Made by a program: the position numbers and the translations under genes | NCBI GenBank assembly: GCA_947073495.1 | Contig: CAMTMX010000001.1 | Coordinates: 38,812 to 102,811, forward strand | Origin: an uncultured Porphyromonadaceae bacterium | GTDB taxonomy: Bacteria; Bacteroidota; Bacteroidia; Bacteroidales; Muribaculaceae | Direction: 5' to 3' | Length of the DNA stretch: 64,000 nucleotides | Shown: positions 1 to 64,000 of the stretch, piece after piece | Layout: each line of letters begins with the position of its first letter | How positions within the stretch are numbered: the stretch's first letter is position 1 | The notes under the pieces: generated by a model | Database searches by the model: none | Seen by the model: the letters and a program-made list of their open reading frames with translations, nothing else | Told to the model about the DNA's origin: nothing

Positions 1-910
1 CATCGACGGGATATAATTTTCGCATAGTGCGGAAATCGTTGTGAGCCCTTATCACTGCCTTTGCATTTGCAAAATCAAATTTAGCCACAAACATCCCAAA
101 TGCAAGTGTGTCCATAAGACGACGCCAAAAGAGTATCTTCCCTCTTTTGCCTGACGGTAAATTTTTATGAAGCAGCAAAAGATTATTGCGGAAATTCAGA
201 TACGTCTTCTTCGGATTTCCCTGATTTAAGGATGCCCCGCCGACATGATACACTTCCGAATCGCTTAAAGCCACCACCCGATATCCGGAAGCCAAAATGC
301 GGCAGCAAAGGTCGATCTCTTCCATGTGAGCGAAAAAACGCGGGTCAAGACCACCTAATTTTTTATATAGGTCTGTACGTACGAGCAATGCTGCGCCTGA
401 TGCCCATGTTATATCAACCGGATCCCCGTCATATTGCCCGTTGTCTTTCTCAACACAATCAAAAAGTCTACCTCGACAATAAGGATAGCCCAACCGGTCG
501 AGATAACCGCCGGCTGCCCCTGCATATTCAAAGCTTGTTTTATCCTTAAACGATTTGATCTTCGGTTGAAGCGCCCCGACATCAGGATTATCTTCCATGA
601 ATTTCAGCAATGGCTGCCACCAACCGGGAGTAACCTCGACATCACTGTTAAGGAGAAGAGTATAGGGATAATCCGAGGTCTCTATTGCTCGGTTGTAGCC
701 TTCGGCAAAACCATAATTCTCCTTAAATGCAATTGTCTTAATCTCAGGATAGTTTTCCCTCAGCCATACCAATGAATCGTCGGTCGAGCCATTGTCGGCA
801 ACAATAAGATCAACCTCGTCTCCCTGTGTGTATCTGAAAGCTGAAGGAATGAATTGCTTTAACAGACCGACACCGTTCCAGTTCAATATGATTACCGCAA
901 GACGCCCCAT
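1..910 (-). CDS. Glycosyltransferase family 2 (partial, C-terminus runs off the left edge)
   Basis: Reverse complement from ATG at 910 reads MGRLAVIILNWNGVGLLKQFIPSAF...DLIVADNGSTDDSLVWLRENYP...LLLNSDVEVTPGWW...; GT2 NWNG and DNGSTD motifs. Absent from the ORF track because it has no stop inside the window. Confidence 0.9.
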   Translation of the reverse strand, partial: MGRLAVIILNWNGVGLLKQFIPSAFRYTQGDEVDLIVADNGSTDDSLVWLRENYPEIKTIAFKENYGFAEGYNRAIETSDYPYTLLLNSDVEVTPGWWQPLLKFMEDNPDVGALQPKIKSFKDKTSFEYAGAAGGYLDRLGYPYCRGRLFDCVEKDNGQYDGDPVDITWASGAALLVRTDLYKKLGGLDPRFFAHMEEIDLCCRILASGYRVVALSDSEVYHVGGASLNQGNPKKTYLNFRNNLLLLHKNLPSGKRGKILFWRRLMDTLAFGMFVAKFDFANAKAVIRAHNDFRTMRKLYPVD

Positions 911-1024
911 GGTTAATGTTGAATTTTGAATTGTGAATTCTTATAATTCGGATTATTCGGATTAGTCTTATTGGAATTATGAATTCTTAAAACTATTATA
1001 TCTCTTATAAGGGGTTAAAAGGAT

Positions 1025-2338
1025 TCATATTTCCGAGATTATCAATTCAGGCTCGTCGGGATGTATGGAGACAAGACGCGCGGCAGCTACCATATTAATC
1101 AAAGATAGATCAAGAGGTGCCTCCACACGTAGATAATTATCTGTCAGACCATGCATGCACCCTTCTCCAGAAGACTGCTCCCAAAGTACAGGTCGCACGC
1201 TTCCCAAATTCTTTTTCATAAACGATTCCATCTTCATGTCGGAAAGCTTTGTAAGCAACCCTACACGTCGATGCTTCTCTTCCTGACTGACAATATCCCC
1301 AAGCAATAGTGCCTTTGTGCCGGGACGCTCGGAATATGGAAAAACGTGATAGCGTGTGACATCGAGGCTTTCGGCAAAAGCTAAACTTTTATCCCATTCC
1401 TGAGAAGTCTCGCCCCTTGCGCCAGCAATGATATCCACACCGATAAAAGCATTGGGTATCAAGTCACGGATAGCGGAGATACGGGATGCAAAGAGCGATG
1501 TGTCGTAACGGCGGTTCATCAGTTTGAGCACAGCATCCGATCCCGACTGAAGGGGAATATGGAAATGCGGCATAAAAGCACGTGCCTCTTCAGCTATCCA
1601 TCTGATAATCTCTTCTGTGAGAAGGTTCGGTTCAATGGATGATATTCGATATCGTTCTATCCCCTCCACCTCATCAAGACGCCTGAGAAGAGTGAACAGA
1701 TCCTGACCGTTATCCCTGCCATATTCACCAATGTTCACGCCAGTGATTACTATCTCTTTCCCACCTGCCGCCGCAGCTTCTCGCGCCATTTTCACAAGAT
1801 CTTCCGTGACTCCGGAACGAGAGCGGCCCCGTGCGTAAGGTATCGTGCAATATGTGCAGAAATAGTTACACCCATCCTGCACTTTCAGAAAGAATCTTGT
1901 GCGGTCTCCCCTCTCACACGACGGACGAAATTCACTGATAGAAAACACCGGAGTGACTTCAGTGCGCTTCTTTTTGTCTTCAAGCCAACGGTCTATATAT
2001 TCCGCCATGAGAAGTTTCTCATTTGAACCAAGCACAATATCCACCCCCGGCAAAGCTGAAACCTCTTCCGGCTTCAGCTGCGCATAGCATCCGGTCACAA
2101 CTATTGAGGCATCCGGGTATCTTGTGGCAAGGGAACGGATAAGGCGTCGTCCTTTCTTGTCTGCCATTTCAGTAACAGAACAGGTGTTGACGATACATAA
2201 ATCCGGCTTTTCACCTTTTGCTGCGCGCGTTATTCCTCTGCCTGAAAGAATTTTTCCAATAGTAGATGTCTCGGCAAAATTAAGCTTACACCCAAGGGTG
2301 AAATATGCAGCCTTAAGATTATTTGTCTGGTCGGTCAT
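1025..2338 (-). CDS. mtaB: MiaB/MtaB-like tRNA methylthiotransferase (radical SAM); start placed at internal MTDQTNNLKAAYFTLGCKLN
   Basis: TLGCKLNFAET N-terminal UPF0004 motif, radical-SAM CNYFCTYCTIPYARGRSRS, C-terminal TRAM-like region. The ORF-track start at 2482 would overlap surE. Confidence 0.88.
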   Translation of the reverse strand: MTDQTNNLKAAYFTLGCKLNFAETSTIGKILSGRGITRAAKGEKPDLCIVNTCSVTEMADKKGRRLIRSLATRYPDASIVVTGCYAQLKPEEVSALPGVDIVLGSNEKLLMAEYIDRWLEDKKKRTEVTPVFSISEFRPSCERGDRTRFFLKVQDGCNYFCTYCTIPYARGRSRSGVTEDLVKMAREAAAAGGKEIVITGVNIGEYGRDNGQDLFTLLRRLDEVEGIERYRISSIEPNLLTEEIIRWIAEEARAFMPHFHIPLQSGSDAVLKLMNRRYDTSLFASRISAIRDLIPNAFIGVDIIAGARGETSQEWDKSLAFAESLDVTRYHVFPYSERPGTKALLLGDIVSQEEKHRRVGLLTKLSDMKMESFMKKNLGSVRPVLWEQSSGEGCMHGLTDNYLRVEAPLDLSLINMVAAARLVSIHPDEPELIISEI

Positions 2339-2428
2339 AATATGCAAAATTACAACTTTTTTTTGAGACTGAGCAGACACACCAAGAGATTCAACTTTTT
2401 TTATTATTTTTGTTGAAAATACGTTTTT

Positions 2429-3202
2429 ATGAAAAAGAATATGAAACCCCTCATACTTGTCAGCAATGACGATGGCATACAAGCATCAGGAGTACACTCG
2501 CTTATAGATGTGCTTGTCAAATTAGGTGAAGTTGTAGTGGTGTGTCCGGATTCACCGCAATCAGGGCAGTCAATGGCTATCACCTCCAACTCTCCGTTAA
2601 GAATCAAGCCTGTGGAAGATTACAATGGCGCAAAGATGTATAAAGTGAACGGGACTCCTGTGGATTGTATCAAATTGGCAATGCATACCGTAATAGACCG
2701 CAAGCCGGATCTTGTGGTATCCGGCATCAACCACGGCTCAAACGCCTCTATCAATGCAATGTATTCCGGCACTATGGGAGCCGCTTTCGAAGGATGTGCC
2801 TTTGGAATCCCCTCAATCGGTTTTTCCCTCACCAATCATTCAGCAGATGCCGATTTCTCCCCTTGCCTTCCATTTGTAGAAGCTATCTCCAGACAGGTTC
2901 TTGAGAATGGACTCCCTGAAGGAGTGGCACTTAATGTCAACATTCCTGATTGCATTCCCCACCCTACCGAAATGCGACTCACCAAAGGGTGTAAAGGGAG
3001 ATGGACTCACGAATACAAGGAGTATGTCGATCCACTTGGACAAAAATTTTATTGGCTTACAGGCAGTTTCATCAATGAAGAGCCCGAGAATACCGACACC
3101 GATGAATGGTGCCTTTCTCATGGCATAGTTTCAGTGGTGCCTGTCGCCCTTGACAGGACCGCACAAATTGACGATTTCAAAATTTTACAATTATTAACAT
3201 AA
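2429..3202 (+). CDS. surE: 5'/3'-nucleotidase SurE
   Basis: LVSNDDGIQASGVHSL, VCPDSPQSGQSMAIT, VSGINHGSNASINAMYSGTMGAA motifs. Confidence 0.95.
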   Translation: MKKNMKPLILVSNDDGIQASGVHSLIDVLVKLGEVVVVCPDSPQSGQSMAITSNSPLRIKPVEDYNGAKMYKVNGTPVDCIKLAMHTVIDRKPDLVVSGINHGSNASINAMYSGTMGAAFEGCAFGIPSIGFSLTNHSADADFSPCLPFVEAISRQVLENGLPEGVALNVNIPDCIPHPTEMRLTKGCKGRWTHEYKEYVDPLGQKFYWLTGSFINEEPENTDTDEWCLSHGIVSVVPVALDRTAQIDDFKILQLLT

Positions 3203-3273
3203 TTATTTATAGAATTATGTTAATTAACTAAAAATTATCCAATAAATATTTATGAAAGCAAAGTTTTTATTGT

Positions 3274-3281
3274 TAACTTTG
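3274..3281 (+). promoter_or_regulatory. Putative Bacteroidetes -7 element (TAACTTTG)
   Basis: Matches TAnnTTTG; followed by about 300 nt of non-coding sequence ending in a terminator. Confidence 0.4.
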
Positions 3282-3561
3282 CGACATTAATCAAATGAAA
3301 TTGTTCAGACTTTTTTTACAAGAATAAATTTTCTAATAACCGTTTTATTTTAAAGAGGTCTAAATAGTTTCAATAGATATAATGCTCTCTCCAAATCCCA
3401 ATTAGCGAAAACGAAACAGAATAGGAATTCTTTTCATAAAACCATTCAATCGTTTCATTGACAATTTTATTGTTGCATTAGTAAAGTTATGGATTAATAG
3501 TTAAAATTAGGATTAGGACCAACAATGCTCTCCGAAGTGGTTCGGGGGACATTGGAAAACT

Positions 3562-3592
3562 GGGGAGCGTAGTGATTACACGCCCCTTTTTT
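3562..3592 (+). terminator. Intrinsic terminator-like hairpin upstream of murF-alr
   Basis: GGGG(ag)CGT-agtgattac-ACGCCCC followed by TTTTTT. Confidence 0.6.
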
Positions 3593-3605
3593 ATGCCTAT
3601 AATTA

Positions 3606-3662
3606 ATTCAACTTTCGCAAGCGAAAGTTGAGGGTTATAAGGTTAAGTGAACTTGCTTAAAT
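3606..3662 (+). repeat. Dispersed palindrome-headed intergenic element, copy A (internally deleted)
   Basis: ATTCAACTTTCGCAAGCGAAAGTTGAGGGTTATAAGGTTAAGTGAACTTGCTTAAAT; shares both ends with copies B and C. Confidence 0.7.
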
Positions 3663-3773
3663 TATAACTAAAATTAAGCATTTATAGTTCTGATTTGTTT
3701 TATTAATATAGAAATTGTAATTTTGAATCCAAATTTCCACCTTTCTCTCCCTCATATTGCATAATCGCTTGTT

Positions 3774-6248
3774 ATGAAAGCTACTATCTCTGAAATCGCT
3801 TCAGCATTGGGTCTTAAGAATGACTCTAAAACCATAATCGATACTCTTCTCACCGATTCCCGCAGTCTTATCCGTCCTGAATCTTCATTATTTTTCGCCA
3901 TACACACTCCCGGAGGAAACGACGGACATAAATTCATGCGTGTGCTTTACGACAAAGGAGTGAGATGTTTTGTGGCTGAATATGTGCCGACAGACATGGA
4001 GACATGTACGGATGCCATTATCCTTAAGACAGACAACACTGTCCGTGCCTTAAGGGAGACATCATCCCTTGCCAGGAACAAACCGTGTGAGAGGGTTGCA
4101 ATCACCGGCAGCCGAGGGAAAACCACCTTAAAAGAGTGGATTTTTCAGTTAATGGAGCCATTGAAAGAAATAGCCCGCTCCCCCAGAAGTTATAACTCTC
4201 AGATAGGGGTGCCACTTTCAATGTGGGAGATAGAAAATTCCACAGCCATAGCTGTCATTGAAGCCGGAATCTCCCGAAAAGGAGAAATGAATGCCCTTGC
4301 TGAATGTATCTGTCCTGACACCGTGATATTCACAAATATCGGGGATGCACATTCCGAGGGGTTTGAATCCTTGGAAGAAAAGAGTGCGGAAAAAGCATTG
4401 CTCGCCGGTGGAGATAATGTAAAAAATATAATTTTCAATGCCGATTCTAATTTGCTTGGAACCGCACTTGCACCATACCTCAAGGGTAAAAATGTTATAG
4501 CATGGTCAACAACCGACCCATCCGCAGCTCTTTATATCAACTGCAGACAATCCGACAGCTCAGAATTAAAGGTGTTCTCATGGACTTTCAAGGGAGAAAC
4601 ACATTCTTTCGAAGCATCCTTGAAAAGTGGTGCAGACATCGAAAATGCAGCAGGAGCACTTGCCTTCATGCTTCTTGAAGGAGTGAGTGCCGAAGTGATA
4701 GCCGAAAGATTTAAAAGTCTTCATAAAATAGGCACCCGACTCAATGTCAGCGAAGGTGTGAACGGCTGCTCCGTTATCTTTGATTCCTACACAAGCGATT
4801 TCTCATCACTTCTTCCTGCTGTCAACTTCATGATGCGTAGAAAAATGCCGGAACAGCATTCAACTCTCGTGATGAGCGACATAAGGCATGAGACATCGCC
4901 TCTGACTGATATTTATACCGCAATCGCCACTGCTGTAAAAGAATCAGGGGTGGAACGTTTTATTGGCGTTGGGAAAGAAATGAGGAAACATGCAGGTCTA
5001 TTTCCTGAAGGCTCTCAATTTTTTGAAAACACCGACATGCTTCTTGCATCCCTTTCTCCATCTGATTTTGTATCGGAAATCATTTTGCTGAAAGGTGCTC
5101 CGGAATTTGAATTTGAACGTATAAACGAGCTTCTTGAGGCGCGTAAACATGAAACTGTGCTTGAAGTGAATCTTGATGCGATAGTCAGCAATTATAATTA
5201 TTTCCGCAGCCATCTTCCATCGGGAACAGGAATTGTGGCAATGGTTAAAGCATCGGGATATGGAGCCGGAAGCTATGAGATTGCCAAAACGATGCAGGAT
5301 TGCGGAGCCGCCTACCTTGCGGTGGCTGTACTCGATGAAGGGATTGATCTTCGCAAAAACGGCATCACCATGCCTATCATGGTGATGAATCCGAAGGTGG
5401 TGAACTACAGGTCAATGTTTGCCAATCATCTTGAACCTGAGATTTACAGCATGGAGATGCTCAGAGACGTGATCAGGGAGGCAGAGAAAAACGGAATAGA
5501 AAACTATCCGATCCATCTGAAACTTGACACAGGGATGCACCGCACCGGATTTATTCCGGAAGAACTTGACAAGGTTATAGAAGTCATTTCAAGGCAAAAG
5601 GCTGTGAAATTATCCTCAATGTTCTCTCATCTTGCAACTTCCGACTGCATCGACATGGATGACTATACCGAACTCCAGCTCTCCCGCTTCAAAAAGATGA
5701 CAGAACATATTCTTTCAAAGATTCCATATCCGGTGAAACGCCATGTGCTCAACAGCGCCGGGATTTTACGTTTTCCGGAACACCATTATGACATGGCACG
5801 CCTCGGTATCGGATTGTATGGAGCCAACACATTGCCGGAAGAGATTGAAAAACCACTTGCTGTGGTATCAACACTTCGTACTGTCATCATCGCCATTAGG
5901 GAATGGGAAGAAGGAGAGACCATCGGATATGGAAGAAAGGGCGTGTTAAAACGCAGGTCAAAGATAGCCACGATCCCTATCGGATATGCCGACGGCATGA
6001 ACCGACATTTCGGCAGAGGCAACATCTGCGTAAAAGTAAACGGTAAAGACGCGCCGACAATCGGAAATATCTGCATGGATGCATGTATGATCGATGTCAC
6101 TGGTATCGATTGCAAAGTCGGGGATGCTGTTGAGATATTCGGTCCACACGCGCCAGTGCAACGTCTTGCCGACCTTCTTGACACAATACCTTACGAAATC
6201 CTTACCTCCGTATCTCCACGTGTAAAGAGGGTGTACTATCGTGAGTAA
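3774..6248 (+). CDS. Bifunctional UDP-N-acetylmuramoyl-tripeptide:D-Ala-D-Ala ligase / alanine racemase (MurF-Alr fusion)
   Basis: N-terminal Mur ligase fold (ITGSRGKTTLKEW); C-terminal alanine racemase (MVKASGYGAGSYEIAK, LKLDTGMHRTGF, YGRKGVLKRRSKIATIPIGYADG). Confidence 0.93.
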   Translation: MKATISEIASALGLKNDSKTIIDTLLTDSRSLIRPESSLFFAIHTPGGNDGHKFMRVLYDKGVRCFVAEYVPTDMETCTDAIILKTDNTVRALRETSSLARNKPCERVAITGSRGKTTLKEWIFQLMEPLKEIARSPRSYNSQIGVPLSMWEIENSTAIAVIEAGISRKGEMNALAECICPDTVIFTNIGDAHSEGFESLEEKSAEKALLAGGDNVKNIIFNADSNLLGTALAPYLKGKNVIAWSTTDPSAALYINCRQSDSSELKVFSWTFKGETHSFEASLKSGADIENAAGALAFMLLEGVSAEVIAERFKSLHKIGTRLNVSEGVNGCSVIFDSYTSDFSSLLPAVNFMMRRKMPEQHSTLVMSDIRHETSPLTDIYTAIATAVKESGVERFIGVGKEMRKHAGLFPEGSQFFENTDMLLASLSPSDFVSEIILLKGAPEFEFERINELLEARKHETVLEVNLDAIVSNYNYFRSHLPSGTGIVAMVKASGYGAGSYEIAKTMQDCGAAYLAVAVLDEGIDLRKNGITMPIMVMNPKVVNYRSMFANHLEPEIYSMEMLRDVIREAEKNGIENYPIHLKLDTGMHRTGFIPEELDKVIEVISRQKAVKLSSMFSHLATSDCIDMDDYTELQLSRFKKMTEHILSKIPYPVKRHVLNSAGILRFPEHHYDMARLGIGLYGANTLPEEIEKPLAVVSTLRTVIIAIREWEEGETIGYGRKGVLKRRSKIATIPIGYADGMNRHFGRGNICVKVNGKDAPTIGNICMDACMIDVTGIDCKVGDAVEIFGPHAPVQRLADLLDTIPYEILTSVSPRVKRVYYRE

Positions 6249-6258
6249 AGGTTGTCGG

Positions 6259-6462
6259 TTACATTGATGTGTTTAAAGCCTCAAGACATTTCTTGACCTC
6301 CTGATCTGTGGTAAAGAGCTTTTCTTTGCAATACTTCAGGAGTTCAAGAGCGCGAGAGGTGTAGCCGGCAAGACTGTCGATATCGCAATCATCACTTTGC
6401 ATTTTAGCGACAATGGCTTCGAGTTCGGCAATAGCCTTGCCGTATGAAAGCTGCTGATCCAT
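6259..6462 (-). CDS. xseB: Exodeoxyribonuclease VII small subunit
   Basis: 67 aa, SYGKAIAELEAIVAKMQSDDCDIDSLAGYTSRALELLKYCKEKL; adjacent to xseA. Confidence 0.9.
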   Translation of the reverse strand: MDQQLSYGKAIAELEAIVAKMQSDDCDIDSLAGYTSRALELLKYCKEKLFTTDQEVKKCLEALNTSM

Positions 6463-6479
6463 AACTATATTTTTTATTT

Positions 6480-6625
6480 ATTTAAGTTTCGCAAGCTCAC
6501 TTAAGATTTGAAGGTTAAGGGGTTATATTTACACATGATCCTTAAAAGGAACCTGAACTCTATCCACAATTGTAGATTAACCTTTTAACCTCATAACCCT
6601 CAACTTTCGCATGCGAAAGTTGAAT
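6480..6625 (-). repeat. Dispersed palindrome-headed intergenic element, copy B (full-length form)
   Basis: Minus-strand ATTCAACTTTCGCATGCGAAAGTTGAGGGTTATGAGGTTAAAAGGTTAATC...ATTGTGGATAG...CTTAAGTGAGCTTGCGAAACTTAAAT; aligns end to end with copy C. Confidence 0.75.
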
Positions 6626-6628
6626 TAT

Positions 6629-8026
6629 TTATATTATTTCAGATTCTATCGTTCCCTTGTGCAGACAGGTGGAGATCCTCGTGCCGCTCGATAATGAGGC
6701 GGCATCGGTGACAGCCTTCCCGTTCACACGTGTTATTGAATACCCCCTTTTGAGGGTGTTTTCAGGACTTAGGATTCCTATCATCCCTTCGAGACTCTCA
6801 AGTTTTGCGGTGTGACGCTTCATAGTCGAATCAGCCGCCATAGATAATCTTGCAGACAACTCATCCAGTCGATCTGCCGATCTTTCACAAGTTTTTGGAG
6901 CCAGTGTCTGCAAAAGCTGTCTAAACATCTCCACCTTTCCATTCGCCTGGGCGATCCTGGCTGAGACGATGGCGGGGATACGGGAAATTTCCCTCTCAAG
7001 CAAAGACCTCGCCGAAGCTATTCTTGTCTCGGCAAGTGCAGGAATCAAAGCTTCGCAATTTGAAAGCCTTCTCATCTCTCCGGAAATTCGATCATTGACA
7101 TAGCGGGTAATCGTATCAACAAGCTCCCCGGTCTTATTATAAGCGTTTCTTAAAGAATCCACAAAAAACGCCGCCACCGCCGTAGGTGTCTTCAATCGAG
7201 TGTGGGCGATCTCATCGAGCACCGTTCGGTCGCGTTCATGACCTATACCCACCACTATCGGAAGGGGAAACACCGCCACTTCCCTTGCAAGCTCATAATC
7301 ATCAAAGCCATTAAGGTCGGTTGTTGCGCCACCACCCCTGAGAATTGCCACGCAATCCCACAAGTCAATTGTCTGTTCCACAAACTTCAAAGCCTCTCTC
7401 ACGGAGAGTGATGTACGTTCCCCCTGCATTATAGCCGGCACGAGGAAGGGATAAAAAATAAAACCTTCCTGATTTGACATAAGATGATTCATGAAATCAC
7501 CATAACCTGCCGCACCTGCCGCAGAGATTACGGCTATCCGCTGTGGAGCCACAGGCATCGCCTTCAACCTGTTTAATCCGAGCACACCTTCATTATGGAG
7601 CTTCATAAGAATCTCCCGCCTGAGACGCTCCATGTCTCCGAGAGTGTATGACGGATCTATATCATTGACAGTAAATGACAATCCGTATAGCTGATGATGA
7701 TTTGCAGTGCCATTGAGCATCACCTTCAGACCGGTCATTATGTCCCGACCGGTTGCCGCATAAAATTTTTGACGAATATATTGAAACCGGGATTGCCAGA
7801 TAGTCGCCCTAAGCTTCGCTACAGTTTGTCCGGATTGATTTTTTTCAATCAACTCCATATAACAGTGTCCTCCATTGACACGGACATCGCTGAGTTCTGC
7901 AATGACCCAAGCCCCCTGCAATACAGGAGACCGTCTGACTGCGTCTCCGATGGCTGTCGTATATTGAGAAAGCGTCATCGGTGCAGGAGTGGCACCAAAC
8001 AAATTCTGAGAGGTCATTTCTTTCAC
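6629..8026 (-). CDS. xseA: Exodeoxyribonuclease VII large subunit
   Basis: OB-fold N-terminus (QGAWVIAELSDVRVNGGHCYMELIEK) and RIAVISAAGAAGYGDF, ILRGGGATTDLNGFDDYELAREVA motifs. Confidence 0.95.
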   Translation of the reverse strand: MKEMTSQNLFGATPAPMTLSQYTTAIGDAVRRSPVLQGAWVIAELSDVRVNGGHCYMELIEKNQSGQTVAKLRATIWQSRFQYIRQKFYAATGRDIMTGLKVMLNGTANHHQLYGLSFTVNDIDPSYTLGDMERLRREILMKLHNEGVLGLNRLKAMPVAPQRIAVISAAGAAGYGDFMNHLMSNQEGFIFYPFLVPAIMQGERTSLSVREALKFVEQTIDLWDCVAILRGGGATTDLNGFDDYELAREVAVFPLPIVVGIGHERDRTVLDEIAHTRLKTPTAVAAFFVDSLRNAYNKTGELVDTITRYVNDRISGEMRRLSNCEALIPALAETRIASARSLLEREISRIPAIVSARIAQANGKVEMFRQLLQTLAPKTCERSADRLDELSARLSMAADSTMKRHTAKLESLEGMIGILSPENTLKRGYSITRVNGKAVTDAASLSSGTRISTCLHKGTIESEII

Positions 8027-9111
8027 TCCTCTTCCCTAACCGCTCCTATTTCTTTCAAGGCTCCTGTGGCAGGATCAAACACTGCATAAGAAGGCTCTTT
8101 TTTATCGCTGAACACAGATGGGTTAAGCCCGAAGACTACCCCGAACTGCGACATTTCCAATTCCTGTTGCCAAAGTGCATTTCCTTGGAAAGATACCGTC
8201 ACTTCCGCAGCACCGGGCACGCAATACGCAACAGCATCTTTGGGCAGTTTCTTTTCTTCTCCCTTGGAATCAACCGGAAGAGTCCCTTTATTCGTGATGT
8301 TTACCGAAATGTATACCGGTTCTCCCGAATAATCATCCGCACCTACAAACCCATTGAAATTGCTAAGCCGAAATAATGTCTTCTTTCCGTTTTCTGCAGG
8401 AACAAATGTAAAATTACGAACTACGGTCTCTTTTGTGATATTGCCGAGAAAAGCTGCCGTGAGAGTAGCCTCCTGATGTGCGAGGGAATTTAGCATCAGT
8501 TCAAGTTGCTTTCCATCTGTGGGCATAGTCTCGGCAGTGCCCCTTGTAAGGGAAATCTTGGCATCCCTAATCTCCATAAGATTTTCAGCGAGCATCTGTG
8601 CCTGCTTGGCAGAAGACTGGGAAGCAATAAAATCCTCATCAACATATTGGAGATACTCGTTATCTCCAATCTTTTCACCTTCAAACATGTCGACAGCAGC
8701 ATCCTCTTCCACCGGCAATTCAGGAGTTTTGTTGATGGAAAGAAGCATTCCGTCGGCATCAACCCCGATATATGTTGTGGACCCCGGCTTAAGTTGCATC
8801 AAATAACGGGAATCAGGATCCGGGATGCCATAGGGACGCACCTTCACCGATTTAATAGTCCATATTTCAGCATCATTTTTGACAACTTTGTCGGTGCCCA
8901 TATATTTTTTAGCATACTGATAATATGGTCCTGCCTTAAGGGTTTCTTTTACAGCCGTCACCTCAACATCCAATGCCGTGATTGGAAGAGTATATATCAA
9001 GCCGTATTCATTATGTTTCTCTGCGGTAAGTATTTTTGTCTGTTGTGCAGAGACCGGGACAAGCGATGCAAGAAGCATCACAGAGGTTAGAATGTTTTTT
9101 ATCATATTCAT
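8023..9111 (-). CDS. DUF4831-like secreted protein
   Basis: Signal peptide (MLLASLVPVSAQ) and YTLPITALDVEVTAVKETLKAGPYYQYAKKYMG; family name from memory. Confidence 0.65.
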   Translation of the reverse strand: MNMIKNILTSVMLLASLVPVSAQQTKILTAEKHNEYGLIYTLPITALDVEVTAVKETLKAGPYYQYAKKYMGTDKVVKNDAEIWTIKSVKVRPYGIPDPDSRYLMQLKPGSTTYIGVDADGMLLSINKTPELPVEEDAAVDMFEGEKIGDNEYLQYVDEDFIASQSSAKQAQMLAENLMEIRDAKISLTRGTAETMPTDGKQLELMLNSLAHQEATLTAAFLGNITKETVVRNFTFVPAENGKKTLFRLSNFNGFVGADDYSGEPVYISVNITNKGTLPVDSKGEEKKLPKDAVAYCVPGAAEVTVSFQGNALWQQELEMSQFGVVFGLNPSVFSDKKEPSYAVFDPATGALKEIGAVREEE

Positions 9112-9118
9112 TGTTTTG

Positions 9119-10651
9119 TCATATATGAGAGGATTCCCTGTTTATAATAGCGCGTATCGCCCGACCGCAATAATTTGCAATGTCGGAAGCCACAAGACCG
9201 TATTCACCAAATTCTCTGACCGCCATGTCTCCGGCAAGCCCATGGACATATACCCCGGTATATGCCGCATGCTCGGGTCTGAAACCCTGGGCAAGGAAAG
9301 CGGCGATCACGCCTGTGAGCACATCTCCAGAGCCGGCGGTAGCCATACCGGGATTGCCCGTGGAATTGAAATATGCTTTCCCGGTGGGACAAGCAGTAAC
9401 AGTGTAATGACCTTTCAATACAATAATGATGCTGTAATATTTAGCCATCTCGATCGCCTTTTTAAGACGATCTTCAGAATTTTCATGTGATCCGAAAAGG
9501 CGGTCGAATTCTCCTATATGAGGAGTTATTATTGTCTGAGAAGGGAGAACTGATAGAAGCTGAGGACGTTTCGAAATACAGTTTAAAGCATCCGCATCCA
9601 GGATTAGCGGAGACTTACAATTCTTAAGAAGAGACTCAAGTGCGTCAAGCGTCCGGTCGTTCGTACCGATACCGGGACCCACAGCCACAGCCTGATGACT
9701 ATGATGGATCGTCATATCTGAAATATAATGGTCGTTCCGGTCAGGTTCAAACATAGCCTCGGGCACAGCGGTCTGCAAAATCTGCATACCCAGGCGGGCA
9801 CTATGCACGGTTACAAGCCCGGCACCACTTTTAAGGCAGGCACGTGCCGACATGACCGCGGCACCCATCATACCGGTGCTTCCGGTAAGCATCAAGACCG
9901 ACCCGTAGTCTCTTTTCCCTGTAAATTTACCTCTTGGTTTCAAAAGAGCACGCACATTTTTTGCCTCCACAAGATAATAATCTGTGGGAACCTCTTTCAT
10001 TTTTGCTTTATCAAGCTCTATGTCAAGAAGTTTCCACTCACCTATTATATCCGCATTCTCTCCAAAGAAAAATGAAAGCCGAGGAGTCTGGAATGACAGT
10101 GTAAGGTTGGCATGGACCATATCCCGACGGTTGACGTTGGCGTTCCATTCTCCGAAGAGACCGGACGGGATATCAATGGAAATGACATAAGCACCTGATT
10201 CATTTATATAGCGGGCAAGGACCATGAAACCACCCTGAAGTGGCTGCCGAAGTCCCGAGCCAAATATTCCATCGACCACTACATCATTTTCACTCAAGTA
10301 AGGGGGCTGGAAATCACGTTTCACCTCAGTGAAATCAATACCGTCCATCGTGATTAACTTCTTCCTTTCCAAGTCGCAGTCATGACTTAGTTTACCTACG
10401 ACATTAAAAAGGAAAACTTCCACTTTCTTATAGCCCTGTTCAAAAAGGATGCGCGCCACAGCGAGCGCATCGCCTCCATTATTGCCGGGCCCTGCAACCA
10501 CAACAATTCTTTGGGTGGGGAGAAAACGTGAAATGATTTCACATGCCACAGCATTGGCGGCACGCTCCATGAGTTGAAGCGAATCTATATTTTGAGCCTC
10601 GCATGTGGCATTGTCAATTTCGTGTATAGTGTGAGATTCAAATATTTTCAT
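9119..10651 (-). CDS. nnr: Bifunctional NAD(P)H-hydrate epimerase / ADP-dependent NAD(P)H-hydrate dehydratase
   Basis: VVVAGPGNNGGDALAVAR; LTGSTGMMGAAVMSARACLKSGAGLVTVH; GNPGMATAGSGDVLTGVIAAFLAQG. Start set at MKIFESHTIHEID. Confidence 0.92.
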   Translation of the reverse strand: MKIFESHTIHEIDNATCEAQNIDSLQLMERAANAVACEIISRFLPTQRIVVVAGPGNNGGDALAVARILFEQGYKKVEVFLFNVVGKLSHDCDLERKKLITMDGIDFTEVKRDFQPPYLSENDVVVDGIFGSGLRQPLQGGFMVLARYINESGAYVISIDIPSGLFGEWNANVNRRDMVHANLTLSFQTPRLSFFFGENADIIGEWKLLDIELDKAKMKEVPTDYYLVEAKNVRALLKPRGKFTGKRDYGSVLMLTGSTGMMGAAVMSARACLKSGAGLVTVHSARLGMQILQTAVPEAMFEPDRNDHYISDMTIHHSHQAVAVGPGIGTNDRTLDALESLLKNCKSPLILDADALNCISKRPQLLSVLPSQTIITPHIGEFDRLFGSHENSEDRLKKAIEMAKYYSIIIVLKGHYTVTACPTGKAYFNSTGNPGMATAGSGDVLTGVIAAFLAQGFRPEHAAYTGVYVHGLAGDMAVREFGEYGLVASDIANYCGRAIRAIINRESSHI

Positions 10652-10966
10652 AGCGCAATATGAAGAGATTTTACTCTGCATTATTTTTCGGCATAAGAGA
10701 CGCCTGGCATCCCATCAGCATTTCTGCCTAAAAATAAATTACAAAATTAACGCTAACCTGTGAAATCTGCAAAATCATTTTGAATTTATTTGCGTGCAGG
10801 AGTCTTTTATATACACTCAATTTGCATCCATTTCATCATAAGAGCGTGTTCCTTTTATTTTTTTCGCTATATTTGCACCCCCATTAGACGGAATCTTTTG
10901 CCATCTTCATTCAGAAGAGAGGCAAGGTTGGGTCCGCGCCATCAAATAACAATTATAAACAATATA

Positions 10967-12019
10967 ATGAAAATACTTGTTACAGGAGCTGCCGGCTTTA
11001 TAGGTGCCGCGGTGTTGAATCGACTCCTAAAAGAGCGACACGACATCGTGGGGATCGACAACTTCAGCAATTATTACGATCCGTCCATGAAATTCGCAAG
11101 ACTGGACCAACTCGGGATATCTGGTAGAGACATCCCGTCTGAAACTCCTGTGGCGAGCAGCATATATCCCCGATTGACATTTATAAAAACAGATCTTGAA
11201 GATTCAGAAGCCACCGACAGATTATTTGAAGGAAACTGCTTTGACATCGTGATCCATCTTGCCGGGCAACCCGGAGTCAGGCATTCCATTTCAAATCCGA
11301 GGTCGTATATATCCAACAATATAGATGTATTCGTGAATATTCTTGAAGGATGCCGCAATCATGCGATAAAACACCTTGTCTTCGCTTCTTCGTCAAGTGT
11401 ATATGGATTAAATGCCAAGGTTCCTTTTTCCGAAAACGACAGCATAGCGCATCCAGTGAGCCTGTATGCAGCAACAAAAAAAAGCAACGAGCTCATGGCG
11501 CACGTATATTCTCAGCTTTATAATCTGCCTGTGACGGGGTTGAGATTCTTTACCGTATATGGACCTTGGGGAAGACCGGACATGTCGCCACATCTGTTTA
11601 TCGATGCCATACTGCATGACCGTCCCATCAAAGTTTTCAACAACGGAGACATGTTGCGTGACTTTACATATATCGACGACATAGCTGAGAGCGTGGCAAG
11701 GATTGCGGGAATTATTCCCCAACGTGACGACAAATGGGATGCACTGTCAGCAGATCCATCAACATCGTGTGCACCTTACAGAATATACAATGTGGGATGC
11801 CAGCACCCCATCCGTCTTATCGACTACGTTTCATGTATAGAGTCTGCAATCGGGAAAGAGGCAAAAAAAATATTCCTTCCCATGCAACCCGGCGATGTCT
11901 ATCAAACCAATTCTGACTCCTCCGCACTCGCATCAGTCACCGGATTCTCCCCATCCACCCCACTTGAGGAGGGGATAAAAAAAACTGTGGAATGGTTTAA
12001 ATCATACTACAAAACATAG
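10967..12019 (+). CDS. NAD-dependent epimerase/dehydratase, UDP-glucuronate 4-epimerase-like
   Basis: VTGAAGFIGAAV, HLAGQPGVRHSISNP, SSSSVYG, YAATKKSNELMAH, LRFFTVYGPWGRPDM. Start corrected to the internal ATG. Confidence 0.88.
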   Translation: MKILVTGAAGFIGAAVLNRLLKERHDIVGIDNFSNYYDPSMKFARLDQLGISGRDIPSETPVASSIYPRLTFIKTDLEDSEATDRLFEGNCFDIVIHLAGQPGVRHSISNPRSYISNNIDVFVNILEGCRNHAIKHLVFASSSSVYGLNAKVPFSENDSIAHPVSLYAATKKSNELMAHVYSQLYNLPVTGLRFFTVYGPWGRPDMSPHLFIDAILHDRPIKVFNNGDMLRDFTYIDDIAESVARIAGIIPQRDDKWDALSADPSTSCAPYRIYNVGCQHPIRLIDYVSCIESAIGKEAKKIFLPMQPGDVYQTNSDSSALASVTGFSPSTPLEEGIKKTVEWFKSYYKT

Positions 12020-12067
12020 AAATTTATCTCCCTTCATATTTTTATTTAATTATTTTCTCGCATTAAT

Positions 12068-12098
12068 TTTGTGAAGAGAAGCTTTTTTTGTATTTTTG
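12068..12098 (+). promoter_or_regulatory. Promoter of fba: TTTG-N19-TATTTTTG
   Basis: TTTG at 12068-12071 and TATTTTTG at 12091-12098, 19-nt spacer; fits the TTTG/TAnnTTTG Bacteroidetes consensus. Confidence 0.7.
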
Positions 12099-12138
12099 CA
12101 ACAAATTGTGCATTGCACAGAAAGATTAGACATTTATC

Positions 12139-13137
12139 ATGGTAGATTACAAGAAACTTGGCCTTGTCAACACAAAAGAGATGTTTGCCAAGGCAGTGCA
12201 TGGCGGCTATGCCATCCCCGCATTCAACTTCAACAACATGGAGCAGCTCCAGGCTATCATCAAAGCTGCAGCTGACACCAAATCACCCGTTATTCTTCAG
12301 GTATCAAAGGGCGCACGCAACTATGCAAACCCCATCCTTCTCCGCTATATGGCTCAGGGTGCTGTAGAATATGCAAAGTCTCTCGGTTGGAATGATCCTC
12401 AGATTGTTCTTCACCTTGACCACGGTGATTCTTTCGAGATTTGCAAGGATTGCATCGACAACGGTTTCTCTTCCGTTATGATCGACGGCAGCCACCTTCC
12501 TTATGAGGAGAACGTAGCTCTTACAAAGAAAGTTGTTGACTACGCTCATCAGTATGATGTGACTGTTGAGGGCGAGCTTGGTGTTCTTGCAGGTGTTGAA
12601 GACGAGGTTAGCTCCGACCACCACACCTATACAGACCCTGAGGAGGTAATCGACTTCGTTACCCGCACAGGTTGCGACAGCCTTGCTATTTCTATCGGTA
12701 CATCTCACGGTGCTTACAAGTTCACTCCCGAACAGTGCACACGCGACCCGAAGACCGGTCTTCTCGTTCCCCCTCCATTGGCATTCGACGTGCTTGAGAA
12801 AGTTGAGGCAAAACTTCCCGACTTCCCCATCGTGCTCCACGGTTCTTCTTCAGTTCCCCAGGAGTATGTCAAGATCATCAACGAGAACGGCGGCAAATTG
12901 CCTGACGCTATCGGTATTCCAGAAGAGCAGCTCCGCAAGGCAGCCAAGATGGACGTTTGCAAGATCAACATCGACTCTGACAGCCGTCTTGCAATGACTG
13001 CAGCAGTCCGCAAGGTATTTGCTGAGAAGCCAGCAGAGTTCGACCCCCGCAAATATCTCGGTCCGGCTCGCGACGAAATGGAGAAACTCTACAAGCACAA
13101 AATCATCAACGTGCTTGGTTCTGACGGCAAGGCTTAA
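12139..13137 (+). CDS. fba: Class II fructose-bisphosphate aldolase
   Basis: AIPAFNFNNMEQLQAI, LHLDHGDSFE, VEGELGVLAGVEDEV, VLHGSSSVPQEYV motifs. Confidence 0.93.
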   Translation: MVDYKKLGLVNTKEMFAKAVHGGYAIPAFNFNNMEQLQAIIKAAADTKSPVILQVSKGARNYANPILLRYMAQGAVEYAKSLGWNDPQIVLHLDHGDSFEICKDCIDNGFSSVMIDGSHLPYEENVALTKKVVDYAHQYDVTVEGELGVLAGVEDEVSSDHHTYTDPEEVIDFVTRTGCDSLAISIGTSHGAYKFTPEQCTRDPKTGLLVPPPLAFDVLEKVEAKLPDFPIVLHGSSSVPQEYVKIINENGGKLPDAIGIPEEQLRKAAKMDVCKINIDSDSRLAMTAAVRKVFAEKPAEFDPRKYLGPARDEMEKLYKHKIINVLGSDGKA

Positions 13138-13161
13138 TAGAAGAGCTTAAACCAACTAATA

Positions 13162-13197
13162 AAAGAGGGATTTAGAAAATTCTATTTCCCTCTTTTT
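13162..13197 (+). terminator. Rho-independent terminator of fba
   Basis: AAAGAGGGA...TCCCTCTTTTTT. Confidence 0.75.
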
Positions 13198-13213
13198 TAC
13201 TTTTAATGAAGTC

Positions 13214-14332
13214 GTGAAGCATCTAAGGATTTTACATGTCATAAATTCTCTTGAAACCGGTGGAGCGCAAAGACTAATCGGGGATCTGCTTACCGCGCTT
13301 GACGCCGCTACACCTGCATCCGTATCGGTGCTGGTGTTTCATCATTCTGATTCTGAAATAGAATCCCATCTAAAGAAAAAGGGTATAACCGTCATATGTC
13401 TGAATGCCAAGGAAAGATCATTATCAGCGATTGCAAAATTAATTCCGCATATAAAGAAGGCCGACATAATACACGCTCATCTTTTTCCGACATGCTATAT
13501 GGTGGCATTGGCAAATATTGTTTGTCGCAAGCCTTTGATTTACACTGAACATAGCACTCATAATAGGCGAAGAAACCACAGATGGCTGAAGCCTTTGGAA
13601 AAATTAATATACGGAAGATATCACCGCTTAATATGTATCAGCGATGCAACTGCCTTCAATCTTGAAAAATGGATAGGCAACAAAATATGTGATAATAAAA
13701 TCAGAATTATTCACAACGGAACAGATCTATCCAAATTCCGACACATAAAGCCGTCAAATCAAACCTCATTATTCGGAAGAAGCGGCATTCCTATTTTAAT
13801 GATATCCAGATTTACTGCATCAAAAGATCATGCCACGGTCATCAAGGCATTATCATTGATAAAAAATAGTGATGTCTTTGTAGCTTTCGCAGGCGACGGA
13901 GGCACTTTGTCTGAAATGAAAGCCTTGACTAATGAATACAAACTATCAGACAGGGTTTTATTCCTTGGTAATCGGGAAGATATCCCTCAACTGATAAAAG
14001 CGTCATATCTCGGCATTCAATCGTCGAGATGGGAAGGGTTCGGACTTACTGTCGTAGAAATGATGGCGGGCAAAATTCCTGTTATCGTTTCAGACATAGA
14101 AGGATTGAGAGAAATTTCTGCCGGCGCCACTCTTACTTTCAATCCCGGAGATCACAAAACATTGGCGCGACTGATTGATGCTCTTTTGAAAGACCCATTG
14201 AAATATAAAGAAATCGCTAACCGATGTGCAGAAAGAGCTAAAGCCTTTTCAATCACCGACACAGTTGCCAGACATATAGAGTTGTATAATGATCTGATGA
14301 CTCAATTTTACGGATCGAAAGAGTTAGGCTAA
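13214..14332 (+). CDS. Glycosyltransferase family 4 (GTG start)
   Basis: INSLETGGAQRLIGDLL, SRFTASKDHATVIKAL, SSRWEGFGLTVVEMMAGKIPVI. Confidence 0.88.
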   Translation: MKHLRILHVINSLETGGAQRLIGDLLTALDAATPASVSVLVFHHSDSEIESHLKKKGITVICLNAKERSLSAIAKLIPHIKKADIIHAHLFPTCYMVALANIVCRKPLIYTEHSTHNRRRNHRWLKPLEKLIYGRYHRLICISDATAFNLEKWIGNKICDNKIRIIHNGTDLSKFRHIKPSNQTSLFGRSGIPILMISRFTASKDHATVIKALSLIKNSDVFVAFAGDGGTLSEMKALTNEYKLSDRVLFLGNREDIPQLIKASYLGIQSSRWEGFGLTVVEMMAGKIPVIVSDIEGLREISAGATLTFNPGDHKTLARLIDALLKDPLKYKEIANRCAERAKAFSITDTVARHIELYNDLMTQFYGSKELG

Positions 14333-15460
14333 GTTAGCCTTTGCCCATAGTTTTTCGTAGATTTCAAGATGTCTCGACGCAACATCGTTGACGTCGTAAT
14401 CTCTTTCCGCTATCGATCTTGAAACCACACCCATTGATTCACGTAGTTTAGGACTGTCTATCAGCAATTTCAGTGCTTGTGCCAATTTTTGAGGAGAATG
14501 AGGTGGCACTATAATACCATTTTTCCCATCCAAGACTGTATCTCTACATCCTACAGAATCAGTGGTTATTATAGGTCTGCCAATAGCAGATGCCTCGATC
14601 AAAGATTTTGGCACCCCTTCACGATAATAGCTTGGGAAACACATGATGGAAGACTGTTGCAAAAGCTCTTTAATATCGTCACGGTGACCAAGCCATTTAA
14701 TATATGATCCGTCAATCATGCTTTCGATTTCATCTTCTTTCACTCCGGACGGATTATTTGAAAGTCCACCGCATAACCAAAATTCTATCTTGCCTTCGTA
14801 GTCGCCTCTTAATAATTCGGCAGCCTCAACGAGATCTGTCACCCCTTTCTCCCTTAACATCCGCGCCGTGAAAATGATAATTAATGGTGAGGAAGATGGC
14901 ATCGGAGTAAATGCATACTCACCCATATCAACCCCCGACCCCTTAATATAGCATGTCTTTGAAGGGGCAATCAATCCGTTGCTTACGAACATGTCTTCAT
15001 CATCATGATTTTGAAATATCGCCATTACGTTATCTCTCTTCATGGCAAACTTCAACATCTTCTGAATTAACAAAGATAGCTTCCCGTTATGACATTCTCC
15101 GAACAACGTACCCAATCCGCTTACCGCATACACAACACCACGAGAAGCCGTCATCAGACTTGCAATACCCCCCCACAGCATATTTTTCAATCCTACCAGA
15201 TGAATGATGGCAGAGGGATGCTTGCGATATAAATTTAATAAAAATCGAAATGTTTTAAGTTCATCCTTAAGATTCATTCCTGTCGGATTTATTGGAAGTT
15301 CGATATACTGAAACCCCATGTTTTCAATCTCATTCCTGAATCCGGTGTCTTTTGTCACAAGTGTCACCCTCCATCCATGCCTGGCGGCATTAACAGCTAT
15401 CCGGGTTCTATGTGACAAAAAAAAACTATCTTCATTGATCACCAACAACAATTCTTTCAT
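14324..15460 (-). CDS. Glycosyltransferase family 4
   Basis: TARMLREKGVTDLVEAAELL, FPSYYREGVPKSLIEASAIGRPIITTD. Confidence 0.9.
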   Translation of the reverse strand: MKELLLVINEDSFFLSHRTRIAVNAARHGWRVTLVTKDTGFRNEIENMGFQYIELPINPTGMNLKDELKTFRFLLNLYRKHPSAIIHLVGLKNMLWGGIASLMTASRGVVYAVSGLGTLFGECHNGKLSLLIQKMLKFAMKRDNVMAIFQNHDDEDMFVSNGLIAPSKTCYIKGSGVDMGEYAFTPMPSSSPLIIIFTARMLREKGVTDLVEAAELLRGDYEGKIEFWLCGGLSNNPSGVKEDEIESMIDGSYIKWLGHRDDIKELLQQSSIMCFPSYYREGVPKSLIEASAIGRPIITTDSVGCRDTVLDGKNGIIVPPHSPQKLAQALKLLIDSPKLRESMGVVSRSIAERDYDVNDVASRHLEIYEKLWAKANLA

Positions 15461-15486
15461 CTCTTGAGAATCAGATATATTTATGA

Positions 15487-16707
15487 TTAATAAGATCTAT
15501 TATATCTCAATAATTTTTCCCTGTCTGCATCCCTGTTCATATCTATACGGCTATAATATGGATAATATGCCATATAGGTTTTCAAGGTTCCACTTTTATT
15601 TGCATTTGAAAAGTATCCTCCATAAATCTGAAGCCCGATAAGAGGTGTAAAAAACAACATCCAATATAGGAAATTCAATCTCACCTTCCTAACTCCTACG
15701 GATATTTTTGAAAATGCAAAATCACTGATCAGGAGTATGGCAAATATAAAGAAATAGTTCTGATATCGGGAGAATATAGTTATCATGATAGAGACAATAC
15801 TGATGAATATGCTGACCATAACCATCAACTCGACATCACAGAATTTAACGCCGTGATTTGGGGATTTAACGTTATTGTCCTTTTTAAGGAAATAAAGAGC
15901 GATCACAGGATATGCAATATATCTCACTATCTGCCCTAAGACTCCTACCATGTTCACTGTCGTGCCTGCCAGATCCGTCTTTGAATAAACCTCTGCCCTT
16001 TCAGAAATATTTTCAGATATCGCCAACAACTGTATATATTGGAAAAACATCTTCTGTATGGCATAAACCACTAAAATCAGGACAACACACACGGGAATGG
16101 TTCTCAGTCCAAAAACAAATATATTTCTAAACCCTGGAACACAACAGACGGGCAGAACCAACATCATTACCGCCGAAGTGTGAAACAGTATGGCAATCAC
16201 ACTCATACCATACCATAGCAGCCAATTCCTCTTACAATAGTATCTCCAAGAAAGAAGGAAAACGCAAACTGCCAGAGATTCTCTCAACACTTCAGTCAAA
16301 AGGGTAAGATATAAAAATATAAAGAACAACAATAATGCAAAAAAGACTTTTTCCGTGTTCCGCCTTATAAACCACCCGACAACCCCTACGACAATTCCGG
16401 CATGCAGAAACTGAAAAATCATGAAATCTGAAGTAAAAGATTTCACTACAGAAGTCAATAAGATGTATAACGGTGCGTATCTTGTGTTTTGAAAATCCGA
16501 TTCATTAAGACTGAAAACAGGGTTTATTTTTTCAAAATAAGTCTCATATCTGACAGAATCCGTACCAATACGATAACGTAACCCGGCAATTAAGATGAAT
16601 AACAATAAGACCGCGAAGAAACTTGCCGCTTTCCATTTGGTCTTGCAGCAATAGTCATATCTGTAGGTGAATATTATTAATAAAACGAATACCGCTAAGT
16701 ATATCAT
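15487..16707 (-). CDS. EpsG-like polysaccharide polymerase (Wzy role), multi-pass membrane protein
   Basis: Repeated hydrophobic segments, RYRIGTDSVRYETYFEK near the N-terminus, position inside a capsule operon. Confidence 0.78.
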   Translation of the reverse strand: MIYLAVFVLLIIFTYRYDYCCKTKWKAASFFAVLLLFILIAGLRYRIGTDSVRYETYFEKINPVFSLNESDFQNTRYAPLYILLTSVVKSFTSDFMIFQFLHAGIVVGVVGWFIRRNTEKVFFALLLFFIFLYLTLLTEVLRESLAVCVFLLSWRYYCKRNWLLWYGMSVIAILFHTSAVMMLVLPVCCVPGFRNIFVFGLRTIPVCVVLILVVYAIQKMFFQYIQLLAISENISERAEVYSKTDLAGTTVNMVGVLGQIVRYIAYPVIALYFLKKDNNVKSPNHGVKFCDVELMVMVSIFISIVSIMITIFSRYQNYFFIFAILLISDFAFSKISVGVRKVRLNFLYWMLFFTPLIGLQIYGGYFSNANKSGTLKTYMAYYPYYSRIDMNRDADREKLLRYNRSY

Positions 16708-16860
16708 GTCGGAATATGTGGATACTTATTTGTTACGTTAATTTTATATGCTTTATTGTGGATTATATTAAAATATAGGTACCCACCATATGCACATTTA
16801 TTCTTCGTAGTTATCATATTACAACGCCATGTCGAGCCGGCTGTCCGAAAGAGATATCTA

Positions 16861-18090
16861 TCAATATGACACAAACTTTTGTTTGATTTTCTTTAATTTA
16901 TAAAGGAATGACTTCCCTCCCATCTTTTTTATTGATTTGTATGCGAAATCAAACAACAGATTATTTTTCACTTTTTCCACAGGAAAATATTTGTGATCAA
17001 ATGGAAGCTCCATCACTTCTTTATGCCGGATGAAATTCGCCGTTTCGACAATCGGGGTTTGACAGGATCTCAGTTTCCTTCGTTCTTCTCTCGTATTATA
17101 GACCACACCCAGCAATTCGCTTACAGGCACGGGAGATTCGACAGACGTCCTATACAACCTGTTTTCAGTGGTCTCCCCCAAAATGCCGATTCCCATATGG
17201 TCAGTGACATCAATAGTGATCGACGGCACCCTCTCCTTGAATGCCATAAATGCACTTCCGGCACAACCGACAAAGACATCAGAGCGTTCAAAAAGCTGCT
17301 TGGGAATCGGAAATGTATATCCCCAAAAGACAGTGTTTAGATTTTCAATTTCATCGATGCCTTTAAACAATGAATCCCTCACCTTCTTTTGATTGGTATC
17401 GCCAACGATTATAAAATGAACAGGCTCACAACAAGATGCTGCAAATTTTTTCACCTCTTCAAATAATTTGGGCATATATAATTTTTCCAATCTCCCTATA
17501 CTTAAAATCGTAAAGCCCGCCTTTGGAATAGTTTCAAGCCTACTGTCATAAATATCGGGGGCGTTACGCTGACTACACCCTTCCGCCCTCAGGAATGTAT
17601 CCGATCCATTTGCCTCCGGCAAAACTGACGGTATGCTTTGAGGCGAGATTCCATACAAAAGCTTTTGCTTCAATTTAAAAAGTAAAAATTGCCGCATGGA
17701 AGCCGTTATTTTAGGCTTTGACTCATTAATGAAATAGCAAATATTCTTGCCATTGGTTATTTTTGCAAGAAACTCGCCCCATAATCCCATCTGACAAGAA
17801 TAAGATTCGAACACAACGTTCGCTCCGGAGGGAATGTTTCTCGTTATAAATGCCGCAGTTTCATTGCGCTCTTCAGGAGAAAGGGATGCAAACCTAAATT
17901 CGAAATTTCTTACATAATTACATTCGAATCTCTTTAAATTCTCAAGCATTACAGGCGTTTGATAGAAATAATATACATCTACATCCCACCCTTCAGATTC
18001 AAGCCAATCCACTTTTGAAGAAAGATACAGCTGCCCTCCTCCTACACTGCCGATGTCATTGATCAGGAATATATATTTCTTTATTTCCAT
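16861..18090 (-). CDS. Glycosyltransferase (GT4-like)
   Basis: FLINDIGSVGGGQLYLSSKVDWL, ILSIGRLEKLYMPKLFEEVKKFA; capsule operon context. Confidence 0.72.
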   Translation of the reverse strand: MEIKKYIFLINDIGSVGGGQLYLSSKVDWLESEGWDVDVYYFYQTPVMLENLKRFECNYVRNFEFRFASLSPEERNETAAFITRNIPSGANVVFESYSCQMGLWGEFLAKITNGKNICYFINESKPKITASMRQFLLFKLKQKLLYGISPQSIPSVLPEANGSDTFLRAEGCSQRNAPDIYDSRLETIPKAGFTILSIGRLEKLYMPKLFEEVKKFAASCCEPVHFIIVGDTNQKKVRDSLFKGIDEIENLNTVFWGYTFPIPKQLFERSDVFVGCAGSAFMAFKERVPSITIDVTDHMGIGILGETTENRLYRTSVESPVPVSELLGVVYNTREERRKLRSCQTPIVETANFIRHKEVMELPFDHKYFPVEKVKNNLLFDFAYKSIKKMGGKSFLYKLKKIKQKFVSY

Positions 18091-18099
18091 AACGACCTA

Positions 18100-18594
18100 T
18101 CAGAAATCATAAGTATTGAGATATTTGAAATCACATTTTCTACATTCCATCCTAATCTTTTCATCACCCACGCCTACCGGCTTGAATCCCAACTTTTCAT
18201 ATAACCTTATTGCCGAAACATTTTTTACGTTTACATTAAGAGTCACTTTCCCAACCTTTAAATCCTTAAATGCATAATTAAGAATTATAATAGAAGCTTT
18301 ACTTCCGATTCCTTTTCCCCAATATTCCTTTTCCCCTATAAAAATGTGATATGCAGCAGATGTCTCCGTTATGTCTGTGAGATAAATATTTCCAACATAT
18401 ACACCATCCGCAAGTATCGCACACCTGTATTCATTCGGGTTGTTCAACACTTTTTTAATCCAGTCCAATTCGGATTCCACTGTAACTTCATGGGCATAGG
18501 TATTTGCTGTATATTTAAACACCGCTTTATCATTTCTCCATGCTACAGAGGTATACGCATCCTTAACCTCAAGGCGTCTTATCTGCACATCCAT
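18100..18594 (-). CDS. GNAT-family N-acetyltransferase
   Basis: YHIFIGEKEYWGKGIGSKASIIILNYAFKDLKVGKVTLNVNVKNVSAIRLYEKLGFK. Confidence 0.88.
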   Translation of the reverse strand: MDVQIRRLEVKDAYTSVAWRNDKAVFKYTANTYAHEVTVESELDWIKKVLNNPNEYRCAILADGVYVGNIYLTDITETSAAYHIFIGEKEYWGKGIGSKASIIILNYAFKDLKVGKVTLNVNVKNVSAIRLYEKLGFKPVGVGDEKIRMECRKCDFKYLNTYDF

Positions 18595-19547
18595 CCTTCA
18601 ATAGTTTTTATTATATAGTTCATTTCTTCCTCACCATATCTTTGATCGGTAGGCAAAGCAAGTATTGATTCCGACAATTGTCTTGCAACTTCCCCACTAT
18701 CGGCATTATCTAAGACATCCTGCCAATAGACAGGAACAAATATCTTATTATCAATCAAATATTTTCTCAATCCCGGACTATCCGTCCAATATGGATATGT
18801 CATACTGCATTCATATGAACCTGGATGAGGCAGTTCAAGCATATTGCTATTTTGCAATGCGCTATGCAAAATAGCAAAATTACGACATCTAATCTTTTTC
18901 GCCACAGAATAATCTATGGATTCAAGCAATCTTCGTGTCAAGTTCGACATTTGCTTAATAGGCATATCTGTAAACCCGGATGATAACCGCTTGAAATCTT
19001 TATATCCTTCCCCGGTAAATCCATCAAGTCTTTTAAGAAGATGTTCCACCCTCTCGTAAGAACAATCCCTGTCAACAGAATAGATACTATTTTTATTTAC
19101 ATAGGCAACACCTCCGTCGGGAACCCCAAAGTATTTCCTCGGACTATAAAAAGATAGACTTGCCGAAGTATTATGAAACCATGCCTGAGTATTGTCTATT
19201 ATAAGCCGATCTTGATATAGATCTATCATCTTTTTAATAAACCCATCTTTAACCCCGAAATAATTATTGATAACAATGTATTCATTATCAGAAAGGGAGG
19301 GTAAATATGCAGGTTCCAATTTTTGATCAACAGGATAGATATCATAGGAGATGTCAAGATCCTCAACCGATTTTCTTATGCTGTTGCAAGTATAATCCGG
19401 CACCCAAACTTTTCGGACAGTTCCAACACTCTTCAATATATATTTCAATGCATTACGTCCGGAGTTAAGCAACATGCCGTCTGAATGCAGAAATTTTTTA
19501 TTTCCGAAGGGTAATTCCAATTCAAAATAACCACCTATCCCTTTCAT
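18579..19547 (-). CDS. Divergent DegT-like PLP-dependent enzyme
   Basis: GRNALKYILKS, LIIDNTQAWFH, FYSPRKYFGVPDGGVAYV: aminotransferase fold I style aspartate and candidate PLP-lysine segments. Confidence 0.6.
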   Translation of the reverse strand: MKGIGGYFELELPFGNKKFLHSDGMLLNSGRNALKYILKSVGTVRKVWVPDYTCNSIRKSVEDLDISYDIYPVDQKLEPAYLPSLSDNEYIVINNYFGVKDGFIKKMIDLYQDRLIIDNTQAWFHNTSASLSFYSPRKYFGVPDGGVAYVNKNSIYSVDRDCSYERVEHLLKRLDGFTGEGYKDFKRLSSGFTDMPIKQMSNLTRRLLESIDYSVAKKIRCRNFAILHSALQNSNMLELPHPGSYECSMTYPYWTDSPGLRKYLIDNKIFVPVYWQDVLDNADSGEVARQLSESILALPTDQRYGEEEMNYIIKTIEGWMCR

Positions 19548-20755
19548 CCAATTTCCACTTTAATATATTTGTCGATATCTTCAGAAAAATTTCTCATAAC
19601 ATCCCGTGTCGGGAATTTAAGAAAAACGATTCCCACTGCCTTACCCGCACCGTCGAAGGCTTCAACGATATCACCCCTGTTCTTGTAAACCGATTTTCTA
19701 TAGACAAAAGGCATTATGTCATCATGAAAGCTCACTCCTGCAAAACGCCCCGTTTTATTACAATGCAATACATACGTCATGAAGCATGACGCCGGGATTG
19801 TCGGTCTTAAATTTATTTTCTTTCCCATTGCGGCCAACACATTTGCCTTGATGAGATCAATATCATAAATATCAGAAAGTTGAACAGGAATCATATTACC
19901 GCCGGCACGTGGACCCAGTTCTAAAAAATGAGGTCTATCATCGGAATCTATAATCACTTCAAGATTAAACTCACCATTTTTTATCCCTAACAGACATATC
20001 AGCCGTTCAAGTTCTTTCCTGAGGTTGTATAATTGGATGCTATTCAATCCGTCGGGATATAGTTTCCCTACAGGGATAAGTCCGCTGCCATCTTTATCCC
20101 TCAGGCAAGACATGTGTCCGAACAATGAAATATTCCCCTCCTCTATGAAAATGTCGCCACCTATGACATAAGGAAAACCTTTGCAGACATATTCCTCAGC
20201 AATTAAAATTCCGTTGCGGGAAAACATAGAAGCATGTTCAATCGCTTCATTTATACCCTCAAAATTATTTATCAGACTTATTCCTTTGGAGCCGGATGAA
20301 TCTGTCGGCTTAATTAATATCGGGAGCTTAAAATTTATAATATTTTTTTTAACCGTATCAATTGCCGTATGATTCAGGAAAGAATAATTGTCAGGATATG
20401 CAAAACCATTTTTTTGCAAGAAATGACGAAACTTATGTTTAGTCCCCAAGATTTCAACCGCCTCCACAGGATTCGTAGGAAGAGAAAGACGGGTGGACAC
20501 AATAGCCGCCGTCAAAGCGGCGGGATCTGAAGCATATGGTAGTATGCCGCTCACATTCTCCCTCACTGCAACATCATAGACTGCATCTATATCGGTAGTG
20601 CTCACAGGATACCATTTGTCAGCAACTTTTCTGCCGGGATTATCAGGTAAATAGTCGCATAAGACAGTGATATACCCCAATTCCTTAGCTTTAACAATAG
20701 CCGGGACCTGTTGATAAGAACCACCCAACAACAGTATTTTTTCCTTCCCAATCAT
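19544..20755 (-). CDS. ATP-grasp domain protein
   Basis: LLLGGSYQQVPAIVKAKELGY, PILIKPTDSSGSKGISLI, FNLEVIIDSDDRPHFLELGPRAGGNMIP. Confidence 0.88.
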   Translation of the reverse strand: MIGKEKILLLGGSYQQVPAIVKAKELGYITVLCDYLPDNPGRKVADKWYPVSTTDIDAVYDVAVRENVSGILPYASDPAALTAAIVSTRLSLPTNPVEAVEILGTKHKFRHFLQKNGFAYPDNYSFLNHTAIDTVKKNIINFKLPILIKPTDSSGSKGISLINNFEGINEAIEHASMFSRNGILIAEEYVCKGFPYVIGGDIFIEEGNISLFGHMSCLRDKDGSGLIPVGKLYPDGLNSIQLYNLRKELERLICLLGIKNGEFNLEVIIDSDDRPHFLELGPRAGGNMIPVQLSDIYDIDLIKANVLAAMGKKINLRPTIPASCFMTYVLHCNKTGRFAGVSFHDDIMPFVYRKSVYKNRGDIVEAFDGAGKAVGIVFLKFPTRDVMRNFSEDIDKYIKVEIG

Positions 20756-21867
20756 CTCTTTTCAAAAAATGACAACACCCGTTCCACATCATTATCCGAC
20801 AAAGAATGGTGCAAAGGTAAACAAAGGACTGAATTCGCCAGTCTGTTAGCATTGGGCAAATTATCTATCTTAGCCGATTCAAGGCTTCTATATGTTGAAA
20901 AATGAGTGATGAGTGGATAGAAATATCTTCTTCCATAAATATTCTTCTCTTTCATCTCTTCATACAATCTATCCCTTGTCTTTCCAAACTTTTCCGAATC
21001 GACCATAATAGGGAAATAGGAATAGTTATACTTTATTCCCGGAAATTTTTCAAAAAGAGATATCCCCTCCACATTTTTCAATACAGCCCGGTATCTCTCC
21101 GCCACTCTACGTCGTGATGCTATGGCTGAATCAACAAGACGCAGATTCAAAATACCATAAACCGACCTGATTTCGTCCATCTTTGAGTTTATTCCCGGCG
21201 CCACCACTTCCGTTTCACCGGCAAACCCAAAGTTTTTAAGATAATCTATCCTTTTTTTAGTCTCTTTATCATGCATGACAATAGCTCCCCCCTCTATCGT
21301 GTTGTAAACTTTTGTAGCATGAAATGAAAGGGTCGACAAATCGCCCGCATTTAAAACAGAATCCCCATTTTTCTCCACGCCAAAAGCATGAGCCCCGTCA
21401 TAGATTACTTTCAGACCATATTTATCGGCTATTGACTTGATGGCATCGACATCACAAGGGAATCCATAACAATGCACCGGCAATATTGCAGTTGTTTTCG
21501 GTGTGATGGCGGCTTCTATCATGGAGGGATCCATATTGCATGACGATTCCTCTATATCCACAAAGACGGGTTTAATGCCATTCCACCACAATGAATGTGT
21601 TGTTGCCACAAAGCTATATGGTGTTGTAATAACTTCCCCCGTGATTCTAAGTGCCTGAAATGCTGTAATCAAAGGTAACGTGCCGTTAGTAAACAGGCTA
21701 AGATATGGAACCTTAAGATATGAAGCAAGCTCCTTTTCAAGTTGTCTATGAAACGTTCCGTTGTTTGTTATCCAACGGCTTTTCCATATTTCTTGCAACA
21801 TCTCATGAAATTCATCAAGATCAGGCATGAGGGGAGATGTCACAGTCAAACGTGTTTCTTCTTGCAT
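20752..21867 (-). CDS. DegT/DnrJ/EryC1/StrS-family sugar aminotransferase
   Basis: ITTPYSFVATTHSLWWNGIKPVFVDIE, VIYDGAHAFGVEKNG, LSFHATKVYNTIEGGAIV. Confidence 0.93.
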   Translation of the reverse strand: MQEETRLTVTSPLMPDLDEFHEMLQEIWKSRWITNNGTFHRQLEKELASYLKVPYLSLFTNGTLPLITAFQALRITGEVITTPYSFVATTHSLWWNGIKPVFVDIEESSCNMDPSMIEAAITPKTTAILPVHCYGFPCDVDAIKSIADKYGLKVIYDGAHAFGVEKNGDSVLNAGDLSTLSFHATKVYNTIEGGAIVMHDKETKKRIDYLKNFGFAGETEVVAPGINSKMDEIRSVYGILNLRLVDSAIASRRRVAERYRAVLKNVEGISLFEKFPGIKYNYSYFPIMVDSEKFGKTRDRLYEEMKEKNIYGRRYFYPLITHFSTYRSLESAKIDNLPNANRLANSVLCLPLHHSLSDNDVERVLSFFEKR

Positions 21868-21957
21868 ATTGCATATCTATAAGAGAATTCACACAAAGAT
21901 AATAATTTTAATACAACTTCTAAAGAATTTAATGAAGATGTTTCAACTTCAATAGTT

Positions 21958-23403
21958 TTATTCCGGTTGTCTTAGCACTTTTATCAATTCTATCAATTTT
22001 TTAAATTCTTTAGATCCGCTGATAATCGCAAGACCGAAATACCATAAGATTCCTACCCCAATACCTATTAAGAGTTGTATCCATAATACTTCAAAACAGC
22101 CGATTACCAAATAAGCCACTATACCCATTGTCGAAGAATAAATAAATGGAGGCAAAAGATCTCTCAATTGTCTGAATAATCCCAACCCTATTAGTTTGCC
22201 TGTATAATGCGTGTTTATTACTAAATTTATTATTGAACTTAATACAAGCCCGTAGCACATCCCTAAAATGCCAAAGGGTATTGAGCAAACAAGAATGACC
22301 GTCCCGATCACCTTTTTTACAATTTCAAGCCTAAGGAAGATATCACTCCTACCCTCCACCTGCAATAAATTTAAATTAATTGCCTGCACAGGATATAGCA
22401 TAAACGAAAAGCACAAAATCTGCAGGAGGGGAACAACCGGCAACCATTCATCATTAAGCACCAATAATATTAAAGGCCGTGCCACAACCGCAGTGCCGGT
22501 CATCAATGGAAAAACAAGAAACGCAGCCAATGCAATAAACGACCTGTATCCATTTTTTAACACCTCTTTATCTTCCCTCACCTTACACAGAACAGGAAAC
22601 GCCACACGTTGTAGAACTGTAGTAAAATTCACTGATAAAAATGAACCGAACTGATTTGCCCTTGTATAATACCCCAATTCCGTTGCCCTGAACAGTCTAC
22701 CTATAACGATTAGATACAAATTAGAATATAACGTATTGATCAATCCTGCTATTGCAAGTTTTGAGCCGAACCCGAACAGCTCTTTAAAGGATGCCTTGCT
22801 AAAAACGTATATTGGTCTCCATTTGGAACAAATCCACAATAGTATGGCACTTACTAAAACATTTGACAATTGATATCCAACAATGGCCCAGACCCCTACT
22901 CCTGAATAAGCTAATATAATCCCCAACATACCACTTGCCATTGATGCTATAAGCGACACCCTCGCTTGCGTTTTAAAATCAAGGTCGGAGGTCAGCAATG
23001 CCTTTTGGACAAGCACAAAAGAATTGAATATCACACATAAGGAAACAATTCGCGTCAGCATAACCAATTCCGGCTGATTATAGAAATCTGCAATCAGGGG
23101 AGAGGTGAAATAAAGGAGTAAATAAAACAGCAGTCCGAATGCTATATTAAAATAAAATACTGTAGACATGTCGACTGTGTTTCTATCCTGCTTTCTTATC
23201 AATGCCTGAGAAAAACCACTGTCGACCAAACTTTGTGCCACATCAATAAAAACCACAATCATTCCCACAAGTCCATAATCAGCAGGGGTAAGCACATTTG
23301 CCATCAAGAGCATGACTATAAAACTCACACTCTGCACTGACAAACGCTCCACCATACTCCAGAAGGAACTTTTGATTGTTTGTGATTTTAATGATTCTGC
23401 CAT
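21958..23403 (-). CDS. Lipopolysaccharide biosynthesis flippase (Wzx/WzxC-like, MOP superfamily)
   Basis: SSFWSMVERLSVQSVSFIVMLLMANVLTPADYGLVGMIVVFIDVAQSLVDSGFSQALIRKQ; many TM segments. Confidence 0.92.
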   Translation of the reverse strand: MAESLKSQTIKSSFWSMVERLSVQSVSFIVMLLMANVLTPADYGLVGMIVVFIDVAQSLVDSGFSQALIRKQDRNTVDMSTVFYFNIAFGLLFYLLLYFTSPLIADFYNQPELVMLTRIVSLCVIFNSFVLVQKALLTSDLDFKTQARVSLIASMASGMLGIILAYSGVGVWAIVGYQLSNVLVSAILLWICSKWRPIYVFSKASFKELFGFGSKLAIAGLINTLYSNLYLIVIGRLFRATELGYYTRANQFGSFLSVNFTTVLQRVAFPVLCKVREDKEVLKNGYRSFIALAAFLVFPLMTGTAVVARPLILLVLNDEWLPVVPLLQILCFSFMLYPVQAINLNLLQVEGRSDIFLRLEIVKKVIGTVILVCSIPFGILGMCYGLVLSSIINLVINTHYTGKLIGLGLFRQLRDLLPPFIYSSTMGIVAYLVIGCFEVLWIQLLIGIGVGILWYFGLAIISGSKEFKKLIELIKVLRQPE

Positions 23404-23430
23404 GCTGTCAAATTATACATTGATAAATGT

Positions 23431-24471
23431 TCATCTTTTTTGTAAAAGTGCTTTGAATTTCCTGAACATTTTTATCAATCTATATCCGGAATCATTACAA
23501 AATCCAATTATGCCTCCAGCGAATGAGTAACCCTTCAGGCAACATTGCAAATGAATCCTTTCCAAGATATTAAATCGTTTTTCAAGTCTGACCTTATCAT
23601 ACCAATCACCATATCGATTGTAAAACTCACGGTGACTCAGCCTATGCGACTTCAATAATCTATATAGCAATCTGACTACTTTTGCATCCAGGGCATCTTT
23701 CTGAAATTCAGTTGCATTTATCTTTAACCCGGTAATAAATGGGACAAGCACCGCACATTGCTTCTCCATTGTCTCGTCTTTAAGAGAGATCAAGGAGTTG
23801 TTCCTGATTCTGTATTTATAAAACGTTTGATCTAAAATATGGATTTTAGGTTGTTTCATCAATATCTGAAACAATGCCACCTCATCTTCACAATAGCTCG
23901 CCTCCACAGGAAATCTGACATCTTTCAAAAGAGATCTCCGAATCATCTTATTCCACAATGCACCATGCATTGTTTTTCGTGACAATCCACAGATTCGTGC
24001 AAAAAGCTCGTCTGCGCCAATTTCCCCATTCCCTTGATCATAAACCTTGGAACCAATCCCTTTTCCAAATATCTCATATCCGCATACAACGATATCGGAA
24101 GCATAATCCCTGCCTGCCGAATACATCAACTCATAGGCATTCCTATCAACCATATCGTCTGCATCACAAAATATAATCCATTCTCCAGCTGACGCAGAGA
24201 CACCTTCCGACCGTGAAAATGCAACACCCCGGTTTTTAGAATGTCTTATTATTTTTATCCTTTCAAATTTATCGGGATATCTACTTACAGCTTCATTCAG
24301 CCGATCAATACTTTTATCGGATGAGCAATCGTCTATAAATATAAATTCAATATTTTCCAATGACTGTCCCAAAAGAGAATTAACGCAATCTCCTATGTAA
24401 TCCTCACAATTATAGATTGGAGTGATTACAGATAAAAGAGGGTTGCAAAATTCGTCTTTATGATTAGACAT
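23431..24471 (-). CDS. Glycosyltransferase family 2
   Basis: PLLSVITPIYNCEDYIGDCVNSLLGQSLENIEFIFIDDCSSDKS, IIFCDADDMVDRNAYE. Confidence 0.93.
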   Translation of the reverse strand: MSNHKDEFCNPLLSVITPIYNCEDYIGDCVNSLLGQSLENIEFIFIDDCSSDKSIDRLNEAVSRYPDKFERIKIIRHSKNRGVAFSRSEGVSASAGEWIIFCDADDMVDRNAYELMYSAGRDYASDIVVCGYEIFGKGIGSKVYDQGNGEIGADELFARICGLSRKTMHGALWNKMIRRSLLKDVRFPVEASYCEDEVALFQILMKQPKIHILDQTFYKYRIRNNSLISLKDETMEKQCAVLVPFITGLKINATEFQKDALDAKVVRLLYRLLKSHRLSHREFYNRYGDWYDKVRLEKRFNILERIHLQCCLKGYSFAGGIIGFCNDSGYRLIKMFRKFKALLQKR

Positions 24472-24483
24472 GCGGGATAATCA

Positions 24484-25206
24484 TTAAAATTTGGTCCGGG
24501 AACCTATATCTATTATTTGTTGAACATATGATTTTTTTCTGGGAGAGAGAGTTATGTTTGCGGTGATGTGGTCGAGGCGGTGGACGTCGCTGCCGGTCAT
24601 GTCGATCATCCCTTTTGACAGTAGCCACTCGGCTTTCTTACGTGCTGTCTCTCCGTATCCACCCACCAAAGAAACAAAATTCATTTGGAAAAGAACTCCT
24701 TTTTCTTTCAACTTGAAATAGTCTTTTTCATCCATATATCTATATCTCTCGGGATGAGCCAATACAGGGAAATAACCGATTCCCTTAATCCTGTCGAGTA
24801 TCTCATCCATACCCATCGGGGGAGTATAATAGGAAGTCTCTACAAGCAAATGATTGCCATCTTCTCCGATGGGCAAAAAATCATTGGATGCGAGACGCTC
24901 CTCAAAAAGACTGTCGAGCATGTTTTCAGATGCAAGCCTGATGTCTAACGAGCCCGTCCAATTATTTTTGAGTTCCTCGAAGCGTTGACGTAAACCATCT
25001 GTAGTGTTCGGATAATCCTCCATGATATGGGGGGTCAGCCATACTTTTTTTAAACCAAGAGCTTCGTATGCATTCAAGACCTTAATGGACTCATCCATGG
25101 TTTTAACACCATCGTCAACACCGGGTAAGATATGGGAATGCCAATCGGTATATCCACTGAAAATACCTGATTCTTTAAGGGATTTCGTTGACTTGAACCA
25201 CCACAT
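24484..25206 (-). CDS. CpsB/CapC-type PHP-domain tyrosine phosphatase
   Basis: DWHSHILPGVDDGVKTMDESIKVL, LVETSYYTPP, PVLAHPERYRYM, MIDMTGSDVHRLDHI. Confidence 0.92.
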   Translation of the reverse strand: MWWFKSTKSLKESGIFSGYTDWHSHILPGVDDGVKTMDESIKVLNAYEALGLKKVWLTPHIMEDYPNTTDGLRQRFEELKNNWTGSLDIRLASENMLDSLFEERLASNDFLPIGEDGNHLLVETSYYTPPMGMDEILDRIKGIGYFPVLAHPERYRYMDEKDYFKLKEKGVLFQMNFVSLVGGYGETARKKAEWLLSKGMIDMTGSDVHRLDHITANITLSPRKKSYVQQIIDIGSRTKF

Positions 25207-25227
25207 AATTACTTCTTTTTATTTCCA

Positions 25228-27633
25228 CTATTCGAAACTCTGATAATTTCCATAAGTGTAATACCTGCTATGTATTGCCTCAGTGCCGTTGAGAATAAGA
25301 CTCATATTCTTGAACTTCTTTTCTTCATAGAATTCGTTCAACTCCTTAAGCGCACTTCTTTCCAGAAGCCCAGCCCTAACCACAAACAGGGTCCTGTCGG
25401 CATATTGACCAATTATCTGGGTATCCACAACAATATTAACAGGTGGGCAATCCAGAAAGATGTAATCATATTCTATTTTCGCCTCCTTTAACAATTCGGG
25501 CAGACGACCGTTTTCAAGCAATTCCGCAGGATTGGGAGGCATCTTCCCCACCGGAAGGATCTCAAGATCAGAGCTTCCTGCCGATTTCATCACCAGAGAG
25601 CGCCAATCGTCGGAATTTCCTGTCAGATAATTTGTAAGACCCTTTGACGGCATGCCGACAAACATAGATGCCGACCCGTGGCGAAGGTCACAATCAACGA
25701 GCAACACCCTCTTATGCTTTATAGCGAAACTCAATCCCAAATTGTATGATATGAACGACTTTCCACTTCCGGGATTAAATGAAGTCAACATAATAGTGTG
25801 GCATCCTAAATCTTTGCCAGACATAAAATCTATATTGCTACGGATCACACGGAATGCCTCATTGACCACATCGCGTTTCCCTTCTTCCACAACAGCCAAC
25901 GGAGGTTTTTCTTCCTTCCTTCTTCGATGCCCGACGCTGGTTTCAATCTTTATTTTCTCCTTTTTGCCGACATGAGGGATCTCTCCGGCAAACGGCATCA
26001 ATACGCCATCAAGATCCCGTTTCCCCCTCACTTTTGTATTGCCGGTCTCAACAAGATAAAGTGCAATAAATGGGATTCCAACACCGAGCAACAAAGCTAT
26101 CGCCAATATCAGCTTCTTACGAGGTGACACCGGCTTGAGGGAACCCATAGGGGGAGTTATTATTCTTGTGTTGTCTGCAGTAAATTTCTGGCTGAGCTGA
26201 TTTTCCTCCCTTTTTTGCAACAGGAACAGATATAACCCCTCTTTCACTTTCTGCTGACGCTCCTCGCTCAATAAAGGCAACGCCTTCTCAGATGTGCCGG
26301 CTATCTGTCCCCCTATTTTCTTTTTCTCTGTCTTGACATTACCGATAAGCGTCTTAAGTCCTGATATCTGATTCGATACGCTTTTGGAAATTGACTCCCG
26401 CATAGACTTCAATTGAGAATCATAATCCTCAACCAATGGATTTTTCTCTGAAGAATTGCTGACAAGATTATTTCGCGCGAGAAGCAGAGTGTTGTATGTG
26501 ATGATATCTTTCTCTATGGCGAGATTGTCGATTCCGGTATTGACGGGTATTACATTGAATTTGTTGGCATTGTCATCAAGATACTCTTTCATATATTGAG
26601 CGAGCGCAAGCTGATTGTCAAGTTCAAGGGCATTCTGATCGAGCAACGCCTCTTTCTCTATAGACATCTCAGCCGAGGCTATCAGACTCGGAGTGCCGAC
26701 CTTTGTGCTGTATTTTGCAATATTGGAGTCGACATCACCCAACTCCTGCTCGATAAGACGCAACCTGTCGTCGATAAAGGCAGACGTGGCGACAGCCATC
26801 TTGTTTTTATCTTCGATCCAATTCTCCGTATAGACCACAAGGATCATATTCAGAATGTCCACGGCGCGTTGAACACTGACATCCCTGATGGAAAGCCCTA
26901 TCACATCGGCATCCTGATCCACAAGGTCGCCGTTGAGCTTTTCACCATAAAGCTCAACAGTGGTCTGCATCGGCATTTTTGAAACATCAATTTCGATACT
27001 TTCCGTCAATTGAGGACCGGCATATTCAGTATTTTCAGTGATTTTTATAGCGCCGACAGGAGTAGTGACAATCTCCTTCCCCTTTGCCAAAACCGCCTCA
27101 CCATCTAATTTCTCCTTGCCGTCAAGACTATATCTGACAAACTTCCAAAGGCGTGCCGAGCCGTCGGGATTAAGTTCCATCCTGAACGATGCTGAGCCCT
27201 GTTCCTCCACATCCAGCATATCTACATTGACAGGCAAGGTCTTACCATAAAGCGTCACGGGATGAAACTCACCCCTCTTGTTATAATTCATGTCAAGGTC
27301 AAGACGTTGCGCCACCTCATACATCACTGCGGGAGATTTGAGGGAGATCAGTTCATTATAGACGCTGGTGTTGTTAGAAACAAGTCCGAATGATGAGAAT
27401 GCGTTTTCAATGTCACCAATTCCGCCACCTGCATCCTGATCTTTAATCAATATTTCTTCCGATCTCTCATATTCCGGTTGCTGCCTCAGGATATAAAACA
27501 ATCCCGCCCCGACACAGATAAAAATCGACAACAGGAACCAATACCATTTGGAAATACAGATCTGTAGAAATTCCTTAAACGAAAAATCTACAACATCCGC
27601 GGCATCTTGTGTTTTTTTATTATTGGAATCCAT
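25228..27633 (-). CDS. Polysaccharide biosynthesis tyrosine autokinase (Wzc-like)
   Basis: Wzz-like N-terminus; Walker A TSFNPGSGKSFISYNLG, LLVDCDLRHGSAS, YDYIFLDCPPV; Tyr-rich tail SRYYTYGNYQSFE. Confidence 0.95.
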   Translation of the reverse strand: MDSNNKKTQDAADVVDFSFKEFLQICISKWYWFLLSIFICVGAGLFYILRQQPEYERSEEILIKDQDAGGGIGDIENAFSSFGLVSNNTSVYNELISLKSPAVMYEVAQRLDLDMNYNKRGEFHPVTLYGKTLPVNVDMLDVEEQGSASFRMELNPDGSARLWKFVRYSLDGKEKLDGEAVLAKGKEIVTTPVGAIKITENTEYAGPQLTESIEIDVSKMPMQTTVELYGEKLNGDLVDQDADVIGLSIRDVSVQRAVDILNMILVVYTENWIEDKNKMAVATSAFIDDRLRLIEQELGDVDSNIAKYSTKVGTPSLIASAEMSIEKEALLDQNALELDNQLALAQYMKEYLDDNANKFNVIPVNTGIDNLAIEKDIITYNTLLLARNNLVSNSSEKNPLVEDYDSQLKSMRESISKSVSNQISGLKTLIGNVKTEKKKIGGQIAGTSEKALPLLSEERQQKVKEGLYLFLLQKREENQLSQKFTADNTRIITPPMGSLKPVSPRKKLILAIALLLGVGIPFIALYLVETGNTKVRGKRDLDGVLMPFAGEIPHVGKKEKIKIETSVGHRRRKEEKPPLAVVEEGKRDVVNEAFRVIRSNIDFMSGKDLGCHTIMLTSFNPGSGKSFISYNLGLSFAIKHKRVLLVDCDLRHGSASMFVGMPSKGLTNYLTGNSDDWRSLVMKSAGSSDLEILPVGKMPPNPAELLENGRLPELLKEAKIEYDYIFLDCPPVNIVVDTQIIGQYADRTLFVVRAGLLERSALKELNEFYEEKKFKNMSLILNGTEAIHSRYYTYGNYQSFE

Positions 27634-27651
27634 TGATATCAGGAATCTTTT

Positions 27652-28482
27652 TCATTTAAAAATAAGAACCGCCACCGAGGTCAGGAGCGATGCGACCGAC
27701 ACCCAGAAACCGGCAGAAAGAACGTTATTGCCATTGACAGTTGCCTGACGCTTTCTAACCCCATTCGGCTCTACATATATGATGTCTCCCTGCCGGATAT
27801 AATAAGCCGGGGATTTTGTCAATTCCGTAAGATTTGTGAGATCTATCTTGTATGTATGCACACCGTCATTCTCTTCCCTGACCACTTTGATATTGTCCCG
27901 TTTACCCTGTATGGTCAGGTCTCCGGCAAGCGACAACGCCTCAAGCACGTTCAATTTGTCTTTATTTATATCATATCTCCCCGCCTTGTTGACTTCCCCC
28001 ATCACCGAAAAACCGGTGTTGATAAATTCAACGGTCACGACAGGGTCTTTAACGAGTTCCTTTCCCATCAGTTCCCCCTTGATAAAACCGGCGAGTTCAC
28101 TTCTTGTCATGCCTTCTATCTTGAGGACTCCAAGAACCGGGAAATCGATTGTACCTTCCGGAGTGACCGTATAGGAAGAAATTCCCTGAGACGTGAAAGA
28201 CGAACCGTTGATCACACTTCCGGTACCGTTTATGGGAGTATCGAGTCCCAGACGGTCGGCAGATACCGAAAGATTAAAGAGGCTTGACAATGCCGGATCT
28301 TTCGATTTGACGATTATCGACAATTTATCGAGGGGTGCAATCTTTATCTGTCCGGATTCTGCAGGCACAACAGCCTCAACGGTGTCCTGAAAATAAGCAA
28401 TGTTTTTGGGAGCGCCACAGGATACTGTCGCCAAAATCAGAATTACGGGAACCAATAATTGGGTAATATATATTTTTTTCAT
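27652..28482 (-). CDS. Polysaccharide export lipoprotein (Wza-like, Poly_export/SLBB)
   Basis: Lipobox ILATVSCG; KIAPLDKLSIIVKSKDP, GTIDFPVLGVLKIEGMTRSEL, ADVIYVEP-like tail RQGDIIYVEPN. Confidence 0.93.
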   Translation of the reverse strand: MKKIYITQLLVPVILILATVSCGAPKNIAYFQDTVEAVVPAESGQIKIAPLDKLSIIVKSKDPALSSLFNLSVSADRLGLDTPINGTGSVINGSSFTSQGISSYTVTPEGTIDFPVLGVLKIEGMTRSELAGFIKGELMGKELVKDPVVTVEFINTGFSVMGEVNKAGRYDINKDKLNVLEALSLAGDLTIQGKRDNIKVVREENDGVHTYKIDLTNLTELTKSPAYYIRQGDIIYVEPNGVRKRQATVNGNNVLSAGFWVSVASLLTSVAVLIFK

Positions 28483-28506
28483 GAACAGGTCTGTTTAATA
28501 TGGCGA

Positions 28507-29634
28507 TCAATCAAACAAGTGTTGATTTAATCTTTTCTCTCTGGCAGTGATACGGCGGGAAAGCAGGATATTCACAATTGTCCATATAGCCACATCCATA
28601 GCGATGAGTGCCGTCGGATTTATAATGGAAGACAACCCCACATTGACAAAGATGAACAGTGCCGCCCACATCATAATCACAATGAGCGCCATCCTCTGGT
28701 TCAATCCCAAAGCCAACAGCTTGTGATGGATATGGCATTTATCGGGCAGAAACGGATTACGATGACGCCTGACCCTATGAATGTAGACCCTCACTACATC
28801 AAAACATGGAATAATCAACGGAGACAACGCCATGACAAAAGGGTTGAAATCATGCGTAAACACCGCTGAATCGACATGAAGCATGGCTATTGCACAAAAG
28901 ACCATTATCATGCCTGTGGTCAAAGCCCCGGTGTCGCCCATAAATATTTTTTTCTGTTTTTTTGCGTTGCCAAACACGTTGTAATAAAAGAATGGCAAAA
29001 GCGTGCCTGCCGCAGCCGAGGCGAGCATGGAATAGACATGCTCCCCGCTTATATAAAACAAGACGGCATAAAACATCAATGCCACAGTGCTCAGTCCTGA
29101 CGCAAGTCCGTCGATACCGTCTATAAGATTAATTGCGTTGACCACATATACCACAGCGAACATAGTAGTGAGCCACCCGAACCATGCCGGCAATTCCCAC
29201 ATCCACAGGAATCCATACAGATCATCTATATACATCCCTGACGCAACTATAAGCAACGACGCGATTATCTGGACAAGAAACTTTGCCATATAGCGCACAC
29301 CGACAAGATCATCAGCCATGCCGACAAGAAACATCAGCAACACGGCACAGACCATAAAATACATCGGGACAATGGCATCATTCATCTCCATCCACATTCC
29401 GACGCCTCCGAATTTAAGGTTAAAACCCACAACCATCGCAATTGAAAAAAGGATGGATGGAAGAAAGGCAATACCTCCAAGACGGGGGACCACCCCTTTG
29501 TGTATCTTACGTTCGTCTATTTCATCAAACAGTTTCTTTCTGAACGCTATAAGTAAAATTTGAGGAATCAAGATTCCAGCAAGCACAAGTGCTATGAGAA
29601 AAGAAAGAATATCGTTGGTCAACCAATTGATCAT
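28507..29634 (-). CDS. WecA/MraY-family undecaprenyl-phosphate sugar-1-phosphate transferase
   Basis: RKIHKGVVPRLGGIAFLPSI, NAINLIDGIDGLASGLS, FMGDTGALTTGM, PDKCHIHHKLLALG. Confidence 0.93.
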   Translation of the reverse strand: MINWLTNDILSFLIALVLAGILIPQILLIAFRKKLFDEIDERKIHKGVVPRLGGIAFLPSILFSIAMVVGFNLKFGGVGMWMEMNDAIVPMYFMVCAVLLMFLVGMADDLVGVRYMAKFLVQIIASLLIVASGMYIDDLYGFLWMWELPAWFGWLTTMFAVVYVVNAINLIDGIDGLASGLSTVALMFYAVLFYISGEHVYSMLASAAAGTLLPFFYYNVFGNAKKQKKIFMGDTGALTTGMIMVFCAIAMLHVDSAVFTHDFNPFVMALSPLIIPCFDVVRVYIHRVRRHRNPFLPDKCHIHHKLLALGLNQRMALIVIMMWAALFIFVNVGLSSIINPTALIAMDVAIWTIVNILLSRRITAREKRLNQHLFD

Positions 29635-29727
29635 AAAAGTATCTTTTTAAATCCCTGCATCCACACAATTGTCTACATGACAAAAACGTTATTTTATTGT
29701 TTTTATTGAATATTCCCATAAAGCCTG

Positions 29728-31218
29728 ATGAAATTATATCAAAAATTTAAATCATTTCCCCACTCGGCATATATCATTGTCATGATCATTGTCGCCATGA
29801 CCCTTTCATGCCGCGCATCTGATAATGATTCCGTTAGATATTTGGGTGAAGTGCGTGCCACTTTCTCCGGAGGGGAAAACACTCCTTTCTGGCTGGTGAG
29901 CAACCTTCAGGGGCTTGGATCTCCTGAAAAGAACTACGGATATGTGCGTGGCGCCCTCTTCCGCGAAATCAACAAAGAAAAGCGTTTCTCCTGGGGCGGA
30001 GGTATAGATCTTGCAGGAGCGTGGAGATCATCGTCACCTTTTTACATCCACCAATTGTATGGCGAAGTGAAATATCGGTCGCTCGGGGCGATGTTGGGGA
30101 GCAAGGAAATTTGGGGAGAGCTGAGCGATCCCAAGCTTTCTTCCGGCAACCTTCTCTATTCCGGCAATGCGATGCCGATCCCTCAGTTAAGGTTAGGAAT
30201 CTTTGATTATGCCGACTTTTGGGGAACCAAAGGATGGTTTGCCGTCAAGGGGTATATTTCCTACGGCATGTTTACCGATTCCGGTTGGCAAAGATCGTGG
30301 GCAGCGGAAGGCTCGAAGCGTACAAAAAATGTGTTGTACCATTCCAAGGGGCTATGGCTGCGCGGCGGTAACCCGTCAAAGTTCCCTCTGACAGGAGAAA
30401 TCGGTATCGAGATGGCGACTCAGTTTGGAGGGAAGGCTTATCAAAGCGGGGAATCTCTTGATTTGGGACATGGTCTGAAAAACTGGTTCAAAGCCTTTTT
30501 CCCATCCACCACCAAGAAAAAAACTTTTTTAGGGGAACAGACGAGTGTGGAAGGGAACATGGTCGGAGCCTATAACATAGCCGTTTCATGGCTGCCTCAG
30601 TCTGACTGGAGCATCAAGGCATACTTTCAACATTATTTTGAAGACCATTCGCAGATGACATTCGAATATGGATGGAAAGACGGGTTGTGGGGTGTGGAAG
30701 CCCAACTCCCGCGAAATCCGTTTGTCACTTCTGTGGTCTATGAGTTCCTGTGTTCAAAAGATCAGACCGGAGCTGTGAACAACGACAGTTCTGACAAAAT
30801 CCCGGAACAGGTGAGCGGAAGAGACAACTATTATAACCACTCGATCTACACGGGATGGCAACATTGGGGAATGGGTATCGGGAATCCCCTTGCAATCTCT
30901 CCGATATATAATCATAACCATCTAATCACTTTTTTAGACACCCGGATTGTAGCGCACCATTTCGGGATTTCCGGGTCTCCGCATCCGGAGATTGATTACA
31001 GGATCCTCCTCTCTTTCTCAAGGAACTGGGGAACATATCAATATCCTTTGGAGGAGGTGCTTAACAATTTCAACGGCTTGCTTGAGGTGACATGGAAACC
31101 TAAAAAGTTAAAAGGTTGGTTTGCATCCGCCGCTATCGCGGGAGATTCCGGTAAGCTTTTAGGAAACAGTTTCGGGGGTATGATAACCATAGGTAAAACA
31201 GGTTGGATAAGTTTTTAG
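29728..31218 (+). CDS. Capsule assembly Wzi-family outer-membrane protein
   Basis: GGENTPFWLVSNLQGLGSPEKNYGYVRGALF, beta-strand-rich 496 aa, divergent from the capsule operon. Confidence 0.8.
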   Translation: MKLYQKFKSFPHSAYIIVMIIVAMTLSCRASDNDSVRYLGEVRATFSGGENTPFWLVSNLQGLGSPEKNYGYVRGALFREINKEKRFSWGGGIDLAGAWRSSSPFYIHQLYGEVKYRSLGAMLGSKEIWGELSDPKLSSGNLLYSGNAMPIPQLRLGIFDYADFWGTKGWFAVKGYISYGMFTDSGWQRSWAAEGSKRTKNVLYHSKGLWLRGGNPSKFPLTGEIGIEMATQFGGKAYQSGESLDLGHGLKNWFKAFFPSTTKKKTFLGEQTSVEGNMVGAYNIAVSWLPQSDWSIKAYFQHYFEDHSQMTFEYGWKDGLWGVEAQLPRNPFVTSVVYEFLCSKDQTGAVNNDSSDKIPEQVSGRDNYYNHSIYTGWQHWGMGIGNPLAISPIYNHNHLITFLDTRIVAHHFGISGSPHPEIDYRILLSFSRNWGTYQYPLEEVLNNFNGLLEVTWKPKKLKGWFASAAIAGDSGKLLGNSFGGMITIGKTGWISF

Positions 31219-31228
31219 AATGTGGCTT

Positions 31229-31389
31229 ATTCAACTTTCGCAAGCGAAAGTTGAGGGTTATGAGGTTATAGGGTTAAAAGGTTAATCCCCCATTGTGGAT
31301 AGATATCAGCGATTCTTAGAGAATGTTTGGATTTGACTTATGATTACCCTCTTAGCATTCAAACCTTAAGTAAGCTTGAGAACTTAAAT
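31229..31389 (+). repeat. Dispersed palindrome-headed intergenic element, copy C (full-length form)
   Basis: ATTCAACTTTCGCAAGCGAAAGTTGAGGGTTATGAGGTTATAGGGTTAAAAGGTTAATC...ATTGTGGATAG...CTTAAGTAAGCTTGAGAACTTAAAT. Confidence 0.75.
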
Positions 31390-31400
31390 CGAAGTAGAGT

Positions 31401-31811
31401 ATGAAACTAAAATTTTATATTTATATAATTGTCCTGACAGGGTTACTCATTACAATGGCAGGTTGTCAGAAATCTCCTGTCAATGGGGACCTTGATGGTC
31501 AATGGCAGGTGATGACAGTAGAGCCGGAGGCTCCTGAAACAATAATTCAGGACCGGATATATCTATGCATCTCCCTGCATACCTGTCAGCTTTCAGTTTA
31601 TGGTTCCGGAATCTGGACATCGGGGAATATGAGCTATTCAGACGATAAATTGACAATGGAATTTCCCAATGCAAATTCACCTGAGTCAATAGCAAGACTT
31701 AAGCAATATGGCATCTATAGCAATCCTGTGACATTTACAGTTGTTTTCCCGGGAAAAGATAAACTTGTTTTAAAAGACAAGGACGCAGTCGTCACCCTCA
31801 GAAAATTTTAA
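31401..31811 (+). CDS. Small lipocalin-like lipoprotein
   Basis: Signal peptide with lipobox ITMAGCQ; LDGQWQVMTVEPE. Confidence 0.6.
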   Translation: MKLKFYIYIIVLTGLLITMAGCQKSPVNGDLDGQWQVMTVEPEAPETIIQDRIYLCISLHTCQLSVYGSGIWTSGNMSYSDDKLTMEFPNANSPESIARLKQYGIYSNPVTFTVVFPGKDKLVLKDKDAVVTLRKF

Positions 31812-31816
31812 TAATT

Positions 31817-31862
31817 CAGCGTTCGCTTTGCGAATGCTGAGGGTTATAGGGTTAAAAGGTTA
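31817..31862 (+). repeat. Dispersed palindrome-headed element, copy D (left end with altered stem)
   Basis: CAGCGTTCGC-TTT-GCGAATGCTG followed by AGGGTTATAGGGTTAAAAGGTTA. Confidence 0.6.
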
Positions 31863-31975
31863 TAGTTTAGGGTGGAGGGTTTAGGGTTTAGAGTTTAGAG
31901 TTGAGGTTTAGAGTATATGGTTTATGGTTTAAGAATTATGTGTCGCTTCAAATGGTTCTTAAACCATAAACCATA
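31863..31975. repeat. GTTTAGGG/GTTTAGAG-rich degenerate repeat ending in a 19-bp perfect inverted repeat
   Basis: TATGGTTTATGGTTTAAGA (31916-31934) and TCTTAAACCATAAACCATA (31957-31975), 22-nt loop. Confidence 0.75.
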
Positions 31976-32134
31976 AACTATATACCATAAACTTATCCGA
32001 TAAACTCTCAAAACACCACTCAAAAATTAGATAGTAATCGGAATTTCGGGCATTTATTGTTGTCAATCAACTTTTTCTATTATTTTTTTGCCAAAATAAT
32101 TTTTTATTTAAGAAATTTATAATAGATTTGCAAA

Positions 32135-33010
32135 ATGAAATATATAAACCTTAAAATACTGCCAAATTTAATCGTTTTATCAATTATCCTTTCATCATGT
32201 CACAATATAAGGAAAGATGATAGAAACGCTGTCCTCAACCTGACAGGTAAGGAAATCATATTGCCCGATAGTCTTGGGGTCATGATTCAGGATGTCCCGG
32301 TGGAATATGATTTCTCATTCGCCGATTATAAGGTTGTGACATATATCGACTCCAAAGGGTGCACGACTTGCAGCATGAAACTTACACCATGGAATGACTT
32401 GATAAATGAGTTCAAGACGATAGAGGGTATCGATGTCAACTTTCTGATGATTCTCAATAAAGATGCGGATGTGGATTTAATATCTGCGTTGAAGCTGAAT
32501 TTCTTCAGGCATCCAGTGATGTTTGATCCGCAAGGCAGATTCAAAGAGAAAAACTCACTGCCGTCTTCGCCAGCATACCATACAATGCTTCTTGACAGCG
32601 ACAACAAGGTCGTTGCGGTTGGGAACCCTGTATTAAGCCCCAAAATCAAGGATCTATACCGACAGATCCTCACAGAGAACGGCACCGAAAGATCATCCGA
32701 ACTATGTCAGAAACCTGTTGTCGCATTAGGCGTGGTAAATGCCGGGGATTCGGTTGTCAGGCAATTCAATCTTGTCAACAACGGTAAAGATATATGGAAT
32801 GTACAAGGGATAACCACGTCATGCGACTGCGTTTCAGCCACAATATCTTCCGAGATGATAAATCCTGGAGACACAGCCGTTCTGACGATGAGTTTCCTTG
32901 CGGATACAATCCCGGGATATTTTTCAAAATATGCCGATATATACTTTCAAGAAAAAGAAAATTCTGAACATTTACTTGTTCATGGATTCATAGTTAACTG
33001 TATTAATTAA
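32135..33010 (+). CDS. DUF1573-like lipoprotein with thioredoxin-like N-terminal half
   Basis: Lipobox LSSCH; YIDSKGCTTCSMKLTPWN; C-terminal NNGKDIWNVQGITTSCDCVSATISSEMINPGDTAVLTMSF. Confidence 0.7.
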   Translation: MKYINLKILPNLIVLSIILSSCHNIRKDDRNAVLNLTGKEIILPDSLGVMIQDVPVEYDFSFADYKVVTYIDSKGCTTCSMKLTPWNDLINEFKTIEGIDVNFLMILNKDADVDLISALKLNFFRHPVMFDPQGRFKEKNSLPSSPAYHTMLLDSDNKVVAVGNPVLSPKIKDLYRQILTENGTERSSELCQKPVVALGVVNAGDSVVRQFNLVNNGKDIWNVQGITTSCDCVSATISSEMINPGDTAVLTMSFLADTIPGYFSKYADIYFQEKENSEHLLVHGFIVNCIN

Positions 33011-33027
33011 CCCTCAAAAACAATGGC

Positions 33028-33264
33028 ATGAAAAAACAAATCATGTGGATCGCTTTTGCGACGATAGCCGCCGCTGTAGCAGTTGCCGGCTACTACGACC
33101 ATTCTCAGACGGAAGGTCTCACCCCGCTCCAGATCGCCAACATCGAGAGCCTTTCTGCTTCGCCGGATATGCCTCTGTTCGATAAGGCATGCGTTGTAGG
33201 AGACAAGTATTGCATTCCAAACTACATGGGTGTGATAGAGTTTTCAGAACCTCGAAATGATTGA
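33028..33264 (+). CDS. NVEALA-like small secreted protein
   Basis: 78 aa, hydrophobic leader, LTPLQIANIESLSAS in place of NVEALA, two C-terminal cysteines (ACVVGDKYCIP). Confidence 0.65.
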   Translation: MKKQIMWIAFATIAAAVAVAGYYDHSQTEGLTPLQIANIESLSASPDMPLFDKACVVGDKYCIPNYMGVIEFSEPRND

Positions 33265-33266
33265 AC

Positions 33267-34286
33267 ATGAAGAATTGCAGTGTTGTCAGAATCGTTCTGA
33301 CAATCGCATTGCTGGTGGGGTTCCTGTCTTGCGGGAGGAACCCCGCCTCTCCCATTGTGGAGCATTGCGGGAAAAGAGACCGGATAGTGGAGGCGGTATT
33401 ACATTCCATAGAGGATAATTTGCCTGAAATACATGCCTACGCAGATGTGAATATTTTAGGAGACACATTGATAATTCATGATCATAGGTCGACTAACAAA
33501 CGTTTTTTTGTATATGATATAAAAGAAGACAGGTATCTCGGTAATTTCGGAAAATTTGGAGAGGGTCCCGGAGAGATTGCAAATTTCGGAAGTATCGTGA
33601 TAGATCCGGTGAAACATATTCTTTACGGGATGGGGTATTCCACTTGGTATATGTCGGGATTCGATATAAGGGAGGCGTTGTCTGATCCGGAGTACAAGGC
33701 ATTTTACAAAATGACCCCCAAGAAAATCATGGGGGTCACGCCGGTTCTTGGATCAGGAGACTGGATTAATGATTCAACAGCATATTACGAGGTGGATGTC
33801 CCCAATGAAGATTGGACGGAATTTGACAACAGGATCGGACGTGTCAATCTCAACGACGGCAGTATAACATTGATTGAAGATAACGGTTTTGGCAAAAATT
33901 CTGACAACAGATTAACAATCTCTCTTAGAAATAAACTTATGGTTTCTGCCGGCAGAGTGCACGATCAGATACGGATATTTGATCTTGAAGGGAACTTAAA
34001 GAAAATTATATATGGTCCCGATTATCAAAAGGAACGAAAGAAACCACGGTTTAAATATTTCAGTCTGGTCTGTATCGGGAAGGATGAGATTTATGCTACT
34101 TATCTGAATGATTATGTTGTGAACGGATCATTCGCTGAAGACATAATCGTAATGGATCTTGAAGGGAGATACAAGAAGACTCTTCATGTCGGAAAACCGA
34201 TATGCGGTATGGAATATAATGAGAATTTCAATCGATTGTACCTCAGCACCAACGATTATCCCCAGTTCGGATACATACAATTGTAA
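33267..34286 (+). CDS. 6-bladed beta-propeller / TolB-like lipoprotein
   Basis: Lipobox VGFLSCG; KRFFVYDIKEDRYLGNFGKFGEGPGEI; ATG start taken 6 nt inside the ORF-track TTG start. Confidence 0.7.
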   Translation: MKNCSVVRIVLTIALLVGFLSCGRNPASPIVEHCGKRDRIVEAVLHSIEDNLPEIHAYADVNILGDTLIIHDHRSTNKRFFVYDIKEDRYLGNFGKFGEGPGEIANFGSIVIDPVKHILYGMGYSTWYMSGFDIREALSDPEYKAFYKMTPKKIMGVTPVLGSGDWINDSTAYYEVDVPNEDWTEFDNRIGRVNLNDGSITLIEDNGFGKNSDNRLTISLRNKLMVSAGRVHDQIRIFDLEGNLKKIIYGPDYQKERKKPRFKYFSLVCIGKDEIYATYLNDYVVNGSFAEDIIVMDLEGRYKKTLHVGKPICGMEYNENFNRLYLSTNDYPQFGYIQL

Positions 34287-34344
34287 GGGGTTTAGAGTTG
34301 AGAGTTTAGGGGTTAGTTTATAGTATATGGTTTATGGTTTAAGA
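34286..34344 (+). repeat. Second GTTTAGAG-type degenerate repeat ending AGTATATGGTTTATGGTTTAAGA
   Basis: Same terminal 22-mer as at 31913-31934. Confidence 0.65.
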
Positions 34345-34487
34345 GTAATCTGAAAATCAGGAAATCTGATGATCTGTAAATTTGAAAATCTGATGATCTG
34401 AAGTTATGACTGATGTAACCGTCACAAAGTGACGATCACCGGAAATTCAAAATCAAACAACAAAAATCAACAAAAACTATCAAAAAT

Positions 34488-35081
34488 ATGAAACCAATTA
34501 GCCTGATTATTCCCACAGGAATTCTGATTGCAATGAATATTGCATTGACGAGTTCCTGCAGTTCCGCAGCCAAGAATGATAACAGCGATGAAGATTCACT
34601 GACTGTCAAAGTTGAGGAGCGCGGCTATGAGTATAGTATATTCTATGACTCAAAAAATGCTCAAAACACCCTTCCATACAAGAAAGGGGTAAAGAATGAC
34701 TCCCCTCTATCTCTCAAAGACTGCCATTCACGTCGATTAGAGGGGACGGATATCGATGATGTATGGGGAATGAAGATGAACGGAGTCCCGACTTATAGCG
34801 TGATGTTGATCAACACGACAAACGACTCAATAGTAATCGAATCGCTCGAACTGCCCGACACCCGTTTCAAAGTGTCACTCGGAACTCCCGTTTATGAAAA
34901 AGGGATGCTTGCACCCGTCACATTTTTTACTGACAGTCTGACGAATATAAATGATTATCGCTTCATAATAAACTATAAAGGCGACAAATATCCTCCGCAG
35001 ACTTTTCATGTGAACTTTTACAGGGACAAAGCTTCCGCCGACAAGGCATACGAGGAGCGCACATCCGGCGTGGTGGAATGA
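34488..35081 (+). CDS. Hypothetical lipoprotein
   Basis: Signal peptide with ALTSSCSS lipobox; no family recognised. Confidence 0.6.
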   Translation: MKPISLIIPTGILIAMNIALTSSCSSAAKNDNSDEDSLTVKVEERGYEYSIFYDSKNAQNTLPYKKGVKNDSPLSLKDCHSRRLEGTDIDDVWGMKMNGVPTYSVMLINTTNDSIVIESLELPDTRFKVSLGTPVYEKGMLAPVTFFTDSLTNINDYRFIINYKGDKYPPQTFHVNFYRDKASADKAYEERTSGVVE

Positions 35082-35088
35082 TCTTTTC

Positions 35089-35124
35089 ATACGCACAACT
35101 TTCGCTTCCGGAAGTTGTGCGTAT
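35089..35124. terminator. Long hairpin between convergent genes (possible bidirectional terminator; core resembles the palindrome family)
   Basis: CATACGCACAACTT-tcgcttccgg-AAGTTGTGCGTATG, 14-bp stem. Confidence 0.55.
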
Positions 35125-35154
35125 GACACACCCCAATATTATAAAATCATATCA

Positions 35155-36678
35155 TTATCTCAATTTCTTACCCCATACCGATCTTCCATTTGAGTCGAGA
35201 CCTGTAAACAATATGGTGTCGGTCTCTCTTTCCCAGTCATGGCCCGCATGGAGAATCAGGTCAGTGATTATTTCTCCATTTATAGTGACATTGAGTAACT
35301 GACCTTTTTCATCAAGTTCCCATTTATCTTTCACTGTGCCCTTTCCGGAAATGGTTTCACCGTATGTGACATTATCCAACTTTAATGTGCCGTCACAGGA
35401 AAAAGACACGGAAAAAGAATCGTTCCACTCCCCTTTCTTCAAATCTCCTTCTCCCCATAAAATCTGACCCGCCTCAAGCCGGCGTTCCGCACGAGGTTCG
35501 GATACTCTTATAAATTCCCATTCCCCCTGCAAGTCTGAGGAAGAAAATTTCTTTGGATTCACTCCGGCGTATCTTTCGGGAGAAACGACCGGCCATCCGG
35601 ATGGAGTCATGAACACTTGTCTCAGATGAAGCACCATTAACCCTGAATCTTTAGCATACCTTCCCTGATGTGCCATGAAATAATTACCTTCCCCGTCGTC
35701 AAACACGCCACAATGAGCAGTCCCTACCCACCCGGAATGATTCTCAAATCTATAGGGTGCCGTCAGGATCGGGAAATTGTTGGTGGTGTCGCTCACTACA
35801 TTCCCTTTGAAATCGTAGAACGGACCCTCGGCACTCTCGGCACGCGCAACACGCACGTTGTAAGTGGTCATCAGGGGTTCGTAGCTTTGGAAAAGATAAT
35901 ACTTTCCGGTTGTCTCATGCCGGATTATCTCGGGAGCTTCCAGATTGTCTTTTCTCCAGTTTGCACGACGCGCCACGAGATGCCCCTGATCACCTGCTTT
36001 CATGACGAGTCCGGTCGCGGGATTCAGTTCCACACAATACAATCCTCCGAAATAAGATCCGTAATGCATCCATTGTTTCCCGTTTTCATCGGTAATTACA
36101 GAAGGGTCTATTGCGTTCATTTTAGAACTTTTGTCAGTGCGTACCACCGCACCTTTCTGAATCCAGGGACCTTCAGGAGAAGCCGCTTCTGCCATACCGA
36201 TATAAGAAGTGTTCATTCCGAATGCCGATACACAATAATACAGACGGAAATTGCCGTCGCCGCAGTCTACCATATAAGGAGCCCATATATTGGTGGCTCC
36301 TTTGCCGTCAGCTTTCTCTTTGACCCAAGCAACCGCCTCTGCAGGGATCTCCGGGAATACCCATCCGAGAAATTCCCAGTTGACGAGATCTTTCGATCTC
36401 CGCATCTGGATATATCCTAACGGAACATTTTTCTCCCGAGCCGCCTTGCGGTTTTCACGGTAGATGGCGTCAGTGGAATACATATAATAATAATCGCCCA
36501 CCTTTCGGCAAGCCGGATCGTGGACATTATATGTGCCCCAGTCTTTCCAGTTTTCCATCCCGGAGAGGTGGGTGTAGTCATCAGTCCAGGGGTTCGGTCT
36601 TGAAACCGGCGTGAAACCTTCCGACAGCATGGGAAGCGCAAAGAATGCCGCAAGACATATAGATGTAAAGAATTTCAT
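35155..36678 (-). CDS. Glycoside hydrolase family 43-like enzyme
   Basis: WGTYNVHDPACRKVGDYYYMYSTDA, MNAIDPSVITDENGKQWMHYGSYFGG, NLEAPEIIRHETTGKYYLFQSYE. Confidence 0.88.
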   Translation of the reverse strand: MKFFTSICLAAFFALPMLSEGFTPVSRPNPWTDDYTHLSGMENWKDWGTYNVHDPACRKVGDYYYMYSTDAIYRENRKAAREKNVPLGYIQMRRSKDLVNWEFLGWVFPEIPAEAVAWVKEKADGKGATNIWAPYMVDCGDGNFRLYYCVSAFGMNTSYIGMAEAASPEGPWIQKGAVVRTDKSSKMNAIDPSVITDENGKQWMHYGSYFGGLYCVELNPATGLVMKAGDQGHLVARRANWRKDNLEAPEIIRHETTGKYYLFQSYEPLMTTYNVRVARAESAEGPFYDFKGNVVSDTTNNFPILTAPYRFENHSGWVGTAHCGVFDDGEGNYFMAHQGRYAKDSGLMVLHLRQVFMTPSGWPVVSPERYAGVNPKKFSSSDLQGEWEFIRVSEPRAERRLEAGQILWGEGDLKKGEWNDSFSVSFSCDGTLKLDNVTYGETISGKGTVKDKWELDEKGQLLNVTINGEIITDLILHAGHDWERETDTILFTGLDSNGRSVWGKKLR

Positions 36679-36818
36679 GAAGATAATAGATTTGTTATGT
36701 AGATTGATAAATTCTCTTTATTGGGAAATACTCCCATCAGTTCCATTTGCAAAATTATCTAATCGCATCCTTAATGAGGTGTAATATTCAATCTTATTTG
36801 ACTGAAAGGGAGGTGTAG

Positions 36819-36845
36819 GGTGGATTTTTGAATAGAAAAGGTGGA
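36819..36845 (-). promoter_or_regulatory. Predicted HTCS operator upstream of the GH43 gene
   Basis: Minus strand TCCACCTTTTCTATTCAAAAATCCACC: TCCACC repeats at a 21-bp period; -7-like TAAGATTG 22 bp downstream (36789-36796, minus). Confidence 0.55.
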
Positions 36846-36977
36846 AAAAATAAGTTATGAGGGTGAAAATGTATAAAATGGTCAAAAAATGTTATAAATT
36901 TGTACATCTAAAAAGGGACTTTACTCCCGAATGCTTTCATAGCGACTGACATATTCACTGACCTTACTGAATCGTGC

Positions 36978-39900
36978 ATGAAACTCAACCGACTCATAAC
37001 TTTACTGGCAATCTCTTTGGCGTGGCTGTTTTCAAAAGCGGCATATCCACAAACCATATCCCTGATAAATACGTTTCCCGAAAACTATTCCGTCAGCTTC
37101 ATCACGATGCAGGAAGGATTGTCGCACAATTTTGTGGAAGACATCTTCCGTGACAGTAAGGGATATATGTGGATTGCCACATCCAGTTCCTTGTCACGTT
37201 ATGACGGCTATGAATTTGTGAATTTCACACCAAATTCTATTTCCAGACATATAAAAAGCACGTTTGTACGCAAAGTTGCGGAAGACAAGTTCGGGCGCCT
37301 GTGGGTTGCCAGCGACGGCGGTGTCGACATAATCAACCTTAATGACCTTAGCCCCGTAGATCTCTCCGCCGACAAGACCTTTAAGGAAATAGCCATGACG
37401 CCTGCTTTCTATATCACTTCGGATAAGGATTCAAATATATGGCTCAGAAACAGTAAAGATGTGGTCTGCGTTCAATTTGATGATAACGGAAATATACGCG
37501 ATATAGCGACTCTTCCTCACCAAACCACCGCCACAATCACATTGGGAGCCATCGAGTCATTGCCGGGGATAGACAAGGGGGTGTTGACAGGTGTTGCCGG
37601 GAATATATGTCTGCTGACTATTGAAGCCGGCAAAATAAATTCGAAGCCATTGTCTCCCGCCCTGTCGCTCGACCCTTCGAACTATATAGCAGATTTCATA
37701 CAGGCGGGCAATCATATATGGATAGCCACGGATGCCGGTCTTTATTGTTACGACATCTCTTCTCAGAATGTGAAGGTTTATAACGGAGGAGACGGAAAGC
37801 CGGGAAGTCTTTCCCAGACATTTGTCACGTCTTTGGAATTGACGGGCAACGGAGAGCTTATCGCGGGATGTCTTAACGGCATCAATATCTATGACCCTGC
37901 AACAGACGGGTTTTATCCGGTATCGGCATCCGACATCGACGGCAGACCCCATGGTCTTAACAATGATTTCATAAACTGTCTTATTGCCGAGGGGGATAAT
38001 CTTTGGGTAGGGACCGAGGGGTGTGGAATCAATTTATTTTCTCCCCGCAAACTCTATTCAAAGATGTTGCGTCATGATTCTTCCAATCCAGAATCCCTTT
38101 CGCCGCACCCGGTCAATGCAATTTTTGAGGATGGCGACGGGACCTTATGGGTCGGGACAGTTGAAGGGGGATTGAACAAAGGCATGAGCGGATATGACAA
38201 CGGGTTCATGCATTTCACGTCTGCCAACGGAGCCCTCCCCCATAATTCTGTCAGTGCCATCACTGCCGACCATACGGGACACTTATGGGTCGGGACATGG
38301 GGAGGGGGATTGTGTATGCTCGACAAGAGTAATCCCACCAAGACCTTACGGCTTCTCAATAAGGTAGAGGATGGAAGACGTCTGGAATATATAGGAGCAT
38401 TGGCGTATGATCCATATAACAACCTTATATGGATAGGGGCTAATTTTGGAATATTCATATACGACATCACAACCGACAAACTGTCGGTCCCGTTTAAGGA
38501 TGCAGACATTATCAGGGGAAGCGTTTCCATGGTCTTGGCTCCCGACGGCAGACTCTGGATAGGCGGTCTTGAAGGCGTTTTGGCTGTCAATCTCAAGAGA
38601 AGTGTGCGGAGTGGAGATTTTGAATTTGTGCATTACCCCAATAAACTTGATAATCCTGACTCTTCTGTCAATGAGAAGGTGACTTGTATAGCCCTTGCCC
38701 ATGACGGCACGATATGGGTGGGGACAAACGGGAATGGAATATACTGTTTTGACGGGGATGTAGCCTCCGGCAGGTTTGTAAACTACAATTCGTCTGACGG
38801 ATTGCCCAACGATGTGGTTCATGGCATAGCCGAAGATCCACATGGAAACCTCTGGATCGCTACATATCATGGGTTATCCTGTATGACGGCAACAGGAAAT
38901 TTTATTAATTTCGGACTAAACAACGGTCTGGATACAGAGCAGTTTTATTGGAATGCCTATCGCCGTCTTGCCAACGGTGATATCCTTTTCGGCAGTGTTG
39001 ACGGAATGTTGGCGATCAAGGGTCTTTCCGCCTCGGGACTTACACCGTATCCTGTTCATTTCACTTTTCTGACTGTAGACAATGACAAGACTTATGGAAA
39101 TCCGGTCTCTGCCAGCATACCTGAGAATGACCGTTCGTTTGAGATCGGTTTTTCGTCGTTCGATTATGCCGGCGAATCAAACGGCAGGTATCTTTATCGG
39201 ATGGTGGGATATGAGGAGGAATGGAAAGAGTTGGCAGCCGGCAGACATAGCGTAGCTTATATGAATCTATCCCCCGGAGACTACAGGCTTGAAGTCAAAT
39301 ATGTGGGACATGGACAATCTGCCGATTCGGCGCCGGTTTCAAGTTTTGAAATAGAGATAGTGCCCCATTTTTATAAGAGATGGTGGTTTATAATTCTTGT
39401 TGCCGCCGCCCTCTTGGTAAGTGTGCTTGCCGTATATAAATGGAGAATAAAAGACTTGACCCGTCAGCGCAACGAACTCAAGAAGGCTGTCGACGAGAGT
39501 GTCAAAGAGATTACAGAACAGAAATCGCTTCTCGAAGTGCATGCGCATGAATTGAGTGAGCAAAATATAGAATTGAAGCTGCGCAACGAGCAGATAAGCG
39601 AGCAGAAGAGTCAGCTTTCCGAAATGGCGGGGAAGGTGCAACAGCTCACCGCCGACCGTATTTCATTCTTTACAAATATCACACATGAATTCCGCACGCC
39701 GATCACATTAATTATCGGTCCGATAGAGCGTGCCTTGAAACTTAGCACCAATCCCAAGGTGATAGAACAGTTGAATTTTGTGGAGCGTAATTCACGCTAT
39801 CTCCTGTCGCTTATCAATCAGTTGATGGATTTCCGCAAGATAGAGTCCGGAAAAATGGAGAAAGTGACAGTAAAAGGTAATATCCGCACATTGATCGACG

Positions 39901-41207
39901 AGATCATCCTCCCCTTCCGTGCATACGCCGAGGAAAGGGGGATAGAGATACGCGCCATGTATCATCTTTCCACTCCGGTGTTTAATTTCAATGAAGACGC
40001 CATACGGAAAGTGCTTACCAATCTTTTGGGGAATGCAATCAAGTTCACTCCCGATAATGGAAAGGTTTCTGTCTATGCGTCGATCTTCAGGAATGAAAAA
40101 TGTGGAGACGGCAATATCTTTTATCTTTGTGTAAGCGACACGGGATGCGGACTGAAAGAAGACGAGACGGATAAGGTGTTTGATCATTTCTATCAGGGAC
40201 AAAGCCAGATAAAATATCCGCTAATCGGGGCAGCCGACAGCGGAATAGGGCTATATCTGTGCCGTAGGCTTGTGGAGGTGTATGGCGGCACAATCAACGC
40301 ACGCAACAACCATGGCACGGGGTGCTCGTTTAGAGTGCTTATGCGGGTGGATGGAGCAGAGATAGAAAATTTACCAGCAGGTGGCTCATTGCTGTTGCCG
40401 GCGGCTTCACATGAAGAAAACCAGTCAGACCGCCGTCAGACCGTGCTTGTGGTGGAAGACAATCCCGATATGAGGGGCTTCATGCGATCTGTGCTTGGAG
40501 ACCATTATAGTGTGGAAGAGGCGGGGAACGGGGAGGAGGCGCTTCTCCTTCTTGAAAAGAAAGACGTGGATTTCATTATCAGCGACCTTATGATGCCGGT
40601 GATGGATGGTCTTGAACTTGCGGGTAAAGTGAAGGAAAATTTTGCAATATCCCACATCCCGTTCATCATGCTTACAGCAAAGACTTCGCAGGAATCAAGG
40701 ATGGAGGGGTATCGCAAAGGAGTAGACGACTATATATTAAAGCCGTTTGACGAAGAAATGTTGCTTACAAGAATAAACAATATCCTTGCCAACAAGCGCC
40801 GTTATCAGCGGAAATTTGTGTCAGACATGCAGGTCGATCATCTTGAAATAAAAGAGGAGAGCCGCGACAAAAAGTTTGTCAATAAGGTGATGGAGGTTTT
40901 GAAGGATAATTATACCAATTCATATTACGAGGTTGGAGAGTTTGCGGATGCTCTCGGCGTTAGCAGGAGTCTTCTCAACAAGAAACTCCAGAGCCTTATG
41001 GGACAAGGGGCAAACCAGCTGATGCGCATGTATCGTCTTAAGGTGGCGCATGAATTGATCATGCAAAATCAGGGAACGAAGAATATGAACGTATCGGAAG
41101 TTGCATTTCAAGTAGGGTTTAACGATTCAAAATATTTTACCCGCTGTTTCACCAAACAATACGGAGTGAATCCGAGTGTATTGCTTAAAGGGGCGCCCAA
41201 TAATTAA
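36978..41207 (+). CDS. Hybrid two-component system regulator (HTCS): periplasmic propeller, histidine kinase, receiver, AraC-type HTH
   Basis: WIATSSSLSRYDGYEF propeller repeats, FFTNITHEFRTPITLI (HisKA), VLVVEDNPDMRGFM...ISDLMMPVMDGLEL (receiver), C-terminal VSEVAFQVGFNDSKYFTRCFTKQYGVNPS. Confidence 0.96.
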   Translation: MKLNRLITLLAISLAWLFSKAAYPQTISLINTFPENYSVSFITMQEGLSHNFVEDIFRDSKGYMWIATSSSLSRYDGYEFVNFTPNSISRHIKSTFVRKVAEDKFGRLWVASDGGVDIINLNDLSPVDLSADKTFKEIAMTPAFYITSDKDSNIWLRNSKDVVCVQFDDNGNIRDIATLPHQTTATITLGAIESLPGIDKGVLTGVAGNICLLTIEAGKINSKPLSPALSLDPSNYIADFIQAGNHIWIATDAGLYCYDISSQNVKVYNGGDGKPGSLSQTFVTSLELTGNGELIAGCLNGINIYDPATDGFYPVSASDIDGRPHGLNNDFINCLIAEGDNLWVGTEGCGINLFSPRKLYSKMLRHDSSNPESLSPHPVNAIFEDGDGTLWVGTVEGGLNKGMSGYDNGFMHFTSANGALPHNSVSAITADHTGHLWVGTWGGGLCMLDKSNPTKTLRLLNKVEDGRRLEYIGALAYDPYNNLIWIGANFGIFIYDITTDKLSVPFKDADIIRGSVSMVLAPDGRLWIGGLEGVLAVNLKRSVRSGDFEFVHYPNKLDNPDSSVNEKVTCIALAHDGTIWVGTNGNGIYCFDGDVASGRFVNYNSSDGLPNDVVHGIAEDPHGNLWIATYHGLSCMTATGNFINFGLNNGLDTEQFYWNAYRRLANGDILFGSVDGMLAIKGLSASGLTPYPVHFTFLTVDNDKTYGNPVSASIPENDRSFEIGFSSFDYAGESNGRYLYRMVGYEEEWKELAAGRHSVAYMNLSPGDYRLEVKYVGHGQSADSAPVSSFEIEIVPHFYKRWWFIILVAAALLVSVLAVYKWRIKDLTRQRNELKKAVDESVKEITEQKSLLEVHAHELSEQNIELKLRNEQISEQKSQLSEMAGKVQQLTADRISFFTNITHEFRTPITLIIGPIERALKLSTNPKVIEQLNFVERNSRYLLSLINQLMDFRKIESGKMEKVTVKGNIRTLIDEIILPFRAYAEERGIEIRAMYHLSTPVFNFNEDAIRKVLTNLLGNAIKFTPDNGKVSVYASIFRNEKCGDGNIFYLCVSDTGCGLKEDETDKVFDHFYQGQSQIKYPLIGAADSGIGLYLCRRLVEVYGGTINARNNHGTGCSFRVLMRVDGAEIENLPAGGSLLLPAASHEENQSDRRQTVLVVEDNPDMRGFMRSVLGDHYSVEEAGNGEEALLLLEKKDVDFIISDLMMPVMDGLELAGKVKENFAISHIPFIMLTAKTSQESRMEGYRKGVDDYILKPFDEEMLLTRINNILANKRRYQRKFVSDMQVDHLEIKEESRDKKFVNKVMEVLKDNYTNSYYEVGEFADALGVSRSLLNKKLQSLMGQGANQLMRMYRLKVAHELIMQNQGTKNMNVSEVAFQVGFNDSKYFTRCFTKQYGVNPSVLLKGAPNN

Positions 41208-41247
41208 GTTTTTAACCAATACTTAAAAATTTTTAAGGAATTTTAGT

Positions 41248-41278
41248 TTGTCCACCACCTTTACTCAATTGTCCACCA
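41248..41278 (+). promoter_or_regulatory. Predicted HTCS operator upstream of the first PUL operon
   Basis: TTGTCCACCA at 41248-41257 and 41269-41278, 21-bp period. Confidence 0.65.
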
Positions 41279-41298
41279 TATACGCGCGTGGAAACACC

Positions 41299-41306
41299 TA
41301 ATTTTG
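41299..41306 (+). promoter_or_regulatory. -7 promoter element TAATTTTG of the PUL operon
   Basis: Matches TAnnTTTG; no good -33 element, its place is taken by the direct repeat. Confidence 0.6.
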
Positions 41307-41384
41307 CGACTGTAAAATGGGTTAATCCCGTAGTTGCAAACCAAAAACAGAAATATTTTAACCTCTTAACAACCTAATATCATC

Positions 41385-43214
41385 ATGAAGACAGAGAAAT
41401 GGATGCCAGCGGCAGCCCTTGCTGTTCTACTGACCACGATGACATCTTGCGAAGACTGGGGACAACAGGACCCGCCTGCAGGAAATCAGGTTTATCCAAC
41501 CCTGGAAAACGTGGCGGCTTTTGATTTTGATGCGGATGAGGGACTGGATCTTGCCATGTTCACCCCAGTCGCGAATCCCGGCGGGAGCACTCCCCAGATT
41601 ATTGAAGACGAAATCAAGGGGAAAGTGCTTGAACTTAACAACGGACATGTGTTTTTATCCAACCCGTTTTCGAAGACGACACTTCAGAAGGCGGCTTCTT
41701 TCACATTCTGGATGAAACAGCCGGTGCAGACCGTCACCGACACAGATGGAAATGAGGTGAATGAGCCTCAGGATCTGTCTGCAACTCTATTGATGTTTGA
41801 AAACGAGACCGGCAACGGAACTCTTTCAATCAATGCCAACGGAGGAATCAAATATTCGGCGGCAGACGGGGAATGGACCGAAAACGATCCTTCTTCGGTA
41901 ACTACCGGCTACATGACTCCCGGTGACTGGCATTATGTAGCTGTCGTTCTCAATAATGACGGCTATGAATGGTATGTTGACGGTGACAGAAAGGTAAGCA
42001 AGACTGTCACAGAATTCGATTGCTCGAAACTTGTGAAGTTTGCCAACAATGTGCCCACGATGATTATCGGCGGCACAGAAAATTCATCGCTGTTGCTTGT
42101 GGATGATCTGAAAATCTATCGCAACGCCTTGACGGAAAAAGAGATCGCTCGTCCTAATCTTGGAGGTGGTGAAGGTCCTTCCGGTCCGGATTTAAGCACC
42201 TGGACTCTTGTCGGGCTTGAAGACAACACCACAGGATTCTGGAGCATGTGGGCGGATTACGTAAACCTTACCGGAGACGGCACCGTACATTATGATTTCT
42301 ACAACTATCATGGCGGAAAGAATGATAACTGGTGCAACTGGGGACTTGTGCTCACCAACGGTCCGGAGCGTGGAGCCGACGGTTATGCGGAATATCTCTA
42401 CCTGCGCGCAGACGCCTACGGATGGGGCAACAACTATAACGGCGACAATATCACCCATGATTTCGATTGGGGTACCTTCATGTCGGAAATGGACGGAGCG
42501 TTTGTGTCTCTTGATATTACGAGGAAAGGGACAGATGTGACGGTGACAGCTCTTGTTACTGCCGAAAACGGCACCGAAAGACACTATTCTATCCGTGTTG
42601 AGGGTGTAGACAGCGAAGTGCTTGGCACATTCCTTACATGCGAGGGTTCACACCTGCTTATCAATCCGCAGACAGTATTCGTGGGTCAGACATATACCGC
42701 CGGGCAATATGTCACCGGACAGACTGACTGCAGCACAGGATGGTGGTCGGCACATTCACCCAACAACCGTTTCGACGGCAATTTCAAGAACTGGGGAGTA
42801 GAATTTGTGAACCATACGACAGGTGCAGGTGCCAACTGGAACAACTGGCTCCTCGTATGTTCCAATGGCCCATGGGTAGGAGAAGCAGGTTATGCCGAGA
42901 ACTTTGTGCTCCGTTCTGATGCCTACGGCTGGGGCGCAAGCTTCGATGGTGGCAACACTACAATGGAACAGGCTTTTGATTGGGAAACTTATGTGGCCGA
43001 CATGAAAGATGCCAATGTAAAGATTCTCTTCTCATACTCGGCAGGGACTCTTGACATGTATTGCACCCAGACCACTGCCGACGGCAGGGAGATGCCCCCT
43101 TATAAATTCTCGGCAAGTTCACTGACAGCCCCTATAGGACTTTTCTTCACATGCGAGCTGGCATGGCTTGAGTTCAGCAAGGTGGGATATTATCCCTGGG
43201 CGACTATGGAATAA
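41385..43214 (+). CDS. LamG/concanavalin-like lipoprotein of the PUL (surface glycan-binding candidate)
   Basis: Lipobox TTMTSCED; VLELNNGHVFLSNPFSKTTLQKAASFTFWMK, YVAVVLNNDGYEWYVDG; two similar C-terminal domains. Confidence 0.65.
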   Translation: MKTEKWMPAAALAVLLTTMTSCEDWGQQDPPAGNQVYPTLENVAAFDFDADEGLDLAMFTPVANPGGSTPQIIEDEIKGKVLELNNGHVFLSNPFSKTTLQKAASFTFWMKQPVQTVTDTDGNEVNEPQDLSATLLMFENETGNGTLSINANGGIKYSAADGEWTENDPSSVTTGYMTPGDWHYVAVVLNNDGYEWYVDGDRKVSKTVTEFDCSKLVKFANNVPTMIIGGTENSSLLLVDDLKIYRNALTEKEIARPNLGGGEGPSGPDLSTWTLVGLEDNTTGFWSMWADYVNLTGDGTVHYDFYNYHGGKNDNWCNWGLVLTNGPERGADGYAEYLYLRADAYGWGNNYNGDNITHDFDWGTFMSEMDGAFVSLDITRKGTDVTVTALVTAENGTERHYSIRVEGVDSEVLGTFLTCEGSHLLINPQTVFVGQTYTAGQYVTGQTDCSTGWWSAHSPNNRFDGNFKNWGVEFVNHTTGAGANWNNWLLVCSNGPWVGEAGYAENFVLRSDAYGWGASFDGGNTTMEQAFDWETYVADMKDANVKILFSYSAGTLDMYCTQTTADGREMPPYKFSASSLTAPIGLFFTCELAWLEFSKVGYYPWATME

Positions 43215-43245
43215 TAAGTAACTTAAAATCTAACCATACATCATA

Positions 43246-46200
43246 ATGGATAAAAAAGGAATAACAGCCGAAGGACGGCGGGGCAATATGCTCCTCCTCC
43301 TCCTCCCGGTTCTCCTTCTGATGCTTGCCGTATTCCCGGCGGGCGCGGAAATTGTGAAAGGAGTGGTCAGCGACGCTTCAGGAGAACCTCTTATTGGCGC
43401 TACAGTCATAGAAAAAGGAACAACCAACGGCACAGCTACCGATATCGACGGTTTCTTCCAGTTAAATCTGAAAGACGCCAAGAAAGGTGTGCTTGTGGTG
43501 TCATACGTTGGTTATGCCACCCAGGAGGTGGAAGTGAAAGGACAGACAGATCTACAGATCACTCTCCAGGAGGAATCTTCTCTTCTTAACGAAGTAGTGG
43601 TGGTAGGTTATGGTCAGCAAAAGAAAGAGTCGGTGGTGGGAGCAATCTCCCAGGTCAATTCCGGCGATCTTCTGGAGACTCCCTCCGCCAACCTTTCCCA
43701 GGCGATCACCGGCAAGATTCCCGGTGTGATCACTTCTCAGACTTCGGGTGCGCCCGGTGCGGACGACGCCTCGATCTACATCCGCGGACGTGCAACATTC
43801 GCAGGTGACGCCCAGCCTCTTATCCTTGTTGACGGCGTTGAGCGTTCTTTCTCCCAGATCGCGCCAGACGATATCGAGACAATCTCTGTGCTTAAGGATG
43901 CTTCGGCAACTGCCGTATATGGCGTGCGAGGTGCGAACGGCGTTATGCTTATCACCACAAAACGAGGTAAGGAACAAAAACCGATCGTGAACCTTACCGC
44001 CTCATGGCAGTTCTAGACCCCTACCCGCAAGAATACGTATCTGAACTCATATGAGTCGGTCTCCCTTCTTGAGGAGGCTCTTGCCAACGACGGTCTTCCC
44101 TCTCAGTATTCCTCGTATGACCTCGACATGTATCAAAAATCAGTCAACGGTCAGTTGAGCGGAGTTGAGGCTCTCCTTTACCCCAACGTAGACTGGTATG
44201 ACGAGATTCTGCGCTCTTCCGCCCCCTCGCAGCGCTACAACGCAAGTGTACGCGGCGGAACAAAGAGAATGCGTTACTACGCTTCTTTAGAATATTACGA
44301 TCAGGAATCTCTTTTCAAGAATCTTTCAAAAGACCCTTACGGCAACTCCACATCTTTGAATTATAAAAGATATGGTTTCCGTGCGAACGCCGATTTCTTC
44401 CTGACAAAAGATCTTCAGTTGTCAGTGAATTTCGGAACCCGTTTCGAGGAACGCCGAGGCCCTAACTCAGACGAAAGAGACGACGGTTCATACAGTAATG
44501 TATTCTATCAGCTGAACCATACGCCGGGATGGCTTTTCCCCGTGGCATACGAGGTGCAGAACGGAGAGACAACCAAGACTCTCTACGGAGGAAGCTCACA
44601 ATATCAGAGCAATGTCTATGCCACTCTTGCCGAATCGGGATACTACAAGGGAGTCAATACTGTCAACGAAACGAACTTTATTGCAGACTACAAGATGGAT
44701 TGGCTAACCCCGGGACTTTCGGCACGAGGGATGGTGAGCTTCGACTATGAAAATTATCATAAGACCACCTACAGCAAGTCTTTTGCCACATACGAGCTTA
44801 ACGACCGTGACAACTACCAGAGCATTGACGCCTATAACCGGTTTAATACCGATGGCACAATGACGAGCAGAAAAACCAGCTTCACTGTCTATAAGCTTTA
44901 TATGGAGGCTCAGTTGAACTATGCACGTAAGTTCGCAGATCTCCATGACGTGACAGCCATGGTGCTTTATATGCAGAACGACTATCGCTACCAGAGCGAC
45001 CTCGCCAAACGTTATCAAGGTGTGGTAGGGCGTGTCACATATGCATACGACGACCGCTATCTTTTCGAGTTCAATGCCGGATACAACGGTTCCGAGAACT
45101 TTATGAAAGGTAAACGTTTCGGTTTCTTCCCCGCATTCTCGGCAGGTTGGCGAATCACTCAGGAGAAATTTATGGAAAATTCCACCGATTGGCTCAACAA
45201 CCTTAAACTGCGCGCATCATACGGTCAGGTAGGTAATGATGTATATCAGGTCGGGGGTGTGCAGCAGCGATTCCTTTATGAGCAGAAATGGAGTCAGATC
45301 GCAAACGATTACTACTTTGGCACATCCGGTCAGACAGGTATTTTTGAAGAACAGTATCCTAACTATGGGGTGACCTGGGAACGTGCCCATAAATACAATG
45401 TGGGTCTTGAATTCGGGCTGTTCAACAATTCGCTTAGCGGTAATATCGATTTCTTCTGGGAAAAGCGCAACAATATTCTTACGGAATATCTCACACGTCC
45501 ATGGTGGTTTGGTGTGACATCTGCAGCCGGAAACCTTGGTAAGACTGAAAACAAGGGTTTTGAAATCGAACTTCATTACAGCAACAAAATCGGAAACGAT
45601 TTCAAATATAACATAGGGGGAACCTACTCTCACGCGAAGAACAAGATCACAGAGATGGACGAACCTGCCAACAAAACGGACTACCGCAAGCGTACAGGCC
45701 ATGCAATCGGTCAGTATTTCGGGCTTGTGGCAGACGGATTCGTGACTCAGGCTGACATCGATGGCGGAAATCTGCCCACATCTACATTCGGCACCGTGAA
45801 GCCCGGCGATCTCAAATATCGCGACATGAACGGCGACGGATTTATTGACGACCGCGACGAGACATTTATAGGATATTCCGATATTCCGGAAAACACATAC
45901 GCCATCACTCTCGGCGCGGAATGGAAAGGTATCGGATTCAGCATCATGTTCCAAGGTGTGGATCACGTGAGCCGCTATTATGATGCGGAAGCGATGTATG
46001 CCTTTGTCAACGGCGGCAAGGTGAAAGAACATCATCTTGACCGTTGGAACCCTGCACTTTCAGAATCGGAGAATCTCGCGAATGCCAAATATCCCCTCCT
46101 TCACTACGACAGCTATGGCGACCATAACCAGCGGACCAACTCCTTCTTCCTGAAGAACGGTTCATTCTTCCGTCTGAAGAATATCGAACTCTCCTATTCC

Positions 46201-46374
46201 CTCCCGGAAAAATGGATCAAACACGCTTACATGAGCCAGTGCCGTTTCTTCGTAAACGCCAACAACCTCGTGACATGGGATCATCTTAACGGGCTGACCG
46301 ACCCTGAGAGCAACGGGTCGAACCGCTATCCTATCTGCAAGACTGTCAACTTTGGTGTCAACATCCAATTCTAA
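43246..46374 (+). pseudogene. SusC/RagA TonB-linked outer-membrane protein interrupted by one in-frame TAG at 44014-44016
   Basis: ORFs 43246-44016 and 44128-46374 are in the same frame (offset 882 nt = 294 codons); translation continues as SWQF*TPTRKNTYLNSYESVSLLEEAL with no other stop. Confidence 0.85.
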
Positions 46375-46386
46375 TCTGATATCGAA

Positions 46387-48156
46387 ATGAAAAAATCATA
46401 TAAATTCTTAGCGTTGGCTTTCATGCTCAGTGGTGTCTCCGCGTTGACTTCGTGTGGAGACTTCCTCGACAAGCAGCCGTCTAACGAGCTTACAGAAGAT
46501 AAGACTCTCGGCAGCTGGAGCATGTTTGAATATTTCCACAACGATACATATAATTTTATTCGTCATGGCGCCAACCGTATAAATGGCTCATGGCTGGATG
46601 CCGCCACGGATCTTGCCGAGACGTCGTTCGCTACCGGAGGCGCCCGCACAACCTTTAATATAGGCAACTATTACGGAGGCGGAGGCACCTCGGAATTCAA
46701 TGACACATGGGAATCACGTTATCGTGCCATCCGCAAATGCAACAGGGTGATCAATCAGATGGATCTCGTGCCTAAAGATATCACAAAAACCGAAGAGCAG
46801 GAGTTGCGCGACCGTGCCATAATGCGTGCGGAGGCTCGCACATTCCGCGCATATTTCTATTGGGAGTTGTTTCTCCGTTTCGGTCCGCTGCCTATTGTGA
46901 CAGAGGTGCTCGATCCGGACGAAGATATGATCTCCCCCTATTCAAAGCGTCCTTCTGTGAGGGAATATGTGGTTGATTTCATTCTTAAAGAGTTGGAAGA
47001 ATCAGAGCCGGACCTGCTTTCATATACAGATGCCTGGAGCGCCAACAGAATCGGAAGGCTTTCCCAGCCAATGGCCCGGGCTCTTGCCTCACGAATTAAA
47101 CTCTATATGGCTTCTCCGAGATATGCCGCCGAAAGCGGAGTGACCTGGCAGGATGCCGCTGATGCCGCCAACAGTTTCATTCAGGACTTCGGCGCCAATT
47201 TCGGTCTGTTTTCTGAAGCAAATATCGACCCTGCCGAGAATTATGCCAATGCAGTGCTCCGCACACAATATACCGGTAATAACAACGAGGTCATCTTTTT
47301 CCGTAACGATGTGGCTATCGGATGGGCTAATATATCTCAGGATACTCCTGTAGGAGAAGGCGGGAGCGGAGGAAACTGTCCCTCTCAGAATCTTGTGGAT
47401 ATGTATGACATGATCGACGGCTCGTCTCCATTCGCGCAGTATGACGCCACCGGCGCGCCGGTTTATCCTTCAGGCTCACTGGTGCCGGCAATCAATGAGG
47501 AAAGCGGATATAGCGATGCGGAGATGTGGGAGAACCGCGATCCTCGTTTGAGGGCTACAGTGCTTTATCAAGGCACTCCTTGGGGAACAACGCGCGACAA
47601 CAGTACAATCGACGTACGTCCCGGAATGGCAGACAATCCAACCGGCAATGCCAATGCAACTCCGACAGGCTATTATATGCGCAAATATATCCCCGCTTCT
47701 ATCCTTAGCTCGAACCATAGCGGATCTGCCTACCGCCTTTGGACCGTCATCCGATATGCGGAGATCCTTATGAACTATGCGGAGGCTATGAACGAGGTCA
47801 ACGGTCCCTGCCAACAGGTTTTTGATATGCTTGACCAGGTGCGCCATCGCGCCGGTATAACCGGAAGCGTAGCCGATCGTCAGGACCTTTCGAGCAAGGA
47901 AGCCATGCGTAATTTCATTCACAAGGAGCGCACGGTGGAATTCGCTTTTGAAGAGCACCGTTCTTGGGATGTACGCCGCTGGAATGTGGCTGTCGAGGCT
48001 CTCAGCCGTCCGATCTATGGAGTGAATGTCGCTATGGACGGCACAGTGACCCGCAAGAAAGCTCAGGATCGTGTGTTTGAAGAGCGTATGTATCTCTATC
48101 CAATACCAGAGGGAGAGATCTGGAAGACAAATCTGGAAAACAATCCGGGATGGTAA
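46387..48156 (+). CDS. SusD/RagB-family nutrient-binding lipoprotein
   Basis: Lipobox ALTSCGDFLDKQPSNELTED; IRYAEILMNYAEAMNE; HKERTVEFAFEEHRSWDVRRW. Confidence 0.95.
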   Translation: MKKSYKFLALAFMLSGVSALTSCGDFLDKQPSNELTEDKTLGSWSMFEYFHNDTYNFIRHGANRINGSWLDAATDLAETSFATGGARTTFNIGNYYGGGGTSEFNDTWESRYRAIRKCNRVINQMDLVPKDITKTEEQELRDRAIMRAEARTFRAYFYWELFLRFGPLPIVTEVLDPDEDMISPYSKRPSVREYVVDFILKELEESEPDLLSYTDAWSANRIGRLSQPMARALASRIKLYMASPRYAAESGVTWQDAADAANSFIQDFGANFGLFSEANIDPAENYANAVLRTQYTGNNNEVIFFRNDVAIGWANISQDTPVGEGGSGGNCPSQNLVDMYDMIDGSSPFAQYDATGAPVYPSGSLVPAINEESGYSDAEMWENRDPRLRATVLYQGTPWGTTRDNSTIDVRPGMADNPTGNANATPTGYYMRKYIPASILSSNHSGSAYRLWTVIRYAEILMNYAEAMNEVNGPCQQVFDMLDQVRHRAGITGSVADRQDLSSKEAMRNFIHKERTVEFAFEEHRSWDVRRWNVAVEALSRPIYGVNVAMDGTVTRKKAQDRVFEERMYLYPIPEGEIWKTNLENNPGW

Positions 48157-48213
48157 TAAAGTTGTTAAGACAGCTTTAATCCTTAAAAATGAAACAGAAA
48201 AATTCGAACATAT

Positions 48214-51200
48214 ATGAACCACATCATAAATCATATAAGGAACAAGGTAAAACCCGCTTTCACGGCAGCTGTCATCACCGGCTGGTCTGTAGCGGCGTTT
48301 GCCGCCCCTACAGGAAATATCCTCAAAGGTCGTGTAGTCGATCCTGAAGGGAATCCTATCCCGGGGGCTGTGGTGAATCTTGCCGAGCAAAGCAAAGTCG
48401 TGTTCACCAACGAAAACGGAGAGTTCTCTATTAAAGACGCCAACTATGACGATGAGGTCAACGCCACCTGCACGGGCTACCTTACATCAATAATTCCTGT
48501 TGAGGATTTCAGTGCGCCGATCGAGATCGTGTTGCAGCCGGACACTGATCCTTATGCGCATCTTGCGCCGGTGGCTTTCGGGGAACAGCAGAAAAAATTG
48601 CTTACCGATTCCCGTTCAGTAGTGACCGGCGAGGAGCTTCAGCGTTATCCCGTCACTGTGCTTCAGAATGCCTTCAACTCCCTTTTGACAGGCGTGGAGA
48701 CATATGAGGTGTCTTCAGAACCTGGCTGGTCTGAGACTAAAATGTATGTGCGCGGTATCCGCACCCTTAACTCAAATGCACGCAACCCTCTGGTCATAGT
48801 CGATAATGTGGAGCGAGACCTCTCCTTCCTCGACGCTTTCCCTATTGAATCCGTGACAGTGCTGAAGGATGCTGCCGCCACTGCACTTTATGGCATGCGA
48901 GGAGCGAATGGCGTCATCCTGGTGACCACTAAACGAGGCGAGGCGGGAAAGACGCACATCAATTTCACTCAGGAGGTAGGTTTCCAGACTCTCACTGGCA
49001 AAGTGGAAAACCAGAATTCCTATAATCTTGCGTTGACAAAGAATCAGGTGCGTTATCTTGATGGAAAAGACCCAATCTATTCCCCGGAACAGATTGAGAA
49101 ATATCGTCGCGTATGTTCCGGAGAGACCCTTGATGGTATGGACCGTTACCGTTATTTCAATACCAATTGGTTTGATGAGCTTTATCGCGAGACAGCCCCT
49201 GTGGTCAAGACCAACCTCCAGATTTCGGGAGGCAACAACCGCGCGCGATACTATGTGTCGTTCTCATATCTACGTCAGGAAGGTATGTGGAACTCTAAAG
49301 GCACGAGTTTTAATGATCGTTTTTCGACACAACATGTTCTCAACCGTTGGAACCTGCGTTCCAACCTTGACATTAATGTCAACAAATATCTCCGTGTAGG
49401 TCTTGACCTCGGCGGACGTATTGATAATATTCTTCAACCCACCACCAGGGTGTTTGACCTTACTACCTTCGGCGCCGTGGAAGCGGATCCCATGCGTCCG
49501 GTCTATTGCCCGAACGGCGAACTGTATGTGGACGGAAGCGCCAACAACCCTACATTTCAACTTGGGTCGTCAGGTCAGGAGAAGAACCGCAGACGCCAGC
49601 TTTATTCAACTGTCGATGTGACAGGAATACTTGATCCGATCACCAAAGGTCTGGAAGCAAATCTTGTTGTCAGCTTTGATGCATTCGATGTGTTCCAGTC
49701 GACTCAGACAAACCGTGTCAACTCATATTCTTATGATTTCACAAATATGGCGGTGGAGAATGTGGATGACTTCACCTATACTCAGACCAACCGTTATTCT
49801 GAATTGACTAATCCTTCCGCTAACGAACGCGCCAATTCCTGGACCCTCAACACCCGGTTCGGGTTCAAGTATGACCGTGAATTCGGAGATCACCGAGTAC
49901 AGGCAAACGCTTTCATCCGTGCCTATCAGCAACGTCTCAATGTGAAGGAGGCGAATACCGACAATTCGATGTATTCATCCGACCGTTATCTTTCCTACAA
50001 CGGATCGCTTGCATATATCTACGGCGGACGTTATATCGTGTCTGGAAATATCTCCCGTATGGGTAATGACAACTTCGCCCCCGGCGACCAATGGGGCACA
50101 TTCTGGGGAGCATCTCTCGGTTGGGTGCTTTCGGAAGAAAAATTCCTGAGGAATCCGAATATCGATCTTCTGAAATTCCGTGCCTCCTATGGTAAGTCGG
50201 GTATGAGCGACACAGGCGCAGGACGCTATCCCTATCAGTCTACTTTTGCAACTTCAGGAGGTTACAGTTTCGGACACAATGCCACACTTGTGCCGGGATT
50301 TATAGAAAGTGTAGCCGGCAATCCTAACAGCAAATGGGAGATTTCGAAGATGCTCAACCTTGGACTTGACTGGGACTTCTGGCATCACCGCCTCTATGGT
50401 TCGTTTGATGTCTTCAAGGAATGGCGTAGCGACATCCTCATAGAACGCTCCACAAACCCCGATATCCTCGGTATCACTTTCGCCCGCGATTCATATGGCA
50501 AGGTGGAGAGCCGTGGTCTTGAACTGACAATCGGTCATTCAAACAAGATCGGCAACGTAACCTACACGGTGGAAGGTATGCTTTCATGGAACAAGAACAA
50601 GATTATAGAGATGGATGAGATCGCGCCCTCTGTAGAATGGCAGCGCAAGACAGGAGACCGCATCCGTGATTATGCTTCCGTGGCTTCTATCTACGAATGG
50701 GAAAACAGGGACGTTGTCGGCGGTTGGAACGCTTACCGCTTCAACGGCTGGGCTTCAGATCCCGCACTCATCTCGACTTCACAGGCTGACGCTATCGCGC
50801 ACCCCGAGAAATATCCTTACAACACATTTTCGGGAGGAGGCCAGAAACTCGGCACGGCGGTGTTCCGCGATCTTAACGGAGACCGTCAGATCGACTCACG
50901 CGACATGGAACCCTACGGATATACCCTTATCCCTGATCTCACGCCCTCTATCTCGATTTATGCCGCCTACAAGGGATTCGACCTGAAAGTGATAGGCACC
51001 GCATATCTGAACCGCTCAGTGTTCCTTTCCCCTTCAATGACATTCTCCGAATGGGGTAACAACAATGCCACTCACGAGGTTACGAAAGCATGGGGCTACT
51101 ACACGGACGATCCTATGGATCCGCGTAATATCAATGCAAAATATCCGCGTCTGAGCTATACCTATAACACAGAAGATTCTTCACGTGACAACGGTTCTTA

Positions 51201-51447
51201 TCAGAACGATATATGGATCATGAACGGTGATTATTTCTCACTCCGGAACATAGAGTTCGGCTATTCTCTCCCGACAAGCCTTATCTCCAAAATCCACATG
51301 AGCCAATGCCGCTTCTATTTCAGCGCATACAACATTGCCAACTGGAGCCACATGCCTGAGGGTATGGATCCGGAGAAGCCGATGTCTTATTGCTGGTGGT
51401 ATCCTAAAACCCGCACGTTTAATTTCGGTCTTCACATTGAATTCTAA
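48214..51447 (+). CDS. SusC/RagA TonB-linked outer-membrane protein
   Basis: [60 protein letters not shown], C-terminal [20 protein letters not shown]. Confidence 0.96.
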   Translation: [1077 protein letters not shown]

Positions 51448-51531
51448 ATTATGATAATGGTTTCAGATCTATGACTCGTCGGATATCGACGGGCATAGAC
51501 TGAAAACCGGATCAACAAAATCAAGATTATC

Positions 51532-53310
51532 ATGAACTCCAAAATATTATCAATAGCGGCTGTGGGTCTCCTCTCCCTGGGGGCGGCTTCCTGCAGCGAT
51601 TATCTCGACAAGGAGGTCGACCTAACCCTTCAGGCAGAGAATGTCTTTTCAGACTATGACCGTACGCGAGGCTATCTCGCCCAGCTCTACGATTATCTTC
51701 CCGATGCTTTTCAAGGTTATAACGATACTCAATATCGACTCTCACAAGATTGCATGACCGATAATGCAGTAGATTACTGGGGTGTGGCAAGATACCATTC
51801 CGTCATGGCTGATGCCTATGACGCCACCAACCATTGGTTTGCCGATTTTTATTGGTCAAGAGATTACTCCGGTATCCGTGGAGTCAACCAGTATCTCCTC
51901 AATGCACGTCCGGATGTTGTTGGAAATGCAGAAAAAACGGGCGATGACAGCCGCCTTTACGACCGATGGGATGCCGAAGCGAGAATATTGCGTGCCATTC
52001 TTCATTTTGACCTGCTATGCTGGTATGGCGATATCCCCATTGTGGCGGATGATGAAAACGGCACTCCGATAATCCTTGCGCCGTCTACCCCTCTACCCAA
52101 ACGCACGGCTGCTGCCGATGTCCTTAAATGGATTGCGGATGAATGTGACAAATATAAGGACAATCTCCCCTTCCGCTACAGTGATGAAACAGAGAACTGG
52201 GGCAGAATAAACGGTGCAGCCGCATACGCACTCAAAACACGCGCGCTTCTTTTCCGCGCATCTCCCCTCTTCAACCCCGGGAACGACGTTTCACGCTGGA
52301 CGGAAGCCGCAAATGCCGCAAAGGATTTCATAGCCAAGAACAGGATGCAAAGCAATCCCTATAGGCTTTATACAACCGACAGTAATGATCCCTCGCAGAA
52401 CTATTATCAGTGTTTTATTTCAAACCCTGTGCTCAACAACGAGTATATTCTGAGCCGTTCTGTCTGGACCACTCTTCAGATAGAGTTTTTCAATGCCCCC
52501 TGCGGCTTCACCGGCTCTATCAGCGCGACAGGTTATCTCAACCCGACACAGAATCTTGTGGATGCATACGAGACAATCAATGGTCTTCCGATTGATCAAG
52601 ATCCGTCGTATGATGCCCAAAATCCATATGTAAACCGTGACCCGCGTCTTGAGCAGACCATTCTCCACCATGGTTCCATATGGGGCGACGGCGATGAGGC
52701 GCGTCCGATAGACGTAAACAACGACGACACCCGTACCGGAGCGGATTATGCACGTGGCAACGGAGGAACCGCCACCGGTTATTATTCTAAAAAGTATCTT
52801 CACAACATCCGCTGGGACGGCACTGTGGGCAATCAGCGCCATGCGTGTCCGATTTTCCGCTACGCCGAGATACTCCTTGCCGCTGCGGAAGCGCTCAATG
52901 AGTCGGGACAGACCGGAGAGGCATACGACTATGTCAATCAGGTGCGTGCACGTGTAGGTATGCCTGCTTATTCAGGAATGAGCCAGGAGCAGTTGCGTGA
53001 GCGCATACAGAATGAAATTAGAATTGAATTCTGTTTTGAAGACCACAGGTATTTCGACATGCGTCGTTGGAAATTGTTTGAAAAGAATGGCGGCAGTGCG
53101 TCTGCCGAGGCGTCTCTTCCTCGCTATCGCCAGGTGTTCACACTTTACGGTGTTGCTGTAAGGGAAGGCTCTTCCCAGACTTTCAACTATGGTCTGAGCG
53201 ATATTGATTCTCACTATTCGTTTACAGCCCCGAAGAATTATTTCTTCCCGATTCCTTATGATGAGCTTCAAAAGACGGGATATCCTCAGACGCCCGGCTG
53301 GGAGCTTTAA
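51532..53310 (+). CDS. SusD/RagB-family nutrient-binding lipoprotein
   Basis: Lipobox GAASCSDYLDKEVDL; FRYAEILLAAAEALNESG; NEIRIEFCFEDHRYFDMRRW. Confidence 0.95.
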   Translation: MNSKILSIAAVGLLSLGAASCSDYLDKEVDLTLQAENVFSDYDRTRGYLAQLYDYLPDAFQGYNDTQYRLSQDCMTDNAVDYWGVARYHSVMADAYDATNHWFADFYWSRDYSGIRGVNQYLLNARPDVVGNAEKTGDDSRLYDRWDAEARILRAILHFDLLCWYGDIPIVADDENGTPIILAPSTPLPKRTAAADVLKWIADECDKYKDNLPFRYSDETENWGRINGAAAYALKTRALLFRASPLFNPGNDVSRWTEAANAAKDFIAKNRMQSNPYRLYTTDSNDPSQNYYQCFISNPVLNNEYILSRSVWTTLQIEFFNAPCGFTGSISATGYLNPTQNLVDAYETINGLPIDQDPSYDAQNPYVNRDPRLEQTILHHGSIWGDGDEARPIDVNNDDTRTGADYARGNGGTATGYYSKKYLHNIRWDGTVGNQRHACPIFRYAEILLAAAEALNESGQTGEAYDYVNQVRARVGMPAYSGMSQEQLRERIQNEIRIEFCFEDHRYFDMRRWKLFEKNGGSASAEASLPRYRQVFTLYGVAVREGSSQTFNYGLSDIDSHYSFTAPKNYFFPIPYDELQKTGYPQTPGWEL

Positions 53311-53346
53311 TTCAATTATTAATTGATAATTAGTAATTTGATATTT

Positions 53347-55251
53347 ATGAAATTAACTAAATATTTATCTATCGCGTTTGCTGCAGGTCTCCTTTTTATG
53401 GGGGCTTGTAGCGATGACGATAATGTGAATTATCCCGAAGGTCAAGGGATAGTACTGGAGACTCCTCATGCAGTTGACTGTGGCGGCAGCTATGCCTCGT
53501 TTGCGACTATCTTCCACATGAAAAACGACGCCCACTACACAAAGGCAGGTTATGTGATCTCGGAAACTCCGAACCCTACAATATATGGCAGCGTGTATGA
53601 TGCCACAATAAGCGGAGACACGATCAAGGCAACTATCGTTGACCTCGCGCCGGGCCGCGAATATCATGTGAGGGCGTTTGTCAATGAATATAAAGGTGAC
53701 GTGATTTATTCTTCCGATTTCGTTTTTAAAACAGGGGAAGGCTCTCTCCAGGAGCAACTCGATCATTATCGCGGACCATCCTATCCTGATTATTATGTGG
53801 ATATTGCAGGGTGGGGAAACCGCAGCCAATGGAACCTTGCCAATGTGCACGACCCCTCGGTTGTGAAAGCGGCAGACGGTTACTATTATATGTATCAGAC
53901 TGATGCTTCATACGGTAACGCCCATGTGGAAGGGGGACATTTCCATGGCCGCCGCTCAATAGACCTTGTAAATTGGGAGTATCTCGGCGGCACGATGCAG
54001 GCTCTCCCTGAATGGGTTGTGCCTAAGCTCAACGAAATCCGCGAAGGTATGGGACTCGCAGCCGTTACTCCCGATGTGAACGCTTTCGGATACTGGGCTC
54101 CGAGTGTGGTTAAGGTCAACGACAACCTCTATCGCATGTATTATTCCATTGTTGTGCCCGGTCTTATAGACGGAGATAATTCATGGGGTGAGCGTGCTTT
54201 CATCGGCATGATGGAAAACTCTGATCCCGCCAATAATGAAGGTTGGGAAGACAAGGGTTATGTGATCACAAATGCATCTGACAAGGGTCTTGACTTCAAT
54301 GTGGCACCCAACGACTGGGGTAACTGCTACTATAAGTATAATGCAATCGACCCGTCGGTCATCATCACTGAAAACGGTGAGCACTGGATGATCTATGGCT
54401 CCTGGAACAGCGGTATCGCAGCAGTGAAGTTGAATCCCGAGACCGGCAAGGTGGCGGCAGAACTGGGCAATCCCTGGGGCACTGACGCGGAAATAGCTCC
54501 TTATGGCAAATTGATCGCCACCCGTCAGATGGGCAACCGCTGGCAGGCTTCAGAGGGTCCGGAGGTGATTTATCGTGACGGTTATTATTATCTCTTCCTT
54601 GCATATGACGCTCTCGAGGTTGCCTACAATACCAGAGTGGCGCGCAGCCGTAACATTGAAGGCCCGTATGTGGATATCAACGGCACAAACATCACCGACA
54701 ATGGCGGGGACGCGCTTCCGGTTGTGACGCATCCGTATATGTTTGCCAATTCGCAGGGATGGGTAGGTTTCTCCCATTGCACAGTGTTTAATGACGGGGA
54801 TGGAAACTGGTTTTATGCATCGCAGGCACGTTTCCCCTCCGGTGTCAACGGTAATGACGCGAGCAATGCCCTTATGATGGGTCATGTGCGTTCCATCGTA
54901 TGGACTAAAGACGGCTGGCCTCTTGTAATGCCCGAGCGCTACGGCGCTGTTCCGCAGCTCCCGATAACAGAGGAAGAGCTTGTTGGCAGTTGGGAAATTA
55001 TAGATATGGCATATTCCTATGCACAGATGAAGGAATCGTCCAATAGCGTGCTTACAGCCGATCATTTGGTAAGCGGCGGAGTATGGGACGGAGAAGCGTG
55101 GAATTACGATGCACAGAGCCAGATTTTAAAAGTTGGAGACGTTGAGCTTTATCTCAAGCGTGAATGCGACTGGGAGAATTCCGAACGCCGTGCCACAATC
55201 GTTTGCGCCGGCATTTCCAACACTACCTGGTGGGGTAAAAAATCGATATAA
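53347..55251 (+). CDS. GH43-like lipoprotein with N-terminal FN3-like region
   Basis: Lipobox LFMGACSDDD; LAPGREYHVRAFVNEYKG; NLANVHDPSVVKAADGYYYMYQTDA, YNAIDPSVIITENGEHWMIYGSW. ATG used instead of the ORF-track TTG. Confidence 0.87.
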   Translation: MKLTKYLSIAFAAGLLFMGACSDDDNVNYPEGQGIVLETPHAVDCGGSYASFATIFHMKNDAHYTKAGYVISETPNPTIYGSVYDATISGDTIKATIVDLAPGREYHVRAFVNEYKGDVIYSSDFVFKTGEGSLQEQLDHYRGPSYPDYYVDIAGWGNRSQWNLANVHDPSVVKAADGYYYMYQTDASYGNAHVEGGHFHGRRSIDLVNWEYLGGTMQALPEWVVPKLNEIREGMGLAAVTPDVNAFGYWAPSVVKVNDNLYRMYYSIVVPGLIDGDNSWGERAFIGMMENSDPANNEGWEDKGYVITNASDKGLDFNVAPNDWGNCYYKYNAIDPSVIITENGEHWMIYGSWNSGIAAVKLNPETGKVAAELGNPWGTDAEIAPYGKLIATRQMGNRWQASEGPEVIYRDGYYYLFLAYDALEVAYNTRVARSRNIEGPYVDINGTNITDNGGDALPVVTHPYMFANSQGWVGFSHCTVFNDGDGNWFYASQARFPSGVNGNDASNALMMGHVRSIVWTKDGWPLVMPERYGAVPQLPITEEELVGSWEIIDMAYSYAQMKESSNSVLTADHLVSGGVWDGEAWNYDAQSQILKVGDVELYLKRECDWENSERRATIVCAGISNTTWWGKKSI

Positions 55252-55293
55252 TTCAGTGTAAACAGTTACTTAAGGTAAAAAGATTAGTTATAA

Positions 55294-55337
55294 AAATATA
55301 ACCGGCAGAGTGATATTTATCTGCCGGTTATATTTTT
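55294..55337. terminator. Bidirectional intrinsic terminator between convergent genes
   Basis: AATATAACCGGCAGA-gtgatattta-TCTGCCGGTTATATTTTTTT. Confidence 0.85.
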
Positions 55338-56420
55338 TTATTTCCAATGATTTTCAAGGGCTTCTTTTTCTGAAGCAGTAATTTGTATTATGGCTCCATG
55401 CTTGGGGGAAGTGAAGTTTGTGGTCTTCATGGGCCCCTCGTTGAAATGTCCGAGATTTTTGAAAGTCTTGAAGTCTGAGGTCTCTGCAAACCCGAAGTTA
55501 TGGGGATTGATGCTGTAGACGTCATACATCACTACATATTTGTCTTCCCCGATACGTTTCCAGACATTAGGTGCCTCACAAGCCCCCGGTTCGAAATCGA
55601 TGAAATCGGGAGCATATTCCCATCCCGAATTGATATTGTCGGAGAAAGCCATCTTTATTCCGGGAGTGCCGTCGTGAGCCACGTATGTGAGGCACCATCT
55701 TCCATCGTTCGTGCGGGATATATCCGCATCAAGAACAGCTTTGCTTGCATCCGGATATTGATAAAGGATCTTGGGTTCCGTCACGAGTTTTGTGAAATCG
55801 TCGTCCGTATAGGCATAATAAAGATTTGACGGTTGCACTCCATTCCTCATGGTGAAATATATCATCATCTTTTTCTCCACAGGATCATAGGTTGTCTCAG
55901 GTGCCCATGCACACCCGATGTTGCCGAATTTTTCAGGAAAAAGTTTGTCGATGCGGAGGTTAGAGCGTTTCCAGTTGATAAGGTCAGACGATTTCATCAA
56001 CACCAGCCCGCGGTTGTTTCCCCATCCATAGTCTTCTCCGGGGCGTTCCCATTCGGAGTCGCGCAGACCTTCCCGCTGTGCGTAAATGTGGAGGTCTGTC
56101 ATTGCGAGATAGAATGCGCCGTCGGGACCTCGCGAGATGTGTGGGTCCCGTATCCCTTTCTGTTCAGCAATTGAGTCGCCGGCAATCACCGGTTTGCCAT
56201 CGTTTACAGCGGTGAAAGTGTATCCGTCGGGACTTGTAGCCATGAAGAGGTCATGAGTCTCGTCTGTGAAAAACACCATCAGGTATGCCGACATATCTTT
56301 ATCGGCACAATTCCCGCAACATTGCTTAGTTTCCGCAGGAGGCGGAACAGGCGGTAAGGATGCCGCCATTGCCGGCAAAGAGGCACAACCTAAAATAGAC
56401 AATAAAATCGATTTATACAT
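55338..56420 (-). CDS. GH43-like five-bladed propeller glycosidase
   Basis: GIRDPHISRGPDGAFYLAMTDLH, GCAWAPETTYDPVEKKMMIYFTMR, FIDFEPGACEAPNVWKRIGEDKYVVMYDVYS. Confidence 0.78.
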   Translation of the reverse strand: MYKSILLSILGCASLPAMAASLPPVPPPAETKQCCGNCADKDMSAYLMVFFTDETHDLFMATSPDGYTFTAVNDGKPVIAGDSIAEQKGIRDPHISRGPDGAFYLAMTDLHIYAQREGLRDSEWERPGEDYGWGNNRGLVLMKSSDLINWKRSNLRIDKLFPEKFGNIGCAWAPETTYDPVEKKMMIYFTMRNGVQPSNLYYAYTDDDFTKLVTEPKILYQYPDASKAVLDADISRTNDGRWCLTYVAHDGTPGIKMAFSDNINSGWEYAPDFIDFEPGACEAPNVWKRIGEDKYVVMYDVYSINPHNFGFAETSDFKTFKNLGHFNEGPMKTTNFTSPKHGAIIQITASEKEALENHWK

Positions 56421-57035
56421 TTTGTAGATTTATTAGTTGGAAATAATTGGTATGGAATGTATATAAGTTGTCTGCCAACCCATATGCAAAAATACAAAAT
56501 CAAACCGACACTTGTGTGTCAGTTTGTATCATATACGTCTAATAACACTTCTTATACACAAATATCCACCAAAAAAGTCTTGAAACCATGATTTTGGAAA
56601 GACATAACCTTATGCCTGCCTTGTCTCAATTTATAGACATATTCAGTAAAATTTTGGAACGCTCTCATAAGAGCGACAAGTTATGTCGTTTGCGGATTGT
56701 AATTTTGTGCAAACTTGAAAAAGCCTGTGAAATAGAGAATCATGAAAGAAACTGTTTGACAGTCTGTTGTCTTGTAATTTAGGTCTTTGTTGGCATCTTT
56801 AAGATATTTATTCAGTCATTAAGGAACTCCATGACTCCATTATAATATCAAAAAACTACCTGACAAATACTCTCAATTCCTTCGACAAATAAATTTATAC
56901 AGTTTCCAAGAGACTTCAATTATTCACAATCGGCTTAAATACTTATCTTAAAATCATTAAAATATGACTGCTAAACAATCACCGTCAGCTAAAGGAATGA
57001 ATTTATTTCTTCGTGTCTTTTGGGAAAAGTATGGA

Positions 57036-58688
57036 ATGATGAAGTCAATTATGATATTGTCTTCAGTAATGTTCTCGGTTTCTGCACACGCATATAGATA
57101 TGATTTTGAGTATGACGGTATGTATTTTTTACTATTATCGCTTGAGAAGCAGGAGTGTGTACTTACCGGATTTAATTCTGTTTCCAGAGATACAGTTGTT
57201 ATTCCGGAAATAATAAATTATTTGGGAAGAGAGATAAAAGTGGTTGATATTTTCGATGGTTGGGAACTTGAAAAGGTATATGATACAATTAAATACCTAT
57301 CTATTCCCGGTTCTATAAATTTGTTGAATTCTAATATTTTTGCAGATCTTCCTGAATTAAGAACGCTTGTTATCGAGGGAGCTGGAAGAGAGTTGCGTTT
57401 TTATGGTGATTGCCAATATCCCAAATTGGAGTATTTAAAGCTTGGAAGAGATGTAGAACCTCCCATATTTAAGGAACATCCTATGCTAAAGAAAGTGGAA
57501 ATATGTGATTCTTTAGAATATTTGCAAGAACATTATTTTGAAGGGTGTACAAATCTGGAAAGTGTGGATCTCGGTGACCATTTGAAATATGTAGGGGCTG
57601 ATGCATTTTCATACACCAAGATCGACAGCCTCGAGGTGCCTCCAAATGTGGAGAGAATTGTTGGAGGTGCCTTTGAAAACACTCCTCTTAAATACGTACA
57701 TATTCAAAAAAGTCAGGACGGATTGTCAGAACCATTCGTAATGGAGCGGGCATTCGGACAAATGTTGGAAAAGATAGTGATTGAACGACCGATCACTACA
57801 ATTGATTATAATGTCGAAGTGTTATCCCCCTTGAGATCGGATCAATTGAAAGATATTGAGCTGATTAATATAGGCAAAATCCCCAAAATGCTGTTTAATG
57901 GTTGCAAAGGGATAAAAACCATTAAAATCAGTGGGGAGATAAGTGAGATTGGGAGTTGCGCGTTTAAGCAATGTGAGGAGTTGGAAAGTTTTCAAAATAT
58001 TGAAGGTTTGGAGCCGTATAATTTTGACAATATCGCTTACATTGGTTCGAATGCATTTGGAGGTTGTAAAAATATGACTCATCTTATAATGCCTGAAAGT
58101 TTGACCACTATTGAACGTGGAGTATATTCTGGTTGTACATTCCCGGAAATCCTTGTAATCCCGGATGCGGTTAAGGCGATTGAGGAGGAAGCGTTTAGGG
58201 GATGTGAGAATGTCAAATTGTTGAAAATAGGGAAAAATTGCAAGAGAATCGGGAAGATGGCGTTTTATAAAGATGGAATTATTCCTGAATCAAATGGAAT
58301 TATTCCTGAAATAATGTGTGAGTCGGTGGTGCCTCCGGGCATTTTAGACTACACATTCTCCGGTGCGACTTTTATGCATGCCGTGCTGTATGTGCCGGAA
58401 GAATCGTTGGAGGCATATTCTTCTGCTGCAGGGTGGAAACAATTCTGGAATATTAAGACTCTTGATCAGGCAGGTATTGATGAAGTTCATGTAGGAAATA
58501 AATATTCCATACAGGTGCAAGGTGGAGAACTTGTCATTCAAGGGGCTGAAAACTCATCAGTAAGAGTGTTCACGCCGTCGGGAAAGATTGTTTACAATGT
58601 CTCCTGTTATAAGGGAGACCCGATCAGACTCGGCTCAGGTATATATATTATAAATATCAACGGAACATCTCACAAGATTTCATTATAA
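57036..58688 (+). CDS. BspA-like leucine-rich-repeat surface protein with C-terminal sorting-like domain
   Basis: LRR_5-type repeats (YIGSNAFGGCKNMTHLIMPESLTTIERGVYSGC); tail SSVRVFTPSGKIVYNVSCYKGDPIRLGSGIYIININGTSHKISL. Start set at MMKSIMILSSVMFSVSAHA. Confidence 0.85.
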   Translation: MMKSIMILSSVMFSVSAHAYRYDFEYDGMYFLLLSLEKQECVLTGFNSVSRDTVVIPEIINYLGREIKVVDIFDGWELEKVYDTIKYLSIPGSINLLNSNIFADLPELRTLVIEGAGRELRFYGDCQYPKLEYLKLGRDVEPPIFKEHPMLKKVEICDSLEYLQEHYFEGCTNLESVDLGDHLKYVGADAFSYTKIDSLEVPPNVERIVGGAFENTPLKYVHIQKSQDGLSEPFVMERAFGQMLEKIVIERPITTIDYNVEVLSPLRSDQLKDIELINIGKIPKMLFNGCKGIKTIKISGEISEIGSCAFKQCEELESFQNIEGLEPYNFDNIAYIGSNAFGGCKNMTHLIMPESLTTIERGVYSGCTFPEILVIPDAVKAIEEEAFRGCENVKLLKIGKNCKRIGKMAFYKDGIIPESNGIIPEIMCESVVPPGILDYTFSGATFMHAVLYVPEESLEAYSSAAGWKQFWNIKTLDQAGIDEVHVGNKYSIQVQGGELVIQGAENSSVRVFTPSGKIVYNVSCYKGDPIRLGSGIYIININGTSHKISL

Positions 58689-58740
58689 CTAATCAGGGGT
58701 AGCCGCCCCATAAATATGGATGATAAAATACTAAAGAAAT

Positions 58741-59298
58741 ATGGACGATAAAGTATTAAAGGAAATCGAATCTTTCAAGTTGTTTAATCCCGCTAAGGAT
58801 TCTATGAGAGATCTACCGGATGGGCCGGGAAATTATATAATCCTGTTAGTCCCCGGCTCTATACTCCCTACAAAAATTCAAGGTGTTGAGCCTGAAAATA
58901 TTAGCCGGATTGAATATATGGGGATAACTTATGATGTCATATATACAGGCATCAGCAGTAAGAGTCTGAGAGAACGAGATTATCATCAACATTTTAAAGG
59001 GAACAACGCCGGAAGATCCACGTTGAGAAAATCTCTTGGCAGCCTCATGGGGTTGCAAAAGATTCCCCGTGATGTAAACAACCCTGATAATGGAAAGACC
59101 AAGTTTAGAGACGATGATGAGTCGGAACTTTCGGCATGGATGTGCGCCAATTTATTATTATTGTATAAACCGTCGCTCAAGGCAGCTGAGAAAGAAAAAG
59201 TATTGATCAATAGCCTTAATCCTCCACTAAATATTCAGGGCAACAATAATCTGGAGAACAGAAAATTCCGTGACATGCTTAAAAAACTGAGGAAATGA
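58741..59298 (+). CDS. GIY-YIG nuclease-like protein
   Basis: GNYIILLVPG...YDVIYTGISSKSLRERDYHQHF...GRSTLRKSLGSLMG...SLNPPLNIQGN. Confidence 0.72.
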   Translation: MDDKVLKEIESFKLFNPAKDSMRDLPDGPGNYIILLVPGSILPTKIQGVEPENISRIEYMGITYDVIYTGISSKSLRERDYHQHFKGNNAGRSTLRKSLGSLMGLQKIPRDVNNPDNGKTKFRDDDESELSAWMCANLLLLYKPSLKAAEKEKVLINSLNPPLNIQGNNNLENRKFRDMLKKLRK

Positions 59299-60212
59299 GA
59301 TCTCCGGTCGAATCACTCATACGCCAGATGCTCGTTGTAGGAAAGCTGCAACGGGCATCCATGGCTATAGATTCAGATAGTTTGTTGGATTATCTGGAGA
59401 ATGAATGCAGATATCACGACTGCCATTATCCTATGTCGAGGGAGGCTCGGATGAGAATGCTGCAAAGAGACATTCAAGACATTGCAAGGCTATTCCGTAT
59501 CTACATAGAGTGGACCGCCAAAGGATATGAGATAGTTGACAGAGACAACAATCATGTAGTGGATTATGAAAGGTTTTTTGCAGATTTTGAACTTCTGACG
59601 GCTCTTTCTCCGGAAACTGAGATTAGCAAGTATGTATTGCCGGAACGGAGTCACTTTGTAGGAAGCCGACACCTCTCCCCTCTCCTGATCGCCATCAAGA
59701 AGAACCTTGAAGTAGAGTTTGATTATACCAATTATCGTAAAGACAAGACTTTAAGGCATCATATTGTCAATCCTTATTTTTTGAAGGAAGATCAACGCAG
59801 ATGGTATCTTGTTGGGGTAAAGGAAAATAAACCTATGATTTTTGCGCTTGACAGGATATCATCGCTCGATATAACAGGAGAATCTTTCGAGAGAGACACA
59901 ACGTTCTCTCTCAGGGACTATTTTCGCGATAGTTTTGGAATTTGGGTGAGTGAGGAAATACCGGTGGAAGAGGTGGAATTGTCTTATTCCGCGCTGGATG
60001 GATCGTTTTTGAAGACAGTACCGCTCCATCCTTCTCAAACAGTTGTGGCGGATAATGAAAAAGAGTTCAGAATAATTGTCAGGCTGAGGGTTACAAATGA
60101 TTTTATCATGGCGCTTCTTTCACGGAGCGGCTCATTGTCTGTGGTTCGTCCGTTGTGGCTCAGGGAAAAGATAAGGAGGATATGTGAAGAGGCGGCGTTG
60201 AGAAACTCTTAA
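59295..60212 (+). CDS. WYL-domain transcriptional regulator
   Basis: VEFDYTNYRKDKTLRHHIVNPYFLKEDQRRWYLVGVKENKPMIFALDRISSL plus N-terminal helical region and C-terminal WCX-like region. Confidence 0.88.
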   Translation: MRSPVESLIRQMLVVGKLQRASMAIDSDSLLDYLENECRYHDCHYPMSREARMRMLQRDIQDIARLFRIYIEWTAKGYEIVDRDNNHVVDYERFFADFELLTALSPETEISKYVLPERSHFVGSRHLSPLLIAIKKNLEVEFDYTNYRKDKTLRHHIVNPYFLKEDQRRWYLVGVKENKPMIFALDRISSLDITGESFERDTTFSLRDYFRDSFGIWVSEEIPVEEVELSYSALDGSFLKTVPLHPSQTVVADNEKEFRIIVRLRVTNDFIMALLSRSGSLSVVRPLWLREKIRRICEEAALRNS

Positions 60213-60435
60213 AAAGGAGTGAATTAAAAAACTCCCCTTCTTATCTGTAAATTGGGTAAAAACTTAGGTAAAAATGGTAATATATTGACGGGGGGTGATA
60301 TAATTTCTGATATAGATTGTGCGTTAAGTATTTAACCGAAGTCTTCAATCCTATGAGGATAGGCGGTGAGCAGATTTAGGCTTAAACTGCTTTATTATTA
60401 ATCTTTATCATGAAATTTATTATTTTCCTTTCATT

Positions 60436-61941
60436 ATGAAAATATTTACCTTGCGGAGTCTGAGGGTAACCCTCGCCGTGATTTTCTTTCTTTCCATAAC
60501 ATTATTGTTCTTGGATTTTACCGGCACAGTGCATAAGTGGCTCGGATGGATGGCAAAAATCCAGTTTTTGCCGGCTTTACTCGCCTTGAATGTAGGCGTT
60601 GTAGTGGGACTGGTTGTGCTCACTTTGCTTTTCGGACGTATCTATTGTTCGGTGATATGTCCGTTGGGAGTGATGCAAGACGGTTTTGCATGGCTTGGCA
60701 AGAAAAGTAAAAAGAACCGATATTCTTATTCTCCGGCAAAAAATATCCTTCGTTGGATAATGCTCGGACTGATGGGTGTGGCTATCGTTTTGGGGATAGG
60801 TGCGTTTGTCGCCTTGTTCGCTCCTTACAGCGCTTACGGCAGGATCGCTCAGTCATTTCTCTCGCCCATTTGGCTATGGGGCAACAATCTTTTGGCGTAT
60901 TTGGCTGAACGGCAAGAAAGTTATGCCTTCTACACAGTAGATGTGTGGATGCGCGGTGCTGTCACAATGATTGTGGCGGGAGTGACGCTTGTGGCTCTTG
61001 CAATCCTTGCCTGGCGAAACGGAAGGACTTATTGCAACACCATCTGTCCGGTAGGGACAGTGCTTGGTTTCTTCTCGAAATATTCTTTATTCCGACCTGT
61101 GATCGATACATCGAAATGTAACGGTTGCGGGCTTTGCGCGCGCAATTGCAAGGCGGCGTGTATCGACAGCAAGACACACACTATCGACTATTCACGCTGT
61201 GTGGATTGTATGGATTGTATCGGTAAATGCCATAAACAAGCCATCACTTATTCCTTAAGGACAAAACAGCCCAAGACTTCAGAGAATATATCAGGGAAAG
61301 AGGCTGCCGCAGTCGATAGCGGCCGTCGTCAATTCTTTGCAATTACCGCACTTGCAGGTGCTGCCGCCGCAATGAAGGCGCAGGATAAGGTGGACGGCGG
61401 ATTGGCAGAAATCATCGATAAGAAAGCACCTGTCCGCAAGACTCCTATTGTTCCACCCGGAGCTCAAGGCATTCGCAATCTTACGTCTCATTGCACTGCT
61501 TGCCAGCTTTGTGTGTCGGCATGTCCCAACGGGGTGTTGCGTCCCTCGACGGATCTTGAAAGATTGATGCAACCTGAAAGTTCATATGAAAGAGGCTATT
61601 GTCGTCCGGAATGTACCAGATGTTCCGACGTTTGTCCCGCAGGGGCTATAAAACCGATTACGGTAGCGGATAAATCATCCATTCAGATTGGTCATGCAGT
61701 CTGGGTGAAACAAAACTGTGTACCTTTGACAGATGGGGTTGAATGTGGCAACTGTGCCCGTCATTGCCCTGTAGGTGCGATACAGATGATCCTCTCTGAT
61801 CCGGCAAATGAGGAATCGGTGAAGATTCCGGTTGTCAACACCGAGCGGTGCATCGGATGCGGTGCATGCGAGAATTTATGTCCGGCACGTCCTTTCAGCG
61901 CCATTTATGTGGAAGGTCATGAAAATCATAGAACAATCTAA
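60436..61941 (+). CDS. Membrane polyferredoxin (NapH/CcoG-like) fused to a Tat-like 4Fe-4S domain
   Basis: Four-TM NapH-like region with GRIYCSVICPLGVMQD and GRTYCNTICPVGTVLG; CNGCGLCARNCKAAC; internal RRQFFAITALAGAAAAM; further CxxCxxCxxxCP clusters. Confidence 0.85.
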   Translation: MKIFTLRSLRVTLAVIFFLSITLLFLDFTGTVHKWLGWMAKIQFLPALLALNVGVVVGLVVLTLLFGRIYCSVICPLGVMQDGFAWLGKKSKKNRYSYSPAKNILRWIMLGLMGVAIVLGIGAFVALFAPYSAYGRIAQSFLSPIWLWGNNLLAYLAERQESYAFYTVDVWMRGAVTMIVAGVTLVALAILAWRNGRTYCNTICPVGTVLGFFSKYSLFRPVIDTSKCNGCGLCARNCKAACIDSKTHTIDYSRCVDCMDCIGKCHKQAITYSLRTKQPKTSENISGKEAAAVDSGRRQFFAITALAGAAAAMKAQDKVDGGLAEIIDKKAPVRKTPIVPPGAQGIRNLTSHCTACQLCVSACPNGVLRPSTDLERLMQPESSYERGYCRPECTRCSDVCPAGAIKPITVADKSSIQIGHAVWVKQNCVPLTDGVECGNCARHCPVGAIQMILSDPANEESVKIPVVNTERCIGCGACENLCPARPFSAIYVEGHENHRTI

Positions 61942-61951
61942 ACTGCGACCT

Positions 61952-63388
61952 ATGAAAAAGAATATATTCAACAATAAGGATATCAATAGAAGGGAATTCC
62001 TAAAACGCCTCGGAATGGGGACGGCTGCTGTCTCGGCAGTTTCTCTCACCGGTTGTGGCGCCAAGCAGACCTCATCTTCCGGGAGCAGCAAGGAACTGGG
62101 AGAAATCCCTACCGATCAGATGACATACCGTACAACTCCTACCACGGGAGACAAGGTATCTATCCTCGGATACGGATGTATGCGTTGGCCAACCAAGGAA
62201 AATCCCGATGGGAGTGGAAAGGATATAATTGATCAGGAAACTGTCAATGATCTTGTGGATTACGCCATAGAGCATGGGGTGAACTATTTCGACACGGCTC
62301 CTGTGTATTGTCAGGGCATGTCGGAGACATGTACCGGAATAGCTTTAAAACGGCATCCAAGAGATTCATATTTCATCGCTACCAAGATGTCGAATTTCGG
62401 GGTTGCGGGTAAAGGGCTTTCACCGAAGGAATCTTTCGACACTTCGGTTGAAATGTATAAAAAATCGTTGGCTAACCTCCAGACCGATTATATTGATTAT
62501 TATTTGCTTCATGCAGTCGGTGGAGGCAATGGCATGGAGACCCTCAACGAAAGATTTTTTGACAACGGGCTTATTGATTTCCTGTTGAAGGAAAGGGAGG
62601 CTGGAAGAATCAGGAATCTTGGATTCTCATATCATGGCGACATTGCTGTGTTTGATTATCTGCTCTCGCGCCATGACGAGTTTAAATGGGATTTTGTGCA
62701 GATCCAGATGAATTATCTTGACTGGAAACATGCCAAGGAGATAAACACGAGCAATACCGACGCGGAATATCTTTATGGAGAGCTTGTAAAGCGTAATATA
62801 CCTGCCGTAATCATGGAGCCTCTTCTGGGAGGGCGCCTTTCAAATGTGCCTGACCATATTGTGGCTCGGCTAAAGGAGAAAGATCCTGAACGCAGTGTGG
62901 CTTCATGGGCGTTCCGTTTTGCCGGGACATATCCTGACGTGCTGACAGTGCTTAGCGGAATGACATATAAGGAGCATCTTGAGGACAACCTCAGATCTTA
63001 CTGTCCGCTTGATCCTCTTGATGATGAAGAGTTGAGGTATCTGCAAGACACGGCGGGTCTGATTGTGCAATATCCCACCATCCCTTGCAACGACTGCAAA
63101 TATTGCATGCCATGTCCTTACGGTATTGACATCCCTGCAATATTTGTTCATTATAACAAGTGTGTGAATCAGGGGAATGTGCCCGAAAACAGTCAGGCGG
63201 AAAACTATAGGGAAGCGCGTCAGTCATTCCTTGTGGGGTATGACCGAAGTGTGCCCAAACTCCGACAGGCTAACCATTGTATAGGATGTAGACAATGTGT
63301 CCCCCATTGTCCTCAGAACATTAAGATTCCTCGTGAGCTTCACAGGATTGATAACTTTGTGGAAGAACTCAAACAAGGGAAAGTGTGA
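61952..63388 (+). CDS. Tat-exported aldo/keto reductase with C-terminal 4Fe-4S domain
   Basis: NRREFLKRLGMGTAAVSAVSLTGCG (Tat signal plus lipobox); AKR core; CNDCKYCMPCPYGIDIP and CIGCRQCVPHCPQNIKIP. Confidence 0.9.
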   Translation: MKKNIFNNKDINRREFLKRLGMGTAAVSAVSLTGCGAKQTSSSGSSKELGEIPTDQMTYRTTPTTGDKVSILGYGCMRWPTKENPDGSGKDIIDQETVNDLVDYAIEHGVNYFDTAPVYCQGMSETCTGIALKRHPRDSYFIATKMSNFGVAGKGLSPKESFDTSVEMYKKSLANLQTDYIDYYLLHAVGGGNGMETLNERFFDNGLIDFLLKEREAGRIRNLGFSYHGDIAVFDYLLSRHDEFKWDFVQIQMNYLDWKHAKEINTSNTDAEYLYGELVKRNIPAVIMEPLLGGRLSNVPDHIVARLKEKDPERSVASWAFRFAGTYPDVLTVLSGMTYKEHLEDNLRSYCPLDPLDDEELRYLQDTAGLIVQYPTIPCNDCKYCMPCPYGIDIPAIFVHYNKCVNQGNVPENSQAENYREARQSFLVGYDRSVPKLRQANHCIGCRQCVPHCPQNIKIPRELHRIDNFVEELKQGKV

Positions 63389-63804
63389 TGGAGGAGCTGA
63401 TAGATGTCCTTGTCTCCGGCAATCATTCTTTAGTGGTTGACAATGGGGAAATCCGTACGTTCGACGGCAGAGGTGTCTCTGATTTGTACCGGATGCTTGT
63501 GCAGGATCCCGGGTTTCTTGACAGGGCACGCATCGCTGACAAGGTTGTTGGAAAAGGTGCGGCAGCCTTGATGATCTTAGGGGGTGTCAATGAGGTTTAT
63601 GCCGGAGTGATAAGTGATCCGGCTTTTGCGCTCTTTGAAAAATCCGAAGTCAAGGTGTCATTCGGGAAACGGGTGGAACATATAATCAACCGTAAAGGTG
63701 ACGATATTTGCCCGGTAGAAAAGCTCTGTGCGGGTTGCACCACTCCCGAAGAATGCCTTCCGCTGATAAAGGGTTTTGTTCAATGCATAATTCATAATGC
63801 ATAA
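63385..63804 (+). CDS. DUF1893-like protein
   Basis: HSLVVDNGEIRTFDGRGVSDLYRML...ADKVVGKGAAALMILGGVNEVYAGVIS; overlaps the AKR stop by 4 nt. Confidence 0.75.
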   Translation: MMEELIDVLVSGNHSLVVDNGEIRTFDGRGVSDLYRMLVQDPGFLDRARIADKVVGKGAAALMILGGVNEVYAGVISDPAFALFEKSEVKVSFGKRVEHIINRKGDDICPVEKLCAGCTTPEECLPLIKGFVQCIIHNA

Positions 63805-63840
63805 TGCATAATCTTGCAACTGAACGACATCTTGGCTTTG

Positions 63841-64000
63841 CTCAAACTGAGTTCAAACTGAATTCAAACTGGGTTCAAACTGAGTTCAAACGGGTTCAAA
63901 CTGAGTTCAAACTGAATTCAAACGGGTTCAAACTGAGTTCAAACGGGTTCAAACTGAGTTCAAACTGAATTCAAACGGGTTCAAACTGAGTTCAAACGGG
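63841..64000. repeat. Tandem array of 15 units of TTCAAACTGAG / TTCAAACTGAA / TTCAAACGGG, runs off the right edge
   Basis: Ten 11-bp and five 10-bp units tile 160 bp exactly; last 106 bp are two identical 53-bp super-units. Confidence 0.95.

Follow-up and report, generated by a model that had tools for sequence, protein, structure and literature searches.

Short non-coding MITEs of bacteria, such as RUP, Correia and NEMIS, carry inverted repeats and target duplications. By description these elements are set apart from the family analysed here, since their target duplications differ and since both tips of our family are palindromic hairpins. The nearest described element in kind, with different ends, is BrickBuilt of Porphyromonas gingivalis. 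BrickBuilt and 464/PgRS form about 10-20 dispersed copies and share with our family the occurrence in Bacteroidales, the intergenic location, the non-coding character and the placement of tandem repeats inside a MITE bounded by terminal inverted repeats (TIRs) (PMC4596501). BrickBuilt has a GAGACCTTTGCA-like TIR that matches IS5-family ISPg elements, and its 23-nt tandem unit runs in one orientation (PMC4596501), whereas the present family has the TIR ATTYAASTTTCGC and units of ~8 bp arranged in two inverted arms. An identity with BrickBuilt or another IS5-type MITE was rejected because the TIR is not GAGACCTTTGCA-like. The REP/BIME elements associated with RAYT (PMC3733652) are likewise palindromic, extragenic and multicopy, but our family has target site duplications (TSDs), lacks the GTAG or CGTC head of the 20-40 bp REP palindromes and is distributed differently from Y1 transposases. 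Finally, the intervening sequences (IVSs) of 23S rRNA, as described in Coxiella, have complementary ends that close a stem-loop, as do the elements studied here, and the coding IVSs carry a protein, IVP (PMC4990558). IVP cassettes of Bacteroidales likewise possess complementary arms. In contrast to the 23S IVSs, our elements are intergenic rather than inserted in 23S rRNA, contain no IVP gene and show TSDs.

The window analysed is a stretch of 64,000 nucleotides from the genome of an uncultured bacterium of the Muribaculaceae (assembly GCA_947073495.1, contig CAMTMX010000001.1, positions 38,812 to 102,811). A preliminary description had reported two full-length copies, B and C, of a dispersed intergenic element in this window, and the coordinates and strands given there are correct. 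The features relevant to the analysis are as follows.

6480..6625, minus strand: copy B, full-length, 146 bp, between xseA and xseB
6629 and 6462, minus strand: stop of xseA and start of xseB, bracketing copy B
6600..6625, minus strand: left terminal palindrome of B, ATTCAACTTTCGCATGCGAAAGTTGA, (nearly) invariant across the family
6480..6505, minus strand: right terminal region of B, CTTAAGTGAGCTTGCGAAACTTAAAT, inverted relative to the left end and imperfectly matching it
6626..6630, minus strand: left copy of the TSD of B, AAATA, overlapping the final bases of the xseA stop codon
6475..6479, minus strand: right copy of the TSD of B, AAATA
31229..31389, plus strand: copy C, full-length, 161 bp, without target duplication
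3606..3662, plus strand: copy A, 57 bp, internally shortened, both ends present
31814..31862, plus strand: related element, left end only, directly after a stop codon
31866..32025, no strand assigned: inverted arms of short GTTTAG-type repeats, extending the 31814 element

With C as the query the search recovered B at 75% identity (E 3.9e-21), which confirms the proposed end-to-end alignment; all motifs listed for the two copies were found, and their middle is diverged. Neither copy is overlapped by an open reading frame of listed size, in agreement with the claimed absence of coding capacity, and both genes that bracket B, xseA and xseB, were confirmed by Pfam. Copy C begins 10 bp after one gene and ends 11 bp before a lipocalin-like gene. 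The short copy A consists of the left palindrome, two GGTTA units and the right end AGTGAACTTGCTTAAAT, while in the relative at 31814 the GGTTA units come after a hairpin of different but compensated sequence (TCAGCGTTCGC TTT GCGAATGCTGA). The arms that extend it measure 77 nt each, are 71% complementary and have an undefined right end. The 22-bp palindrome was found four times in the window with up to 3 mismatches, against a chance expectation of none; its occurrence at 35096-35117 was dropped as a family member because the flanks differ. No part of the window matched Rfam at the gathering score. At the end of the window, positions 63817-63997 are occupied by tandem repeats (GGGTTCAAACTGAGTTCAAAC) that recur every 10-11 bp.

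Alignment of 21 full copies, which range from 146 to 163 bp, gave sharp edges and allowed us to define the true ends as ATTCAAC...CTTAAAT. The TIRs are imperfect (ATTCAACTTTCGC / ATTTAAGTTTCGC): the left end reads ATTCAACTTTCGCWWGCGAAAGTTGAGGGTTAT, and reading inward from the right end gives ATTTAAGTTTCGCAAGCTCACTTAAGG, which repeats it in inverted and imperfect form. The interior consists of a left arm of ~8-bp GGTTA units, a variable centre and a right arm of complementary TAACC units. The number of units differs from copy to copy, locus L048 having about seven in the left arm and six in the right. Copies from congeneric genomes conserve the ends and arms and have an unrelated centre. The size of the element and its lack of listed-size open reading frames agree with the definition of a MITE (50-1000 bp, without a transposase gene).

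The observation of a dispersed element was correct, and the family is bigger than first stated. A genome-wide search with C gave 40 scored places (92 matching pieces), and a profile search found at least 45 matches in the own genome, with similarity that runs from end to end rather than being confined to the palindrome in a few copies. By profile the congeners G005, G014 and G026 have about 40, 38 and 28 matches, respectively, and the other congeners searched have 0-9 each, all these counts being rough, as some include both strands of one element and the scoring of candidates stopped at 49. Of the 393 genomes examined in the order, 3 contain the exact right-end 17-mer. Thus the spread of the element is patchy within one genus, and the rest of the genus and the order have few copies or lack them. 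The plasmid and phage records searched do not contain the element; among viral contigs, 4 and 32 matches were returned for the end patterns of 17 bases, which is near chance by a rough estimate, and a 29-base pattern gave none. Two further loci were recorded in the course of these searches. In G037, which belongs to a different family of the order, a segment of 293 bp (L064:1501-1793) with the ends ATTTAAGTTTCGCAAGC and ATTTAAGTTTAGCAAGC adjoins an apparent DNA methyltransferase gene and an HNH-type gene; it is possibly a distant relative and has no clear TSD. In the own genome, many gene gaps of G000:C10:12000-25000 (L140) contain GGGTTA arrays with varied hairpins, among them higher-order repeats of ~60 bp.

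The flanks of the copies carry the footprint of insertion. The five bases on either side match at 85 of 105 positions, compared with 53.7 expected (z 7.8; 0 of 5000 shuffles). Among 24 copies of the own genome, 11 have exact 5-bp TSDs where 1.4 would be expected, a count that 0 of 3000 shuffles attained; two further copies have exact 6-mers, and several others show one mismatch. In congeners, where the ends are the same, 7 of 9 copies are flanked by exact repeats of 4 to 7, and the TSD length is accordingly not strictly constant (5 bp in the own genome, 4-7 bp in congeners). The target duplications are A+T-rich, and C and a few other copies have none.

At the site of copy B, the xseA-xseB gap minus the element and one target copy amounts to 15 bp, as calculated from the coordinates, and the corresponding gaps of relatives are mostly 13-75 bp, although lengths of 122, 167, 194 and 644 bp also occur. 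Among the related Muribaculaceae genomes in which xseB could be located, the element was never found in this gap, the site of B being empty there. In some relatives (L225, L216 and L219) the xseA-xseB gap or the region downstream of xseB is occupied by short tandem arrays or by inverted tandem arms of unrelated sequence, and the xseA-xseB and post-xseB gaps in Muribaculaceae seem to be repeated landing places. More generally, none of 32 tested copies was flagged inside a gene, and about ten tested copies leave a gap of at most 30 bp once the element is removed. Between co-directional genes, 15 copies called automatically, together with B, which was called by hand, agree in sense with the flanking genes and 6 are antisense, a mild orientation bias.

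Taken together, B and C probably represent a non-autonomous MITE-type family of transposable elements of Muribaculaceae. The preliminary description had left the nature of the element between a MITE, a REP-like element and a mobile structured RNA, and it is the first of these that is borne out, by the terminal inverted repeats, the 5-bp TSDs, the multicopy, non-coding and intergenic character and the patchy occurrence among congeners. As a MITE-type family it is new in sequence and unusual in two features: i) the hairpin tip is kept as a structure although its sequence differs in related copies, and ii) each arm is built from ~8-bp GGTTA units, the two arrays being inverted relative to each other. 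In the mechanism that we propose, a trans-acting enzyme would recognise the hairpin tips, cut in a staggered manner and insert the element. Copies would persist at sites that tolerate an insertion, many of them short operon gaps, because the transcript would fold into a self-contained hairpin; slippage between repeats would then lengthen and shorten the GGTTA arms.

In contrast to BrickBuilt with its match to ISPg elements, no parent insertion sequence was found for this family, and no transposase gene was found between paired ends. This absence is weak evidence, because the genome is a draft of 183 contigs, from which the parent may be missing. Candidate parents of the DDE_Tnp_1 and IS1380 types were rejected, as their genes do not have these ends in four carrier genomes. 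The genes adjoining solo ends are ordinary ones (for example SecA, GH2 beta-galactosidase, serpin, DprA and FtsX). Two solo terminal palindromes (L034:238-279 and L052:954-1003) continue into the flank and so form near-perfect palindromes of roughly 42-50 bp, as though template switching had copied one end back.

The behaviour of the tips is less easily accommodated by a MITE. In non-canonical relatives the frame AATTC[hairpin]GAGGGTTA is constant and the stem sequences are other than the canonical one. Directly upstream of the 30 non-canonical GAGGGTTA sites, a stem scoring at least 6 was present in 12 cases (against 0.65% of shuffles) and one scoring at least 9 in 8 cases (against 0.02% of shuffles). 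These values, far above those of shuffles, indicate that the tip hairpin is conserved as a structure. Compensated stem changes of this kind are not expected for a transposon end recognised purely by sequence, and they count against the MITE explanation. For the mobile structured RNA suggested earlier the evidence is divided: the RNA fold of C is moderately better than that of shuffles (z -2.6) and the hairpin is kept across subfamilies, but covariation within the canonical family is almost nil. Only one covarying pair was detected there, and therefore we draw no claim of RNA selection from the canonical family.

Both structural selection and upkeep by template switching fit the tip hairpins. 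According to the latter explanation, selection plays no part in keeping tips and arms complementary, which would instead be achieved by template switching or by conversion between the inverted repeats; we regard this as a serious candidate that falls somewhat short of an even chance. It covers the structure and not the mobility, and can coexist with the MITE explanation. It can draw on the fully palindromic solo copies, which take in flanking DNA, and on orthologous IVP cassettes of two species, in which the unit has changed from ATTAATG (G005) to ATCAATG (G012) in both arms in concert, the arms staying complementary. However, the frame AATTC[hairpin]GAGGGTTA is fixed despite the stem change, which suggests that the position of the hairpin is recognised.

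The IVP cassettes also bear on the origin of the elements. Of 34 IVP genes (PF05635) drawn from this genus and order, 27 lie between inverted arms of short tandem repeats (score of at least 24), compared with 20 of 189 control genes (Fisher p 6e-16), and mispaired flanks of different IVP genes score as armed in 10% of cases. In the literature searched, which covered few subscription papers, we found no description of arms that enclose IVP. At the Bacteroidales loci L160-L178 and L192-L211, IVP genes are mostly found within inverted arrays of 7-10 bp repeats, which often begin at the upstream stop codon and differ in unit at most loci. At L161 (G000:C118:4129-4437) the IVP gene is broken by a stop codon and CTTTGGT-type arms are still visible. 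One IVP gene of the own genome has a hairpin and a GGGTTA arm of the B/C type upstream and a canonical element downstream. It is conceivable, although in our judgement doubtful, that hairpin-closed intergenic cassettes with inverted tandem arms form a wide class in Bacteroidales, a mobile counterpart of the 23S IVSs, to which B and C belong as members without a gene; the coding members would carry the IVP/Avd-like four-helix-bundle protein, which would act in trans on the folded arms. This membership is a possibility and not a finding, because its basis is a single locus on a contig dense in the element.

A related proposal, which we consider unlikely, treats B and C as intergenic relatives of the IVSs. 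They would be RNA-centred elements whose coding form has an IVP/Avd-like gene for a four-helix bundle between complementary arms and whose gene-less forms would move via RNA and a reverse transcriptase, with RNase III excising them from operon transcripts. The frequency of arm-enclosed IVP genes, the own-genome cassette just described, the variable TSD length and the RNA fold of C are all in line with this proposal, as are the resemblance of IVP to Avd of diversity-generating retroelements (PMC10053308), a weak match between IVP and the bAvd profile, and the idea of Ralph and McClelland, as it is cited in PMC4990558, that IVSs are mobile with an ORF-encoded component. On the other hand, arms of the B/C family occur at a single IVP locus, in the element-dense contig, the arm units vary from locus to locus and are unrelated at most of them, and covariation within the family is almost nil. 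Moreover, the IVP cassettes hold the same sites across species (IVP identity is 70-85% in three species pairs with orthologous cassettes), and therefore do not appear highly mobile.

It is very improbable that the element is a structural RNA or attenuator maintained by the host in operons for regulation: the many copies in short operon gaps and the excess of same-sense copies would suit such a role, but divergent and convergent gaps also hold copies, the site of B is not common to the other species examined, many congeners lack the element, and the target duplications are evidence of insertion. An origin as REP/BIME-type elements moved by a Y1 (RAYT) transposase is hardly credible despite the terminal palindromes and three RAYT-like ORFs in the genome, since Y1 transposition leaves no target duplication, no Y1 match was obtained in the carriers G014 and G026, many congeners have Y1 yet no element, the three ORFs are not flanked by element ends and the GTAG or CGTC head was not seen, so that the REP-like part of the preliminary description is contradicted by both distribution and target duplications.

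This work describes a mobile element family, with defined ends, TSDs and copy numbers, from a family of gut bacteria that is abundant but has received little study. It also indicates that the genes of the IVP/S23p proteins have a regular genomic context, most of them being enclosed by arms in these Bacteroidales genomes; the function of these proteins has been a standing question since the intervening sequences of 23S rRNA were found. If the elements and the IVP cassettes are linked, the role of the IVP/Avd-like protein would become testable in culturable gut bacteria.

Follow-up and report, generated by a model that had tools for sequence, protein, structure and literature searches.

The direct repeat upstream of the GH43 arabinanase gene raises two questions: which regulator acts at this site, and which promoter or promoters does it serve. 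We analysed a 64,000-nucleotide stretch of DNA (the window) together with related loci from other species. Our reading is that the site very probably serves as operator for the adjacent hybrid two-component regulator (HTCS), a BT0366 orthologue, and that it most likely activates both the GH43 gene and the regulator gene. In the same reading, GH43 transcription would begin near 36743 from a conserved −7 box, with the participation of a promoter-proximal half-site. The features discussed below are collected in Table 1.

The regulator combines a propeller sensor with Y_Y_Y, HisKA, HATPase, receiver and AraC-type HTH domains (Pfam), and it has the HTCS architecture with an AraC-type DNA-binding domain that marks a BT0366-type regulon. 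It is flanked by a BT0367-type endo-arabinanase on one side and, on the other, by a unit with two SusCD pairs whose last gene encodes a BT0360-type endo-arabinanase scoring above the NCBIfam equivalog cut-off. This arrangement, established from NCBIfam assignments and synteny, is that of the regulon, and a direct repeat of about 21 bp lies upstream of both flanking units. Related loci keep the gene order GH43, regulator, followed in many of them by surface protein, SusC, SusD and SusC. By sequence comparison the locus is orthologous to the Bacteroides thetaiotaomicron arabinan PUL BT0360–BT0369, with the regulator corresponding to BT0366, the near GH43 to BT0367 and the far GH43 to BT0360. A preliminary description of this DNA had grouped the near GH43 gene with the PUL; its NCBIfam assignment as a BT0367 orthologue and the conserved repeat upstream of it both agree with that grouping. 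Among named genomes the best match, at 68% identity, is to a Muribaculaceae isolate, in agreement with a placement of the genome in that family. The PUL is patchily distributed in the genus, with a close regulator match in 7 of 111 genomes.

Several further features of the locus were noted. The first SusC gene (43246–46374) contains an in-frame TAG at 44014–44016 (plus strand), a position at which the frame of the close relative L011 is open and encodes Gln; this may be a real nonsense change or an assembly error. The regulator match in L131 (G367) has one internal TGA. Directly past the GH43 stop, at about 35096–35140, lies an inverted repeat (CATACGCACAACTT / AAGTTGTGCGTATG) that is likely to be a terminator, and the GH43 gene may be transcribed alone here. 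At the far end of the locus, 55338–56420 (minus strand) encodes a protein with weak GH32/GH43 similarity that adjoins the end of the SusCD-side unit.

Table 1. Genes, half-sites and promoter elements of the arabinan locus (positions in the window)
Feature	Position	Strand	Basis or status
GH43 endo-1,5-alpha-L-arabinanase, BT0367 orthologue	35155–36678	−	NCBIfam NF049888 (814 bits, cut-off 800); Pfam GH43 and GH43_C
Probable GH43 −7 box TAATTTTG, exact TAnnTTTG	36750–36757	−	Conserved in genus
TACACC, an extra promoter-proximal half-site with the conserved −7 box exactly 20 nt downstream	36778–36783	−	Half-site (TACACC, TCCACC or TCTACC) at this distance in 5 of 5 species of the genus
Candidate GH43 −7 box of the preliminary description, TAAGATTG, one mismatch to TAnnTTTG, 22 nt downstream of the repeat	36789–36796	−	Not conserved in genus
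Second half-site TCCACC of the GH43-side repeat, 21 bp from the distal one	36819–36824	−	Sequence and conservation
Distal half-site TCCACC of the GH43-side repeat	36840–36845	−	Sequence and conservation across related loci
Probable HTCS −7 box TAAATTTG, exact, 49 bp from the repeat	36895–36902	+	Conserved in genus; helically phased with the repeat
Hybrid two-component regulator (HTCS), BT0366-like	36978–41207	+	Pfam; HEFRTP, DLMMP and SHIP motifs present
SusCD-side operator TCCACC-N15-TCCACC, TCCACCACCTTTACTCAATTGTCCACC	41251–41277	+	Pattern search, sequence
SusCD-side −7 box TAATTTTG, 21 nt after the operator	41299–41306	+	Sequence
SusCD-side unit: BT0365-like surface protein, SusC (internal stop), SusD, SusC, SusD, BT0360-type GH43	41385–55251	+	

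The minus strand of 36819–36845 reads exactly TCCACCTTTTCTATTCAAAAATCCACC, that is, TCCACC-N15-TCCACC with the half-sites 21 bp apart. The GH43-side repeat is identical to the SusCD-side repeat at 19 of 27 positions and has the matching orientation with respect to its gene, so that the second operator copy reported in the preliminary description is present as claimed. The other copy is likewise real, and only its position needs correction, since it begins at 41251 and not, as had been given, 3 bases earlier at 41248. Possible third tandem half-sites at 21–22 bp (TCACCC on the minus strand upstream of 36845, and AACACC after 41277) are not conserved in the sites of other species and were dismissed.

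The 21-bp TCCACC repeat is found in the GH43 orientation within the GH43–regulator intergenic region of all 39 loci that have a divergent GH43 gene, a count that includes the window and takes identical upstream regions once, but that contains some closely related species and does not represent 39 independent events. Over the 12 half-site bases, 24 of these loci have no mismatch, 14 have one and a single locus has two; by chance, a repeat with at most one mismatch is expected at roughly 1e-4 per 250-bp region. Similar sites, oriented with the next unit, occur past the regulator gene in most of the loci for which sequence there was available. In 26 of the 27 sites of the first set, the repeat is followed, 20–22 nt on, by a TAnnTTTG box (one mismatch allowed), compared with a mean of 1.4 and a maximum of 6 after shuffling. 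Outside the window's genus, all 34 loci have such a box 20–21 nt past the GH43-side repeat. On its SusCD side the window has this usual spacing (21 nt); among the five species of the genus examined, the window included, that side has an exact −7 box at 21 nt in four and a near-consensus box in the fifth.

The GH43 side of the window departs from this spacing: the box at 22 nt has one mismatch, and the conserved −7 box stands at 61 nt. The same is seen in all five species of the genus that were examined (the window, L100, L101/L011, L131 and L132), which carry an exact −7 box 61–86 nt after the repeat. Exactly 20 nt before this consensus box, each of the five has a half-site, which reads TACACC in three cases and TCCACC and TCTACC in the other two. 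No clear 21-bp partner for the proximal half-site at 36778–36783 was seen in the window. Within the genus, the spacings between repeat and proximal half-site (41, 62, 60, 53 and 66) make an unconvincing case for helical phasing. Judged from the pattern in the outgroups, it appears to be the promoter in the window's genus that has moved, and not the promoters elsewhere. Because the repeat stands 61–86 nt from the GH43 −7 box in the genus rather than 20–21 nt, its contribution to GH43 expression could be reduced.

The GH43-side repeat sits between two divergent promoters, that of the GH43 gene on the minus strand and that of the regulator gene on the plus strand. In 37 loci, the nearest exact divergent −7 box lies at distances from the repeat that fall into clusters of 48–49, 59–61, 69–70, 79–80, 89–92 and 111–112 bp, with one exception at 41 bp. 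A Rayleigh-type test at 10.5 bp, using one value per hand-chosen clade and spacing class, gives R = 0.76 with p of about 0.001 for 10 classes and about 0.008 for 8; because the pattern was noticed before testing and such classes do not amount to a formal correction for phylogeny, the phasing is suggestive only. The helically phased distances suggest that one operator serves both divergent promoters, and the operator may also control the regulator gene itself, a role absent from the preliminary description. A broader formulation is quite possible, although we hold it tentatively: that across the Bacteroidales a single direct repeat controls two divergent promoters, at a distance of whole helical turns from the regulator's −7 box, and that in this Muribaculaceae genus the enzyme promoter moved away and gained a proximal half-site, becoming a two-operator promoter.

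These same observations could be read to mean that the main role of the repeat in this genus is at the regulator promoter, in autoregulation, and that the proximal half-site or another factor drives GH43. Four species of the genus have the HTCS −7 box 48–49 bp from the repeat and the fifth has it at 69 bp, while the GH43 −7 box has moved; the helical phasing of the repeat with the regulator's −7 box across loci points the same way. We consider this alternative unlikely, however, since the GH43 orientation of the repeat is kept, the window offers no good partner for the proximal half-site, and in B. thetaiotaomicron the GH43 gene is under strict control of the orthologue (PMC5061871).

More doubtful still is the promoter proposed in the preliminary description, in which the repeat and TAAGATTG at 36789 would together form the GH43 promoter, with a start near 36780. 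The −7-like boxes on which this proposal was built do exist, at 22 nt on the GH43 side and at 21 nt (TAATTTTG) on the other, and a one-mismatch box at 22 nt is near the 20–21 nt of the 34 outside loci. Nevertheless, the other species of the genus do not share TAAGATTG, no other site of the first set has its box at 22 nt, and in all five species the exact TAnnTTTG lies further downstream, preceded at exactly 20 nt by a half-site. The GH43 start therefore probably maps away from 36789, which would leave the conclusion about regulation unharmed.

Within the window the two sites are the only exact matches to TCCACC-N15-TCCACC, and they are two of 4 in the whole genome (3.5 Mb). With at most one mismatch the genome has 31 matches, compared with 27 for a reversed-pattern control, so the repeat taken on its own carries little weight. 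Requiring a −7-like box 18–23 nt downstream of the repeat leaves exactly two places in the genome, both at this locus, and none for the control, with the mild circularity that the box was loosened to admit TAAGATTG. A weight matrix trained solely on sites of other species, excluding the window and its relative L011, ranks the two sites first and second among all window positions, at 33.9 and 20.5 bits (the next best reaches 8.9); the GH43-side copy is clearly the weaker, with the lower score. Searching the rest of the genome with the composite pattern revealed no further regulon members, those candidate places elsewhere that were examined scored at most 13.7 bits with the matrix, and the neighbourhoods examined of other HTCS paralogues contained no strong match. 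Although the genome is no richer in TCCACC pairs, one mismatch allowed, than in the reversed pattern, the probability that the two sites resemble each other by chance is practically negligible, given that sequence, spacing, orientation and position are kept in the 39 loci and that binding has been shown experimentally for the orthologue BT0366 (PMC5061871).

How the operator would function in this organism, including its binding by a dimer, where transcription starts and what the extra half-site does, we infer from its sequence, conservation and spacing and from orthology. A periplasmic arabino-oligosaccharide would activate the regulator, whose AraC-type domain would bind as a dimer, on one face of the DNA, to TCCACC half-sites separated by two helical turns (21 bp). 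With the operator bound at 41251, the −7 box of the SusCD unit would follow 21 nt downstream. At 36819–36845 it would lie between the divergent GH43 and regulator promoters and most likely activate both, with the half-site at 36778–36783 aiding initiation at the GH43 promoter from 36750–36757.

The circuit proposed here would extend a proven Bacteroides arabinan control circuit to a gut bacterium of the Muribaculaceae. It is known biology, a known kind of operator rediscovered in another lineage, with a promoter change specific to the genus; the spacing rule and the phasing may already have been described, our search of the literature having been partial. The grammar TCCACC, 21 bp, TCCACC, 20–21 nt, TAnnTTTG would allow regulons to be predicted from sequence, and the promoter shift in this genus and the phasing with the regulator promoter are testable refinements.

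The closest known system is the HTCS_Ara-1 (BT0366) regulon of the PUL BT0360–BT0369, which the locus resembles in gene set, gene order, divergent GH43 and the 21-bp direct-repeat type of operator. In gel-shift experiments, BT0366 binds both corresponding fragments in B. thetaiotaomicron, and BT0367 is induced more than 1,500-fold on arabinan, with no activation in a BT0366 mutant (PMC5061871). BT0366 mRNA itself rises 15-fold, from which the authors infer autoregulation, and ChIP-seq with a chimera also found binding at the arabinan PUL (PMC3404733). These results, together with the conservation of the repeat across the Bacteroidales, support the earlier proposal that one regulator controls both flanking units, which for this locus we infer from sequence and orthology. 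In what would be a difference from the BT0366 regulon, the GH43-side repeat is here set apart from the consensus −7 box and accompanied by an extra proximal half-site. The locus also differs from the B. thetaiotaomicron operon, which is under dual AraR control (PMC3878776), in that a rough pattern search of the window for the AraR-type GTGT-N7-ACAC gave one-mismatch matches only, none of them near 41251. HTCS motifs in Bacteroides have been predicted to be direct repeats with an average of 21 bp between sites (PMC3878776), and the two conserved same-strand sites about 21 bp apart conform to this type. Those operators were described for Bacteroides; here they are found in Muribaculaceae and other Bacteroidales, and their fixed distance of 20–21 nt to the −7 box is counted.

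Follow-up and report, generated by a model that had tools for sequence, protein, structure and literature searches.

To our knowledge, precise operators are known for few HTCSs, and for most PUL regulators the link to a target is still by gene neighbourhood alone. In B. thetaiotaomicron, BT0366 was found by EMSA to shift the BT0365 promoter as well as a BT0366-BT0367 fragment (PMC5061871), ChIP-seq placed a BT0366 signal at its own PUL (PMC3404733), and arabinan induction of that locus was strongly dependent on BT0366 (PMC5061871, PMC3404733). In the main text of Ravcheev et al. (2013, PMC3878776), HTCS motifs were predicted as direct repeats averaging 21 bp, and HTCS_Ara-1 (BT0366) is named there. 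Further, an S/CHIP motif in the receiver domain has been connected with how the DNA-binding domain is inhibited (PMC11253607), and promoters of the Bacteroidetes primary sigma factor carry TAnnTTTG at -7 and TTTG near -33 (PMC7366714). Two other papers (PMC12125979, PMC4942465) hold nothing bearing on HTCS operators, and a literature search of main texts found no report of TCCACC in connection with an HTCS.

The window analysed here, a stretch of 64,000 nucleotides from an uncultured Muribaculaceae bacterium, contains a predicted arabinan PUL laid out like the BT0366 type, with two SusCD pairs, endo-arabinanase GH43 genes and a divergent promoter by the HTCS. The HTCS gene ends at 41207 and a lipoprotein-SusCD operon starts at 41385; the 177 bp of intergenic DNA from the stop of the HTCS to the next start hold the repeat referred to below as operator 1. 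The features of the locus are:

35155..36678, minus strand: divergent GH43, endo-arabinanase-like, predicted target of operator 2
36789..36796, minus strand: candidate -7 element TAAGATTG of the GH43 promoter, 22 nt past operator 2, with one mismatch (assignment uncertain)
36819..36847, minus strand: operator 2, TTTCCACC-N13-AATCCACC, in the HTCS/GH43 divergent region, from a relaxed search of the assembly
36978..41207, plus strand: HTCS sensor-regulator, 1409 aa (Pfam; SHIP motif)
41247..41256, plus strand: upstream half-site of operator 1, TTTGTCCACC (consensus of 112 sites)
41268..41277, plus strand: downstream half-site of operator 1, ATTGTCCACC, over the -33 position (consensus of 112 sites)
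41299..41306, plus strand: -7 element TAATTTTG, 21 nt past TCCACC (distance backed by spacing scans)
41385..43214, plus strand: LamG-type lipoprotein, first gene of the predicted target operon
43246..46374, plus strand: first SusC, with an in-frame TAG at 44014-44016
46387..48156, plus strand: first SusD
48214..51447, plus strand: second SusC
51532..53310, plus strand: second SusD
53323..55251, plus strand: GH43, endo-arabinanase-like, last gene of the predicted operon

The locus shares with the B. thetaiotaomicron arabinan PUL BT0360-BT0369 an HTCS beside an operon that has two SusCD pairs and an endo-arabinosidase. Both have a divergent promoter, which faces BT0367 there and the GH43 gene in the window, whereas the genome of the window has a GH51 pair elsewhere, with a degenerate operator of its own. 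The presumed equivalence with BT0366 rests on gene order, enzymes and the literature. As in the Bacteroides operators predicted in the main text of Ravcheev et al. (PMC3878776), the site is a direct repeat with a spacing of about 21 bp, lies upstream of a PUL beside an AraC-type HTCS and is conserved across species, although the window comes from another Bacteroidales genus. Direct-repeat HTCS motifs with a 21-bp period have been on record since 2013, and the window is a well-supported new example, not a new mechanism. What is possibly new is the rigid geometry towards the -7 element, the TTTGTCCACC core shared along with a DNA-binding-domain signature, and a site in trans at GH51 genes; the main text of PMC3878776 describes no TTTGTCCACC half-site, no fixed 20-21 nt to -7 and no DNA-binding-domain signature, and mentions neither the breadth of the core nor a GH51 site in trans.

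The AraC-type HTH ascribed to the upstream HTCS was borne out by Pfam, which returned a complete chain of Reg_prop, Y_Y_Y, HisKA, HATPase_c, REC and HTH domains, so that the periplasmic propeller/Y_Y_Y sensor, kinase, receiver and AraC-type HTH stand in one protein. Its receiver domain carries a SHIP motif ('ishipfimlta'). Endo-arabinanases are among the closest solved structures for the GH43 encoded at 53323-55251, and the gene order of the PUL is kept in relatives. The TAG at 44014-44016 is codon 257 of the first SusC; as a glutamine stands there in a nearly identical contig and in the aligned orthologues, the TAG is taken to reflect either a recent nonsense mutation or a mistake in the assembly.

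Operator 1 is very probably (roughly 0.92) a class II-type activator operator through which the HTCS of 36978-41207 would control the arabinan PUL. TTGTCCACCA occurs twice, at 41248-41257 and 41269-41278, with a period of exactly 21 bp (two helical turns). The original prediction had described this repeat and its period, a distance of 21 nt from the last TCCACC (41272-41277) to TAATTTTG (41299-41306), and the absence of a -33 box, and each of these proved correct when recomputed. Compared with promoters of the primary sigma factor, the window has the same perfect TAnnTTTG at -7 in TAATTTTG but differs in that a half-site replaces TTTG at -33. No TTTG is present near -33 of this promoter, the letters at about 41275-41278 being ACCA; the second half-site spans the -33 position, and the ATTG nearest to -33 (41268-41271) is too far upstream to serve.

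When spacings were left free, the matches converged on those of the window. When the half-site gap could vary from 7 to 31, exactly N15 was seen in 11 of 15 matches in 393 genomes of the order, against four matches over all gaps of 7-31 for a reversed control pattern. Similarly, when the distance to the -7 element could range from 6 to 36 nt, 10 of 14 matches in 297 genomes of the family lay at 20-21 nt, and among the public matches listed, gaps of 20, 21 and 22 nt numbered 86, 30 and 5. This nearly fixed distance to -7, together with the occupancy of the missing -33 box, points to an activator of the class II type.

From the computed sequence, spacing, conservation, co-occurrence and gene content we infer binding, ligand and activation as follows. 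Arabino-oligosaccharides would bind the sensor in the periplasm and trigger phosphotransfer to the receiver domain of the HTCS, whose phosphorylation would release the AraC-type DNA-binding domain. Two HTCS subunits would then each occupy one TTTGTCCACC half-site, two turns apart and on one face of the DNA, and the downstream subunit, over -33, would touch RNA polymerase and so activate a promoter whose -7 element is good but which has no -33 box. The predicted regulon comprises the lipoprotein-SusCD-SusCD-GH43 operon (41385-55251) through operator 1, the divergent GH43 gene (35155-36678) through operator 2, and a distant pair of GH51 arabinofuranosidase genes through a third operator.

The same placement could be read the other way, with the adjacent HTCS binding mainly to repress and its occupancy of -33 blocking RNA polymerase until a sugar signal arrives. 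The overlap of the site with the -33 position would suit such a role, and ChIP-seq ties BT0366 also to loci under its repression (PMC3404733). However, deletion of BT0366 costs the orthologous-type B. thetaiotaomicron locus its induction, a promoter without a -33 box would be weak unless activated, and the set spacing to -7 fits contact with polymerase, making repression as the main role a poor prospect.

The reading of operator 1 as an activator site of the neighbouring HTCS also draws on the distribution of the motif. TCCACC-N15-TCCACC is found four times in the whole 3.5-Mb assembly, twice within ORFs, and the exact copies between genes number just two, one on either side of the HTCS of 36978-41207, which is the only HTCS in the assembly with exact operator copies on its flanks. 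The second of these, at 36819-36845 on the minus strand on the other side of the HTCS, had been overlooked by the original prediction; it lies within operator 2, which is also found in two relatives. One finding counts against the model: there is no perfect -7 element 20-22 nt from operator 2, and a perfect TAATTTTG stands at 36750-36757, 61 nt beyond it. The original prediction had called for a genome-wide motif search, and the matches that this search returned are not scattered but track the HTCS and arabinan genes, which supports its proposal that the repeat is a site of the HTCS directly upstream. Six relaxed matches in the same genome were rejected, as were the other two exact N15 copies, since all lie within ORFs. 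Near other HTCS genes of the genome, of which seven were taken, the top matches to 21-bp repeats were mostly AT-rich and weak, with two plausible.

In a genus sample of 101 species genomes, an HTCS orthologue was detected in six, and all six have TCCAC[CT]-N15-TCCACC at the same promoter, followed 20-21 nt on by TAAATTTG, TAATTTTG or TAATTTTA. The site pattern occurs in seven of the 101 genomes, that is in 6/6 with the HTCS versus 1/95 without (Fisher p = 5.5e-9, an optimistic figure because the species are related and the events are not all independent). The seventh genome is 53% complete, and in it no HTCS orthologue was found; there, the site stands directly upstream of a GH51 orthologue.

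GH51 genes also mark the site in trans. On contig C92 of the window's genome, an intergenic, degenerate copy of the operator, TTTCCACA-N13-TGTCCACT, is followed after 21 nt by TAACTTTG and precedes a gene for an alpha-L-arabinofuranosidase (closest solved structure MgGH51), itself followed by a second such gene (the pair spans 6080-9765 of the C92 locus L159), away from the PUL. This match was retained because it is intergenic, with 21 nt to its -7 element, and stands ahead of GH51. This degenerate site, in each case 21 nt from a TAnnTTTG, precedes the orthologous GH51 gene in four further genomes, all of which bear the HTCS, so that the site is present in 5/5 HTCS-bearing genomes whose GH51 promoter was examined. 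Two close GH51 orthologues (81-85% identical), in genomes in which no HTCS orthologue was detected, lack it, as do more distant GH51 orthologues. That a pattern defined at a SusCD promoter picks out a distant arabinan enzyme is strong functional support. As operator, geometry and the GH51 target in trans are each supported independently by comparison, the regulon of this HTCS becomes predictable in uncultured species of the gut.

Beyond the genus, a public scan of 85,462 species genomes gave at least 118 stretches. Those listed are mostly from Bacteroidota, including Bacteroides, Phocaeicola, Mediterranea, Prevotella, Dysgonomonas and Lewinella, and the listed matches outside this phylum lie mostly within ORFs. 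Most of the Bacteroidota sites listed adjoin an HTCS and stand ahead of SusC, surface-protein or GH43 genes, and two Bacteroides loci have a site on both sides of the HTCS, as in the window. The wider layout among the matches listed has two TTTGTCCACC copies with a 21-bp period, and TAnnTTTG a further 20-21 nt on. Across the 112 distinct intergenic sites listed, TTTG, although not among the letters searched for, is the consensus ahead of both TCCACC blocks; this convergence of unsearched letters defines the half-site as TTTGTCCACC, which the window matches. At locus L119 (Bacteroides xylanisolvens XB1A, NC_021017.1 1856001-1864000), a SusC gene next to an HTCS is likewise preceded by this operator, and the DNA-binding domain of that HTCS shares 63% identity with the one in the window.

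Most HTCSs beside TTTGTCCACC sites have in common the sequence GFND[PS]KYFTRCF in the second helix-turn-helix, and their linker is 2-4 residues longer than in their paralogues from the same genome, which do not have this signature. Signature and longer linker together suggest, though they do not prove, a specificity code. There may be one operator grammar across Bacteroidota, namely TTTGTCCACC twice at 21 bp, 20-21 nt and TAnnTTTG, used by many HTCSs for various glycans and read by the subclass with GFND[PS]KYFTRCF and the longer linker; the odds on this broader proposal seem about even to us. If true, it would explain by a general rule how an HTCS substitutes for the contact at -33, and HTCS regulons could be predicted from it, targets in trans included.

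The wide use of the core has a bearing on which protein reads operator 1. As TTTGTCCACC is common to many HTCSs, binding by a related HTCS is conceivable as well, and the main text of PMC3878776 has BT0365 of B. thetaiotaomicron under the control of both AraR and an HTCS. A site of another regulator, for example an AraR-type arabinose repressor or a paralogous HTCS, is nevertheless slightly less probable still than repression by the adjacent one: published AraR sites tested by EMSA are of the GTGT...ACAC type and not TCCACC direct repeats, the site co-occurs with the orthologue of the HTCS in 6/6 genomes, and the DNA-binding domains of paralogous HTCSs in the window's genome carry other signatures.

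A functionless chance duplication can practically be dismissed, for although short repeats arise randomly in AT-rich intergenic DNA and 84 of 5000 dinucleotide shuffles of the 177-bp region contained a direct repeat of 10 bp or more when the period could be anything between 8 and 40, chance is rejected by the conservation across species, the set spacings, the co-occurrence with the HTCS and the GH51 site in trans. A repeat of that length at period 21 appeared in 0/5000 such shuffles. The single 10-mer with one mismatch is uninformative on its own, matching the window as often as shuffled sequence; the evidence for operator 1 as an activator site of the HTCS is its pairing, spacing, position and conservation, not the single 10-mer.

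Some further repeats were seen. In the divergent region upstream of a paralogous HTCS on contig C22 of the same genome, TTCACACCC occurs twice at 22 bp and is followed after 21 nt by TAATTTTG, a promoter geometry like that of operator 1 with a different core. Past the PUL, at 56565-56570, a single intergenic TCCACC stands without a partner half-site. Just upstream of operator 1, at 41206-41241, there is an imperfect AT-rich repeat, AAGTTTTTAACCAAT / AAATTTTTAAGGAAT, with a period of 21 and in phase with operator 1. A perfect palindrome of 16 bp, CTTAAAAATTTTTAAG (41222-41237), overlaps this AT-rich repeat.

Follow-up and report, generated by a model that had tools for sequence, protein, structure and literature searches.

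A probable expanded intercistronic minisatellite at a contig end, downstream of a DUF1893 gene

The window analysed here is a stretch of 64,000 nt (G000:C1:38812-102811), and its last 160 bp form a tandem array of 10- and 11-bp units. We consider this array most probably (probability roughly 0.8) to be an expanded intercistronic minisatellite of the VNTR type, a known kind of element, located at a contig end. Its units run head to tail and have a length within ∼10-100 bp, the array is non-coding and lies between genes in the two congeners in which the same locus is complete (G059 and G078), and the length differences observed comprise whole units. The window and contig C1 (102,811 bp long) share their last base, 64000 in window numbering; the array is thus truncated by the contig itself and not by the window alone. 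The features of the region are as follows.

60436..61941, + strand: gene for a NapH-like polyferredoxin (ORF and family search)
61832..63388, + strand: gene for an aldo/keto reductase with a C-terminal ferredoxin domain and a twin-arginine start (ORF; family search on 62003-63385)
63385..63804, + strand: DUF1893 (TM1506 family) gene (ORF; Pfam PF08973, E 8.3e-46)
63782..63812, + strand: AATGCAT heptamer element, dispersed in this genome; provides the DUF1893 stop codon
63813..63838, + strand: 26-bp stretch, identical in this genome, G059 and G078; links the AATGCAT element to the array
63841..64000, + strand: tandem array of 15 units of 10 or 11 bp each, TTCAAAC followed by TGAG, TGAA, TGGG or GGG (tiling; truncated by the contig end)
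63871..63947, + strand: first copy of a 77-mer with an exact second copy at 63924-64000 (offset 53); assembly loop point
63924..64000, + strand: exact repeat of the 77-mer, reaching the contig's final base

The array and the genes upstream

The first-pass annotation described fifteen units starting with TTCAAAC that tile 160 bp exactly. The tandem array is real in the sequence given and the tiling is exact, with ten 11-bp and five 10-bp units covering 63841-64000 without remainder. The common start holds for 14 of the 15 units; unit 1 (CTCAAACTGAG) begins with CTCAAAC. Six units have the tail TGAG, five GGG, three TGAA and one TGGG. Two identical 53-mers occupy 63895-63947 and 63948-64000, the exact run at offset 53 that reaches base 64000 is 77 bp long, and TRF reports 63842-64000 with a score of 309 and a period of 53. 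The units are imperfect dyads (GTT-CA-AAC); read from the sequence, AACTGAGTT pairs with itself at 8 of 9 positions, and a dyad arm is missing in 3 of the 14 TTCAAAC units. Stop codons are present in all six frames of the array (2 to 5 per frame), which excludes a coding repeat and upholds the earlier description of the array as non-coding.

The genes upstream all have the same direction as one another. The aldo/keto reductase has its likely ATG start at 61952, and its translation contains NRREFLKRLG, which we take to be a twin-arginine motif. This gene (61952-63388) is codirectional with genes that in relatives continue into tatA, and its product is, judged from its sequence, a likely Tat substrate encoded beside translocase genes. 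The AATGCAT element has 33 more matches in this genome. It forms the C-terminus and the stop of the DUF1893 gene, and other congeners have different ends. By their appearance, the genes and repeats suggest a host from the Bacteroidales.

Other repeats occur in the window. At 31848-32025, facing heptamer arrays (GTTTAGG and TAAACCA) form a 77-nt inverted repeat that is 71% complementary and flanked by two + strand ORFs. An array of 8-bp AATCTGAA units at 34347-34402 shows a higher-order repeat of 24 bp.

The locus in related genomes

A DUF1893 protein was detected in 16 of the 111 genomes of the genus. We read 14 of the 17 DUF1893 matches (L189-L202), and the frame was missed by the motif in three of them, leaving 11 readable loci. 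The spacer is present in three of these (this genome, G059 and G078) and absent in eight, and it therefore seems to have been gained in one small species group. Among the loci that lack it, the next gene lies at -1 to 12 bp from the stop in six; in another the gap is AT-rich and 53 bp long, and in the last no next ORF was found within 400 bp. In G059 and G078 the order is the DUF1893 gene, AATGCAT heptamers, the conserved 26-mer, degenerate units, ECF-S and TatA. The ECF-transporter S component and TatA were assigned by Pfam, run on the G059 proteins, and the ORF after TatA in G078, read by eye, appears to encode TatC. The complete spacer is 125 bp long in G059 and 115 bp in G078. The arrays of these two genomes comprise about five to seven degenerate units (TTCAAAC, TTAAAAC, TTAAAG, TTCAAAT), mostly 9 to 11 bp apart and irregularly spaced (9, 10, 11, 20). 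The array in the window, with at least 15 units, is larger.

Identity between G059 and G078 is about 75% up to the 3' end of DUF1893 and about 99.5% beyond it. The first ∼1.7 kb of the near-identical block contains nine substitutions and a single indel, which is exactly one 10-bp array unit. Such a single-unit indel is VNTR behaviour. A comparison of array length between strains had been proposed in the first-pass annotation; with one genome per species, it yielded a positive result in the form of this one unit between G059 and G078. The jump in identity lies at about 3245 in L232 (G059) and about 3015 in L233 (G078), and identity decays again about 3 kb further on. The jump would represent either a recombination breakpoint beside the spacer, with a block carrying the ECF-S and Tat genes, or a chimeric contig.

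A search of the genome for further arrays had also been proposed. In this genome, a search pattern of three TTCAAAC words separated by 3-4 bases matched 12 times on the + strand and never on the - strand; written backwards as a control, it matched neither here nor in any of the 111 genus genomes. No second such array was found in this genome, and the array in the window is thus the only one found there. A dispersed mobile repeat is excluded, with no second copy of either the array or the 26-mer in the genome. Searched as DNA, the spacer matched 4 of the 111 genus genomes at E<=0.001 and 3 of 397 evenly drawn genomes of the family; the match in G109, obtained in both searches, is 38 bp long (E 8e-4) and lies at a different place.

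Arrays of TTCAAAC occur elsewhere, in at least 119 stretches from other bacteria and 44 viral stretches, and in 8 of 393 genomes of the order (this one included); the backwards control matched 1 of 393. Among the matches listed, their tails are mostly CAT, AAC, AAT and similar. We treat these arrays as separate from the one in the window rather than as its kin: among the matches listed the tails differ, and the flank was seen in G059 only. Searches of the PMC library listed nothing recognised as the array in the window or as its locus. The arrays of other bacteria (L020-L138, many from Bacteroidota) form 102 distinct clusters, after removal from the 119 loci listed of duplicates and of those with less than 200 bp of flank. 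Among the matches listed, at least two GTTTGA words lie within 200 bp upstream in 15 of the 102 clusters and downstream in none, the mirrored arrays having a single order, GTTTGA then TCAAAC; 8 of the 15 mirrored clusters sit between two minus-strand ORFs.

RNA folding, helical period and the contig end

An RNA hairpin between the cistrons could tune stability, processing or read-through from DUF1893 to ECF-S/tatA/tatC. The region of the conserved 26-mer would supply its left arm and the end of the array its right arm, and gain or loss of units would alter the stem. On the sense strand, the full spacers of G059 and G078 are predicted to share one long stem, with z scores of -3.43 and -3.05 (-0.17 and 0.34 on the antisense strand). 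For the array in the window with its short left flank, the z scores relative to shuffles are -2.5 (sense) and -4.8 (antisense). However, 16-26% of random arrays with the same layout fold equally well. For this genome the antisense strand gives the stronger fold, and the right arm would lie beyond the contig end. G059 and G078 are too similar in this block to reveal compensatory changes, and their complete spacers show no paired differences to judge by. The spacer has no match in Rfam and no U-tract terminator, and no intrinsic terminator (a stem followed by a T run) was found in L191 at 1700-2300. We consider a functional hairpin unlikely, and the predicted stem of the G059 and G078 spacers is the one structural hint left standing.

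Two observations speak against a plain minisatellite. Conservation of the 26-bp stretch exceeds that of the coding DNA beside it in G078, and the full spacers, as sense RNA, have a predicted fold stronger than that of shuffles (z -3.4 and -3.05); each could reflect selection in the spacer. Recent recombination can also explain the conservation of the 26 bp. The minisatellite reading draws on three genomes, which is few. A regulatory effect of the array on the downstream genes, by spacing or through an RNA stem, is possible but would be secondary. A bolder version, which we regard as a long shot, is a hypermutable switch in which gain or loss of units would alter the RNA stem and so set the ratio of upstream products (a Tat-exported redox protein and DUF1893) to downstream ones (ECF-S, TatA and TatC), generating variation from cell to cell.

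The period itself invites a reading as phased curved DNA or as an array for cooperative protein binding, for example by a nucleoid protein or as an operator cluster. The mean period of 10.67 bp is close to the helical repeat, as the first-pass annotation noted, and the A-runs are spaced by 10 or 11, which places the A-tracts in helical phase; the dyad symmetry of the units is also consistent with binding. We estimated curvature with three dinucleotide models, using the model twist. The ratio of end-to-end to contour length of the array was 0.18, 0.75 and 0.88, in each model below all 400 mononucleotide shuffles, and all 1000 dinucleotide shuffles were less curved than the array in one model. 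Among 1000 arrays of random sequence with the same 10/11 layout, however, 11%, 30% and 17% were equally curved. In dinucleotide models, bending results from any motif that recurs in phase, so the modelled curvature is a by-product of the period and an A-tract signal is not needed. The curvature predicted earlier is thus seen in the models, far above shuffles, but it does not extend beyond what the period gives, a level reached by 10-30% of random arrays of this layout. The A-tracts are no longer than three A, the spacing is irregular in the relatives, and the loss of a dyad arm in some units also argues against a binding array. No promoter of the Bacteroidota type was found on the sense strand in or next to the array; the reverse strand has one weak match in G059 and three in G078. 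Other short arrays in the window have units of 7, 8, 16, 24, 25 and 28 bp, so a helical period is no rule here. For periodic protein binding, which had been predicted as well, no evidence was found, and we judge a function in curvature or binding highly improbable.

The two identical 53-bp blocks at the end of the array had been taken as a sign of recent block expansion. We sampled 76 contig ends of the assembly, of which 10 read N and were dropped, leaving 66 usable ends. Eight of these showed an exact 77-bp recurrence, either within the end itself or in a different sampled end. Another four have recurrences of 74, 29, 23 and 23 bp; for the other 54, no recurrence of at least 20 bp was found among the sampled ends. 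The eight include two self-closing tandem arrays: the one in the window, with offset 53, and another at the start of contig C3. The latter (L236, bases 1-140) is an array of the 8-bp unit GGGTTAAA with the same 77-bp run. A final word length of 77 is usual for SPAdes. The contig appears to go once round a 53-bp loop and then stop, and the identity of the last blocks is forced by this 77-mer stop. It therefore does not argue for recent expansion; expansion itself finds support in the shorter arrays that G059 and G078 carry. According to PMC6868369, repeats that exceed the word length are not properly resolved by a de Bruijn assembler. Neither the ECF-S protein nor 1.5 kb of G059 downstream DNA retrieved a right-hand contig in this genome; the smallest contig available is 2,746 bp, so a short right-hand contig may be missing.

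That the whole array is an assembly artefact absent from the cell, made by a graph loop at the contig end where it lies, is extremely improbable, as homologous arrays lie inside contigs of G059 and G078, and the 53-bp loop implies 53-periodic sequence in the sample, because graph construction would require reads with 53-periodic words. Any artefact lies in the number of copies and in the stop rather than in the presence of an array. A tandem repeat at a contig end may carry the word length of the assembler in its final bases, and neither identity of the final blocks nor copy number at such an end should be read as biology.

Proposed origin and comparison with known systems

Under the minisatellite reading, a short, degenerate run of 10/11-bp units would have arisen together with the AATGCAT element and the 26-bp stretch, in the spacer between DUF1893 and ECF-S/tatA/tatC, in one species group. 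In this genome, replication slippage or unequal exchange would have lengthened the run to 15 or more units, adding one or several at a time (53 bp corresponds to five). The quasi-palindromic units may aid slippage through single-strand hairpins. The assembler would then have been unable to resolve the array, which would account for the contig stop, and the array presumably still leads into ECF-S/tatA/tatC.

Several known systems resemble parts of this picture. Elements of the REP type are intercistronic stem-loops, and the array shares with them a predicted hairpin in an operon spacer. Unlike them, it is not dispersed as a unit, and its fold is no better than that of random arrays with the same layout. 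In PMC4679880, TAACTGA direct repeats are described from Beggiatoaceae, Cyanobacteria and some Bacteroidetes. As presented there, they are likewise short, direct and intergenic, often upstream of a gene start, and they have the letters AACTGA in common with our array, but their period is 7 as against 10/11, and the word TAACTGA is absent from the unit list of the window array. Tandem repeats in M. tuberculosis promoters show phase variation by copy number, as reported in PMC12817950. According to that paper, they lie in promoters, with a measured effect for lpdA, whereas no promoter was found in the spacer described here; the likeness is in copy-number change of 54-56 bp and other cis repeats near operon genes. 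If unit number altered the expression of the Tat genes, the present locus would be a case of phase variation.

Bacterial intergenic minisatellites, or VNTR loci, serve in MLVA typing. The unit and locus of the window array have no match to a named locus of this kind, but the likeness extends to head-to-tail units of about ten bases, an intergenic position, unit-sized differences among relatives and degenerate copies. As with such loci, the array could be used as a length marker for strains of the species group.
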